DNA of 64,000 bases, from the NCBI RefSeq assembly GCF_000208745.1, contig NC_030852.1:4058210-4122209 (forward strand), given 5' to 3'. The position numbers and the translations under genes were made by a program. Within the stretch, counting starts at the first letter, position 1; each line of letters opens with the position of its first letter. Below, in pieces: positions 1-64,000 of the stretch. This DNA is from Theobroma cacao (taxonomy: Eukaryota > Streptophyta > Magnoliopsida > Malvales > Malvaceae). Below the pieces are notes generated by a model. That model was not told the origin of the DNA, made no database searches, and saw only the letters and a program-made list of their open reading frames with translations.

Positions 1-781
1 ATATCATTGCACATTAATATTTTTGTTTTCGAGTTTAAGCCCCGATGATGGGATCTTTCGGGGATCCTGCGAAGGCGGGTATTTCTCGAAAAGTTCCTTA
101 GGTGAAAAGATGTCCTCGGGTCTCACCAGTATGATGGGAGGGCTTGAGAACCATCTTTAATAAAAGGCTTTTGCCCGAGTTGGATTCATTATGCACAAAA
201 ATATTATTTTAAAAAGAAAACGTACGATGACCCCGATGACGGGAATTATTCGTCAAATTAGCGAAGGCGAATTTCTCGGATAATTCCCTAGGTGAGAGAA
301 TATCCCGAGTCCCACCAGTATAATGGGCGGATTCGAAAAATATCCTCAATAAAAGGTTGTTTGTTCGGCATTTTTATCTCACGCCATGCATTTCATCTCG
401 CCACCCATTTACATTCCATTTTAGGTTAAATAGGAGATAAAATAAAAAAAATAATAATTAAGGAAATCTAGTGAAGTTAAAAATTAAAGCCCAATAGGAT
501 AATCTAAAAATGGTACCGTTCATGGAACGGGCGTCTGAGGGATGCTAATCCTTCCCCGGGCGTAACCGTACTCTCGAACCTAAATCCAGGAAATTGTAGA
601 CCAGTCTAAGGTTCTTTTCGGAGGGCTTAAAATTAATTTAAGTTTTCATCGATTAGAATCGAGTCAATAGGTGGCCAATCGCACCTAGTAAAAAAGATTG
701 GTGGCGACTCCTAGTTTAATTTTTAGTGAGTTTTCACACCTACGTCTAGCGGTCGGGTTCCCGGACCCGCACGTTACGACA
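1..781 (+). mobile_element. 3' part of a Ty3/Gypsy LTR (truncated by window edge)
   Basis: The segment is richer in G+C than its surroundings and ends with the layout typical of Gypsy LTR 3' ends: a GGTGGCGACTCC-like block near 700, a run of CCCGGACCCGC, and a terminus ...TTACGACA followed by GGGAC. No ORF is present. The left end lies outside the window. No coding domain follows it on the right, where an unrelated LTR relic begins, so this is either a solo LTR or the edge of a deleted element. The Gypsy assignment rests on the motif pattern, not on a protein. Confidence 0.6.
40..365 (+). repeat. Two-copy imperfect tandem repeat inside the Gypsy LTR
   Basis: Two units of roughly 140 bp lie about 191 bp apart. 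Each begins CCCCGATGA(T/C)GGGA, passes through GCGAAGGCG and TTTCTCG, then CC(T)TAGGTGA, then CACCAGTAT(G/A)ATGGG, and ends near AATAAAAGG. The units differ by many substitutions, so the duplication is old. Such internal LTR tandem repeats often sit in U3. Confidence 0.75.
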
Positions 782-799
782 GGGACATATCTTGCTTGT

Positions 800-1890
800 T
801 CTTGGTTCACACTTGCCATATGAAGTCGTTGGTTGAGATAACTTAGAGATTAGGAAATGAGTTTCCTAAGTCTCAAATAAAAATGGTGGTGAAGCCTAAG
901 GGAACTAACATAAAAGAATATGAGAATAGACACTACACCATGCTTTCATTTCTTTTGGGATATATGATGAGGGAATGAATTATGTTGATAAACTGTATAT
1001 TGAAAGGTTGTCAAAGAACACTTTTACTCTTTTAACAATTTGGTGGCCATGATGTGTTGCTAGATACAACTCATGATTTATAGTATTCAATTAGTAATCT
1101 TAAGTTCACTTTGATTATAATTAAATGCTATTGCTAACATGTTAGGACCCTAATGGATTACACACAATAAGTCACAATTAGGACTAAATTTGGAGTGTGA
1201 TGATTTAAGTTGGACTAAAATCATGCACCAGGTTTTAAAGTCCAAAGACTTAATTAAAATTAGTTTAATTAAGCGTGAGGTCAATATTATGAATAGTTAT
1301 AATATTGAAGCCTTATAATAAAATAAAAAGGCTAGTTTTAACCTAGGTATAAATATCATATTTCAACTACTCTTCAACATAGAGTTATTAGAGAACACAC
1401 TAAACTAAGCACTCTAGCTGCCTCTTGTGTGAAGAACTTGGAGAAACACTTTTCTCTTTGCATTCAACCAAGAGTATTTGAAGAAGTGAGTAGAAAGGAC
1501 AAGCTGTTGTCCATTTTGCTAGCATAAAGGCATACTTGAAAGGCTCTTACCTTGAAGAAGGTTCCATTGCAGCTATGTGTGCATTTATTAGAGGCGAAGC
1601 ATTTAAGTGGCTAAGGTTTTCCTCATTCTTTGTCGTGTCTTGTAGGTCTAAAGAAACAAGAGGCGTTGCCATTATGGTCACTGAATTACTTGGCTAGGTA
1701 ATGGAAATTATAGATTAGTCCCTTTGGATTTGATTGTATTAAAACACTAAAGGGGATCCATAGGGTACAACATGAGCAATCTTGTGTTTTTCGATTCTGT
1801 TTGTTCTTGTCTATTTATTTCGCTGTGTGTATGATTCAATCATTGTTCTTTTTTCTTGTCGTTCCTATCAATAACATATATCTCATCAAT
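800..1890 (+). mobile_element. Eroded LTR relic related to element D LTRs
   Basis: Read on the plus strand this stretch follows, in the same order, the reverse complement of the D LTRs at 23592-25277 and 33457-35129. Shared blocks include the GTTTCCTAA block near 865, a CACTA(C)ACCATGCTTTCAT block near 930, AACATGTTAG followed by ACACACA near 1138, and an ATTAGAGG...AAGTGGCTAAGG block near 1590. It is much more diverged than the two D LTRs are from each other. No internal region or PBS is recognisable, so it is a partial or solo LTR. Both borders are approximate. Confidence 0.55.
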
Positions 1891-2222
1891 GAAATGATGG
1901 GTCCAGACTCGTGTCGAATAATTGATCAGGTCAAACTAGGCATGGTTGAAATGTATAGGGGTTCACCAATGAAAGAAAAGGGTTAAAAGTCATATTTTTA
2001 TATTAGTTAATAGAACAATAATTGATCATATTCAAAATACCCAAAGAATAATCAAATGTCATTGTCAGATTTCATTTCGATTTAAATATTACATTTTTTT
2101 AAAAACAAATTATAAAGCATATAAAAACACTTTACAAGTGTATTTTACATTATAATGTTTTAAAAGAGTTCATAAAATGAGTTATACAATCACAGTAGAT
2201 CAAATGCCTTTAAAAACTCGTA
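1891..2222. other. No recognisable feature
   Basis: AT-rich sequence between the LTR relic and the MITE. It has only short ORFs with no recognisable product and no repeat that I could tie to the rest of the window. Confidence 0.5.
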
Positions 2223-3131
2223 GGAGTTGTTAGGTTTAGGATAATTGAAAAATATTCTCTAGAATTTAACAATAACATGAAAAAATTACCCATTTAGTAT
2301 TGTTCACTTGATAATGTAGACCGTTATTTGACTTTACAAATGAGTTAGATTACTGTAAAACAAAGTAATCGTTTTACTATCATGACATAAGCCTATATGA
2401 GATTACCAAATTGTGGATCAAACTTTGTTTTTGATCAATTTTGCCTTTGCCCTAAATTTTTTCATAAACACTTTTACTCTTTTCTTAAAAGTGTAAAGAT
2501 AAATTTGCTTTCACATGTGGCATAATCTTATTTGTTTAGTTTTTTTAATTTTTAAAATTAAAATTTAAAAATAAAATATACAAAACTAATGTTTATAATT
2601 TCAATTAATAATTAAAAAATAAAAGAAGTTATATTTTATTAAAAATAAAGATTTAATTTTTTATTAAAAATTAAATTTAACTAAAATTTATAGATATTTT
2701 CATTAAAAATAAATTTAAGTCAATTAAAAATTTAAATAAAAATGCTTTAATTTAATTAAAAATTAAATTAAATTTTAAAAAATAAAAAATATAATTTTGA
2801 TTTAATTAAAAATTAAATTTATTATTCTGAATTTTATATAACTTTTAAAATTATAAAAAATATTTCTAAAGAATAAAAAATTAATTTTTATTAAAAATAA
2901 ATATATAAAAAATTTAATACTTAAGAACTTTTTCATATTATCATAATTTTTCCTAAGAGTAATACCATCAAACCAAACACTATAATCTTATATACCCATT
3001 AATATATTGGTCAACCTAAACAATGTAATAATTTATTGCCTTTAAATGTCTAGACATACTTTATTACATAGGTGAATACTTGAAAATCTTATTATCATGG
3101 TAATGTTTTCAAATCCTAAACCAAACAACCC
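2223..3131. mobile_element. Probable MITE with long imperfect terminal inverted repeats
   Basis: The left end (GGAGTTGTTAGGTTTAGGAT...) matches the reverse complement of the right end (GGGTTGTTTGGTTTAGGAT...). The inverted similarity continues inward for about 100 bp: a TTCAC...TAGAC...TTA block near 2310 pairs with its counterpart near 3075. The interior is extremely AT-rich and noncoding. A GGGTTGTTTGGTTT-like terminus is common among plant hAT- and CACTA-derived MITEs. I could not find a clear target-site duplication, so the superfamily is open and the exact ends may be off by a few bases. Confidence 0.5.
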
Positions 3132-3513
3132 TTTAATATGTTTTAAAACAACTCAAATTGCGAAAATAAGTCCAATTGTAAGTGCCAAATTTTACATCAT
3201 GAATTTTGAATAATTAATAAGATAATTTGAATCGAATGGAAAAAAATTAAAATATGAAATATTATTGAGATAATTAAAAGACGTGTCAATAAACCTTTAG
3301 CAGTGTCAATCAATATTATGCTTACAAGAGATAATGATGGATAATTCATATTTTTTTTACTTAATTTGGTTTGACACATGTTTTTCATTTTAATTTTTTT
3401 TCTTGATAACTATCTCCAAAGGGATAAATATAGCTAATTATCATTATGTTAAGATGGACAACTAAATTTATCCTTTAATCTTAATTATTTGTATCACTGA
3501 ATCTCAAGCTTTT
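3132..3513. other. No recognisable feature
   Basis: AT-rich intergenic sequence between the MITE and the left LTR of element C. Only a short minus-strand ORF without recognisable similarity is present. Confidence 0.5.
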
Positions 3514-4866
3514 TGTTGGTCCTATCGGAGTGCTAAAGTGGGGTGAATAGTACTAAAAAAATTTAAGCTCAGCCTTTTTTGAGTGATAGAACTTTTAACC
3601 AATTGGAGGGAGATGGACGTAAACCTCGTGGTAACTAAAAGACACCAAGTGAGGAAAGGTGTAGAGAAGTGGACAGTGCAAGACTATTTATAGTGGCTTA
3701 GTTCCTTTGACCTAAATCCATTACCTTGATCTCCCAATCAAGGATTTTCAACCCAACTTCATTATACTAGTAGAATTAATAACTTCCACTAAGTTTTTAC
3801 AAGGTGAGCTTCTAACCTAAGCTTTAATCTCTTACAATAAGCTTTAGAGTGTTTCCTACACTCTAATTTTCCAAGAAAGAGAAGAAAAAGAAGTACAACT
3901 CTGACTCTTTACATATATGAAAATATTACAACTAAATTCAAACACTTTTTTTTTTAGATTTAAAATGAAGAACAAGTGTTTTTTATGAAGGATATTTTAC
4001 TTTTTGCTCAAAATGGCTATTCTTTCTTCAAATAGACTTTCTTTGATTGTTAGAGCTTCTTTTTATACTTGGAGAGTCAGATTTTTCTGTTAGAGATAGT
4101 TCCTAGATATTGGAGACAACTCTAATGCCATTCTATCCGTTATTTTGTCTTCTGGTGCTTTAATTCAAATGGGCTGACAAAGTTTGGCTAACTAGTTACA
4201 AGCAGCTTTAACTGATTGTAGCTTCTCTATCTTGAACTACAATGCTCTCTGCCTTGATCGATTATAGGAGGCTCTAACCAATTAAGAGATCATTGTCTTC
4301 AAGCTTCTCTATTTCAGTAGACTTCCTTTAACTTGTTAACTCTCGCTTTAGTTGATTGGAGCATAACTTCCTTTAACCTTAATCGATTAACACAAGCTCT
4401 AATCAATTAAAAAATTCTTCAAATTTCCACTTCTTCATTTTGGCTCCTTCAACGGTCAACTTCACTTTAAATTTGAATTTTGATGCTTGGAGATTCTTCA
4501 AGTTTTGTGCTCTAACCGACTAACTTTATACCTTAACCGATTAGTATATATAAGTTTTCCTTTGTTCAGCACCTTCTTAATCAATTAAGCCTAATGTTAA
4601 CTGATTAACATTTTTCTGTTTTATTTTAACTTATAGCCCAACCATTCCTTAATTGATTAAAGCATTTTGATAATCAGTTACTAATGTTCTGTCTTCACAA
4701 AATCTTTCCATTTTTCACACTTTAACTGATTAGACTATCTATTACATGATCTTGCTTTCAATTATTCATTTTATTGAGGAAAGATATCCTGCACACTTAA
4801 TTAAAGAAGTTAGACATTAATGAATAAGGAATGTTTGGTTATCATAAAAAACATATGGAGTCAACA
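3514..4866 (-). repeat. 3' LTR of element C
   Basis: Runs TGTTGGTCCT...GGAGTCAACA, the same termini as the LTRs of A but longer (1353 bp) and strongly diverged. It is read on the minus strand. It carries paired palindromes of the AATCGATT type, for example centred at 4259/4279 and 4384/4404, in place of the GTCGAC type seen in A, E and F. A T-rich block right after it (4867 on) is a decayed polypurine tract on the minus strand. Confidence 0.8.
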
Positions 4867-5035
4867 TTCTCTTTTTTTTTTTATGATTATAAAACATTCC
4901 TAGATTAAGAGTGCAATGTTTGTATATAAAAAGAATTAATGTGCAGATTTGGGATTGCTCTTCCTAAATATGTGCTTCCCCTAAATATATGTTCTAATAA
5001 GATTATCCAACATCAAGGCATTCGATCACAAGAAC

Positions 5036-5178
5036 ATATATATATATATATATATTTATATATGTATGTATATGTATATATATACATATTTATATATGTA
5101 TATATTTATACAAATTTATATATGTATATATATACATATATAAATATGTATATATATATTTATATATATGTATATAAT
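5036..5178. repeat. AT-rich microsatellite (TA/TATG/TATT)n
   Basis: About 140 bp of alternating TA with interspersed GTATATA and TTTATA units. It is nearly self-complementary throughout and lies in the 3' untranslated part of element C. The 99-codon ORF across it is low-complexity tyrosine/isoleucine sequence and is not a gene. Confidence 0.9.
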
Positions 5179-5449
5179 CAATGTTCAACCATTCAACATA
5201 AGTTCAACATAAAATTACAAAATCTCAGCACAACATAAACATAAATATAATTCTTTCATAAAACCATAAGCATTAAACTATTGTTCCATAAACCATGCCA
5301 TTAAACATACCCAAACAGAAACAATGAAAGCTTAACTTAAAGACTGAGTTTGTCTTGCCTATCTTTCCTACCAACTTTGCTTCTTACTCCTATTTTCCTA
5401 CCTTTTTACTTCTCCCCTTTTTTATCATCATATAAAAAAGGGTCCTAAT

Positions 5450-5941
5450 TTGAGTCCAAGGAGAGTGCGATTCATTAGTGCCAAAATGCATTTTGAGGGG
5501 TTTAGGAGAAGAGTTGGATGGAGAGTCAGATGATGAGGATGAAGAAAAGGAGGTGGAAGAGATGATCTAGGGTGTTGCATGCTTAAAAAACTGTTAAGTG
5601 GAGGTTAAAGTCAATCTGGTTGATTTTCTTCTTTTGAAGGTTGAGGTCTTAGTAGCCATAGTTTTCCTACCTTTACTAGTAGGTTTCTGGGATGTCTGTC
5701 CAGCAACTTCTGTTTTCCCTTTGTCTTGGACTGGTTGATTGGTAATCTCTTCAGATTTTTTCTAAGCCAATTGAATTGCTTCCTCCATTCTTGCCCTTTC
5801 TCTTTCCTGATCAGCTTTGGCCTTTTTTAGTAGATCATTTATGAACTGAGAGACCTCTATCTCTTCTGATTTTGTGGGAGAATTGTTGTTCCCTTTTTTT
5901 TACTAGAGGTTGTGCTTCATTCAACTTTACTTCAAGAAACT
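5450..5941 (-). pseudogene. Extra ORF of element C, C-terminal remnant
   Basis: Minus-strand remains of the basic, Ser/Pro/Lys-rich tail of the extra ORF. The traces match the order seen in A, E and F: an acidic/Met-rich block near 5870, Lys/Ala-rich stretches near 5640-5760, then a Ser-rich end near 5480-5560. It is broken by several stops. It is separated from the rest of the ORF by R1. Borders are approximate. Confidence 0.5.
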
Positions 5942-7383
5942 TGTTAGTTAAAATTCTTCTATGTAAATATACGTATTGAATAAGTAGTATATAAGCAAGT
6001 AGAGTATTGATCCCACAGAGAATTGATCTAAAATTTTACTAAGTACTAAAATTATAATAATTTAATCTTATCCAAACAATCAATATCGAATAATTAAATT
6101 AACTAACTAAAAATACTTAACCAAAATTTAAACTAAGAAAAATCAAAATAATAATAACTTAAGTAAATACCAAATCACACAAGCTTAGGATTACAATATC
6201 TCTCACACTTCATCTAATCTTACCTCTTTTTCTTAACTTATTTCAATGTGTTGAATTGCTAACTTAGAGGCCTAATTTATTTACAAAGATCTTCCGACTC
6301 ATTTTATAAAAATATCTATTTTAAACAAAACACTATATCTTTATGTGAATTGAAGTTAAAATAGATTTATTAAGTTTAGGCTCTAATTTGGCTACATATG
6401 TCTTATAAGTATATTCCTATCTTATACGTAAATCAATTAATATAATCATATACTATCTCAATTTTAGTTTACACTAAACTCCCTTTCCCAAGTGTGTTTA
6501 GGTTCCTAAATCAATTTAATTGGTGGCCAAGCAATTAAAAACATTAAGAACAAATTGGAATAAATAATTCAATTCCTATTAAAGATAAGTAAGAAAGAGA
6601 TTAAAAATTTAGATTACATGTGAGCTCGATTGCAATCTTAGAAAAAGAAAATTAGTTACTTATGATCGCGAGCAAAAATAACATTATAATAATTTCAACC
6701 ATTGAGAGTAACAAGAAAAATAAAAGCCAAAGAAGAAAACAAAACAAATGTTTGCCACCTTACTTTCCAAGTTTCAGCCTTAACTTCTAGCTTCTTAAAT
6801 CTCCAAAGTTGTCTACCCTTATGTTCTTAAAAATATCCTATTTATACTAATAAACTTAACCTATAGTTCTTGAAGTTGACCTATGATTTAATTGGGCTTA
6901 AAAGTGTAATGAGAGGCCCAAAAAATCAATTGTCAGTCTTTTAAAATTTCCATTCTCGAGACAGTACATCTAGCCATTTTCTAATGCAATTTTCTCTATC
7001 TTAGAGGTAGAACTGGTAAAGTGATCTTCATAAATTGTAGCTTTGTCTCTTATCTTTCCAATGGTCCAAGAATTGCATCATTTGGAGTTCTGTAACATGA
7101 GTTATGACCAAAATACTGAAACATGTGCAAGTAGACTTTCGGGTTTTTCAACACCTTACTTTCCAAAATTAAGCCCAATTTCCTTAGTTCCTAAAATAAA
7201 TATAAAAAACTAACAAATAATAACCAAATTAAAAGAAATGACATAGAATTAAAATAAGTCACTTAAAAATAAACTAATTATAAAAATAACTAAAAATAAC
7301 TAAATTATAATTGAAAATTGAAGACTTAGCTAATATTTAATAATAAAATTAGACTAAAATAATTCTATAAAATAGAATTATCA
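5942..7383 (-). mobile_element. R1: solo-LTR-like repeat (copy 1 of 2)
   Basis: Begins TGTTAGTTAAAATTC and ends ATAGAATTATCA, a TG...CA structure. It matches R2 at 19513-20952 over its full length in the same orientation. A CTATG...TACGTAT...GATCCCACAGAGAATTGATCT block near the left edge is, read on the minus strand, like the 3' end of Athila-type Gypsy LTRs; this family assignment is inference. ACTTG occurs at 5939-5943 and again at 7383-7387, which fits a 5-bp target duplication if the element is trimmed by one or two bases. No internal domain or second LTR is present. It splits the tail of the extra ORF of C. Confidence 0.65.
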
Positions 7384-8605
7384 CTTGTTCACTTGCCTGT
7401 TCTTATTAAACTTCTTTTTCTTTCTCATTCTCTTCTATGGTTGACTCATTTTCCTTTATCTTTTCTTTTTGTTCAGCTTTTGGTTTTTTTCAGAATTTCC
7501 CTTCTTATGTTGATTCTTACATTCATTCTCAGGTATTTCTTTTCCAATTTCCCCTTCATGATCAAAAACAGGAACCTTAAACTATTTTGTAGCAGTTCTT
7601 TCAATGGATTGACTTAAAGCAGTGGTTGAAACTTCGGAGGTAGGAAGTTTTGTTTCCTTGGCCTAATGTAATAGGGCTTCAAGCTACTAAGTTTCTCTTC
7701 AATCTTAGTAATATTTACAGCCTGTTTAGTTAACTTCTCGTCAATTCTCATGAGTAGGTTAAACATCATTTCACCTTGAGGAAGAGGTTCACTAACTCTG
7801 CTATAAGGTGTTGAAATACTTATAGTATGAAGGGGTAGAGGTGTATTTTTGGTGATTTTTATGCATTCATTCTTCTCGATCTTGTAGCCCATTTTTAGAA
7901 CACTCCCTAAAATTATCCCCTGATCCTTGTTTCTTGTTAGATCAGATTGAAACCTTACACTTCAAACTCTTTTCTTTTTCACTAGAGTTGTAATAATGTT
8001 GCCATATGGCAAGTTTGCTTTATCTCCCAAGAAGGTTGCCCTAATTCTCTCTACTATATACTTTCCTATATTTAGTGGAATTTCATTAAATACTACATTC
8101 ATTAGCCACAAGTCCTATGCACTAATATAGCTAAAATTGTGACTCTTGCCATATAGAGTGGTTGCAATGAAATAGTGTTAGATCCTAAGTTGAGCATTCT
8201 TAATCTCGCTAGCATAGCTTTTGAAGGGAAACTTTTCTTTTCTTCCAATTACAATCTCCCAAAGATGATTGGGATCATATTTTTTTATCATTTTGAACTC
8301 TCTTACTTCAAATTCTATTTTGAGAAACTTTCCTAAATCTTGGGCATTAATTTGAAAATCTCTACCATTTAGGAACACATTCAAGCTATCTTTAGCAAAT
8401 CCTTCTTGATTTTCCAAATTCAGTTTTGTTTACAGCAATGCTAGAATAAAATTCTTTAACCAAGGAAGGGCTAAACATCTTATCCCTAAATGTACTTATA
8501 TACCTTAGTTTTAACATTTCAAAATATCATTTTAAATCCTTTTTCACTGCCAATGCATCACTAAAACTAGCTTAGTCAAAGAACTTTCCACAAGAAATTA
8601 TAACA
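7384..8605 (-). pseudogene. Extra ORF of element C, central part
   Basis: Two open pieces survive, 7614-7892 (a block with FNLLMRIDEKLT and a following coiled-coil-like helix) and 8178-8417 (block with NVFLNGRDFQ and KYDPNHLWEIV). They line up with the same blocks of the extra ORF in A, E and F. The stretch between them (near 7960-8160) holds the conserved LPYGN...I and ALL/DLWL-like blocks in decayed form. The reading frame is broken several times. At 8605 the ORF is cut by element A and resumes at 18800. Confidence 0.75.
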
Positions 8606-9706
8606 TGTTGGTCCCAAGAATATGTGCTAGAGGGGGGTGAATAGCACAAATCAGCTTTTGACAAGATGAGGAACTAATTTTCAGCACAAAGAAAATAAAA
8701 ACAGAGTAGACAATGCATAGCAATTTAGAGTGGTTCGATCCAAGACCTACATTCACTACCTTGATTATCCAACAAAGGATTTTCCCAACAATTCATTAAG
8801 AACCGATAAAATTCACAAGCTTTCACCAAGCTTTACAATGGCTTTTACAAGGCTCAACCAAAACCTTTTACACTAGTTTTTCCCGGGCTAAACTAAAACC
8901 CAACACCTAACTTTTCAAGGCTAAGTTAGAACCTTAACACCTTTAAGCAATCCTTGCTTGAAACAACCACTTAGAGTGACTCCCTCACTTTAAGAATACA
9001 AGAAGAGAAGTAAAAGAAAGTACCTATGATCGCAAGTTGATCTAAATGGTACACGGTTGAGTGCAGAATACAAATACAAAGGATGGACGTTTAACTGCAG
9101 TGAGATGAAGAGAGAATTTTTAGGTTTTTCAGCTCTTTGTGACTCAAATCCTTTCGAAACTTCCAAAAGATTGTTTCTAACTATTGGGGGACTCTTTTAT
9201 ACTTGGAGAAACATCTCTGATGGCAGTTTGACAGTTTTCTAGCCGTTGGAGATAGTTTGGAGTCGGTTTTATTTGTTACTCTGTCTTTTAGTGCAGATTT
9301 CAAACTTGTAAGTAGAATGCTCTTAGTCGATTAATCGATATCTTAGTTGACAAAGTTGTCTCTATTTTCTGCTCCCTATCTCTAGCAGTTCTGGCAGCAA
9401 GCACTTAGTCGACTAGCTCATTTCTTGGTTAACTAAGTTGGTTCTGTTTCTCAATATTATTCAACCCACCATTTCTCCAATTTGAATCTTGGCCAACTAA
9501 CATTCTTCCTTATTCAACTAATGAGATTCCTCCTTGTTAAGCAGTCATGTCTTATTATTTTTATCTCCCTTTTTCTTTTTATATATACACTTTGAAAGAT
9601 TGATTTATTAATTTCATTCATTAATTTTCCTGCACACTTAAGTAAAGGCATTAGATACAAATGAATGAGAATGTTTTATTATCATCAAAGACTAATGGAG
9701 CCAACA
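8606..9706 (-). repeat. 3' LTR of element A
   Basis: TGTTGGTCCC...GGAGCCAACA, nearly identical to 17692-18794. Contains two palindrome pairs, starting 9322/9342 and 9404/9424, each 20 bp apart. The GGGACCAACA end is the 3' terminus on the minus strand. Confidence 0.93.
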
Positions 9707-9719
9707 ATCTCCCCTTTTT
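9707..9719 (-). other. Polypurine tract of element A
   Basis: Reads AAAAAGGGGAGAT on the minus strand, immediately before the TGTTGG start of the 3' LTR. This is the plus-strand primer position for reverse transcription and is nearly the same as in E. Confidence 0.85.
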
Positions 9720-10500
9720 GATGATAACAAAACATTCCTTGATTAACAGCATAGTGTCTTTTTACTTATTTTTATTTTTTACAGAAAATGAGAATAACTC
9801 CCCTTAAGCATATGCTCCCCCTTAGTTTGTGCATATTTTGCTTACTTTATTCCAGTAAATTTTATTCTTGTTATATAGAAAACAAAATTGTACATTTAGA
9901 ATATACATATGTGCAGCAATATAGAGTGATTTGCAGCAAGAAAGTATTAATAGATTGTCATTAAACTTTCAGCAGTAAGTGTTGACAGATTTTCATCAAT
10001 TTTTCAGCGGCTGTCAATAGTTAATTTTGATTAGATTTTGTCTTCATCTTTTATGTTTCAACTGATACATTATACACAACATTTATATCTATTCACAAAC
10101 ATAAATTATTTACAGAAATTAATTGTCAGCATATAATTCAATATAAAAACAACAGCAGATTTTGTCAACAACAGTAATAAAATAGTAAAGATAGAAAATA
10201 TCAGTAAACTTCAATTTTTAGCAGTCGAACATCATAATCATATCATCATCCATTTATTAAACAACTATATAGATAACCAAATTAAAACTGAGTGTTCAAG
10301 TGCCATCATGGCATAACCAGCAGGAAAACAAAAACAATAGTCAATATTCTTAAAATGCCCCTTGTTAATTTCTGATAATTTTTTGTACCTCTAGCCTAAC
10401 ATTTTTTTATTAACATTTTTTTTATTAATTCTTAGGTTTCTATTTCCCTGGTTATTGCTACTCTACTCCTCTTTTTTGTCAACATCAAATTAAGGAGTTT
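9720..10500 (-). other. Noncoding 3' leader between extra ORF and polypurine tract of A
   Basis: No ORF of note. The corresponding stretches in E (46388-47189) and F (55872-56646) share a pattern of CTGTCAACA, CTGCTGA(A/T) and GCACACTA-like blocks in sense orientation. Confidence 0.6.
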
Positions 10501-12421
10501 TTAGTCATCTGAGATGTCAGAGGATGAAGATTCAATGTTATAAAAAGGATTCAGAGGAAAAGGAGAGGGTTTTCGTAGCGGTGATGATTATTTAGGGGAA
10601 GGTTCTGGTGAGGATTTGTCAGAGACATTGACTGGATTCTGGGAAAAAGAGACTAGAGCTAGTTTGGATTTCTCTGCTAGTATGGTGGATTTCTTTCTCT
10701 TGAGGAATACTGTTTTTGTTGCCATTGTTTTCTTTTCTTTGCTAGGTGGTTTTGTCCCTGGCTATGGTGCTGCTATAACTTTGTGTTTTCCTTTTCCAGA
10801 TTTGGCCTTCATTCTGGGGGCTGGTGTAGATGCTACTTGTTTAGCTTCTGTCTTTGTAGTTACTTTTTTTGCCTATTTCTCAGCTTGCTCTTCCCTGATT
10901 ATTTGTTGGAAGACATCCATAATGGATACTTCTTTTGAATTAGGAGTAGAGAGCTACTGTTTCTTAAATCCTGAACCAATTACTTTTGTTCCTTGGTCTG
11001 ATTTGTCTTTGCTTTGGTGTTAAGATGATGGAGCCTCAGTTGGTTGATCAACACTATGATGTGAATCTTCTGTCTGAAGAATAGGACTGACAGTTCTATA
11101 AGTTGAGCCTTCAGCCTTAACACCATGATTAGCTTCATAAGGAACAGATCCTTCGGCCTGTCGAGCTGAATCCTCAGCACCTTGCTGTGCTAGAGCAACA
11201 CTAGGTGTTTTAGAAGAATCTGCAGCAGTAGGTTCTGAGGGCACTTTTTCTTTTCTCTTTAGTTCATTCTCAAGTTCAACAATCCTCTCCTCAATTTTTT
11301 ACAATTTGGCTCCTTGATCAGTGAGCTTACCATCTATCCTTATCAATAGGTTAAAAATAATTTCACTAGAGAATTGGGAGGATGATGCCTCGGTTGGTGC
11401 TGGTATAGCAGAGACTTTGGGTGTTCTAGTGAATTTCTCTCAATCCAGCTTGTACCCCATTTTGATCAAACTGCCATAGTAAATAGCTTGATCTCTGGTC
11501 TTCACCATGTACATTTCATACCTTTTGGCCTAAACTCCCTTTTTCTATACAAGGGATGTGATGACATTTCCATAAGTCAAGTTGACTTTATCAAGTTTGC
11601 AAGCTCCTCTCATCTTTTCAATCATGAACCTGCCTATATTCAGAGCAACCCCATTAAAGGCATGTTCCATCAGCCAAAGATCTTGAAGGCTGTCGTAACT
11701 TAAACTTCCACTTTTGCCCTGAATGTTTGCTGCTACAAAATAGTGCAGAATCATTATCTGGGAACTGATTATCAGACCAAAATTACTCTTTAAAAAATAC
11801 TTTTCCTTCCTCTCGGTGATGAGTTCCCATAATGATGAGGGATCGTATTTCTCTGGGAACTCATACTCAACTTTTTTACATTTGATTTTCAGTAAGCTAC
11901 CTAAATAATCAGTAGTGACAACAAATTCTTTCCCATTCAAGTACTCATTCAGACCATTTTCTACAAAGTCATCAAAATCTTCTAATTATTTTTCTCCTAA
12001 AGTAATGCTGGAATAGAACTCCTTTGCCAGACTTTCACTGTGGGATCCATTCTTAAAAGTGTTATATCCTTTTAGTTTCAGTTCAGCAAAAATAGTCGGA
12101 TAAACTTGTCTGAATTTCTAAATTCTCATCAAAACTGTTCTAGTCAATATATTTGCCACAGGTAATAGGTGCATTCTCAATTTTTCTAAACCTTAGTTCA
12201 TGCATCTTATTTCTGAACTTAGAATAAGAAGAGCCAGTACCTTTCTTGAGTGTGGATTCCTTGTCCTTCTTATTTTCTTTTAGTTTCTCAAATATCTCTT
12301 TCACTAAAGCAGACGCGATTTTCTATTTCTTCTTTAGTAATTTTGCTTCATGCCCTTTTTCTAGTGGCCTTTTTCCTTTCTTCTTTTCAATGATTTCTTT
12401 ACTTTGTGAGGTTTTTCCCAT
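10501..12421 (-). pseudogene. Extra ORF of element A (env-like position, unknown function)
   Basis: About 640 codons from ATG at 12421 to TAA at 10501. The N-terminus (MGKTSQSKEI) is followed by a Lys-rich basic stretch, then a globular part with blocks KIENAPITCGKYID, LNGKEFVVTT, KYDPSSLWE, LQDLWLMEHAFNG and LTYGNVITSLV. After that come a helix FNLLIRIDGKLTDQG, an acidic/Gln-rich linker, a Lys/Ala/Pro tail with ATKTVFLKRKK, and an end near DISDD. The globular blocks resemble the Pfam family of putative plant transposon proteins (Transposase_32-like); that is recalled, not searched. I see no convincing signal peptide or membrane span, so 'envelope' is only positional. Several stops interrupt it. 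It starts about 420 bp after pol with its own ATG. Confidence 0.75.
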
Positions 12422-12767
12422 TTTGAATCAAGAATTTTTTTTTGACTAGGGTTTTGTCTAAATGGCAAGGGTTTGAATCGATTTCAGAGGAAAATGTGAA
12501 AAGATGGGTTTTAGTTTCAAAGGCTCAGGTTTTAGGGGAGAGAAAATGAGAAGTTGTTAGTAGTTAATTCCAAAAACTGTCCGCCTCTCCTTCAAATATT
12601 GCGCTATTTTATTTGCTCAAAATTTCAAAACTCCCTCTAAATTTTGGTTATTCACTTTAGGCAGTATTTCTTCTTTCCTTATTACCCGATACACACATTT
12701 TTTATATTATTTTATTCCTTTCTTATTTTATTCACTGAGTCTTATTATTTAACGTTACCAGAACACT

Positions 12768-12801
12768 CTTAGTTGACTAAGATTCATCTTAGTCGGCCAA
12801 A
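12768..12801. promoter_or_regulatory. Paired palindromes in the pol/extra-ORF spacer of A
   Basis: CTTAGTTGACTAAG (12768-12781) and CTTAGTCGGCCAAA (12788-12801) lie exactly 20 bp apart, the pitch seen in the LTRs. The spacer 12422-12837 is otherwise noncoding. A regulatory role for the extra ORF is inference. Confidence 0.5.
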
Positions 12802-12837
12802 TGCATTCTATTTCATGTGTATGGGCCAAAGATTTTC

Positions 12838-15800
12838 TCACAATTCTTGCTGACTAATCATACATAGATTTCTTCTAATTTCACAGAATCTATCTTCATT
12901 TAGCGGTTTGGTAAAGATATTAGCTAGTTGATGCAAAGTATTCACAAATTCAATTTTAACATCATTTTTCACTGCATGGTCTCTAACAAAATGATGTCTA
13001 ATCTCAATGTGCTTTGTTCTAGAGTGCTGTACAGGATTCTTTGAAATATTAATTGCACTTGTATTGTCACAGTATATTGGTATGTTATGCATTGATAACC
13101 TATAGTCCTCTAATTGTTGTTTAATCCACAATATTTGGGCACAGTAACTATCTAATTATACATACTCTGCTTCTGTTGTAGATAAAGCCACTGAATTTTG
13201 CTTGTTGCTGGACCATGACATTAGTATACTACCTATAAATTGGCATGTTCCACTAGTGCTTTTTCTATCAGTTTTGCTGCCAGCAAAATCAGCATCTGAA
13301 TATCCAACTAGGCTAAAAGTTGATTCTCTAGAATACCATATGCCTAGAGTTTGAGTCTCTAAGAGGTATCTAAAAATTCTCTTAACAGCTGTTAGGTGTG
13401 ATTCTTTAGGTTGTGACTGAAATCTAGCACACAAACACACACTAAACTGAATATCAGGTCTGCTTGCTGTTAAGTAAAGTAGTGAACCGATCATACCTCT
13501 ATATAGCTTTTGATCTACATTATTTCCTTTTTCATCAAGATCAAGTCCTGCGGATGGACTCATTGGTGTGGAGATTGGTTTCAGCTTTAGCATATTGAAC
13601 TTTTTGAGCATAGCTTGAGTGTACCTTTCTTGATTGATGAAGATTCCTTCCTCACTTTGCTTGATTTGAAGACCAAGAAAGTACTTCAACTCTCCCATCA
13701 TGTTCATCTCAAATTCACCCTACATTTCTTTAGCAAAGTTCTTGCATAAAGCTTCATTAGTTGCACCAAAAACAATGTCATCCACATATATTTGTATAAC
13801 AATTAAATTATTCATGTATCTTTTAATGAACAATGTAGTGTCAATGCTGCCTCTAACATACCCTTTTTCAACTAGAAATTTTGAAAGCCTCTCATACCAA
13901 GCTCTAGGAGCTTGTTGCAATCCATACAAGGCTTTATGAAGTTTGAAAACATGATATGGTTTTTCAACATCTTTAAAACCTGATGGTTGTTCAACGTATA
14001 CCTCATCTTGAATGAATCCATTTAAAAATGCACTTTTTACATCCATTTGGTATAATTTGAAATTCATGAAGCATGCAAAAGCTAGCAACAACCTTATGGC
14101 TTCAATCCTAGCAACTAGTGTAATGGTTTCATCATAGTCTATTCCTTCTTCTTGGTTGCAACCTTGTGCTACCAACCTAGCTTTGTTTCTAACTACATTT
14201 CCTTGCTCATCTACCTTGTTTCTAAACACCCATTTTGTGCCAACAATGGGGTAATTTGAAGGTTTAGGTACTAATGACCATACATGATTTCTTTTGAATT
14301 GGTCAAGTTCCTCTTGCATGGCCATTATCCAACTTTCCTCATTTTTTGCTTCTTTAAAGTTTTTAGGCTCAATTTGAGATATGAATGCTGAAAATTCACT
14401 GGTTTCTCTTGTTGCTCTCTTAGTTCTAACTCCTTGAGAAATATCACCTATTATTTGATCTTGTGGATAGTCTCTTATAAATCTCCAACTTCTTGGAAGG
14501 TCATTATGCTGATTTTCTATTCTTTGCAAATCTTCTAGAGGTGGAGTTTCATTTTCTCTTATAGATGAGCTTTCTTCATTATTCTTATTGTTTTCTAAGC
14601 TTATTTCTTCCATTTGTTTTTCTAAGATTTCTACATCATCATCATCAACATGGATTTCATTTTGTAAAGCATTTGACTCATCAAAACCTACATGGATAGA
14701 TTCTTCAACGGTTAAAGTGCTTTTGTTAAAAATTCTATAAGCTTTTGAGTTTAATGCATATCTTAAAAATATTGCTTCATCACTCTTTGCATCAAACTTC
14801 GCTAAGGGCTATTTTCCATTGTTCAATACAAAACATTTACAGCCAAAACTCCTAAGGTGAGAAATATTTGGTTTCCTACCCTTGTAAAGTTCATATGGTG
14901 TCTTAGATATCATGGGTCTTATTGAGACTCTATTAAGTATATAAGCAACTATTTTCACTACCACAACCCAAAAATATTTTGGTAGGTTATTTTCACATAG
15001 CATAGTCCTAGCCATTTCCTTTAAGGTTCAATTTCTTCTCTCTACAACTCCATTTTGCTGGGGTGTTCTAAGTGTAGAGAAATTGTGATCTAACCCCTTT
15101 TCATTACAAAATTTCTCAAATTCATCATTTTCAAATTCTCCTCCATGATCACTCCTTATGCTAACTATGGCTAGTCCTTTTTCATTTTCTACTTTCCTAC
15201 AATGACTTATGAAAGCTGATAAAACATCATTCTTATGAGCAAGAAAATAAACCTAAGTATATCTAGAATAGTCATCAACTATTACAAAGCCATAAGATTT
15301 TCCTCCTAAACTAGTTGTGCTTATTGGACCAAATAGATCAATATGTAGCAATTCAAGAGGTCTAGATGTTGACACACTCTTCTTAGTGTTGAAGGATGTT
15401 CTAACTTGTTTTCTTAGTTGGTAAGCATCATATATTTTATCATTTTCAAATTTTAAATTCTGTAGCCCAACAATTAAAGCTTTTCTAATAAATTTTGACA
15501 TAGTGTGCAAACTTACATGTCCTAATCTCCTATGCCATAACCAACTATCATTTTCAGCATTTGCAACAAGACATAACTCACTATTAATTTCAAGATCCTC
15601 AAGAAAGACAACATACATATTTTTCAACCTATTTCCTATAAATGAGACTTTGTTTGTACCTATGTCTATTACTTCACACTTATTTGAATCAAAACACACT
15701 TTAAACCCTTTGTCACATAATTGACTAATACTTAATAAATTATGCTTTAGACCCTTCACTAACAACACATGACTAATTTGAGTTTGAGAGTTCTTACCAA

Positions 15801-15989
15801 CCGTACCAATACCATGGATTCTACCTTTTGAATCATCACCAAAGGATACGGTACCTCCCTTACTTTTATCTAGTTGAGCAAATAACATTTCATCTCCTGT
15901 CATATGCTGTGAGCAGCCACTGTCCATGTACCAAGGCTGCTTTTTCTTGAGTTGAGCTCTTGAACATGTCTTTTTTAAGTGTAGCTCAA
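12838..15989 (-). pseudogene. pol: pol of element A: protease, integrase, RT, RNase H
   Basis: One reading frame of about 1050 codons, closed only by in-frame stops at about 15253, 15028, 14809, 13720 and 13156. Order on the minus strand: protease with MDSGCS (catalytic DSG, near 15920); pre-integrase zinc domain with WLWHRRLGH and a C-x2-C pair altered to YDAYQ; integrase with D in HIDLFGP, D in RSDHGGEF and E in NGVVERR; Copia reverse transcriptase with KWVFRNK, QMDVKSAFLNG and YVDD at 13777-13788; RNase H with YSDADFAG, TEAEY and CDNTSA. The end is ...SQQEL then TGA. It would cut the polyprotein, copy RNA into DNA and integrate it. The damage is light: no frameshift was found in this part. 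Confidence 0.9.
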
Positions 15990-15992
15990 CCT
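15990..15992 (-). other. In-frame UAG between gag and protease of A
   Basis: TTTTG-TAG-GTTGAG in the frame that joins the second zinc knuckle region to the protease. The same stop position is kept in C (35720-35722), E (40899-40901) and, as UAA, F (50363-50365). A also has a TAA at 16005-16007 five codons before it. Could mark stop-codon readthrough or a T-rich splice acceptor; neither is shown. Confidence 0.6.
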
Positions 15993-17633
15993 ACAAAACA
16001 AATTTTTAGTTTTTCTTTATAGGTACCTATACTTTGATGGGTCTTTGAGTGTTAGTAGCAATATGGGATCCTTTTGAATCCCAAATTCTTTTAACTTTTT
16101 GTAGGTTATTCTCTTTAAAGCAATCATATGATAAATGTCCATGTTTTCCACAACTATAGCATTCAGGTGATGCGAAAACAGAATTCTTCTTGTGAAATGC
16201 ATTTCTTTTTGGAGTTTCAATTCTTGAACATTTAAGAGTTGTGTTTTCATCAAGTAACTTTTGTAAAGCTTCAGATTTATTGTCCAGCTTTAGTTTTAAA
16301 ACTTCAAAATCTGTTTTCGAGTGTTCTAATTCAATTTGTAAAAAATTTCTTTGCTAAAAAACAGAGTTCAATTCTTGTCTCACCTTTTCCAAGTCATTTC
16401 AAGAGATGTAGCCTTTTTCTTTAGAGTATTGTATTTTGAAAAAAGTTTTTCAAATTCATCACAAAGACTATCATACTCATCTTGTAAATCATCTATAGAA
16501 ATATCACAAGGGGATGAGGATACCTGGATTTCATCATATTGTGCCATCAAGTAGAGGTTTGCTCTTTCCTCAAATTTCTCATTTTCAGTTTCAGAGCTTG
16601 ATGTATCACTGTCCGACCATGTAGCAACCACCATTGCTTTCTTGGATTTCTTATTTTTCTTTGGAGTTTCATCTTTCAGCAATGGACATTCGAACTTGAA
16701 GTGGCCAGGTTTCTTGCATTCATAACAGATCAGCTCCTCCTTTTTGTTGGAGTCATTTTTGTTTTTGATTTTTCATGGAGTACCTTGATCTTTTCTAAAT
16801 CCTCTTCTAGCTAGTCTCTCCTTCTGCCCATAAGTTTCTGAATTTTCTTGCAACCAGAGCTAACTCTTCATCATCATCACATGACAACTCTTTCAGCTCT
16901 TCTTCAAGGATGCTGGCTTTAAGTGCAATGATCTTTTTCTTTTCCTTTGCTTCCCTCCTATCTTCTTCTTCTTCCTTTTTAAGCTCCAGCTCATGTGTAA
17001 GGAGAGAACCACAAATCTCATCTAAGGTAATAACATTTAGGTCCTTTGCCTATTGAATTACAGTCACTTTAGGCTTTCAATTTTTAGGTAGGCTTCTAAA
17101 AAGTCTTTTAACTATTTCATGTCGGGTATTGGCTTGCCTAGTTGACTCAATTTATTTGTGATGTTTGTAAATCTATCTAACATGCTGGGGATATCTTCAC
17201 CAGGCTCCATTTTGAACATTTCATAGTTATGTGTCAAGAGGGCAATTTTGGACTCTTTGACTTGAGAAGTCCCTTCATGGATTATTCTAAGTTTCTCCCA
17301 CACTTGTCTAGCTGTTGTACAGCTTGAGACTTTGTTGAATTTAGTGGGGGTCAAGGCACAATGCAATGTATTGATGGCTTTAAAATTTGTTTGAACTTTC
17401 TTAGTTTCAGCCTCAGTCCATTCAGACCTTGGCTTAGGCATCATCTCATTTGTAACTACTTTTAAGGTTGAGGAAATAAACGGTCCATCAGTTATGACGT
17501 CCCAAATTTCATAATCTACAGCTCTAATGTAAATTGACATCCTAGTGCTCCAATAAAGGTAATTAGAGCCATTAAACAGAGGTGGTTTATTTGTTGATTG
17601 TCCTTTAGCAACTACTGATTTTGGTTGAGCCAT
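15993..17633 (-). pseudogene. gag: gag of element A with two zinc knuckles
   Basis: Starts at ATG 17633 (MAQPKSVVAKGQ...). Residues 1-173 form the Copia gag core (UBN2-type: NGSNYLYWSTRM, W.KLR.IHEG, LLTHNYEMFKMEPGE). A frame break near 17110 follows, then a Glu/Lys-rich coiled coil. A first CCHC knuckle (CYECKKPGHFKFECP) lies near 16685-16730, an acidic segment and a second coiled coil near 16380-16600, and a second CCHC knuckle (CYSCGKHGHLSYDC) near 16120-16165. It ends in a VPIKKN motif before the stop. Gag would form the particle and bind RNA. Two knuckles far apart are unusual for a minimal Copia gag, but long gags are known in Sireviruses. Confidence 0.85.
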
Positions 17634-17677
17634 TTGGATCCTCCCAAAGGATGTTAAGCCTTAACAACAGGGAACTA

Positions 17678-17689
17678 GCTCTAATACCA
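17678..17689 (-). other. Primer-binding site of element A
   Basis: TGGTATTAGAGC on the minus strand, two bases inside the 5' LTR. One base off the tRNA-iMet-type TGGTATCAGAGC site seen intact in E and F. Confidence 0.9.
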
Positions 17690-17691
17690 CT

Positions 17692-18794
17692 TGTTGGTCC
17701 TAATAATATGTGTTAGAGGGGGGGTGAATAGCACAAATCGGCTCTTAACAAGATGAGGAACTAATTTTCAGCACAAAGAAAATAAAAAAAGAGTAGACAA
17801 TACACAGCAATTTAGAGTGGTTTGGTCCAAGACCTACATCCACTACCTTGATTATCCAACCAAGGATTTTCCCAACAATTCACTAAGAATCGGTGAAATT
17901 CACAAGCTTTCACCAAGCTTTACAATGGCTTTTACAAGGCTCAGCCAAAACCTTTTACACTAGTTTTTCCTGAGCTAAACTAAAACCTAACACCTAACTT
18001 TTTAAGGCTAAGTTAGAACCTTAACACCTTCAAGCAATCCTTGCTAGAAACAACCACTTAGAATGACTCCTTCACTCTAAGAATACAAGAGGAGAAGTAA
18101 AAGAAAGTACCTATGATCACAAGTTGATCTAAATGGTATATGGTTGAGTGCAGAATATAAATACAAAGGATGGACTTTTAACTACAGTGAGGTGAAGAGA
18201 GAATTTTCAGGTTTTTCAGCTCTTTGTGACTCAAATCTCTTCCAAAACTTCCAAAAGATTGTTTCTAACTGTTGGAGGACTTTTTTATACTTAAAGATAC
18301 ATCTCTGATGGCGGTTTGAAAGTTTTCTAGCCATTGGAGATAGTTTGGAGTTGATTCTAGCCGTTACTCTATCTTTTAGTGCAGATTTCAAACTTGCAGG
18401 CAGCATGCTCTTAGTCTACTAACCGATATCTTAGTTGATAAAGTCGTCTCTGTTTTCTACTCCCTGTCTCTGGCAGTTCTGGTAGTAAGTACTTAGTCGA
18501 CTATCTCATTTCTTAGTTGACTAAGTTGGTTCTGTTTCTCAATATTCTTCAACCCGCCATTTCTCCAATTTGAATCTTGGCCAACTAACATTCTTCCTTA
18601 TTCAACTAATGAGCTTCCTTCTTGTTAAGCAGTCGTGTCTTATTATTTTTATCTCCCTCTTTCTTTTTATATATACACTTTGAAAGATTGATTTATTAAT
18701 TTCATTCATTAATTTTCCTACACACTTAAATAAAGGCATTAGATACAAATGAAAATGAATGTTTTATTATCATCAAAAACTAATGGAGCCAACA
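17692..18794 (-). repeat. 5' LTR of element A
   Basis: 1103 bp, TGTTGGTCCT...GGAGCCAACA. Aligns end to end with 8606-9706 with scattered, mostly C/T and G/A, differences. Followed at 18795 by TAATG, the target-duplication partner of TAACA at 8601. Confidence 0.93.
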
Positions 18795-18799
18795 TAATG

Positions 18800-19075
18800 T
18801 TCTCAATTTTCCTAAACTTATTAGCTTGCAAGTGATTTGGAAATCTGGTGGAGGAACTAGTACCTTTGCTTGTGGGGTTCTTGCATTTGCTGATCCTTTC
18901 CTTTTCTTTACCATCTTCTTTTTACTTTCCATCTATTTTTTACTCTCTTTCTTCTTATTGGCTAAGGATTCTTTGATTTTTCCTTTCTTCTTAGAGGGAA
19001 TTGATGGAGGATCATTACCTTTTTTCTTTCTTTTTCCCTTTTAAGCTCTTTGTGGGTAAGACATGTTCTTGCCAT
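18800..19075 (-). pseudogene. Extra ORF of element C, N-terminal part
   Basis: Starts at ATG 19075 (MARTC...), matching MARTSQSKEI of E and MGKTSQSKEI of A, and continues as a very Lys/Glu-rich basic stretch up to the insertion of A at 18795. The rest of the ORF resumes at 8605. Confidence 0.7.
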
Positions 19076-19512
19076 GGGATTTCTTTTCCCAAGGCTTCTC
19101 AGGTTTCAGAGGAAAAAAAGGAAAGGAAAATCTAAGGGTGTTAGGTATTGATTTTCAAAGTAACTGATTCTTTAAATAGTTGAAAGATCTTTTATGAAAA
19201 GTTAATAACTGGTTACCCACGTTTTGAGTGGGTGGTTTCTCGTACCACCTGCCTAATTTTTTTTTTAAAGTTTTTCTTGCGCGATAGTTTTTCACTAGAA
19301 AAGGTCTTCTAATCGATTAGCCTATGTCTTAACCAATTACTATATTTTTGACTTAAGGCTGTCATGGTATCTGACCTTCATTAACTGATTAAAGCCACCT
19401 TTAATTGATTATGAATTTATTTACTTAGCTTAGCTTACCTATGACAGAGATGTTCTAATTGATTAGAGGGTTTTCAATTGATCAATATGACTTTTATTTC
19501 CTTTTTAATGTT
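19076..19512. promoter_or_regulatory. Spacer upstream of the extra ORF of C with paired palindromes
   Basis: Noncoding. Pairs of AATCGATT-type palindromes are centred at 19314/19334 (CTAATCGATTAG and TTAACCAATTAC) and 19386/19406 (TTAACTGATTAA and TTAATTGATTAT), each 20 bp apart. A third pair at 19460/19479 is 19 bp apart. Part of the same spacer continues after R2 at 20953-21055. Confidence 0.5.
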
Positions 19513-20952
19513 TGTCAGTTAAAATTTTACTATGCAAGTATACGTATCAAATAGATAGTATATAAGCAAGCAGAATATCGATCCCATAGAGAATTAATTT
19601 AAAATTTTACTCAGTACTAAAATTAGAACAATTTAGTTTTATTCAAGTAATTAAAATAAGAATTCTAATTAAACTAAAAATTATTCAACTAAAAATAATT
19701 TAATTAAAAATTAAAGCAACAAGATAATTGAGTAAAAAGCAAATCAAACAAGCCTAGGATTACAATATCCCTCACACTTCATCTAAATCTTACTTCTCTT
19801 CCTTAACTTATTTCAATGGGTTGAATTGTTAACCGAGAGTACTCAATTATTTATAAGAGTTTCCTGACTCGTCTTATAAAAATATCTATTTTAACTAAAA
19901 CACTACATCCCTATGTGAATTAAAATTAAAACAGATTCATTAAGTCCAGACTCTAATCTGGCTACATATAGCCTATACGTATATCCCTATCCTATACGCA
20001 AATCAATTATTATGATCATATGCTATCCCAATTTTAATCTATAATAAACTCCTTTTCCCAAGTTTATTTAGGTTCCTAAATCAATTTAATTGGTGATTAA
20101 ACAATTAAAAGCATTAAGGACAAATTAGAATAAACAATTCAAATCTCATTAAACATGAGCAAGAAAGAGATTAAAAATTTAGATTACATCTGAGTTTAAT
20201 TGCAATCCTAAAAAAAAAAAATTAGCTACTCATAATTGCAAAGACAAATAACATTATATAAAATTCAACCATTGAGTATAACAAGAAAAATAAAAATTAA
20301 GGAAGAAAACAAAACAATTGATTGTAGCTTGTTTTCGAGTTTCTGCCTCAACTTTCAGTCTCTTAAATCTCCAAAAGTTCTCTCCCCAATGTCTCATAAA
20401 AATATCCTATTTATACTAACAAACTTAACCTAAAATCTCCTATGTTAACCTACTTATTCTAATTGGGTTTAAAAGTGTAATGAGAGGCCCACATATCAAT
20501 TTTTAGCCTTAAAATTTTCATTCTCGCAATAGTCTACCCAATCATCTTCTGACATGATGTTCTTTATCTTCGAGGCAGAACTGGGCAAAGTGATCGTTAT
20601 AAAAGTTATAGTTCTATCTCTTCGTTTTCTAATGGTCCAAGAATCGTATCATTTAAAGTTTTGTAGCACGAATGATGGTGAAAACACTAAAGCATATGCA
20701 AGTAGATTTTCGAGTCTTTCAACACCTTACTTTTCAAAATTAAATCCAATTCCCTTAATTCCTACAAAAATATAAAAACAAATAAATAATAATCAAATTA
20801 AAGGAAATAAACATAAAATTAAAATAACTCACTTAAAAATAAACTAAGTATAAAACAACTACAAATAACTAAATTATAATTGAAAATTAAGGACTTAGCT
20901 AATATTTAGTAACAAAATTAGACTAAAATAATTCTATGAAATAGAATTATCA
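19513..20952 (-). mobile_element. R2: solo-LTR-like repeat (copy 2 of 2)
   Basis: TGTCAGTTAAAATTTTAC...ATAGAATTATCA, 1440 bp, collinear with R1 (5942-7383). It sits in the pol/extra-ORF spacer of C. The flanks (AATGTT on the left, AGGTT on the right) give no clean target duplication. Minus-strand orientation is inferred from the Athila-like 3' end lying at the left border. Confidence 0.65.
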
Positions 20953-21055
20953 AGGTTTCTTTAACTAATCAAACCATTTTCTAATCAATTACATCAAGGA
21001 ATGAACAAAATCATCATGCACCATATCATAAAAAACATGATCAATTTAGTGCAAT

Positions 21056-23586
21056 TTAGACTTCATTAGCATCAGTCATTCCTAAATCTCTTATAATTTT
21101 ACAAAAATTGTTCTTCACTCAATGGTTTGGTGAAAATATCAGCCAATCGATGCAAGGTGTTTACAAAGTCTACTTTAATATCTCCCTTAAGCACATGATC
21201 TCTAATGAAATAATATCTTATTTCTATATGCTTTGTTCTAGAATGTTGAACAACATTTTCGGATATATTTATAACACTTATATTATCACAATACATGGGA
21301 ACTTTATAGATAGCCATTCCAAAATCATTTAGTTGCTGCTTAATCCATAGTATTTGTGCACAACAACTCCTTAGTGAAATGTATTAAGCTTTAGCAGTTG
21401 ATAAAGCAACAAAATTTTGTTTCTTACAAGACCAAGACATAAGCATGTTTCCAAGGAATTGATAAGTATTGTTAATGCTTTTCCGATTAGTTTTGCTAAC
21501 CAGCAAAATTAGCATCAAAATAGCCAAAAAGATTAAAAGATGACCCTTTAGTATACCATAGGCCTAAGTTTTGAGTATCCATGAGATATCTAAAAATTAT
21601 TTTAACTATAGTCAACTATGATTCTTTGGGACATGATTGCAATCTTACACATAAGATATCAAGCTTACTTACAGTTAGATAAAGAAATGAGCCAATCATA
21701 CCTCTATAGTGTTTTTAATCCACTTCTTTTCCTTTAACATCTTTGTCAAGCTTTGTGAAAGGGTTCATAGGAGTTCCGATTGATTTCATATTCATCACAT
21801 CAAATTTTTTTAGTATTTCTCAGGTATACTTTTCTTGGTTGATGAATATTCCATCCTCTTGTAGACCAAGGAAAAACTTTAGCTCTCCCATCATGCTCAT
21901 TTCAAATTCTCCCTATATTTTCTTAGGAAATTCTCACACAACCTTTCATTAATAGCACCAAATACTATATCATCAACATAAATTTGAACAACAATCAAAT
22001 CGGTCTCATTTTTCTTAATAAATAATGTATTATCTACAGTTCCCCAAGAATATCCCTTTTCAATTAAAAACTTAGAAAGTCTTTCATGCCAAGTTCTAGG
22101 AGTTTGTTTTAATCCATATAGAGTTTTATGCAATTTATATACATGATCAATTTTATCATACACTTCAAAACCAGTGGGTTGTTCAACATATACCTCTTCT
22201 TGTATAAAGCCGTTAAGAAATGCACTTTCGACATCCATTGAAACAATTTAAAGTTTATAAAGCATGCATAGGCAAGTAAAAGTCTAATAGCTTTTAATCT
22301 AGCTATTAGGGCAAAAGTTTCATCATAATCTATACCTTCTTCTTGATTGTAGCCTTGAGCAACCAACCTTGCCTTATTTCTTACCACATTTCCCAACTCA
22401 TCCATCTTGTTCTTAAATACCTACTTTGCACCAACAATTGGGTGGTTAGTCAACCTTGGAACTAAGGTCCATACCTTGTTCCTTTCAAATTGACCTAACT
22501 CTTCTTCCATAGCTATCATCCAACTTTCTTCCTTTCTAGCTTCCTCAAAGTTCTTAGGTACCACTTGTGATATGAATACAAGATACACACAAGCTTCTCT
22601 CAATCGCCTTCTAGTTTTGACACTTTTCAAGAGATCACCAATGATAAGTTCTTGAGGATGATTCCTTACAAATCTTCAACTTTTAGAAAGATCATTGTGT
22701 TGTTTTTCGACTCTTTGCAGGTCTTCTAACGGTGGTTCATCATCATCTTTCTCTTTCGAGCTTTCTCTATCATTATTTTTGCTATCTAAGCTCATCTTCT
22801 CCATTTTCTTCTAAATGTCATCTACATTATCATAATCAAGCACTACCTTTCTTTGTGTAACATTAGTCTTATCAAAATCAATGTGAATTGACTCTTCTAT
22901 AACTAGAGTTATTTTATTAAACACTATATGCTTTAGAGTTCAATGCATAGCTTAAGAAAATTGCCTTATCACTCTTAGCATTAAACTTTTTCAAGGTGTG
23001 TTTTCCATTATTTAAAATAAAACATTTGTATCCAAAACTCCTTTGGTGAGAAATATTTGATTTTCTTTTATTGTAAAGCTTATAAAGGGGTTTAGAAATA
23101 ATGACTTTAATGAAAACTCTGTTTAAAATGTTGGCTGTAGTATTAACAGCTTCAACCCAAAAATATTTTGGCAAGTTATTTTCACAAAGCATCGTTCTTG
23201 TCATTTCTTTGAAAGTCCTATTCTTTCTTTCAACAACTCCTTTTTGTTGTGAAGTTCTAGGACTAGAAAAATTGTGATCAAAACCATTTTTATTACAAAA
23301 AATTTTAAAATTGTTACATTCAAATTCACCACCATGATCACTTCTAACACTAACAATGATGAGGCCTTTTTTATTTTGAACTCTTTTACAATGTTTAACA
23401 AAAATAGGCAATGCATCATCTTTATGAACAAGAAAATATACCTATATATATCTAAAGTAATCATCTACAATAAAAAAGCCATATGACTTGCCTCTTAAAC
23501 TAGCAATAGTGATTGGTCCAAACAAGTCAACATGAAATAGTTCAAGTGGTCCATAAGTTGATATGACTTTCTTAAATTTAAATGAA
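21056..23586 (-). pseudogene. pol: pol of element C, integrase core to RNase H
   Basis: Order on the minus strand: integrase with a DLFGP trace near 23530, SDHGGEF near 23340 and GVVERKN near 23235; a linker; reverse transcriptase with KARLVAQGYNQEEG, a DVESAFLNG-type block and YVDD at 21969-21980; RNase H remains with CDNISV and KHIEIRYYF near 21180-21300. Pol ends at a TAA at 21056-21058. At least three frames are needed to follow it and many stops are present. The right edge is the insertion point of D; the rest of pol lies at 35135-35719. Confidence 0.85.
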
Positions 23587-23591
23587 CTTCT

Positions 23592-25277
23592 TGCTAGGAT
23601 TTGATCTCATGCTCAAATATGAAAATAATCAATAAATTAAAAAATATAACACAGCAAAATAATAAACTAGCATTTAATTAAAGAAATAGTCAAACCCTAC
23701 AGGATCAATGTTTACATTTTTCATGTAATTTTCTAATTAATTATGAAAATTCATAAATTTAAGATTTACATACCTTGCTCTAGATATCGTAATCAAGAGC
23801 CAATTAAATCAAAATCTTTGTTTATTCACCTTTAGGATTTGTCAAATCTTCAGCCACCCAAGTGTTTGGCCTCTAATAGTAATCCACATAGTGATCAAAT
23901 AAGATCTTCTCAAAGGTAGGATTTTTACTTGTGTTAGCAAGTTTTATTTCTAAAATAAAAAGATAAAAAATTCTTGCTAAATCCAATGTTTATCGGGCAA
24001 AGAAAACTATTTTTTTTTTTTATTTTATGAAATGGTTGAGAAGTGGTCGGAGGCTTAGAGTTTTAGTTTGCTAACATAACATATTTATATAGCTAAATAA
24101 AGTTGTAACCCTAGATACAACAGTTGTATTTTAATTCAATTAAGTCCTTATGACCTTAATTAATTTCTCACTTTATTTTGGTCTACTCTAATTAAGTCCC
24201 ACTTAATTGATTATCCTTATTTAATGTCAATCATGTCACTTAATGTGCGTAACCCATTAGGCTTCTAATATGTTGGCAATATAAATTCTAATCAAATATC
24301 AATTTGATAATTGATTTATGTATATAGATCATGAGCGACATCTAGCAATACATCATAACCACAAAAATGTTAGAGAGTTAATTAAAGAATTTGACAAAGC
24401 CCTTCAGTGATAAGCCTCTTAGTGCAATACGATCCTTTTATCAAATATCCCAGATATTTCATAAAGCATGGCTTAATGTCTACTTATAACATTCCATATT
24501 AGTTCTCATAATTCATGACTAACCTTATGAATTTAGGAAACTAATTTACTCAAACGCATCATGCTTTGGCCAAAGACTTTATACAAGTTAATCAAGAATT
24601 GAGAACAAGTGAAATATATCCCCTCATATCACTTGGGGTGATGAATCCTCTCTTGACCACTCATTCACTTTCGCATGCTTCATGGCAAACCAAAAAACAC
24701 CCTGTTTAGGCATCTAATTGCCTCCAAACCTATAGGGATGAAATTCAAAGTATGTTATTCCCCATACAAGATGACTTGGTGTCTTAAGTCCAAGGACTAG
24801 TTGCAGGACTATCACATGAGAACATATTCCATAAACACTTGAGTGAAATACCAAATGGAGTTCTCATAGCGGGTCATATTCAGTGAACTTGTTCTTTAAC
24901 AAGCACCTACATGTTATCCTTAAGTATCCCATATACTTCAATCTATGAGATCGATTGCTTACTTTCTAAGTAAGGAGGCTTAACATGTACCAATCTTTGA
25001 GCTTTGTCAATACCTTATTTTGACAATACAATGACCAAGAACAATTTTAGGAACATAACTTTAATGCATAGTGATCTCATAATTGTAACAACTTTACAAT
25101 TCTCTTGCAAGGCCTTTATTTTCCATGGGCTTCATCCAATTAGTACTTAATAACTCTTTATTGTTGAGCTAAAATGAAGGAAGTCTTCTATCACATATAG
25201 TTATACGATTAAGTATGTATTAAATGATAATATATATTCCTTGACCAATCCAATTGTTTCGAGGGCATATACTAATA
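23592..25277 (-). repeat. 3' LTR of element D
   Basis: Starts TGCTAGGATTTGATC and ends CATATACTAATA on the plus strand, collinear with 33457-35129. On the minus strand it reads TATTAGTATATGCCC at the start, a decayed TGTTGGTATATGC. Confidence 0.88.
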
Positions 25278-26627
25278 ATCTTACATTTGCACTTGAGTCA
25301 ATTACTAATGTATCCAATATCAAACTCGTCCACTTAGCGATTGTGTCTCTACTAGAACAACCTATATTGTAATATTTGACAATATGTTAATTTATATGTT
25401 TGACAATCTTTATTGTCATATATTGAAATACTAATTTAGATCACAACGAGACCTTGATTCTATTATTATGGCTTTCGTTGTTATTTTAACAACTCAAAAT
25501 CATTTATTGGTTCATTAAACCAATAATCCAAATATCTTTTTTTTTTGTAACCTTAACAAAAGGTTTGTATCTAATTATAAGTGTAATCATGTAGTTATCT
25601 CTTGTCTTGGAACCATTCTAATACAACTGCTCAATCATGACTTTATGTCACTTTTAACATTTAGGATTCTCTTTATGTTAAACTCTTTTAACATGTCATC
25701 TTAAATTCCTTTGTTGAGTCCCCTTTTAGGATCTAACTCTTTAGTCTCATTTTGTTTTTCTTAGACTAGAAAATTATCTTATACACTTTTAATGAGTAAC
25801 TTATCTTACTCCCACTAACCTTATGATGTGCACAAAATATGTTTATCTTACTCAATGTATTCAACTATTTTGAATTTATTACATTGAATAAAGATTATTA
25901 TCCAATCATTCATGTTGGATTATTTAGTAGACTCATCTTATATGAGTAGTGCATCAATATGCATCTTACTAATGGTTTATAATTCATGGATTCATCTCAT
26001 GAATTATGCATCCTTATACATCCTATTAAATCAGTCTTTGTGCATAGATATTATCTATTGGATTTCATAATTTCATGACCTTTGACTTATAAAGTGTCAT
26101 TATCTCCCATTATTTCTATCATGTATAGAAATCTTATCAAGTAAACTTATTGACTTCTTTTTGGGGTGTTATATCCATAACTTTTATGTATAGATGCATA
26201 TTATAAGTTATTCATCATTGGTTATGAGATGAAATCTTATCAAAGGTTAGTTCATGCAATTAACTAGGGTTGAAATGCTTTGTGATTCATCTCTTATGAG
26301 TTCAATATGATAATCAATTGTTAATTAGTTCTAACCAATCTTAATTTAGATATTTTTTCCTCAATAAGAATGCTCCTTAACTAAATGTGTTTATAATCTT
26401 ATTATGAATTCATTGAGTTAGGACTCAATTTTATCTAAGTCAACTTATTAATTTCCTTTTTGATTCATAATCAAAAGAAAAATAATCTCATAATGATCTT
26501 ATCACCATGACTAAGTATTGATTATTGTATATGCAAGGTTATAATTAAGGATAAATAATTTAGAACAATTCCAAAATAAAATGAGATGTAATGTAAATAT
26601 ATAAATATATATAAGCTAAGCATCTCA
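25278..26627 (-). other. Noncoding interior of D
   Basis: Lies where pol would be expected in an autonomous element, but no pol block is visible in any frame. Includes the decayed polypurine tract at the left end. Confidence 0.6.
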
Positions 26628-29600
26628 TGAAATGCCTCATACTTTGAAACAGTGATTAATAAAGTTGATCGGATGCAAATTGAGGTCAATTAAAATGTTT
26701 AAAAGTGATAAAAGATGAAAGGAATAATTTATGATAAAATATTTCGCACGTGAGTAAATAATAATAAAATAATAATATTTTATCGAAGGAGAATTTGAGA
26801 GATAAAAGGGTGATTCAGAGGTCAATTGAGGTAGAATAAGGAACTTTGGCAACCAAGGAGACAAGATAAAATTTTTAGAATAGAATAATATTTTATTAAT
26901 AAAATAATATTAAAATATTAATATTTAGTCGGATGTCGAAATCAGTCATGAAGAAGGATCATATGGTTGATCTAAGTGGGGGAGAAGATGTCAAGCCTAA
27001 CTCTATAAAATACTTGTTATGACATACATGTGGTGGATAGCATGTTTGCATGCTAAGAGAGTCCCGAAAAATCGACAAAAGTTGGTATTGTACCTAGAGG
27101 TACAACAAAGTTGATTTAAGCCTCGAACTAGATCAAATAGAGAATTTAAGATGAAATTAAGAATATTAAAGTCCTAGAATGGTTTAATATGGTGATTTGG
27201 AGTTCGATGATCAATTTGGAGTCAAACCGAAATTTTCACTATCTAGGGGTAAAATGGTCATTTGCCACTTAGAGACAAAATGGGAATTTTTAGAAAATAT
27301 TTTTGGCCCCATTTGACTTATTGGAGTATGATTTGAGTATTGGAGTATGATTTGAGGTTAAGAAGTGAAAAAAAATTGTAATCTTGGTATTTTCGGAGCA
27401 TAGGGGTAAAATGGTAATTTTGTCACATTAGGGGCAAAATTGTAATTTTACGCATCTGAAACTTGTCCAGCACATGAATTTTATCCAATATTATCATGGA
27501 TAATTGAAGGAATTTAAGTGGTGGAGAGAGAAAGCTTAATAGTTAAGAAATTAAAAATGGACCAATGGGATGGTGACATGTGTCAAGTTAATATCCATTT
27601 ATTTTTTTAGCTTTAAAATCAGCAAAAATTAGCTTATTTTCTCTTCATGTGGCCGGCCATAGCAAGAACAAAGAGAGAAAAAGAAAAACAAGAAACCTAG
27701 GTGGGAAAATTAAAGAAAAAGTGCGGGATTTCAAGGAATCAAGCAATCAAAGGTAAAATTTCTTGATTTTGACTTGTGATCTACCTTTCTCATGCTTTTC
27801 TCCTTATTTTTTATGGTTAAATTTCATGTTTTCATGGTGAATTCATGGCTGCCCAAATGGGTATGGAGAGAGAATGAAGTTAGATTGATTTGATTTTAAG
27901 TTATGTTAGTGTTTTTAGTTAGTTTAGCATATTTAGAAACAAAACAATAAGAAAAGAATTCATTTTCCCCCATCACCATTATTGGCCAAATTTTCTAGGG
28001 AGGATATTGTGGCTGAAATTGATGATATTTCATGATATTTGGTGATATTTGATGTTTGGTGAGGCTAGAAATTAAATGAAAAATTTTGGTGTGAAAATTC
28101 GAATTTTTACCTAATGTGTAGACATGTGTGATTATTGACCTGGGACTGATAAATTGAATTTCATTCATAGTCACTGAGGTAATTTAGGTATAATTGGAGT
28201 GTAGAAAGTGAGAAGAATTGATTTGGAGTTAAATTGGAGATTTTAGCCGATTAGGCCGATTATAGTGTGATTTAGGTCGAATATCACATTTAAGTGATTA
28301 ATCAGACATTTTGCATCCCATCGCATTCATTTAGATTTAGAGAGCCTGAAATAGTTTATGATAAATTGACACAATTTATTGAAATTCGTGTCACGTATGA
28401 TGTATAGGTGGTGAGTTCTCTAACAAGGGTAAAGAGATTATGCTCGAAGATCGGGAATAGGAGTATATCGAACTCCTAGTACTGTGAGTAACCTTACCAT
28501 CATTTTAATTATCTAAAGTACGTTTTTAATCGATTTTGATGAAATTTTATGGAAATGAAATTAAATGGTAAATCTTGAGTTTTACAAACAAAATGTGTCT
28601 ACATGAAAAGATTTTATAAATTGTTTTAAAATTGAATGATGATTTTGAAAATAGAGTAATTGGCGACCACTTGTTATAAATTAAATTTATGAATCTAATG
28701 GCTTATGACAGTATTTGCATGAATGGCTGAATTGGTATTGGTGTTGAAATATATGAAATGTGTATTTAGCCTTGAAAGGCTGTGAATTATAATAATTGCC
28801 ATGTCATGCTAGAATGAATTTTATTGATTGGTGGATTATATATTAATTAATCACTGCAGTAAGGGGTTTCTGTGGACCAGCCTTTTAGAGGGGCACGGTA
28901 AACCTCATTATATTCTTACCTCGAACGGAGAGGCACGTAAGGTATCTCCTGGGGTAAAGCTTAAGGTTCACTTCACGCCAAACCATCACGTGAAGGGGAA
29001 CTTAGCCAACGCCAAGGAACGATTGTGTTTTCTTAAACAAAAAATATGTTTTATGTGTATACGAAACTTTTTAACAGCCTTGGCGGGCTCGAGTGTATGC
29101 CTCTGATCAAGGTGTCATCGAGTATATTTGATGGCATGAGCCAAATGTTTATGGAAGTCATAAGCCCGAATGATAAATTAAATGAAATACAACCGTTTGC
29201 ATGGGTTGGGATGAATTTTCAAATTGTGAAATACTTAAAATGATGGGATATTTTAATTGTCTCATTTTACTCGGCTTTAGCTGATTTAAATGGTGTTTGT
29301 TTACTCACTGATATTTTATAATCTCACCACCCTCCTTTTCACCCATTTCAGGATCAGAGTAAGCTGTAGATAACTGGTTCCATCGGGGATTTCCATTGGA
29401 TTGCGTCTTCCAAACTATAGGTTCACAGCTCTTTACTTCTAGTTATTGTGGGCCCACTTGATATTGTAAATTTAATAGTTTATTGTGCTACAGTATGAAT
29501 GAATTTATTTTGTTTTTACGTTACAAAAGTATTTACGCATAACTCTAAAATTTCTGTTTATAAGAGAATAAAATATTTTATTGAATATTTTGTTTTATCT

Positions 29601-29961
29601 TCTTATTATATTCAAATAATTATAATTTCATTTTGAATAAAGGTTTTAGATGCCTAAACTTATTTTTAATTGTAAATTATGCGATTAGTACTTATTTACT
29701 ACATTTTTAACTAGTTTCGAAATTTTCAATGAAAAATGGCCAAAATACCCCTGTGAGACAAAAATTTTTATTTTATCAGTTTTAAGTTGGAAATAGCTCA
29801 AAATCTTTTAGAACATAAACTTTGGCAATGGTTACTCACCAGGGGAAATGAAAAACTGATATTAAGTCTTGCGGGGTTCCGATTGGCATTTCGGGAGATG
29901 AATGTCCATCGGGGCACCGCGGCGGTTGTCACGAGCTCGAGGGGAGTTCCGGGTCGTGACA
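26628..29961. mobile_element. 3.3 kb Gypsy solo LTR inside D
   Basis: 3334 bp, TGAAATGCCTC...GGGTCGTGACA, flanked on both sides by TCTCA (26623-26627 and 29962-29966). No internal domain. Its right end (GAGTTCCGGGTCGTGACA), the G+C-rich patch near 28860-29000 and the large size resemble Tekay/Del-type chromovirus LTRs. The perfect duplication shows insertion as a full element and later LTR-LTR recombination. Short ORFs inside are not genes. Confidence 0.85.
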
Positions 29962-30299
29962 TCTCATGCAAGCAAAATATAAATCTATGTTTCCTAAACA
30001 TAAAATAAAATATTTAGCCATAGGCCCAAAACCAAAGCATCTCCTTTTGGAAATCATGCCATGAAAAAATTCAATTTTCTTAAATTATTTATTATTTCAC
30101 AATCTAATTTAGGTCAACAAGCTTGATCGCCATCAACTAAGGTTGTCACCTTCAAGGTCCTATTCTTCACTGCTCCTTGTCATTAGTTCCTTCAATATGT
30201 CATACATATTAAAACCATCAATAAAGAGTAAGGTATCATATACCAAGTAGTGAAAAATAAATCATCATATGATTCATACTTGATGTGGAAACTTGCTTT

Positions 30300-31118
30300 T
30301 GTTTTTTTCCTTTGATGGATTCAAGATAATCCTTCCAATTGCGCCTTCAATGCCCTAGTTTGCTGCAGAAATGGCATTTGTCATTATCCTTGTCTTTTTT
30401 ACTCCTCTAATAGGCTTCATGTCTTTGAAGTTGATGCCTTTTCATCATCGTCTTTCTTAGAAAATTTTCTTTTCTTATTTTTATTTTTCTTAAAAGAGAC
30501 AAGATGAGCTGAAGGCTTCTCCTTCACAATGGTGTTCTCAGCTTGTGTGAGCATATTCAATAAGCTCGAAAGGGTTACCTCAATCTTTTTCATGTTGAAG
30601 TTCAACAAAAACTATGAATAACTTTCTGGTAGCGAAGAAAGTACAAGGTCTATGCTCAAATCATGATCCATAACCCAACCTAACTACTCAAGTCGAGTGA
30701 TATATTCTATCATCTTAAGCATATGAGGCCTTACTAGGCTTCCCTCGTATGTCTTACATCAAAACAATTCCCTTGAAATGTCGAATCTCTCTATGCGACT
30801 TTCCTTATCGAACATTTCTCTAAGGTTTAAGATAATATCAAGAGCACGCATAGCTTCATGTTGCTTTTGAAGATCTGGAGCCATACTAGCCAACATCACA
30901 CATGTGGCCTAATCGAGATTATCCATATAAACTCTGTAGGCCTCATTTTCCTCATTTATAGCATCATCGCTAGGTTCCTCGAGAACAAGACTATCTAAGA
31001 CATAAGCTTTTTTCTCATGTTTCAAGACAATCTTGATATTGCACAACCAGTCAATGATATTTAGGCTTGTAAATTTTTTTGCATCAAGTATGCTTCTAAG
31101 TGACAAACTATTCGCCAT
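30300..31118 (-). pseudogene. gag: gag of element D
   Basis: Starts at ATG 31118 with MANSLSLRSILDAKK, followed by LNIIDWL.NIKIVLKHEKK and YVLDSLVLEEP, the N-terminal pattern of a common Copia gag group. One frame continues with in-frame stops through LSSLLNMLTQAENTIVKEKPSA (near 30550) to a Lys-rich stretch. A CCHC-like knuckle (C-H-F-C...GH...) lies near 30340-30385, with Trp replaced by a stop. This would be the particle protein. It is unlike the gag of A, C, E and F and so comes from another Copia lineage. Confidence 0.75.
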
Positions 31119-33442
31119 GATAGATTTATATCCTATATAAACCAACATATATGATTATTAGTCATTAACGCAAATTATATAATCATAAAGACAAGGTTTT
31201 CGAATCTTATATGATTATTCTCAATATTTTATCAAACTATAGCCTTCCTCTACTATTTCGAGAAATTTAACCTTTAAATTTCTTATTGAGTAAGGACCCT
31301 TTTCATCCCACCATGACCATGAGTGACTCAAAAAGCCATAATGAAACTAATTAGGTAGGTAACTTAGCTTACCAATTGTATATTATACAACTCCTAGATT
31401 AGTTAGGTGACAACTCATTGTCTAAATGTATCATATACATTTTCTCTAACTGTGCCTCTAATACTATGCGATCATGTGTGACATATCCAAACAATATAAT
31501 ACTAGTTGAGTAAAACCCACCAATAACTCAAATGTATTTGTGTAAAAGTTTGGCCTTGAGTGGCTTAAGAAGCCTTCAATAAAAAGAGTAGCTTGGTTAT
31601 TTTGTTATATGGTGGAGGGTAATTTTTTGATTGAATATATTAATGAGGGATTTTTATTTATTACTTCATTAATTACGATCTCATTGATTTGACGTTGTTG
31701 ACATGTATAACATTTATCGCATTTCACATATATCATATATATATATATATATACATTGAAAAATAAATCTATCTCATGCCAACTACTAAGGTGATTATGG
31801 ACTTTACTAATTCTAATTTCCTCGAGCCATTAAGGAAATTAGTTGGTCAAATTCCGAGGGGATTTACACAAACATCGTCTTCAAGTTTTGCTTGTAATCT
31901 CCTTAAATCTCCGTGGCACCTTTGGATCTCCATCTTCAAGTTACATAAGTTTTTCTATCTAATTCTAGTTTTACACTTTAATGTAACTAATTATATGTTA
32001 TGATCAAGAAACCTTGTGTTCAATTTAAGAGGAGTTAGGTGAGAAAAGAATTTTACAACCTAGAAAAAATAGAGATAAGGAAGGGTGCGGAGACCCTATT
32101 TTAAAATAAATACCATGAGAAATAAATTTAACCTAATCTTCTAAGGTCTAAGTCCATAATCATCTTCATGCTTTATAATCACAATCAAAAGCATAGAAAT
32201 AAATGCAAACTCAATATCACTTGGTGATCTTGTGTGTTAATTGAGAAAGACATCAATTAATTCACTTAAAGTGCTAGACTCAAATTATTTGGTATTTTTT
32301 TATTTCAATTTAATGTTTAAAAAATTCTCATTTTCAAAACACTTAAAGTAAATCTTTTTACTTTTTATTTCTTACTAGAAATTCATTGAAATAAAATTTC
32401 CCTTTTTAAGACTTTCCATTTTAATTCTTTTCATAATTAAAACTCTTTTTAATGTTGGAAACCTCTTTATTTTAGGTAATCTAAGACAACATTTTAATTT
32501 CTGACATTTAGAATATGGAATAGTTTCCTAAATTGTATGTTGTTTAAGTTACCTAAATGGTGACTTAACAAATTTTGGAAACTTCTAACCAAATCAAAAT
32601 TTTAAAGAAAGTTCAATGCTATCACATAACTTTATGAATTTCTTCTAAAGTAGGAAACTATTTCCAATGAATTTCTCAAATTAAAATACTATCCTTAATT
32701 TTAGGAATTTCTTTTAAAATAGGAAACAATTTCCTATTCTTTATAAATCAGCCAAAATTAAAATTCTATCCTTAATTTTAGGAATTACTTTTAAAGCAGA
32801 AAATAATTTCTATTTTTTATGAATCACTCAAAATTAAAATATATGGCATATAAGTACTCTTAAAACTCCATAAATTATGAGTCAAACTCATGAAAAAATT
32901 GCTGAAAATTTTTGGCAAGTGTGTTTAACAATTAAATACAAATTTCATGAAGAATTAAATAACCAAAACTGATCATAGCTACCCAAAATTTTCTGCATTG
33001 AATCTTTGTTGTTTTGGAATTCAAAAACACCATTTTTATGAACTTTTTTCATACTAAATCAAGTTTGGTCAAAACATGCAGTAATTTAATTTGATAAAAC
33101 TAATTTTTTTTTAACAATTAAAAATTGATCATAACACTTATCCAATGTTAGTAAAAAATAAACGGCACTTTGGTCTCCAAAACACTTCAAAACTATTCGA
33201 TCTTAACTTGGCTTTGCAAGCCTTTTAATCCAATTATTAATTCTTCAACTAAACATGATTTTAAACCTTTTAAAACATGTTTTAATGAATTAATCATGTG
33301 CTGTCCAGGTTTGAATTAAAACAGAAAAACAGATTTTAAAGAAAGCCTTCAAAACTTATATATACCAAATCATCACACAAATAAATCCTAATAATTATCA
33401 CCAAGAATCAAGCATGCATATTACATGAAAACATCAAACAAA
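31119..33442 (-). other. Long 5' leader of D
   Basis: About 2.3 kb of AT-rich noncoding sequence between primer site and gag ATG. A second primer-like string (TAGTATTAGAGGC on the minus strand, 31454-31466) lies inside, and a (TA)n tract at 31735-31754. It could contain a further unrecognised insertion. Confidence 0.45.
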
Positions 33443-33455
33443 GGCTTTTATACCA
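33443..33455 (-). other. Primer-binding site of D
   Basis: TGGTATAAAAGCC on the minus strand, one base inside the right LTR, a decayed TGGTATCAGAGCC site. Confidence 0.75.
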
Positions 33456-33456
33456 C

Positions 33457-35129
33457 TACTGGGATTCGACCTCATACTCAAATATGAAAATACTAAATAA
33501 ATTAAAAAATATAACACATCAGAATAATAAACTAACATTTAATCAGAGAAACAGCTTAATCCTACAAGATCAATGTTTGTGTTTTTCATGTAATTTTCTA
33601 ATTAATTATGAAAATTTATAAGTTTAAGAGTTACATACCTTGCTCTAGATATCGTAATCAAGAGGCAATTAAATCAAAATCTTTACTTCTTCACCTTTAG
33701 GATTTGTTAAATCTTCAGCCACCCAAGTGTTTGACCTCTAATAGTAATCCACACAGTGACCAAACAAGACCTTTTCAAAGGTAGGATGTTTACTTGCTCT
33801 AGTAAGTTTTGTTTCTAAAAAGCCCAAAATTCTTACCGAATTTAATTTTTTTCAGACAAAGCAAGCAATTTTTCTTTTCTTACTTTATGAAACAGCTGAG
33901 AAGTGGTTGGAGGCTTAGAGTTTTAGTTTGCTAACATAACATATTTATATCACTAAACAAAGTTGTAACCCTAGATACAACAGTTGTATTTTAATTCAAT
34001 TAAGTCATTCTGAACTTAATTAATTTCTCACTTTATTTTGGTCTATTCTATTTAAGTCCAACTTAATTGATTATCCGTATTTAATCTCAATTATGTCACT
34101 TAATGTGTGTGACCCATTAAGCTTCTAACATGTTGGCAATAAAAATAAATTTTAATCAAATATCAATTTAATAGTTGATTTATATTTATAGATCATAAGC
34201 GGCATCTAACAATATATGATGACCACCCAAATGTTAGAGAGTCAATTAAAAAATTTGACAAAGCCCTTCAGTGATAAGCCTTTCAATACAATACGGTCTT
34301 TTCATCAAATATCCCAAATATGTCATAAAGCATGGCTCAGTGTCTACTTATAACATTCCATATTAGTTCTCATAATTCATGACTAAACTTATGAATTTAG
34401 GAAACTAACTTTCCTCAAATTCATCATGTTTTGGCCAAAGATTTGATACAAGTTAATCAAGAATTGAGAACAAGTGAGAGACATCCCTTCATATCACTTG
34501 GGATGATGAATCCTTTCTTGACCACTCATTCATCTATGCATGCTTCATGGTATACCCAAAAACACCCTGTTTAGGCATTTGGTCTCCTCTAGACCCGTAG
34601 GGATAAAATCAAAGTATGTCATTCCCCACACAAGATGACTTGGTGTCTCAAGTCCAAGGACTAGTTGCACAACTATCACATGAGAACATATTCCATAGAC
34701 ATTCGAGTGAAATACCAAATGGAGTTCTCATAACGGGTCATGTTCAGTGAACTTATTCTTGAATAAGCACCTATATGATATCCTCTAGTATCCCATATTC
34801 TTTAATCTATAAGATTGATTGCTTACTTTCCAAGTAAGGAGGCTTAATATGTACCAATCTATGTGCATTGTTAATGCTCTGTCTTGACAATACAATGACC
34901 ACGAACATGGCTTTAATGCATAGTGCTCTCATAATTGTAACAACTTTACAATTCTCTTGCAAGGCCTTTATGTTCCATGAGCTTCATCCAATTAGTACTT
35001 AATAACTTCTTATTATTGCACTAACATGAAGGAAAACCTCTATCACATATAGTTATGAGACTAAGTATGCATTAAATAACAATATATATTCCTTGACCAA
35101 TCTAATTGGCTCAACAGCATATACCAACA
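33457..35129 (-). repeat. 5' LTR of element D
   Basis: 1673 bp, plus-strand ends TACTGGGATTCGACC and CATATACCAACA. On the minus strand it starts TGTTGGTATATGC. Partner of 23592-25277. Confidence 0.88.
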
Positions 35130-35134
35130 CTTTT

Positions 35135-35719
35135 AACTTTTTTCCCAAGTTGACATGCATCACAAATCTTGTTATTTTCAAATGATATCTTCGGTAGTCC
35201 AATGACTAAGTCTTTTCTCAAAAGCTTTGAAATTGTGTGCATACTAACATGCCCTAGTCTTCTATGCCACAACCAGCTATCACTTACATCATTGGCAATA
35301 AAGTATGATTCACTAAACTTAATTTCATTAAGAAAAATAACAAACATATTCTTATTTCTTTTGTCAATGAATGCTACTTTGTTAGTGTTAACGTCAATTA
35401 CTTAACATCCATGGAAATCAAATAATACTCTAAAACCTTTATCACAAAGTTGACTAATTCTTAACAAATTCTGTTTTAAGCCTTTAACAAATAAAACATG
35501 TTTGATTTGAGTTTGAGATGTGTTACGAATGATTCCAATTCCTTAGATAATACCCTTAGAGTCATCACCCAAGAAAACACTACCACTCTTGTTTCTATCA
35601 AGCTTGGGAAACAAATTCTCATTGCCGGTCATGTGCCTTGAACAGCCACTGTCCAAGTACCAAGGTTGCATTGTTTTTCGTTGAACTTCAAAACATTGAT
35701 TTTTTTGTCTTTGCTCAAC
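35135..35719 (-). pseudogene. pol: pol of element C, protease and pre-integrase part
   Basis: Protease with LDSGCSRHMTG near 35630-35660 and GDDSKG; then the LLVKGLK/SQLCDKGF region; then the pre-integrase domain SWLWHRRLGHVSMHT and CDACQLGKK at 35111-35347. Interrupted by D in the first codons after the pre-integrase domain. The frame has stops near 35400. Joins the in-frame UAG at 35720-35722 to gag. Confidence 0.85.
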
Positions 35720-35722
35720 CTA

Positions 35723-37205
35723 CAAAACAGATTTTAAGTTTTTCTTTAAAGGTACTCATACTTTGATGAGTCCTTAGGGTTTAGCAATCACATGAGATCC
35801 CTTAGGAATACAAACCAACTTAGTCTTAGGAAGATTCTTACCATTGTGAGAACAGTCATAGGACGTATGACCTTTCTTACCACATACATAACAATGACAC
35901 GAGAATCCATCTATTTTCTTTCTAAGTTATGAATTTTTCTTAGGATTTTATGCACTTTTTGATATCAGTTTCTATCTTTCTTCTATTTCAACTTTAACTG
36001 TATTATTTTCATCAACAACCCTTTGTAATTCTAAGCTTTTGTTTTCCAAATCTACCTTCAAAAATTCAAAATCAGTTTTAGACTGTTCAAGTTCATTTTG
36101 AAGCATATTCCTTTGATAAAAAACAAGTTATACTCATATTTATTTTTTTCCAATTATTCATTCAATGCTACAACCTTTTTTCTCATAATTCTATATTTCA
36201 AAGTAAGATTTTCAAATTCAAGATATAGGCAATCATATTCATTTTGTAAATCATCATAAGAAATATCATATGAATTAGAAGTTACCTCAATTTCTTTTTC
36301 TTTTACCATTAAGCAGAAATTAGTTATTTCTTCTAATTTTTCTTTTTCTTCTTTCGAGTTTGAGGAGTCACAATTGGACCATGTTGTTGCTACCCTTACT
36401 TTTTTTTGGTTTCTTCAACCTTTTCGATGATTCATCTTTCAACATTGGACATTTAGATCTAAAATGTCCTAGTTTCTTACATTCAAAGCAAATCATCTCA
36501 TATTTTTTGTTGAGATCACCCTTGTGCTTATTTTTTCAAGAGAAACCTTGATCTTTCTTGTAATTTTTTCTTTCAAACCTTCTACCTTTTTCTCCCATCA
36601 TCTTTATGAACTGCTAGCCATCATTGCTAACTTTTCATCATCATCACTTGATAATTCTTTAAGTTCTTCCTCAAGTGAACTGATCTTGATCGCAAGATTT
36701 TTCCTTTTCTCTTTGGCTTCTTTCTTTTCTTTATCTTTTTCTTCCTTCATTTCAAGTTCATGTGTAAAGAGGGAGCCACAAATTTCATCAAGTGTGACCA
36801 CATTGAGATCCTTTGGCCTTTTAAATAGCGATGACCTTTAGTTTTCAACTTTTGAGAGGCATCTAAGTAGCCTTTTTACTAATTCATGTTCGGGGATGGT
36901 TTTTCAAAGTTGATTGAGCTTGTTTGTAATATTGGTAAACCTATCGAACATGGTAGATACATCTTCACCCGGTTTCATTTTGAACATTTCGTAATTATGG
37001 GTAAATAAGGGAAGTTTGGACTCCTTAATTTATAAAGTCCTTTTATGAATGGCTTTGAGTTATCCCAAATCTCTTTGGCTGTTGTATAGCTAGAGATCTT
37101 GTTGAATTCAATAGGGGTCAGTGCATAGTGAAGAGTGTTGATTACTTTAAAATTTGTTTGAAACTTTTTAACTTCAACTCCAATTTACTCAGCTCTACGC
37201 TTAAT
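35723..37205 (-). pseudogene. gag: gag of element C
   Basis: Second CCHC knuckle near 35860-35905, coiled coil near 36000-36250, first CCHC knuckle (CFECKKLGHFRSKCP) near 36440-36500, Glu/Lys-rich coiled coil at 36604-36801, and gag core blocks near 36950-37200 (FKMKPGED, TNFKVINTLHYALTP). Many stops and frame changes. The N-terminal part and ATG are missing: similarity fades near 37205, and the Gypsy LTR of G follows. A stretch up to about 37270 could still be very diverged gag. Confidence 0.75.
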
Positions 37206-37668
37206 GTCTTGAGCCAACCTTGTATCAGACCATGATAGGGTAGAGTTGTTTATGAAATTGAGTCTTTTGTACTTGTAAAGGAAATGTTTCTATTTCAAAT
37301 AATTTAATAGCTCGTGGTGACATCTCTAAAAATACTTGTTAAGACTTTAAGGGAAAAGACCCTTTAAAAAAAGAATGTCCTCATTTCAAGCATTATAATG
37401 GCTACTGATAGAACACTTGTAAAATCTTGTACACTCTTTATAAGGTGTGAGTAGTCGGTTGATTGTTGGGCTACCTCACTTGTATGTTTGTAGTGAATCA
37501 TTTAGGGCTGCCCCAATGGCCCGACAATGGCATGTCTTGGTCCTTTTGTAATTAATTTCATATTAATAAAATATTTTTCCTTTTTATGACTCGATGGTTG
37601 CATATATGGCATTTGGTATGCCTTTTGATTTTGATGCGGGTTCTCTTAATCTGATTTGTTGTTATTAT
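37206..37668 (+). mobile_element. Gypsy element G, left part of 5' LTR
   Basis: Noncoding stretch that continues after F at 57853-57965 and then meets a TGGTATCAGAGC primer site, so it is read as the first part of one LTR. A TATAAGG string near 37440 and AATAAAATATTT near 37567 suit an LTR promoter/poly(A) region. The left border is uncertain (TGATAGGG near 37231 or TGATAGAA near 37395 are possible starts). F is inserted at ATTAT (37664-37668). Confidence 0.55.
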
Positions 37669-38470
37669 TGTTGGCTCCATTAGTTTTTTGTGATAATAAA
37701 ATATTCTCATTTCATTTGTGTATAACATTTCTACTTAAGTGTGGAAGACAAAAAGTCATATGAAAATAATAAATCAACCCTTCAAATGTATATATCAAGA
37801 ATTGTGGAAATGAAGGAAAATGACTAATCAAATAAGAGGAAAGTCTTTGGTTAAATAATGAAGAATGTTGGTTGACTAAAAATCAAATTGGAGAAATGAC
37901 AGGTTAAAAAATATTGAGAAATAGAAGCAATTTAGTCAACCAAGATGTGAATTAGTAGATTAAGAAGCTATTGCCAAAATCTGGGCTTTAAGATAAAACC
38001 AACTTAGTTGACCAAGAAATGAGTTAGTCGACTAAGTGCACACTGCCAGAACTGCCAGAGATAGGAAGCAGAAAACAAAGATGACTTAGTCGACTAAGAT
38101 ATCGGTTAGTCGACTAAAAGCATTTTGCCTGCAAGTTTGAAATCTGCACTCAAAGACAGAGTAACGGCTAGAACTGACTCCCAACTGTCTCCAATAGCTA
38201 GAAAACTATCAAATTGCCATTAGAGATGTTTTTCCAAGTATAAAAGGCTCTTCCAACAGTTAAAAACGAGTTTTGGAGAGAGAATTGAAGGCTTCCAAGT
38301 GATATAAAACTGAAAAACTAGGAAATCTTCTTTGTACCTTACTGCACTTAAACGCCTATCTTTTGTAATTGTGGTTTGCACTCAACCTTGTACCATTTAG
38401 ATCAAGCTTGTGATCATAGGTACTTTCTTTTTCTTCTCTTCTTGTATTCTTAGAGTGAAGGAGTCACTCT
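37669..38470 (+). repeat. 5' LTR of F, first part
   Basis: Starts TGTTGGCTCCATTAG and ends ...GAGTCACTCT, where E is inserted. Matches 56662-57463 of the 3' LTR, where the uninterrupted sequence reads GAGTCATTCTAAG. Confidence 0.92.
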
Positions 38471-39476
38471 TGTTAGCTCCATTAGTTTTTGATGATAATA
38501 AAACATTTTCATTTATTTGTGTCTAATGCCTTTATTTAAGTGTGCAGGAAATTAATGCATAAATTTAACAAATCAATCTTTCAAAGTAAATATTAAAAGA
38601 AAAAGGTGATAAAAATAACGAGAAATGACTCCCTAACAAGGAGGAAGCTCATTAGTGAAACAAGGAAGAATGATGGTTGACTAAGTTTCAAATTGGAGAA
38701 ATAGGGGGCTGAAGAGTTTGAGAAACAAAACCAACTTAGTTGACCAAGCCAGTCGACTAAGAGCTCTCTGTTTGCAATTTGAACTAGAGCACTACAAGAC
38801 AGATTAACGGCTAGAACTCATCCTCAATTGTTTTCAACGGACATAAACTGCCAAACTGCCATCAGAGTTGTATCTTCAAGTATAAAAGGGTCTTCCAACA
38901 ATTAGAAACAAGTTTTTTAGAAGCCTTGAATGAGATTTGAGCTATAGAAGTTGAAAAACCAGAAAAGCTTCACTGCACTTGTCTGCACTTAAGCGCCTAC
39001 TCTTTGCATTTGTATTTAGCACTCAATCTTGTACCACTCAGATCAACCAGTGATCATACGTACTTTCTTTTACTACCTTTCTTGTATTCTTAGAGTGAGG
39101 AAGTCACTCTAAGGGGTTATTCAAGCTTAGGATAGCTTGATTGTTATAGGTTGTGGTTGAGCCTTGGAAAATCACTTTGAGTTTTAGTTGAGCCCGTGAA
39201 AAACTAGTGTAAAAGGTTTAGGCTGAGCTTGGTAAGCGCCATTGTAAAGCTTGGTGAAAGCTTCTGAATTTCACCAGTTACAAGTGGATTTGTGGAAAAA
39301 TCCTTGGTTGGATAATCAAGGTAGTGGATATAGGTCTTGGACCGAGCCACTTTAAATTGTTGTGCATCTTGTACTCTATTTTTATTTTCTTAAGTTTTGA
39401 AAATTAGTTTCCAATATTGTTAAGAGCCAAATTGTGCTATTCACCCCCCTCTAGCACATATTATAGGGACCAACAA
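38471..39476 (+). repeat. 5' LTR of E
   Basis: TGTTAGCTCC...GGGACCAACA. Lacks one palindrome-containing segment of about 56 bp that the 3' LTR has. Differences from the 3' LTR in the first 260 bases are roughly a dozen by eye, mostly transitions. Confidence 0.93.
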
Positions 39477-39478
39477 TT

Positions 39479-39490
39479 GGTATCAGAGCT
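39479..39490 (+). other. Primer-binding site of E
   Basis: TGGTATCAGAGC, two bases after the 5' LTR. Complementary to the 3' end of initiator tRNA-Met as in most Copia elements. Confidence 0.92.
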
Positions 39491-39534
39491 AGTTCCTTGT
39501 TTTTAAGGCTTAACATCCTTAGGGATGATCAAAA

Positions 39535-40898
39535 TGGCTCAACTAAAATCCGTAGTTGCTAAGGGAAGTCCACAAATAGACCTCCTCTGTTTGATGGCTC
39601 AAATTATTCATATTGAAGTACTAGGGTATCCATATACATTAGGGCAATAGATTATGAGATATGGAATGTCATTACCAATGGTCCTTTCATTCCAATGATT
39701 AAAAATTCGATCAATGGTAAGAAAACTCCTAAGGATAGAAATAAATGGACAGAAGCTGAAATGAGGAGAGCACAAATCAATTCTAAGGCCATGCACACTC
39801 TCATTTGTGCATTTGATTATAGAAACTATGATAAAGTGTCCATGTGCAAAAGTGCCAAAGAAATTTAGCAAAAATTAGAAGAGTTATATGGAGAAACAAC
39901 TATGGAAAAGGAATTAGAAGACAACTCTTATGGGAATCAATGCTCAACTAGCAACATGACAAATGGAGACAAGGAATCAAGTGAAGATGTATCCTCAAAT
40001 AGAATTGAATTATGCTTCATGGCTCTCGAAGAGTTAAAGGTAACTTCTTCATCATGTGAACTTTATTTATGTGCTTTCAATGAATTAGATGATGCTTTTG
40101 AGGATTTAGATTGAGTTTGAGAAAATGAATATAAAGAGCAAGAAAATGATTTCCACACTCGATGTTGAAAATGAATTTTTGATGAAAGAAAAAATTGATT
40201 TAAAAAAAGAAAATGAAAATTTGGAAAAGGATTTTAAAGCTTACCAAGAGTAAATTGATTTTTTGGAAAAAGGAAATTTTGATGTGAAAATAAAATTTGA
40301 AGATTTGTTAAATGAGAAAGTGGAAGAAAGAGCAAACTTGTGCTTGATGGCTAGAGATGATGAATCTGAGGTGTCTTTTGCTTGTGATATTTCAATTGAT
40401 GAGCTGCAAGATGAATATGAATGTCTCTATGATGAGTTTGAAAAGCTTGCATCAAAATATAAAACTTTGAAAAGAAAAGCTGCATCTCTTGAAAATGATT
40501 TGGAAAAGATAAGACATGATTTCAACTTTGTTTTTGAGCAAAGAAATTTTCTACAAATTGAATTAGAACATTTAAAAATAGATTTTGAAAATCTACAATT
40601 GGAGTTAAAAAACATAACATATGCTTTACAAGCTATAATTGCTAAAAATACCGCTCTTAAGAATTTAAGAAAAAAATCATCAAGAAAGAGCACAAATTTC
40701 ATAAGAAATGCTAATGATTTCTCCCCTAGACACTTTGTATGTGATAAAACTGGACATTTATCCTATGATTGCTTTAGAAAAAGAAATGTATAGAAAATTA
40801 GAAAAGTTTGGGTTCCAAAAGGATCCTATGTTGAAACTAACCTCCAAGGACCCATCAAAGTATGGGTACTTATTAAGAAAAATTGAAAATTTGTTTTG
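39535..40898 (+). pseudogene. gag: gag of E, rearranged and lacking the first zinc knuckle
   Basis: ATG at 39535 (MAQLKSVVAKG). The gag core is followed through frame changes up to about 39895 (GPFIP, NKWTEAE, INSKAMHTL, SAKEI). It then passes straight into a Met-Glu-Lys start segment (39902-40114, with ELCFMALEELKVTSSS) instead of the coiled coil and CYECKK knuckle present in A, C and F. The segment at 40263-40793 is an open coiled-coil region (LENDLEKIRHD, EQRNFLQIELEHLK) ending in the second knuckle (CDKTGHLSYDC; the first Cys of the usual C-x2-C is replaced). So E gag is either deleted or recombined with another long gag. It runs in frame to the stop at 40899. Confidence 0.75.
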
Positions 40899-40901
40899 TA
40901 G

Positions 40902-43900
40902 GTTGAGTTGGACTTAAAGGAGACATGTTCAAGAGCTCAACTCAAGAAGAAACAGCCTTGGTACATGGACAATGGCTGTTCACAGCACATGACAGGATAG
41001 AAATGCTATTTACTCAGCTAGATAAGAAAAATGGAGGAACCGTATCTTTTGAAGATGATTCAAAAGGCAGAATCCATGGTATAGGTACGGTTGGTAAGAA
41101 TTCACAAATTCAAATTAGTCATGTGTTGTTGGTTAAAGGATTAAAGCATAACTTACTAAGTATTAGTCAATTATGTGATAAAGGATTTAAAGTATGTTTT
41201 GATTCAACTAAGTGTGAAGTGATAGATATGAGCATAAATAAAATCTCATTCATAGGAAGAAGATTGAAGAACATGTATGTAGTTTTTCTTGAAGATCTTG
41301 AAGTAACTAGTGAAATTTGTCTTGTTGCAAATGTTGAAAATGATAACTAGTTATGGCATAGGAGATTAGGACATGTGAGCATGAATACTATGTCAAAATT
41401 AATAAAGAAAAATCTTATTGCTGGACTGCCGGAGTTAAAATTTGAGAATGATAGGATATGTGATGCTTGCCAACTAGGAAAACAAGTTAGAACATCCTTT
41501 AACATTAAGAAGATAGTATCAACATCTAGACTTCTTGAATTGTTACACATTGATCTATTTGGTCCAATAAGCACAACTAGCTTAGGAGGTAAATCTTATG
41601 ACTTTGTAATAGTTGATGACTATTTTAGATATACTTGGGTGTATTTTCTAGCTCATAAGAATGATGCTCCACAAGCATTCTTAAGTCATTGTAAGAAAGT
41701 AGAAAATGAAAAAGGACTACCCATAGTTAGCATAAGGAGTGATTATGGAGGAGAATTTGAAAATGATGAGTTTGAAAAATTTTGCAATGAAAAGGGGTTG
41801 GATCACAATTTTTCTACACCTAGAACACCCCAGCAAAATAGAGTTGTAAACAAGAAAAATCGAACCCTAAAAGAAATGGTTAGGACTATGCTATATGAGA
41901 ACAACCTACCTAAAAATCTGTGGGCTGAGGTAGTAAATACAATAGCTTATATTCTTAATAGAGTCTCAATAAGACTCTTGATTTCAAAGACTCCATATGA
42001 ACTTTATAAAGGTAAGAAACCAAATATTTCCCATCTTAGGAGTTTTGGTTGTAAGTGCTTTATATTGAACAATGGAAAACAATCCCTACGAAAGTTTGAT
42101 GCAAAGAGTGATAAAGTAATATTTTTAGGATAGCATTAAACTCAAAGGCCTATAGAGTTTTTAACAAAAGGACCTTAACCGTTGAAGAATCAATTCATGC
42201 AGTTTTTGATGAGTCAAATACTTTACAAAAAGATGTTCATGATGATGATGATGATGTAAAAATCATAGGAAAACAAATGGAGGAAATGAGCTTAGAAAAC
42301 AACAAAAATAATGAAAAAATCTCACTTAGAAGAGAAAATGAAACTCCACCTCTAGAAAATCCACAAAGAGTATAAAATCAGAATCATGATCTACCAAAGA
42401 GTTGGAGATTTGTAAGAGATCACCCATAAAACCAAATAATAGGTGACATTTCACAAGTAGTTAGAACTAGGAAAGCAACTAGAGAAACTTGTGAGTTTTC
42501 AGCTTTTATATCTCAAATTGAACCTAAAAACTTTGAAGAAGCTGAAAAAGAGGAAAGTTGGATAATGGCCATGCAAGAAGAACTTGATCAATTCACAAGG
42601 AATTGTGTATGGTCATTAGTACCAAGACCTTTAAATCATCCTATTGTTGGTACAAAATGGGTATTTAGAAATAAGGTAGATGAGCAAGGAAATGTAGTTA
42701 GAAATAAAGCTAGGCTGGTAGCAAAAGGATATAACCAAGAGGAAGGAATAGATTATGATGAAACCTTTGCTCTTGTTGCTAGGATTGAAGCCATAAGGTT
42801 GATGCTAGCTTTTGCATGTTTCATGAATTTTAAACTGTTTCAAATGGATGTAAAAAGTGCATTATTAAATGGATTAATTCAAGAGGAAGTATATGTAGAA
42901 CAACCACCTGGTTTTGAAGACTTCGAAAAATCTGATCATGTTTTCAAACTTCATAAAGCCTTGTATGGATTGAAACAAGCTCCTAGAGCTTAGTATGAGA
43001 GGCTTTCAAAATTTCTAGTTAAAAAAGGATATGATAAAGGCAGCATCGATACTACGTTGTTCATAAAAAGATATCTTAATGATTTAATTATTATGCAAAT
43101 ATATGTAGATGACATTGTATTTGGTGCAACTAATGAGGCTTTATGCAAGAACTTTGCTAAGGAAATGTAGGGTGAATTTGAGACGAGCATGATAGGAGAG
43201 TTGAAGTACTTCCTTGGTCTTCAAATTAAACAAAGTGAGAAAGGAATCTTCATCAACCAAGGAAGATACAGTCAAGATACACTCAAGAAATTCAATATGC
43301 TGAAGCTGAAATCAATTTCCACATCAATGAGTCCATCCACTATACTCGACTTAGATGAAAAAGGTAAGGATGTAGATTAAAAGCTCTATATAGGTATGAT
43401 CGACTCTCTTCTCTACTTAACAGCAAGTATACTAGATATTCAGTTCAGTGTGTGCTTGTGTGCTGGATTTCAGTCACAGCCTAAAGAATCATACCTAACA
43501 ACTGTTAAGAGAATTTTTAGATACCTCATAAACACTCAAGAACTAGGAATATGGTACTCTAGAGACTCAACTCTTAGCTTAGTTGGATATTCAGATGCTG
43601 ACTTTGCTGGCAGTAGAACTGATAGGAAAAGCACTAGTGGAACATGCCAATTTTTAGGAAGGATGCTTGTGTCTTGGTCCAACAAAAAGCAAAACTTAAT
43701 AGCACTATCTACAATAGAGGCTGAATATTTATCATTAGGTAGTTGTTGTGCACAAATCCTTTGGATCAAGCAACAATTAAAAGACTATCAAATAATTATG
43801 CATAATGTACCAATATACTGTGATAACAAAAGTGCAATCAATATAACAAAAAATCCTATGCAGCACTCTAGGACAAAGCACATTAAAATTAGACACCATT

Positions 43901-44052
43901 TTATTAGAGACCATGTAGTGAAAAATGATATTAAGATAGAATTTGTGAATACTTTACATCAATTAGTAGACATTTTTACCAAACTTCTGAGTGAAGATAG
44001 ATTCTGTGAGATTAAAAAAAAATTAGGGATGATTAGTATGAAGGAATTATAG
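40902..44052 (+). pseudogene. pol: pol of E
   Basis: Protease start at 40965 reads MDNGCSQHMTG: the catalytic DSG triad is DNG, so the protease is likely dead. A frameshift near 40990 leads to 41375-42133, which holds the pre-integrase and integrase (HIDLFGP, RSDYGGEF, NRVVNKK, in which the catalytic Glu of the usual ERK/R is Asn). A second shift near 42133 leads to RT (KWVFRNKV, QMDVKSALLNG, YVDD at 43102-43113) and RNase H (YSDADFAGS, EAEYL, CDNKSA) ending at TAG 44052. Pre-integrase WLWHRR has a TAG in place of the first Trp at 41348. Linker 42134-42560 is Glu/Asn-rich as in the sister copies. Confidence 0.9.
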
Positions 44053-44090
44053 GAAAACCTTTGGCTCTCACATAAAAAATAGAGTGTATT

Positions 44091-44121
44091 CAGTCGACTA
44101 AGGAAATCTTAGTCAACTAAG
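44091..44121. promoter_or_regulatory. Paired palindromes in the pol/extra-ORF spacer of E
   Basis: CAGTCGACTAAG and CTTAGTCAACTAAG, centres 19 bp apart, within the noncoding spacer 44053-44454. The same motif family as in the LTRs. Function unknown. Confidence 0.45.
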
Positions 44122-44454
44122 AGTGGTCTAACAACATTAAATAATAAGACTCAGTTAGTTTAGAGAGAGAGGAGTAAAATGAGGTAAAAATTGGGTTTAC
44201 CAGGTGAAAAGAGAATGATGAAAAACTGCCAAAGGTAAATAATCAATATTTTAAAGGTAATTTTTGAAATTATGAAGAAATAAAAATAGGGCTAGACTTA
44301 AGGGAAGGTTAGTAGTTTTTCTAAGAAATAACTGTTGACAACCTCTCCTTTTCTCTCCCCCGAAACTCACTACTCTAAAAATAAAAACTGAAATCTTCTT
44401 GTTTACCTCTAAAACTGACTCAAACCCTAACCATTGAAAATTTTTGGAATCAAA

Positions 44455-46387
44455 ATGGCAAGAACATCTCAGAGTAAAGAGATACTAGAGAAGAAGAAAA
44501 GGACAAGGCCAATGGAGGAAGGAACAGGAACAGAAAGTCTGAAGAAGAAACAAAAAATCATGCTTGCTTTAGTTAAAGAAATATCTGAGAAATTAAGAAA
44601 AAAGAAGCAGAAAAATGACAAAAAGAAAGATACAGAATCTCACTCCACAAAGGTACTAGTTCTTCTTCTTCAAAGTTCAGGAATAAGTTGCATGAATATA
44701 GGTTCAAAAATATCGAGAATGCACCAATCTCCTGTGGTAAATTTATTGATTGGAAGAGTTTTAAGGAAAATATAGAAATCCAAACTAGTTTATCTGCGTA
44801 CTTTGATGAACTAAAATTAAAAGGTTACAGCACCTTTAAGAATAGGTCTTATAGTCCAAGTCTGGTTAAAGAGTTCTATTCTGGCATTGCTTTGAAAGGA
44901 AAGGAATTAATAGATTCTGATAATTATATTGAAGATGGTTTGAATGTTTATCTAAATGGAAAAGAATTTGTTGTGATTACTGAAGATTTAGGAAACCTGC
45001 TGAAAATCGAATGTAAAGAAGAAGAGCATGAGCCCCTTGAAAAATATGATCCATCCTCATTGCGGGAAATCATTACTGGAAGGAAAGAAAAATGTTCTTC
45101 AAAGAGCAATTCATGTCTGATAATCAGTCCTCATATTAGAATTTTACACTATTTTATAACAGCCAACATTCAGAGTAGAAGTGGAAGCTTTAGCAACATC
45201 AATCTCCAGGACCTCTGGCTGATGGAACATGCTTTCAATAGGATATCTTTGAATTTGGGAAGATATATGATTGAAAAGATGAGAAGTGCCTATAGACTTG
45301 ATAAGGTTAATTTGCCGTATGGGAATGTGATTACATCCCTTGTACAGAAGAAAGGAATATGGGCAAAGAGGTATGATATGGACTTGGTAAAAACCAAAGA
45401 TCAAGTTATTTATTATGGCAGCTTGGTTAAAATGGGGTATGTGCTCGATGGAAAAAAGTTCATTAAAACCTCCAAAACTGGTCCAAGAAAAGAACATAAC
45501 CTACCTACTCAACCTAAAGAAGCCTCTTCCAGATTCTCAAATGAAGTAATTTTTAATTTGCTCATAAAGATTGATGGCAAGCTGACTGACCAAGGAGTAA
45601 AGCTACAAAAAAATGACGACAAAATCACTGAGTTGGAAAACAAGCTAAAGGAGAAGGAAAACATGCCATCAGAACCTGTGGCTGTAAAAAATTCTGCCAC
45701 ATCTGGCACTGCACCAGCACAACAAGGTGTTGAAGGTTCAGCAGAGCTAGCAGAAAAATCTGCTCCTCATGATGGAAGTTTTGGCATTTAAGCTGAAGGT
45801 TCCACCTACAAGTTTGCTAGTCCTATTCTGTAAACGTTGGACTCTCCCCAAGGGGTTGATCAGCCAGCCAAGACACCCTCTCCTGAACCTCAAAGTAAAA
45901 ATGATTCAGAACAAGGGACAGAAGTGGTTGGTTTAGAGACAAAGAAACAGCAGACCTCTCCTCCAAATTCAAAGGAAGTTTCCATCATGGATGTCTTCCA
46001 CCAAATGGTTAAAGATGGATAAGCTAAAAAAGACACTGTCAGGACAGAAACTCAAAAGGATGGTGGAAATGTAGGAAAAGGAAAGAAACTTGCATCAGCT
46101 CCTAGAGTAAAGGCAAAAGCAGGGAAAGCCAAAGCCACTGCAGCAGCACCAACTAAGACAAAACCACCAACCAAAGGAAAGAAGACTATGACCACCAAGA
46201 CAATTTTTCTCAAGAGAAAAAAGGCTTCCAAGTTAGTAGAGAAATCTAGACCAGCTCCAACCTCTTCTCCTCAGAGTCCAGTCCATGTTTAAGATAAGTC
46301 CTCACTAGAACCTTCCCCTAGAAAGTCATCACCTCTCCGAGAACCCTCTCCTTTTCCTCTTAATCCTCTGACACCTCAGATTACTAG
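44455..46387 (+). pseudogene. Extra ORF of E (best preserved copy)
   Basis: ATG at 44455 (MARTSQSKEILEKKK), Lys-rich basic segment, one frameshift between about 44650 and 44700, then 367 uninterrupted codons (44688-45791). Blocks in order: IENAPISCGKFIDW, FKNRSYSPSLVKEFYSGIAL, LNGKEFVVITEDLGNLLKIE, KYDPSSLREIITGRKEK, ISPHIRILHYFITANI, LQDLWLMEHAFN, LPYGNVITSLVQKKGIWAK, FNLLIKIDGKLTDQGVKLQ. An Ala/Glu/Pro linker, KEVSIMDVFHQMV, a Lys/Ala/Pro-rich basic tail with FLKRKK, and a Ser-Pro end (SPLREPSPF, then SDTSDY) follow with further stops. The long open stretch makes this a real protein family of the element. The function is unknown. A globular fold followed by a coil and a histone-H1-like tail would suit nucleic acid binding (inference). 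Confidence 0.82.
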
Positions 46388-47189
46388 TAGCCCCTTCCTT
46401 TGATGCTGACAAAAAAAGGGAGTAAAAAAGCAGGAACTAGAAAATATCTTAAAAAAAAATGTTAAGGTAAAGGAACCATCAACCTAGGAAAGGAAAGAAG
46501 GCAGAACCAGGAGCAGAAACCTAAAAAAGTAGGGGATAGGAAACAAAAATAGTCTAGGGTCAATTTCAAAATGCTTTTTGATTAACTGTTATTTGTGCCA
46601 TGGTGGCACTTAAACACTTAGTTTTAATTTTGTTGTTTACATGGCTGTATGTGAAACATGAATGTTGATATGGCTATGTTGCTTAACAGCTATAAATTGA
46701 AGTCTGCTGATATTTTGCTATTTTGGTACTTTTACTATCATGAATAAAATCTACTGATGCTATACTGATATTGATTTACACGCTAATAAATGATTTTTAA
46801 TATGGCATTGAGAATAACTTCTGTTTATAAATAGATATAGATGCTGTGTTTAGAATGTCAATTGAATCATGAAGGGAATAGATAAAATCTAATGACTGTA
46901 TGCTGTTGACAGAACTCTGCTGAATTCTTTATAAAAACTGTCAACATTCATTGCTGAAAATCATTCTAGATTTCTACACATGTATATACACATCTATAAT
47001 CTAAATTTCTACACAATGTCATTCTCTCTCTTTATGACAATAATAAAATTTGTTGGAATAAAGTGAGTAAAATATGCACACACTAAGAGTGAGCATATAT
47101 TTAAGGGGAGCAATTCCCATTTTTTTGCAGAAAACTAAAAAGAGTAAAAAGATACTATACTGTTAATCAAGGAATGTTTTGTCATCATC
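46388..47189 (+). other. Noncoding 3' region of E
   Basis: No ORF. Shares collinear blocks with 55872-56646 of F and, inverted, 9720-10500 of A. Confidence 0.6.
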
Positions 47190-47203
47190 AAAAAAGGGGA
47201 GAT
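47190..47203 (+). other. Polypurine tract of E
   Basis: AAAAAAGGGGAGAT directly before TGTTGG of the 3' LTR. Confidence 0.88.
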
Positions 47204-48265
47204 TGTTGGCTCCATTAGTTTTTGATGATAATAAAACATTCTCATTTATTTGTGTCTAATGCCTTTACTTAAGTGTGCAGGAAATTAATGCATAAATTTA
47301 ACAAATCAATCTTTTAAAGTAAATATTAAAAGACAAAGGTGATAAAAATAATGAGAAATGACTACCTAACAAGGAAGAAGCTCATTAGTGAAACAAGGAA
47401 GAATGATGGTTGACCAAGTTTTAAATTGGAGAAATGACGAGCTGAGGAGTTTGAGAAACAAAACCAACTTAGTTGATCAAGTCAGTTGACTAAGTGCTCT
47501 CTGCCAGAATCTGTAATCAGAAATAGAACCAACTTAGTCGACCAAGCCAGTCGACTAAGAGCTCTTTATCTATAATTTGAACTAGAGCACTACAAGACAG
47601 ATTAACGGCTAGAACTCATCCTCAACTATTTTCAACGGACATAAACTACCAAACTGCCATCAGAGTTACATTTTCAAGTATAAAAGGGTCTTCCAACAAT
47701 TAGAAACAAGTTTTTTAGAAGCCTTGAATGAGATTTGAGTTATAGAAAGTTGAAAAACCAGAAAAGCTTCATTGCACTTGTCTGCACTTAATGCCTACTC
47801 TTTGCATTTGTATTTAGCACTCAATCTTGTACCACTCAAATCAACCAATGATCATAGGTATTTTCTTTTACTACCTTTCTTGTATTCTTAGAGTAAAGAA
47901 GTCACTTTAAGGGGTTATTCAAGCTTGGGATAGCTTGATTGTTGTAGGTTGTGGTTGAGCCTTGAAAAATCACTTTGGGTTTTAGTTGAGCCCATAAAAA
48001 ACTAGTGTAAAAGGTTTTGACTGAGTATGGTAGAAGCCATTATAAAGCTTGGTGAAAGCTTGTGAATTACTAGTGGATTTGTGGAAAAATCCTTGTTTGG
48101 ATAATCAAGGTAGTAGATGTAGGTCTTAGACCGAATCACTCTAAATTGTTGTACATCTTATACTCTGTTTTTATTTTCTTAAGTTCTGAAAATTAGTTTC
48201 CAATATTGTTAAGAGCCAAATTGTGCTATTCACCCCCCCTTTAGCATATATTATAGGGACCAACA
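47204..48265 (+). repeat. 3' LTR of E
   Basis: TGTTGGCTCC...GGGACCAACA, 1062 bp. Carries two palindrome-containing blocks in tandem (near 47466-47500 and 47526-47558) where the 5' LTR has one. Confidence 0.93.
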
Positions 48266-48270
48266 ACTCT

Positions 48271-48659
48271 AAGTGGTTGTTTCAAGCTAAGTTTGCTTGA
48301 ATGTGTTAAGGTTCTAACTTAGCCTTGAAAAGTTAGGTGTTGGGTTTTAGTTTAGCCCGTGAAAAACTAGTGTAAAAGTTTTTGGCTGAGCTTGTTAAAA
48401 GCCATTGTAAAGCTTGGTGAATGCTTGTAAATTTCACCTGTTCTAATGGATTGTTTGAAAAATCCTTGGTTGGATAATCAAGATAATGGATGTAGGTTTA
48501 GGATTGAACCACTTTAAATTCTACTGTATTGTTTACTCTATTTTTGTTTTATTTTTTTTCTTTCATTCATCTTACATTTGTCTACACTTAGAGATAATTT
48601 TTGAAAGAACCAAATTTGTGTTATTTACCCCCCTCTAGCACATATTATTGGGACTAACA
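48271..48659 (+). repeat. 5' LTR of F, second part
   Basis: Resumes at AAGTGGTTG after the ACTCT copy and ends GGGACTAACA. Matches 57464-57852. Confidence 0.92.
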
Positions 48660-48661
48660 AG

Positions 48662-48673
48662 TGGTATCAGAGC
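48662..48673 (+). other. Primer-binding site of F
   Basis: TGGTATCAGAGC, two bases after the 5' LTR. Confidence 0.92.
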
Positions 48674-48717
48674 AAATTCCCTGTTCTTAAGGTCTAACAC
48701 CCTTTGGGAGGATCCAA

Positions 48718-50362
48718 ATGGCTCTCCAAAAATTCATAGTTGCTGAGGGACAATCAATAAACAGACCACCTCTATTTGATGGCTCTAACTATCTTTATTA
48801 GAGCATTAGGATGCCAATTTACATTAGAGCTATAGATTATGAAATGTGGGACATCATAACTGATGAACCCTTCATTCCTTCAACCGTAAATGTAGTTATC
48901 AATGAGATGATGCCTAAGCCAAAGTCTGAATGGACCGAGGTTGAAACTAAGAAAGTTTAAACAAACTTTAAGGCCATTAATACATTGCATTGTGCCTTGA
49001 CCCCTACTGAATTCAACAAAGTCTTAAGCTGTACAACAGCTAAGCAAGTGTGGGACAAACTTAGAATAATCCATGAAAGGACTTTTCAAGTTAAGGAGTC
49101 CAAAATAGCCCTCTTGACACATAACTATGATATGTTCAAAATGGAGCCTGGTGAAGACATCACCAACATGTTAGATAGATTTACAAACATTATAAATAAA
49201 TTGAGTCAGCTAGGCAAACCAATACTCGAGCATGAAATAGTTAAAAGATTTCTTAGAAGCCTACTAAAAAATTGGAAACCTAAAGTGACTGCAATCCGAA
49301 AGGCCAAGGATCTAAATGTGATTACTTTAGATGAGATTTGTGGTTTTCTCCTTACTCATGAGCTAGAGCTTAAAGAGGAAGAAGAAGAAGATAGGAGGGA
49401 AGCAAAGAAAAAGAAAAAGAGCATAGCACTTAAAGTCAGCGTCCTTGAAGAAAAGCTGGAAGAGCTGTCATGTGATGATGATGAAGAGTTAGCTTTGGTT
49501 GCAAGAAAATTCAGAAAGTTTATGGGTAGAAGAAACCGAAGACTAGCTAGGAGAGGGTTTAGAAAAGATGAAGGTGCTCCATGGAAAATCAAAAACAAAA
49601 ATGACTCTAATAAAAAGGAAGAGTTGATTTGCTACGAATGCAAGAAACCTGGCCACTTCAAGTCCGAATGTCCATTGCTGAAAGATGAGACTCCAAAGAA
49701 AAATAAGAAATCCAAGAAAGCAATGGTGGTTGCTGCTTGGTCGGACAGTGACACATCAACCACTGAAATTGAAAATGAAAAATCTGAGAAAAGAGCAAAC
49801 CTCTGCTTGATGGCACAAGTTGATGAAACCGAGGTATCCTCATCCCCTTGTGAAAATTCTATTGATGATTTACAAGATGAGTACGATTGTCTCTATGATG
49901 AATTTGAAAAACTCTTTTCAAAATACAAGAATTTAAAGAAAAGACTGCATCTCTTGAAAATGATCTGGAAAAGATAAAAGAAAAATTCAACTCTGCTTTT
50001 GAGCAAAGAAATATTCTGCAAGTTGAGCTAGAACATTTAAAAATAGATTTTGAAGTTTTAAAACTAGAGTTGGACAATAAATCTGAAGCTTTGCAAAAAT
50101 CACTTAATGAAAACACAACTCTCAAATATTTAAAAAATGAAACTCCAAAAATAAATGCATACCACGAGAAGAATTCTGCTTTTGCACCACCTAAATGTTA
50201 TAGTTGTGGAAAACATAGACATTTATCATATGATTGTTTTACGAAAAGTAACCTGTAGAAAGTTAAAAGAATTTGGGTTCCAAAAGAATCGTATATTGCA
50301 ACTAACACTCAAGGACCCATCAAAGCATGGGTACCTATAAAAAAAATTAAAATTTTGTTTTG
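48718..50362 (+). pseudogene. gag: gag of F
   Basis: ATG at 48718 (MALQKFIVAEGQ). In-frame stops near 48799 and 48957, then 330 open codons (48985-49977) holding the rest of the gag core (LTHNYDMFKMEPGED, HEIVKRFLRSL), a Glu/Lys-rich coiled coil, and the first CCHC knuckle (CYECKKPGHFKSECP, near 49630-49675). A frameshift near 49940 lies in the second coiled coil. The second knuckle (CYSCGKHRHLSYDC) is near 50197-50240 and WVPK...WVP motifs lead to the stop at 50363. It shows the full ancestral gag layout of the family best. Confidence 0.87.
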
Positions 50363-50365
50363 TAA

Positions 50366-53300
50366 GTTGAGCTGCACTTAAAGGAGACATGTTCAAGAGC
50401 TCAACTCAAGAAGAAGCAGCCTTGGTACATGGATAGTGGCTGCTCGTGGCATATGACAGGAGATGAAATGTTATTTGCTTAGCTGGACAAAAGAAATGGA
50501 GGTGTCGTATCCTTTGGTGATGATTCAAAAGGTAGAATTCATGGGATAGGTACGGTTGGTAAGAACTCCCAAACTCAAATCAGTCATGTGTTGTTAGTTA
50601 AGGGTTTGAAGCATAATTTATTAAGCATTAGTCAATCATGTGACAAAGGATTCAAAGTATGTTTTGATTCAAAGAAATGTGAAGTAATAGACATAAGTAC
50701 AAACAAAGTCTCATTTATAGGAAAGAGATTGAAGAATATGTATGTTGTTTTTCTTGAGGATCTTGAAATAAATAGTGAAATATGTCTTATTGCAAATGTT
50801 GAAAATGACAGCTGGTTATGGTATAGGAGATTAGGACATGTAAGCTTGCATACTATGTCAAAGTTGATTAGAAAGAACTTAGTTATTGGGATGCCATATT
50901 TAAAGTTTGAAAATGAGAAAGTATGTGATGCTTGCCAACTAGGAAAACAAGTTAGAACATCCTTTAAAGCTAAGAAAGTTGTATCAACATCTAGACCTCT
51001 TGAATTGTTACATATTGATCTATTTGGTCCAATAAGCATAACTAGCTTAGAAGGAAAATCTTATAGCTTTGTAATAGTTGATGACTATTCTAGGTACACT
51101 TGAGTTTATTTTCTTGCTCATAAGAATGATGCTTTATCAGCATTTATAAGTCATTGTAAGAGAGTAGAGAATGAAAAAAGACTAGCCATTGTTAGTATAA
51201 AGAGTGATCATGGAGGAGAATTTGAAAGTGATGAATTAAAAAAATTTTGCAATGAAAAGGGGTTGGATCACAATTTCTTTGCACCTAAAACACCCTAGCA
51301 AAATGGAGTTATAGAAAGGAAAAACCAAACCTTAAAAGAAATGGCTAGAACTATGCTATGTGAGAATAACCTACCAAAATAGTTTTGGGTTGAGGCAGTG
51401 AACACAACAACTTATATACTTAATAGAGTCTCAATAAGACCCATAATATCTAAGACACCATATGAACTTTACAACGGTAGGAAACCAAATATTTCTCACC
51501 TTAGGAGTTTTGGTTGCAAGTGTTTTGTATTGAACAATGGAAAACAACCCTTAGGAATGTTTAATGGAAAAGTGATGAAGCAATATTTTTAGGATATGCA
51601 TTAAACTCAAAGGCTTATAGGATTTTTAACAAAAGAACTTTAACTGTTGAAGAATCAATCCATGTAGTTTTTAAGTTGTCAAATGCTTTACAAAAGGAAA
51701 TTCATGTTGATGATGATGATGTAGAAATCCTTGAAAAACAAATGGAAGAAATGAGCTTAGAGAACAATAAAAACAATGAAGAAAACTCACCTAGAAGAGA
51801 AAATGAAACTCCACCTCTAAAAAATTTGCAAAGAACAGAAAATCAGCATAATGAGCTTCAAAGGAGTTGGAGATTTGTAAAAGACCATCCACAAGATCAA
51901 ATCATAGGTGACATCTCTCAAGGAGTTAGAACTAGGAGAGCAACAAGAGAAACTTGTGAGTTTTCAACCTTTATATCACAAATTGAACCTAAAAACTTTG
52001 AAGAAGCTGAAAATGAGAAAAGTTGGATCATGGCCATGCAAGAAGAACTTGACCAATTCAAAGAAATCGTGTATGGTCACTAGTACCTAGACCTTCAAAT
52101 CACCCTATTGTTGGCACAAAATGGGTATTTAGAAATAAGGTAGATGAGCAAGGAAATGTAGTTAGAAATAAAGGTAAGTTAGTAGCCCAAGGATACAATC
52201 AAGAGGAAGAAATAGACTATGATGAAACCTTTGCACCGATTGCTAGTATAGAAGCCATAAGGTTATTGCTAGCTTTTGCATGTTTCATGAATTGCAAATT
52301 GTACCAAATGGATGTAAAAAGTGCATTTTTAAATGGATTCATTCGAGATGAGGTATATGTTTAACAACCACCAAGTTTTGAAGATTTTGAAAAACTTGAT
52401 TATGTTTTCAAACTTCATAAAGCCTTGTATGGATTGAAACAAACTCCAAGAGCTTGGTATGAGAGGCTTTCAAAAATTTTAATTGAAAAAGGGTATGTTA
52501 AAGGAAACATTGACACTACACTGTTCATAAAAAAATACTTAAATGATTTAATTGTTATACAAATATATGTGGATGACATTGTATTTGGTGGAACTAATGA
52601 GGCTTTATGCAAGAACTTTGCTAAAGAAATGCAGGGTGAATTTGAGATGAGCATGATGGGAGAGTTGAAGTACTTTCTTGGTTTTCAAATTAAGCAAAGT
52701 GAAGAAGGAATCTTCATCAACCAAGAAAGATACACTCAAGATATGCTCAAAAAGTTCGATATGCTGAAGCTGAAACCAATCTTCACACCAATGAGTCCAT
52801 CGACCAAACTTGATCAAAATGAAAAAGAAAATAATGTAGATCAAAAGCTCTATAGAGGTATGATCGGCTCACTACTCTACTTAACAGCAAGTAGACCAGA
52901 TAGTCAGTTTAGTGTGTGTTTGTGTTCTAGATTTCAGTCATAGCCAAAAGAATCACACCTAATATCTGTTAAGAGAATTCTTAGATACCTTTTAGAAACT
53001 CAAACTTAGGATTATGGTATTCTAGAGAATCATCATTTGATCTTGTAGGTTATTCGGATGCAGACTTTGCAGGAAGCAAAAATGATAGAAAAAGTACTAG
53101 TGGAACATGCCAATTTCTAGAAAATATGCTAGTATCATGGTCAAGTAAGAAACAAAACTCTGTAGCACTTTCAACAGCTGAAGCAGAATATATTTCTCTA
53201 GGTAGTTATTGTGCTTAAATTTTGTAGATCAAACAACAACTAAGAGATTTTGAAATTGAAGTTCATAATGTACCAATGTTATGTGATAACACAAGTGCAA

Positions 53301-53515
53301 TCAATATATCTAAAAATCCTATGTAGCATTCTAGGACAAAGCACATTGAGATTAGACACCATTTTGTTAGAGATCGTGTAGTGACAAGTGATATCAAGAT
53401 TGAATTTGTGAATACTTTGCATCAGTTAGTAGATATTTTTACGAGACCCCTAAATGAAGATAGATTCTATGAAATTAGAAGGAATTTAAGTATGATTAGT
53501 CTGCAGGAATTGTGA
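50366..53515 (+). pseudogene. pol: pol of F
   Basis: Protease MDSGCSWHMTG at 50429; pre-integrase SWLWYRRLGHVSLHT and CDACQLGKQ; integrase HIDLFGP, KSDHGGEF and GVIERKN (D, D and E all present); a frameshift near 51590; acidic linker with a SWRFVKDHPQDQIIGD block; a frameshift near 52070; RT with QMDVKSAFLNG, YGLKQTPRAWYERL and YVDD at 52566-52577; RNase H with YSDADFAGSK, AEAEYISLG and CDNTSA; end ...LQEL-TGA. About nine in-frame stops, several being TGG to TAG or CAG to TAG, a transition pattern. Confidence 0.9.
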
Positions 53516-53913
53516 GAAAAATCTTGGCTCATGCACATAAAACAGAATGCATTTAGTCAACTAAGAGTGCTCTATTAGTCTTAAATAATAAGACTCAAAC
53601 AAACAAATGAAGAAAGAATAAAACAATGTGTACCGGACAATAAAGAAAAGCAAAAAAACTACCTAGGAGAATTACCAAAAGTTTAGAGGGAATTTTAAAA
53701 TTTTTAAGCAAAAGAAGTAAGGCAATTTTTAAGGGGGAGGCGGACGATTTTCCAAGTGAAATTAAAACTACTGACAATTCTTTTTCAACATTTTCTCTCC
53801 CTTAAAACTAAATATCAGAAATTGAAACTCAGTCTATCTATATTTTCACCTCTGAAACTGACTCACCCAAAACCAAAACCCTCGAATCCTAATCATAAAT
53901 CTTCAAAATTGAA

Positions 53914-55871
53914 ATGGCAAAACTCTATCAGAGTAAAAAAATTACTGAAAAGAAGAAAGGAAAAAGACCATTGGAAGAAGGGTTAGAAACTGAAGTGTAG
54001 AAGAAGAAACAAAAATTTGTGTCTGCTTCAACGATTGAGAAATCTGGAAAACTAAAAGAAAATAAGCATAAATCAGAGAAGAAGAAGAACAAGGATACTA
54101 CTCCCAAGAAAGGTATTACTTATTCTTCCAAATTTAGAAATAGAATGCATGAAGAAAGGTTTAAGAAAATTGAGAATACCCCCATTACCTGCGGAAAATA
54201 CATTGATTAGGAAAGTTTTAGTGAAAATCCAGAAATTCAAACCAACTTGTCAGATTATTTTGATGATTTGAAACTAAATGAGTATAGCACATTTAAGAAT
54301 AGATCCTACAGTGCTAGCTTAGTGAAAGAATTTTATGCCAATATAGCTTTAGGAGAAGAAGAACTAGTTGATTTTGACGATTACATTGAAAATGGATTAA
54401 ATGGGTTTTTGAATTGTAAGGAATTTGTGGTTACTGCTGCTGATCTTGGTAACTTGCTGAAAGTTGAATATGAGGTGGGAGAGTTTGAATTCCCAGAGAA
54501 ATATGACCCATCCTCATTGTGGGAAATCATCACTGGGAGAAAAGAGAAATAGTCATCAAAGAGCAATGCTAGTTTGATAACCAGTCCCCAGATAAGAATT
54601 ATGCACTATTTTGTTACAGTTAATATCCATGGTAGAAGTGGGAGTTTAAGCTACATCAGCCTTTAAGATCTTTGGCTGATGGAACATGCTTTTAATGGGG
54701 TTACTCTGAATATAGGCAGATTCATGATTGAAAAGATGATAGGAGCATGTAAGCTTGAAAAAATTAATTTGCCTTATGGAAATGTGACCACACTTTAGTG
54801 CAGAAAAGGGGGTCTAAGCAAAAAGATATGAACTTGATATGGTAAAGAGTATAGACCAAGCTATCTACTTAGGTAGTCTACGTAAAATAGGTTATAAGCT
54901 AGATGAAGAGAAATTTACTAGAACACCCAAGGTCTCTGTAATTCCAGCACCAACAGAGGCACCATCCTCACAATTCTCTAATGAAATGATTTTCAATCTC
55001 TTGATAAGGATAGATGGAAAGCTCACTGATCAAGGAGCTAGATTGCAGAGGATTGAAGAGAAAGTTACTGCACTAGAAAATGAACTAAAGGGGAAATAAA
55101 AGCCATTAGAACCTGTTGCTGCTGAAGATTCCTCTGAAACACCAAGTGTTGCACCAGCACAGCAAGGTGTGAGCATTCAGCTTTGCAAGTAAAAGGATCT
55201 GTTCCTTATGAAGCAAGTCATGGTGTTCAAGTTGAAGGCTCAACTTATAGAATTGCCAATCTTGTCCTTCAGACAAAGGACTCACATCTTGGTGTTGATC
55301 AACCAACTAAGGCTCTATCATTTGAACACCAGAGCAAGGACAAGTCAGACAAAGGAACAGAAGTGCTAGGTTCCCTAGATGAAAATGCTTCTTCAGAATC
55401 TGAAAAACAGCAAGCCTTCCCTCCACACTCAAAAGAAGTATCCATTATGGATGTCTTTCATCAAATGGTTAGGGAGGACTAAGCTAAGAAAGAAGCAATT
55501 AAGGAAAAAACTCAGCAAACAACACCTGCACAAGCTTCTAAAATAAAAGTAAAATCTGAAAAAGAGAAACAAAAAGTCACTGCAGCATCACAAAAGAAGG
55601 AAGCCACTGCAGCAAAATCCAAGCCACCAACCAAGGGCGAGGAAACTATGGCCACAAAGACAACATTTCTTAAAAGAATGAAGTCTTCCTAATTAGCAGA
55701 GAAATCCAAGCCAACTTTAGTATCTTCTTCTCAGAATCCAGTCAATGTCTCTAATAAATCCTCACCGGAACCTTCTTTTAAAAAATCATCACCTCTACGA
55801 GAACCTTTTCATTTTCCTTTGAATCCTTTTTATAGCACTGAATCCACACCTTCTGATACCTCAGATGACTA
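53914..55871 (+). pseudogene. Extra ORF of F
   Basis: ATG at 53914 (MAKLYQSKKITEKKKG), 398 bp after the pol stop. One frame runs through the basic N-terminus, IENTPITCGKYID, SYSASLVKEFYANIAL, FLNCKEFVVTAADLGNLLKVE and KYDPSSLWEIITGRKEK to the DLWLMEHAFNG and LPYGNV blocks, with four in-frame stops. It then shifts near 54795 and again near 55170. The tail has FNLLIRIDGKLTDQGARLQ, KEVSIMDVFHQMV, ATKTTFLKRMK and SPLREPFHF, and ends STPSDTSDD. The spacer 53516-53913 has a single palindrome (TTAGTCAACTAAG, near 53556). Confidence 0.8.
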
Positions 55872-56646
55872 GAAACCCCTTAATTTGATACTGACAAAAA
55901 AAAGGAGTATGGCAAGAACCTTAGAGGGAGAAGGAACCAAGAAATTAATTTAAAAAAAATGTTAAGGTGGAGAAACCAGGAACTTAGGAAAGGAAAAAAA
56001 CAAAAATAAACCAGGGGTAATTTAGGAATATAAACTTTTTTGTTGTTTTTCTACCGTTTGTGTCATGATGGCAAATTGAACACTTAACTCTAATCTTGTT
56101 GTTTATATTTTTACAAGTTTATGATACTTGGCTGATATGTTTATAGTATGTTGCTGCTGTTAATTGAATCCTTGCTGATATTCTGTTATTTATGACATTT
56201 TAACTGCTATTGATAAAAGTCTGTATTGATAAAAGTCTGTCACTGTGTTGATGTTGAGATTTGCATACTGATTACTGATCTTTACTATAAATTATGTTTG
56301 TGAACAAATATGGATGCTAAATATAGTGTATCTGATGATTGTTGAATGGTATAGACAAAATCTGGTAATAATATGTTAATGACAAACACTGCTGAAATTT
56401 TGATAAGAAACTGTCAACATTCATTTGCTGTAATTTATCTTAAAGATCTGCATATATATATATATACTCTTAACGAATATATATGCTCTGAATGAACAGT
56501 GTCATTTTCTATATGACATAAATAAAATCTGCTGAAATGAATAAGCTAAATATGCACATACTTAGAGGGAGCAATCCTCACATTTTGCTGAAATTAAAAA
56601 GAATAAAGGACATTGTGCTGTTAACCAAGTAATGTTTTGTCATCAT
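55872..56646 (+). other. Noncoding 3' region of F
   Basis: No ORF; a short (TA)n tract near 56452-56466. Confidence 0.6.
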
Positions 56647-56661
56647 AAAAAAGAGAGAGAT
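56647..56661 (+). other. Polypurine tract of F
   Basis: AAAAAAGAGAGAGAT immediately before TGTTGG; one or two G to A changes from the E tract. Confidence 0.8.
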
Positions 56662-57852
56662 TGTTGGCTCTATTAGTTTTTGATGATAATAAAACATTTC
56701 CATTTCATTTGTATCTAACATTTCTACTGAAGTATGTAGGACAAAAAGTCATATGAAAATAATAAATCAACCCTTCAAATGTATATATCAAGAATTATGG
56801 AAATGAAGGAAAATGACTGATCAAATAAGAGGAAAGTCTTTGGTTAAATAATGAAAAATGTTAGTTGACTAAAATTCAAATTGAAAAAATAATGGGCTAA
56901 AAATATTCAGAAACAGAAGCAACTTAGTCGACCAAGATGTGAGTTAGTCGATTAAAAAGCTACTGTCAAAATCTGAACTTCAAGATAGAACCAACTTAGT
57001 CGACCAAGAAATGAGTTAGTCGACTAAGTGCACATTACTAGAACTATTAGAGACAAGAAGCAGAAAACAGAGACGACTTAGTCGATTAAGATATCGGATA
57101 GTCGACTAAGAGCATTCTACTTGCAAGTTTGAAATCTGCACTAAAAGACAGAGTAACGGATAGAACCGACTCCTAACTGTCTCCAACGGCTAAAAAACTG
57201 TCAAACTGCCATCAGAGATGTTTCTCAAAGTATAAAAGGATCTTCCAACAGTTAAAAATAAGTTTTTGAGAGAGAATTGAAGGCTTCCAAGTGATATAAA
57301 GTTGAAAAACCAGAAAATCTTCTTTGCACCTTACTGCACTTAAACGCCCATCTTTTGTAATTGTGATCTACACTCAACCTTGTACCATTTAGATCAACTT
57401 TGTGATCATAGGTACTTTCTTTTACTTCTCTTCTTGTATTCTTAGAGTGAGGGAGTCATTCTAAGTTGTTGTTTCAAGCTTGGTTTGCTTGAATGTGTTA
57501 AAGTTCTAACTTAGCCTTGAAAAGTTAGGTATTGGATTTTAATTTAGCCCATGAAAAACTAGTGTAAAAGGTTTTGACTGAACCTGTTAAAAGCCATTGT
57601 AAAGCTTGGTGAAAGCTTGTGAATTTCACCGGTTCTTAGTGGATTGTTTAAAAAATCCTTAGTTGGATAATCAAGGTAGTGGATGTAGGTCTTGAATCGA
57701 ACCACTCTAAATTCTACTGTCTTGTTTACTCTATTTTTGTTTTATTTTCTTTCTTTCATTCATCTTACATTTGTCTACACTTAGAGACAATTTTTGAAAG
57801 AACCAAATTTGTGCTATTCACCCTCCTCTAGCACATATTATTGGGACCAATA
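56662..57852 (+). repeat. 3' LTR of F
   Basis: 1191 bp, TGTTGGCTCT...GGGACCAATA (terminal CA changed to TA). Followed by ATTAT at 57853-57857. Confidence 0.93.
56923..57110. promoter_or_regulatory. Three palindrome pairs in the U3 region of F
   Basis: CTTAGTCGACCAAG/GTTAGTCGATTAAA (start 56923/56943), CTTAGTCGACCAAG/GTTAGTCGACTAAG (56995/57015) and CTTAGTCGATTAAG/GATAGTCGACTAAG (57077/57097). Within each pair the 14-mers are separated by 6 bp, so centres are 20 bp apart. Pairs repeat at 72 and 82 bp. Position upstream of a likely TATA (TATAAAAGG near 57231) suggests dimeric protein-binding sites. Confidence 0.7.
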
Positions 57853-57965
57853 ATTATTAATGTTGGAGCAGATATAACCAAGTATGGATTGACTTATGTG
57901 GAAGCGTCCACTCAAGTGCTACGTGAACTATCACATATTTAAGCGAAAGAATATAGTTCATGACA
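57853..57965 (+). mobile_element. Gypsy element G, right end of 5' LTR
   Basis: Continues the LTR begun before F (ATTAT duplication shared) and ends ...TTCATGACA, two bases before the primer site at 57968-57979 (TGGTATCAGAGC). Confidence 0.65.
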
Positions 57966-57967
57966 AT

Positions 57968-57979
57968 TGGTATCAGAGC
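57968..57979 (+). other. Primer-binding site of G
   Basis: TGGTATCAGAGC followed by ACGAGCG. Confidence 0.85.
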
Positions 57980-58008
57980 ACGAGCGAGCATGCAACCTAA
58001 AGTGTATA

Positions 58009-59126
58009 ATGGTGACCACGCAGAGTGCATCAGAGGAACATCAAAGGATTAATGAGCTAGAGGCAGCGATGGCTGTAATAAAAGCTTAGATGTATCGTGT
58101 GAACGAAGAGATGAAATTGAGACAATCCAGTAGGAACTGTCTGAGGTGATTAATACCCTGAGTGATAAGACCAAGGATGCATTGAGTACTCTCCGAGGCG
58201 AGATTGGAGAATTGAAAGCTCAGGTAAATCTTTTGGTTATTACTACAGGGATTGCTAGTGGAAGTTTAAAAGATAGAGGGAAAAGGGCTAAAGTGTTAGA
58301 ACTCAAGCGATATAAAAGGGTCCAAGATGCTAAAGAGTTGGAGAACTTCTTTTTTGATATGGGATAATATTTTTGAGCTGTGCGCATGAAGTTGGAGGAG
58401 GACAAAGTGGCGATGGCTTCAAGGTATCTTGTTGGGGAAGCAAAGTTGTGGTGGCATTCCAAATTTATCGATGGTAAGTGTCATATCAACACTTGGATAG
58501 ACCTAAAGTAGGAATTGAAGAACCAATTTTTTCTTGAGAATGTTGAATATATGGCGTGACGAAAGTTAATGGAGTTCTCACAAATAGAATTAGTGCAAGA
58601 GTTCGAGAGAAACTTTGCTATTTTAATACTAGATATCAAGGATATTATTGAAAAAGATATATTATTTTATTTCCTTGAGGGTTTTAAACCATAAGCAAGG
58701 ACAGAGTTACAGCGACAAAACGTACAAGTTGTGACTTCAACAATGGAGGCTGTTGAGCGCCTTACTGATTATAGTAAAAACTCTAACAAAAGAAAAGACC
58801 CTCCATTTGAGACCAGTAGCTCTAGCTCAAACAGTGGGACAAAAGTTTTGAGAGTAAATAGACCTTCAAGTAGAAGAGGTGATAGAATACCACTTGCTAG
58901 AGATTTACCCCAACTGAGAACAAACAAGCCATGGAACTTCAAGCCACCACCACCGATATCCTGTTTTCTATGTAAGGAACCTCATCGAGTATCTAACTGT
59001 CCTCATTGAGCAACTCTCAGTACGATATGTATTGCTAATGTTGAGACACCTCCACCCCACACCACAATCGAAAAAGCCGAGGAAGAGCCAACACGAATGG
59101 GTTCTATTCGTTTCCTTAGCGTCTGA
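58009..59126 (+). pseudogene. gag: gag of Gypsy element G
   Basis: ATG at 58009 (MVTTQSASEEHQ). Coiled-coil start, LRGEIGELKAQVNLL, then the Retrotrans_gag domain (DAKELENFFFDMG, LVGEAKLWWHSKF, QEFERNF), and a zinc knuckle C-x2-C-x4-H-x4-C (CFLCKEPHRVSNC) near 58965-59005, ending at TGA 59124-59126. In-frame stops near 58088, 58365, 58510, 58556, 58692 and 59007 and a shift near 58140 break it. It resembles plant chromovirus-type Gypsy gags. No protease, RT or second LTR follows: G is cut off after gag. Confidence 0.8.
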
Positions 59127-59239
59127 CATCGTTTTCATATATTCCCTCTTAACATCATTTTAGAACATTGTGCAGGGTTAAATTTATCAGCTTAACAATT
59201 GTTACATATCTCCACCTTTGAAATCAATCATAGAAAATA

Positions 59240-61330
59240 TATTTAACATTCTATCAATGTATATATACTAAGATAGTCCAACAAGTGATGAGATCTATCT
59301 TCATAGATTTCAATCCTCAACATATATGATACACCCTCAAGATCTTTTATGTCAAACTGCTTAGACATAACTAGCAAGCAATATATCATCAATATACACA
59401 ATAAGAAAGATAAACTTGCTCCCATTGATTTTGAGATATATGAATTACTCTAATTTCTTCTCAACAAAACTAAAGGAGGTGATAACTTCATCAAGTTTTG
59501 AGATACTACTAGTGAAAGACTTGTTTAAACTTATAAATAGACTTTTGAGTCTGCATATAAGATCATTTTAACCATCCTTTTAAATCCTTCATATTGCGAC
59601 GTATAGACCTTTTCAACAAGATTCTCATTTTGAAAGATAGTCTTAACATCCATATGGTGTAATTCTAAACTATAATGAGGTATCAGTGCCATAACCACTT
59701 TAAACAATATCCTTTTAGGATTCAACAAAAAAAAGTTTTATTATAATTAATACCTTTCTTTGAGTAAAACCCTTAGCAATCAATTTGACTTTAAACTTCT
59801 CAATCTACTTTTTGGAATCTTTCTTGGTCATGTACAGTCATTTACAATTAAAGGGTTTGCAACCTTAGGTAGCTTAACAAGCTCCCATACACCATTGTGT
59901 AACATAAATTGAATCTTATACTTTATTGCATCTCACCACAAATCTCATTTAATAGTAGAAATAACTTCTAAAAAAGTTCTTGGATCAACTACATGACCAA
60001 TATCACAATCAAAATCTTAAAGATAGAATTCATAAATGTCTAAGGAAGAAGCATGCTTCCTTATTCTTGTGGATTTTCTTTTGTGGTACTTGTTCAACAA
60101 CATTATAATGTTGAGAGACCTTATTAGGAACTAGTTAAATTTATTCTTGTTTCCCAATTGGTGTATGTGTCATATTGTCCTTTTGTATAGGTATAAGAAT
60201 TCTTAAGTTTGAGTAAGCTCTCCTTCATCTCTAACATGACTAATATTAATCATATGTAATTTTAAAAACTCAATTATTTTTGTCTTAACAATTTACCACC
60301 TCTACTTAAGCAATAAAATTTATAACCCATGTAATGATCTAGGTTTCCAATGAAATAACAATGAGTGGAATGATGTATCTTAGTTGCAATGGATTATAAA
60401 AGTGCACTTTTAATGGACATTCTTAAACACATAAGTGATTTAGACTTGGTTTCCATCAGGTTTAAAGCTAAAAAATTTTAGGTATATTGATTTGGTAGGG
60501 ATTCTATTGAAGATATATAAATATGTTTTAATTGCTTTTCTCTACAAAAATTCTAGCAAATTAGTCTCGCTCAACGTAGTCTTTCATATCTTTTAGGACG
60601 CAATTCCACCTTTCAGTCACACCATTTTGTTCAAGACTACCAAACATAATGTATTTGGACATTATTTCACAACTTTCTAAATATTTAGCAAATGGACCTT
60701 TTTGATGCCTTGTTGCATCATGTCTACCATAATACTCAAAACCTTTATAGACTTGACAAATTTAATGATTTTTTCAACTTTAGTCTTAAAGATCTTATAT
60801 TTGTTAAGAATTTTAGACTTTTCTTTAATTAGAAACATATAACCATATCGAGAAAAATTATCAATAAATGTCACAAAATATTCACGATTACAAGTACGTG
60901 TGTATGATCCATTTATGTCAACGTAAATGAGTTCTAATAAATCAAAATTTCAAGTTGATCTCTTTTCCTTTACCTTGGTCATCTTACTTTTATAATAGTC
61001 AATGCATGTCTCAAAGTCATCATAAATAAATATATGTAAGATGTTATCCTTTAATAACCCTTCTATAATTTCTTTGGAAATATAGCTAAGTCTTCTATAC
61101 CACAATAAGGAAGATGTTTCGTTTATACAAGTTCTTTTAGAAACTCTTATATAAAGTGGCATAAATATTAGCAAGAGTTAAACACAATCTATCTAATTCA
61201 CAAGTTAAAGAACACAAGTCAATAGCTTTTGAATTATTAATTATCTTAATAATTGAATCCTTTATTTTAAAACTTAACCAACTATATCTAACAAAGAAAT
61301 TGAAACTAAATTTAAACAAACTATTCCTAC
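59240..61330 (-). pseudogene. Decayed Copia pol relic
   Basis: Order on the minus strand: pre-integrase (SSLLWYRRLSYISKE and ETCIDYYKSKMTK, 60950-61174; second zinc Cys lost), integrase start (MTFIDNFSRYGYMFLIKEKS, 60677-60874), RT start (VKLIAKGFTQRK, near 59760-59830), RT middle (LELHHMDVKTIFQNENL, 59531-59728), RT end (GASLSFLLC..., with the YVDD region decayed, 59243-59425). RNase H, gag and LTRs are not seen. A different lineage from A, C, E and F: the FIDDFSRYGY and KDSKG wording points to a Tnt1/Ale-like Copia group (inference). Confidence 0.75.
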
Positions 61331-61907
61331 AAAATCGACTTTTACTTTTTGCTTATCAATCTCTTCATGTCCACACTTCTTTAGCCATATCTTTTATTTG
61401 AGACAATTTTGTTTTTTATTTTTTTTCAAAAGAAACACTAATGTTTCTTCTTGATGACAACTTTAAGATCTCTTTCATTGATAAACTAACCAAACTTTTT
61501 CCTTTTATCTTGAACTTTTTTAAAAGCATTAAATTTAGTGGATCATCTTAATAATGTACTTTGTAACTCTTTTTATCTCATCATAACTCATGGAATAATT
61601 AAAGTTCTTATAGAAAAGTACCAATTTTAACATTTAATGATACCATATACCTTGGTGCATCCATAGCAAAAACAAATATTTTAATAATTGAAAAATAAGG
61701 CTAGTGAAAAAACAAAGTAAAAAACTTCCAACTTAAAAGCCCAAAAAGAAGCCACTTTGAGATGAGGACTTGATTGTCGATATGTTGCTTTTCTACCTTA
61801 CTTTGGTGCCTTTCTCTACTCCTTTCATGTTATTCTTTCGACTCTTTGTTCACTTGATCGACCTCTTTTCTTTTGTATTTGTCTTGTAAGTCTTTGGATA
61901 AAAACTT
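61331..61907. other. No clear feature
   Basis: AT-rich; may include more of the Copia relic. A TGGTATCATT string on the minus strand near 61650 vaguely resembles a primer site but has no LTR next to it. Confidence 0.4.
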
Positions 61908-63195
61908 GGTTAAAGTACACATTTAGTCCCTATACTTAAGCGTTTTCTTCAATTTAGTTCTTTTGCTCAAAATCGCGACAATTAAATCCATTAGTTTTAA
62001 GAATTGCTTCAATTTAGTCTCTCTAATATTCTTCATCCAAATTGACCGTTATGGTATTAACATCAACACTGATGTGGCACCAGATGCTGATGTCACATGT
62101 GAGGTGATTTCGAGTTGTTGACATGGCACTGTCATGTTAGCTTGACATGCTGATGTGGTAATGCCACATCACTATTTTATTCTTTTCATTCTTTTCTCCA
62201 AAAGAATATGCACTTGTTGAGGTTTGAACCAAGGATTTCTAGCAAGCACACCAAGGTCTTTTGCTTGTGTTTCTTGTCTTCTTTTCTTTTATCTTTTTCT
62301 TTCTCATTTTTCTTTTTTTCTCCAAAACTGTCATTTTGATGTTTTTTTACACTATCAAAAACCCTAGCTATAAAGCTTCTTTTTCTATTTGTTCCTTCCC
62401 CTTTATCTTTATTTACCCCCCCTTTGTTTTCTTTCTCTCTTCTCACCTTCTCTCTTCAAGACTAGCCACCATTGGCCATTGTCGTAGGCCACTGGTCGTC
62501 AGCAATTGGTCATCGATTTTCGGTCATTAGTCTTTTAAAGGAAAAGGTGAGAGGAAAGAGAGAGAAAAAAAGAGGAGATAAAGAAAGATAGGGGAATGAC
62601 AACTAGTGACTGATGACAATGATCGGCAATCAAAAAGAAAAAAAAAAAGAGGAAGTAAAGATAGAGAGGAAGGAAAATAATGAGAAAAACATCCTTTGAT
62701 AACTAGAGTTTTTAAGAATGTAAGGAATGTTTAAAATAACGTAGTTTTGAAGAAAGGAAAAAAAATAAGAAAGAAAAAGAGGGAAGAAAAGAAGAAAAGA
62801 AACAATTCCAAGAAATAATTAGAAACAGGGGGCTTAAGTATGGTGGTAAGGATTTTAATGTGCTTGTTAGAGGTTTTTGTTCGAATCTTAACAAGTGCAC
62901 ATTCTTTTGGAGGATTAAGGGACTAATGGAGAAAAAAAGAAAAAGAAGAAGAAATAATCCGTGCCACGTGGCATTGCAAGTGAAAAAGAAATAATCTATG
63001 CCATGTGGCATCGCACATTCTTTCGAAGGGACTAATGGAGAAAGGAAGGAAGAGAAGAAGAAATAATCCGTGCCACGTAGCATTGCAAGAGAAGAAGAAA
63101 TAATTTATCCCACGTGGCAGCTGTCGTGATTTTGGGTAGAAGAATTAAATTAAAAAAAAACCCTAAATATAAAGACAAAATGGGTACTAAAAAAT
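61908..63195. mobile_element. Foldback element with arms of about 500 bp
   Basis: The left arm (from TTAAAGTACACATTTAGTCCC) pairs with the reverse complement of the right end (TTTAGTACCCATTTTGTC...). Both then carry a CAAAATC(G/A)CGACA block (61970 and 63120-63137), a TCCAAAAGAATRTGCACTTGTT block (62198 and 62890-62912) and a CCAAAACT...CAAAAACCCTAG-like block (62320 and 62700-62745). The loop is near 62550. No transposase ORF. The 'noncoding long-TIR' form suggests a Mutator-type or foldback MITE. I could not define the target duplication. Most short ORFs in it are low-complexity. Confidence 0.7.
62896..63120. repeat. Tandem duplication with CACGTG cores in the right arm
   Basis: A unit running from GCACATTCTTT through GGGACTAATGGAG and GAAGAAATAATCCGTGCCACGT to GGCATTGCAAG occurs twice about 117 bp apart, with a third partial unit. 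CACGTG (G-box) is intact at 62965-62970 and 63111-63116 and altered in between. Confidence 0.75.
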
Positions 63196-63519
63196 TATAT
63201 AAACATTGAAATATATACAAAAAACCATGCTAAAAGTAAGAAAATGATTATAATATTTTGGATAATTTTGATAATGTCATTTGAATATATTAACTAATGA
63301 AGAATACCCGTACTACAGAAAACAAATATAAAATTCCATTCAACTCCCTCATTATAAAACCCTAAACTTAAGATTGAATTTATTACTTAAATAAGAAATA
63401 GATTTGTTTTCATAAATCTTATCTTGTCTTATTTTATACCTTTAAAAGGAAAAAAATTTTCAATGATTTCGATAAGATGCTCGATCGTATAAATTTCTCC
63501 ATCAACACGTTATGTTCTT
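63196..63519. other. AT-rich upstream region of the edge gene
   Basis: No ORF. One telobox-like AAACCCTAA at 63357-63365. Confidence 0.45.
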
Positions 63520-63525
63520 TGGGCC
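63520..63525 (+). promoter_or_regulatory. Site II element TGGGCC
   Basis: TGGGCC about 400 bp upstream of the start codon. TGGGCY elements bind TCP factors and mark promoters of ribosomal-protein and other growth genes in plants. Confidence 0.5.
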
Positions 63526-63792
63526 AACGCACAGAGGCAAAAGTTTCGGGGTCAAAACGCAATCTTTAATACCTCCCCTTTAGTCAAACTTTAACACAAT
63601 CCAATACCATTCCAAAACTTGGGTGCCAAATTTCAGTTGGTTTGTGCTTCATTCCTTTCCTATAATTTTTTAATCTTTATTACTAAACCAGCTTAATGAA
63701 CCGGATGACTGTGAGATGGGAAACCGGGTTTGCTTGGGGGCCAAGGACACCACCGCGGTGCCACGCCAAAAACGCGAAACGACAGCATCACT

Positions 63793-63801
63793 TTTATATA
63801 A
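63793..63801 (+). promoter_or_regulatory. TATA box of the edge gene
   Basis: TTTATATAA, about 125 bp before the ATG, preceding the telobox by about 80 bp. The transcription start would lie near 63825-63835. Confidence 0.55.
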
Positions 63802-63879
63802 CCAAACATTCATTTCTTGTATCATCTTACGCTAAAAGCGGCTTTCCAGAGCTACGCCTCTCATTTCCATTTGCCACAA

Positions 63880-63888
63880 AAACCCTAG
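63880..63888 (+). promoter_or_regulatory. Telobox AAACCCTAG
   Basis: AAACCCTAG within the presumed 5' UTR, 36 bp before the ATG. The pairing of telobox and TGGGCC is typical of plant ribosomal-protein genes. Confidence 0.6.
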
Positions 63889-63923
63889 CGTCCGCACAGA
63901 TTCCTCGTTTGCTCTCGGCACCC

Positions 63924-63927
63924 ATGG
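63924..63927 (+). CDS. First coding exon (ATG-G) of a host gene cut by the window edge
   Basis: CACCC-ATG-G followed directly by GTAAGT, a consensus 5' splice site, so the first coding exon would be only ATGG and the intron starts at 63928. Many plant ribosomal-protein and translation genes have an intron right after ATG(G). Together with the upstream TATA box, telobox and TGGGCC element, and the rise in G+C after 63680, this is the only convincing host gene in the window. The product cannot be known because the next exon is outside. If the splice is not used, translation would run MGKSLHVLFLL and reach a TGA at 63966. Confidence 0.55.
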
Positions 63928-64000
63928 GTAAGTCTCTGCATGTTCTTTTCCTCTTGTCGAAATTTTGACTTTCTGGTTCGCTCTTTATTCTTACGCTCGG

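Follow-up and report, generated by a model that had tools for sequence, protein, structure and literature searches.

Results

Sirevirus elements at the locus

The window, a stretch of 64,000 nucleotides of Theobroma cacao DNA at 4058210-4122209 of contig C3, contains four elements, designated E1 to E4, which are Ty1/copia Sireviruses. Their LTRs carry short palindromic boxes arranged in pairs, and the distance between the two box centres of a pair is called the pitch below.

E1 3′ LTR (A LTR of the preliminary description): 8603..9706, minus strand, from self-BLAST; box pairs 9323-9354 and 9405-9436, pitch 20
E1 5′ LTR: 17689..18794, minus strand, from self-BLAST; box pairs 18411-18442 and 18493-18524, pitch 20
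E2 5′ LTR, part one: 37667..38470, plus strand, from self-BLAST; remainder at 48268-48660, with E3 in between
E2 5′ LTR box pairs: 37932-37963, 38004-38035 and 38086-38117, plus strand, pitch 20
E2 3′ LTR (F LTR of the preliminary description): 56660..57853, plus strand, from self-BLAST against 37667-38470 and 48268-48660
E3 5′ LTR: 38470-39476, plus strand; a single box pair, 38736-38760, pitch 13
E3 3′ LTR: 47203..48266, plus strand, from self-BLAST; box pairs 47469-47493 and 47534-47558, pitch 13
E4 3′ LTR, of a diverged Sirevirus: 3514..4866, minus strand; boxes of the TTAATCGATTAA type, TATA at 4067

E3 (38470-48266) is a Sirevirus inserted into the 5′ LTR of E2, which it cuts in two. E4 is an older element whose pol region (21076-23591, minus strand) has about 71% identity to that of E1 by self-comparison, and its pieces would, judging by their order and strand, belong to one element. 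Pieces of E1, E2 and E3 contain the Pfam domains Retrotran_gag_2, gag_pre-integrs, rve and RVT_2, the set of a copia-type element; the copia assignment comes from these domains, and the Sirevirus lineage was assigned from sequence signatures. The Sirevirus 5′ LTR junction, CA/A(T or G)TGG followed by TATCAGAGC, is exact in E2 and E3 and has one change in E1, and the polyC integrase signal occurs, with small variation, at all six E1-E3 LTR ends. Both the AT/TG attachment and the flanking inverted repeat that go with the Sirevirus polypurine tract are present. The terminal tract itself reads AAGGGGAG in E1 and E3, one letter off AGGGGGAG, and has decayed in E2; the exact octamer AGGGGGAG occurs at 9823 and 53731. 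Compared with the available text of PMC2829016, the junctions, primer site, polyC signal and TATA are of the Sirevirus type, and the polypurine tract appears nearly so. A search for relatives in viral_contigs and genome_contigs returned none, and no record of the cacao family named Gaucho turned up in the literature searched.

Several other repeats lie nearby. Direct repeats of 1.7 kb with 87% identity (23594-25283 and 33459-35135) probably represent the LTRs of a further element that has inserted into the pol region of E4, and a 1.44-kb direct repeat with 82% identity (5941-7383 and 19512-20952) has one copy between E4 pol and the internal box cluster of E4. Directly to the right of the F LTR, at 57854-58500, there begins what by eye looks like a further retroelement; its TGGTATCAGAGC primer site lies at 57968 and a gag-like stretch comes next. 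About 140 bp at 5036-5177 are self-complementary, with 84-85% identity to their own reverse complement.

Palindromic boxes in the U3 regions

The preliminary description had reported three palindrome pairs in the F LTR, with 20 bp within pairs and 72 and 82 bp between them, and two pairs in the A LTR (20 and 82 bp). These coordinates are confirmed. The F box centres are at 56929.5/56949.5, 57001.5/57021.5 and 57083.5/57103.5, and those of the A LTR at 9328.5/9348.5 and 9410.5/9430.5. A mechanical scan added a weak pair upstream in the F LTR.

F pair U1: 56924-56935 and 56944-56955, unstranded, pitch 20; inside a 72-bp insertion that E1 and E3 lack
F pair U2: 56996-57007 and 57016-57027, unstranded, pitch 20; second box perfect
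F pair U3: 57078-57089 and 57098-57109, unstranded, pitch 20
Weak upstream F pair: 56840..56872, unstranded, centres 56845.5/56866.5, 21 bp, from the mechanical scan

The boxes had been described as 14-bp palindromes around GTCGAC. Boxes resembling TTAGTCGACTAA are real, but their dyads are imperfect: a perfect 12-bp dyad is found in only one of the six F boxes, the other five having one mismatched pair, and the four boxes of the A LTR differ from TTAGTCGACTAA at one to three positions. The window has 20 matches to TTAGTCGACTAA with at most one mismatch, every one of them within a Sirevirus element; dinucleotide shuffling (200 rounds) gave a mean of 0.10 and a maximum of 2. The F LTR alone has seven such boxes (0.004 in 1000 shuffles). 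When the window was scanned for palindromes of any motif, even distances dominated, apparently from simple AT repeats.

The box core is GTCGAC or ATCGAT and lacks the CGG-CCG signature of the RM boxes of Sireviruses. Positions -2.5/+2.5 are G/C in 25 of 31 E1-E3 boxes versus A/T in 19 of 21 E4 boxes, a symmetric change. On the LTR strand, the E1-E3 boxes have A at +1.5, +4.5 and +5.5 in 31/31, and their left half is variable. The boxes are therefore directional despite their symmetry, although the near-invariance of the right half is not independent evidence because these copies are related. Box A is no more complementary to box B within a pair than across pairs, and no co-variation was found within pairs. 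Over the box clusters G+C is 0.38-0.42; CpG O/E is 1.09 in the F boxes (window 0.30) and 0.45-0.58 in four other copies. Judged by these two measures, the clusters are not the CpG islands described for RM boxes. Identity between E1 and E2 shows no clear excess in the boxes over the flanks (0.81-0.90 versus 0.85-0.88), and against E3 the boxes are better conserved than the flanks (39/47 versus 135/200; 36/47 versus 141/201).

Position relative to the TATA box and the extra ORF

The F boxes begin about 180-200 bp into the LTR and end 127.5 bp before the TATA. Among cacao loci with AGTATAAAA, the TATA lies 126.5-127.5 bp past the last box in 43 of 57. Each of the four elements also has one or more boxes between pol and the extra ORF, at 240-356 bp upstream of the ATG.

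F LTR TATA box: 57231..57237, plus strand, 127.5 bp past the last box centre
E1 box pair between pol and extra ORF (ATG 12421): 12769..12800, minus strand, pitch 20
E2 single box: 53553..53564, plus strand, upstream of the extra ORF (ATG 53914)
E3 box pair: 44090..44120, plus strand, pitch 19, upstream of the extra ORF (ATG 44455)
E4 internal box cluster: 19309..19485, minus strand, three pairs of pitch 20, 20 and 19, before the extra ORF (ATG 19075)
E4 pair directly after pol: 20961..20992, minus strand, pitch 20 when paired by hand and 24 in the mechanical scan, which took an overlapping match
E3 extra ORF, open piece: 44619..45791, plus strand, with a Transposase_32 domain (putative plant transposon protein) and a weak ATHILA ORF-1 match

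This is the layout of RM boxes, in which palindromic repeats occupy the upper LTR before the TATA and further copies precede the env-like gene. The open piece of the E3 extra ORF had 27 database matches, 25 of them labelled Theobroma cacao.

Spacing and helical phase in the window

Spacing was analysed on one LTR plus the internal region of each element, comprising 45 boxes with at most two mismatches in 4,126 bp. Exactly 20 bp separates 11 of 36 adjacent boxes, and random placement gave a mean of 0.54 and a maximum of 5 in 20,000 trials. The 3′ LTR of E4 has six pairs in 4254-4681, four of pitch 20 and two of pitch 21, with 2 of the 12 boxes found only at three mismatches. Among E4 adjacent distances, 5/17 are 20 bp and 7/17 are 19-21 bp (P<5e-5 each), and the probability that any single distance would be as frequent is 0.00015. 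The flanks of the E4 pairs are unrelated to one another (mean z 0.13 over 15 comparisons).

When all distances up to 130 bp were taken from the five clusters with at least four boxes, the best period in a scan of 6-16 bp was 10.4, with a mean cosine of 0.71 for the curated and 0.67 for the mechanical box set. It stayed at 10.4-10.5 without the within-pair distances. E4 alone reached a cosine of 0.76, and none of 1500 random placements was as high. Ten inter-pair distances that were left after related ones had been dropped by hand gave 0.73 at 10.5 (P 0.00025). Window matches outside the box clusters had no phase (cosine -0.02 on 53 distances and 0.02 on 604), nor had E3. These tests are sensitive to the mismatch threshold and are weaker at one mismatch (E1, P 0.06 and 0.13; E4, P 0.06-0.09 on four to five distances) and at three, where neither the internal cluster of E4 (P 0.13) nor E2 stripped of its within-pair distances (P 0.10) kept the phase. 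A motif-permutation control was weak: only eight permuted motifs had enough matches, several of them matching the same boxes, and TTARTYRAYTAA ranked third of eight in E4 and first of eight in the pooled set.

Spacing across the cacao genome

The preliminary description had proposed looking for an excess of 20-bp spacing across LTR copies, the absence of which would count against its operator reading; the excess is present genome-wide. Counts were made in one genome of 324.85 Mb in 431 contigs. Pairs of TAGTCGAC at pitch 12-42, counted by strand, number 605+616 = 1,221, and the reversed-pattern control gave 3+7 = 10. At exactly 21 bp there are 152 pairs (control 0), and at 22-42 bp there are 27, the range into which all 10 control matches fall. 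The 100 matches listed for pitch 12-42 correspond to 80 places, with 58 at 20 bp, 12 at 21, 7 at 13, 2 at 22 and 1 at 37. Among these matches listed, the 58 pitch-20 places form two linker groups, of 56 and 2, and are therefore mostly related copies; the 12 pitch-21 places form eight groups. For pairs at exactly 21 bp, 34 linkers hand-picked among 100 matches listed fall into 13 groups. For TAATCGATT, 58+60 = 118 pairs were counted (control 2+0). Its 100 matches listed represent 58 distinct places, 23 of them at 20 bp, 19 at 21 and 6 at 41-42, and among these matches listed there are eight linker groups at pitch 20 and ten at pitch 21 (42 places, 18 groups).

A second sample was drawn blind to the boxes. 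Genome-wide there are 428 matches to one form of the polyC signal (control 0), of which the 100 LTRs listed first, on contigs C1 and C2, were each taken together with 1.5 kb upstream. At least three boxes are present in 87 of the 100 and none in 7, and the boxes concentrate 700-1000 bp upstream of the anchor. Adjacent distances peak at 20 (119), 21 (50), 13 (53), 52-53 (102) and 62-64 bp (84). The classes are exclusive: a 19-21-bp pair is found in 58 LTRs, a 13-bp pair (1.24 turns) in 28, and both in none. Pooled, the 100 LTRs give a cosine of 0.46 at 10.5. Taking the box-richest locus from each of 24 single-linkage groups, the best period is 10.4 with a cosine of 0.61 (random maximum 0.17 in 500 placements); restricted to groups with one or two members, the cosine is 0.60. 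These representatives include 11 with a 19-21-bp pair, 2 with a 13-bp pair and 8 with no box or one. Dinucleotide shuffles of the 24 U3s (20 rounds) left a mean of 19.1 boxes versus 125 real ones, with a cosine of 0.03. Outside the U3 cluster, the 100 loci give 0.26 on 37 distances at two mismatches and 0.06 on 559 at three. Box distances thus lie near whole helical turns, as in phased operator arrays, in the window and in the sampled LTRs, but not in E3 or the 13-bp class.

Spacers compared within the same locus in 13 representatives have z<=3 in 42 of 49 pairs and z>3 in 7. Between groups, 88 of 654 spacer comparisons exceed z 3, so the LTR groups are not fully independent. In a further LTR group, L031-L042, CATAGTCGACTAT boxes are spaced at 21 bp, with 51, 70 and 72 bp among the steps; the terminal part of the LTR is common to some of its members and the window elements.

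Discussion

A cooperating host factor as the likeliest reading

The palindromes are best read as Sirevirus RM boxes in phased pairs, which would be bound by a dimeric host factor that acts cooperatively and drives the promoter of the LTR; we lean towards this reading, including its predicted binder, at slightly better than even confidence. In U3 the boxes would serve as an array for upstream regulation, whose last box lies about 127 bp ahead of the TATA in the window elements. Each is a dyad with a TCGA-type core, such as a homodimer may recognise. The spacing statistics show the boxes paired two helical turns apart (20-21 bp), with further distances clustering near whole turns, which places most sites on one side of the DNA. 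A dimeric, oligomerising nuclear factor of the host could then bind cooperatively and activate LTR transcription, and the smaller array that precedes the extra ORF may play the same role for that gene. In the alignments, units are gained and lost, with a 72-bp step in F and a 65-bp step between the E3 LTRs, and selection may keep the phase despite this turnover. Dimeric operators on one helix face had been suggested from the F and A LTRs. That suggestion gains from the genome-wide recurrence of the two-turn spacing and from its phase to the helical repeat, but it does not hold universally, the E3-type class being spaced at 13 bp. Two-turn pairing can be dispensed with, 13-bp pairs being present in 28 of 100 LTRs, none of which also has a pair of the other class. 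The arrays resemble Tnt1, Tto1 and ONSEN, plant copia elements with repeated host-factor sites in U3, although the motifs differ. The symmetry of Tnt1 box I is mentioned in the available text of PMC2829016.

Alternative explanations

The regular distances could be a by-product of copying, in which a two-box module was duplicated head to tail and 20, 52 and 72 bp recur by descent without function. Part of the material fits. In the U3 alignment the first F pair and its spacer form a 72-bp insertion that has no counterpart in E1 or E3 and is probably a duplication; the two 72-bp units of F align with a score of 30 (shuffled maximum 8.5), the E3 LTRs have two pairs in one and one in the other, and the pitch-20 TAGTCGAC places among the matches listed come mostly from one linker group. 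The unit alignment is driven by the boxes, however, and the 30-bp right flanks alone align no better than shuffles. Homologous spacers make up only 7 of 49 within-locus pairs, 6 of them in loci L130 and L063, the flanks of the E4 pairs are unrelated, and pitches of 20-21 bp are common to many unrelated linkers. Distances such as 31, 41, 63 and 83 bp are likewise near whole turns, and the phase persists in the ten inter-pair distances cleared of related ones. Recent tandem duplication, which the preliminary description had named as a possible cause, is therefore likely for the F 72-bp step and can account for the 56 of 58 listed pitch-20 places in one group, but as a whole explanation it is rejected for E4 and most sampled loci, and we regard a purely functionless origin as unlikely. 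A nucleosome or DNA-bending signal, in which a nucleosome over U3 takes its rotational setting from phased TTA/TAA steps with a CG centre and the boxes have no dedicated reader protein, would suit the period of 10.4-10.5 and the frequent steps of 20-21 plus 52-53 bp, which sum to 72-74 bp. About 72-74 bp is half the length of a nucleosome. Such a signal predicts neither a 12-bp dyad with a defined core nor its symmetric change between classes, nor the 13-bp class, and matches in the AT-rich background are unphased in the window and only slightly phased around the 100 LTRs. It seems decidedly unlikely.

The palindromes might instead form hairpins at the 3′ end of the element RNA and serve as a small-RNA trigger or in packaging, as proposed for the palindrome-rich LTRs of maize Sireviruses, where small-RNA hotspots coincide with the palindrome regions (available text of PMC5311732 and PMC10760457). 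The F segment 56915-57120 does fold better than 200 shuffles (z -4.94). Yet the older stretch of E4 (4250-4545) has kept pitch and phase with no excess fold (z 0.09), the boxes of a pair are no better matched to each other than to those of other pairs, and hairpins do not require phased distances from pair to pair; a rule of helical spacing speaks for a protein that docks on the DNA duplex, and we consider hairpins very unlikely. The preliminary description had left the binder as either a host factor or the extra protein of the element. The extra-ORF product, with its Transposase_32 domain, could bind its own operator set and regulate itself, and the boxes do stand upstream of its ATG in 4/4 elements. 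However, the envelope-like or extra gene is absent in 4 of 13 RM-bearing Sireviruses, which still have LTR boxes (available text of PMC2829016), and a host factor is therefore the likelier binder. Pfam found no domain named DNA-binding in the extra-ORF piece, and its predicted fold is uninformative (pLDDT 38.8); the chance that this protein is the binder seems remote. Box variants with TTGAC might also be read as W-boxes, although CpG decay would also explain the CA or TG at the centre of 11 of 31 E1-E3 boxes, and the GAC core is missing from most E4 boxes.

A possible conserved grammar with turnover of boxes

Beyond the cooperating host factor itself, it may be, tentatively and with less than even confidence, that Sirevirus LTRs have kept a grammar of dyads two turns apart and pairs at whole turns while box and spacers were replaced. 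Box and predicted dimeric binder may have changed together into the GTCGAC and ATCGAT classes, the 13-bp class would mark a switch of the cooperating complex, and the array before the extra ORF could put that gene under independent control.

Relation to known Sirevirus palindromes

RM boxes were described in 2010 as palindromic repeats with at least eight copies per element, located in the upper LTR half before a mid-LTR TATA, with additional copies directly upstream of the envelope-like gene; a common binder was not found there (Bousios et al. 2010, available text of PMC2829016). Sirevirus palindromes are thus already known, and the helical spacing rule is apparently new: two-turn pairs and 10.4-bp phasing do not appear in the available text of PMC2829016, where ‘periodic’ and ‘helix’ are absent and ‘helical’ and ‘spacing’ occur only in references, and no earlier report was found in the literature searched, which did not cover the 2016 maize Sirevirus paper. 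The rule offers a simple test towards the factor that may switch on an abundant group of plant retrotransposons. The maize arrays (CACCGGAC..GTCCGGTG) are likewise palindrome clusters in the LTR cis-region with highly variable sequence (Bousios et al. 2016 via PMC5311732 and PMC10760457), but in the available text of the two citing papers they have another motif and are treated as secondary structure and small-RNA targets.

As far as the available text of PMC2829016 goes, the cacao boxes are like RM boxes in their U3 position before the TATA and in the extra copies before the extra ORF, and unlike them in their low G+C and in having no CGG-CCG, a signature absent from one of the 13 published RMs, that of Tnd-1. 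In the same text, the Vitis RM CGGTCGACCG has a GTCGAC core, as do the cacao E1-E3 boxes, and the Tnd-1 RM ACAATCGATTGT has AATCGATT in common with the boxes of E4.
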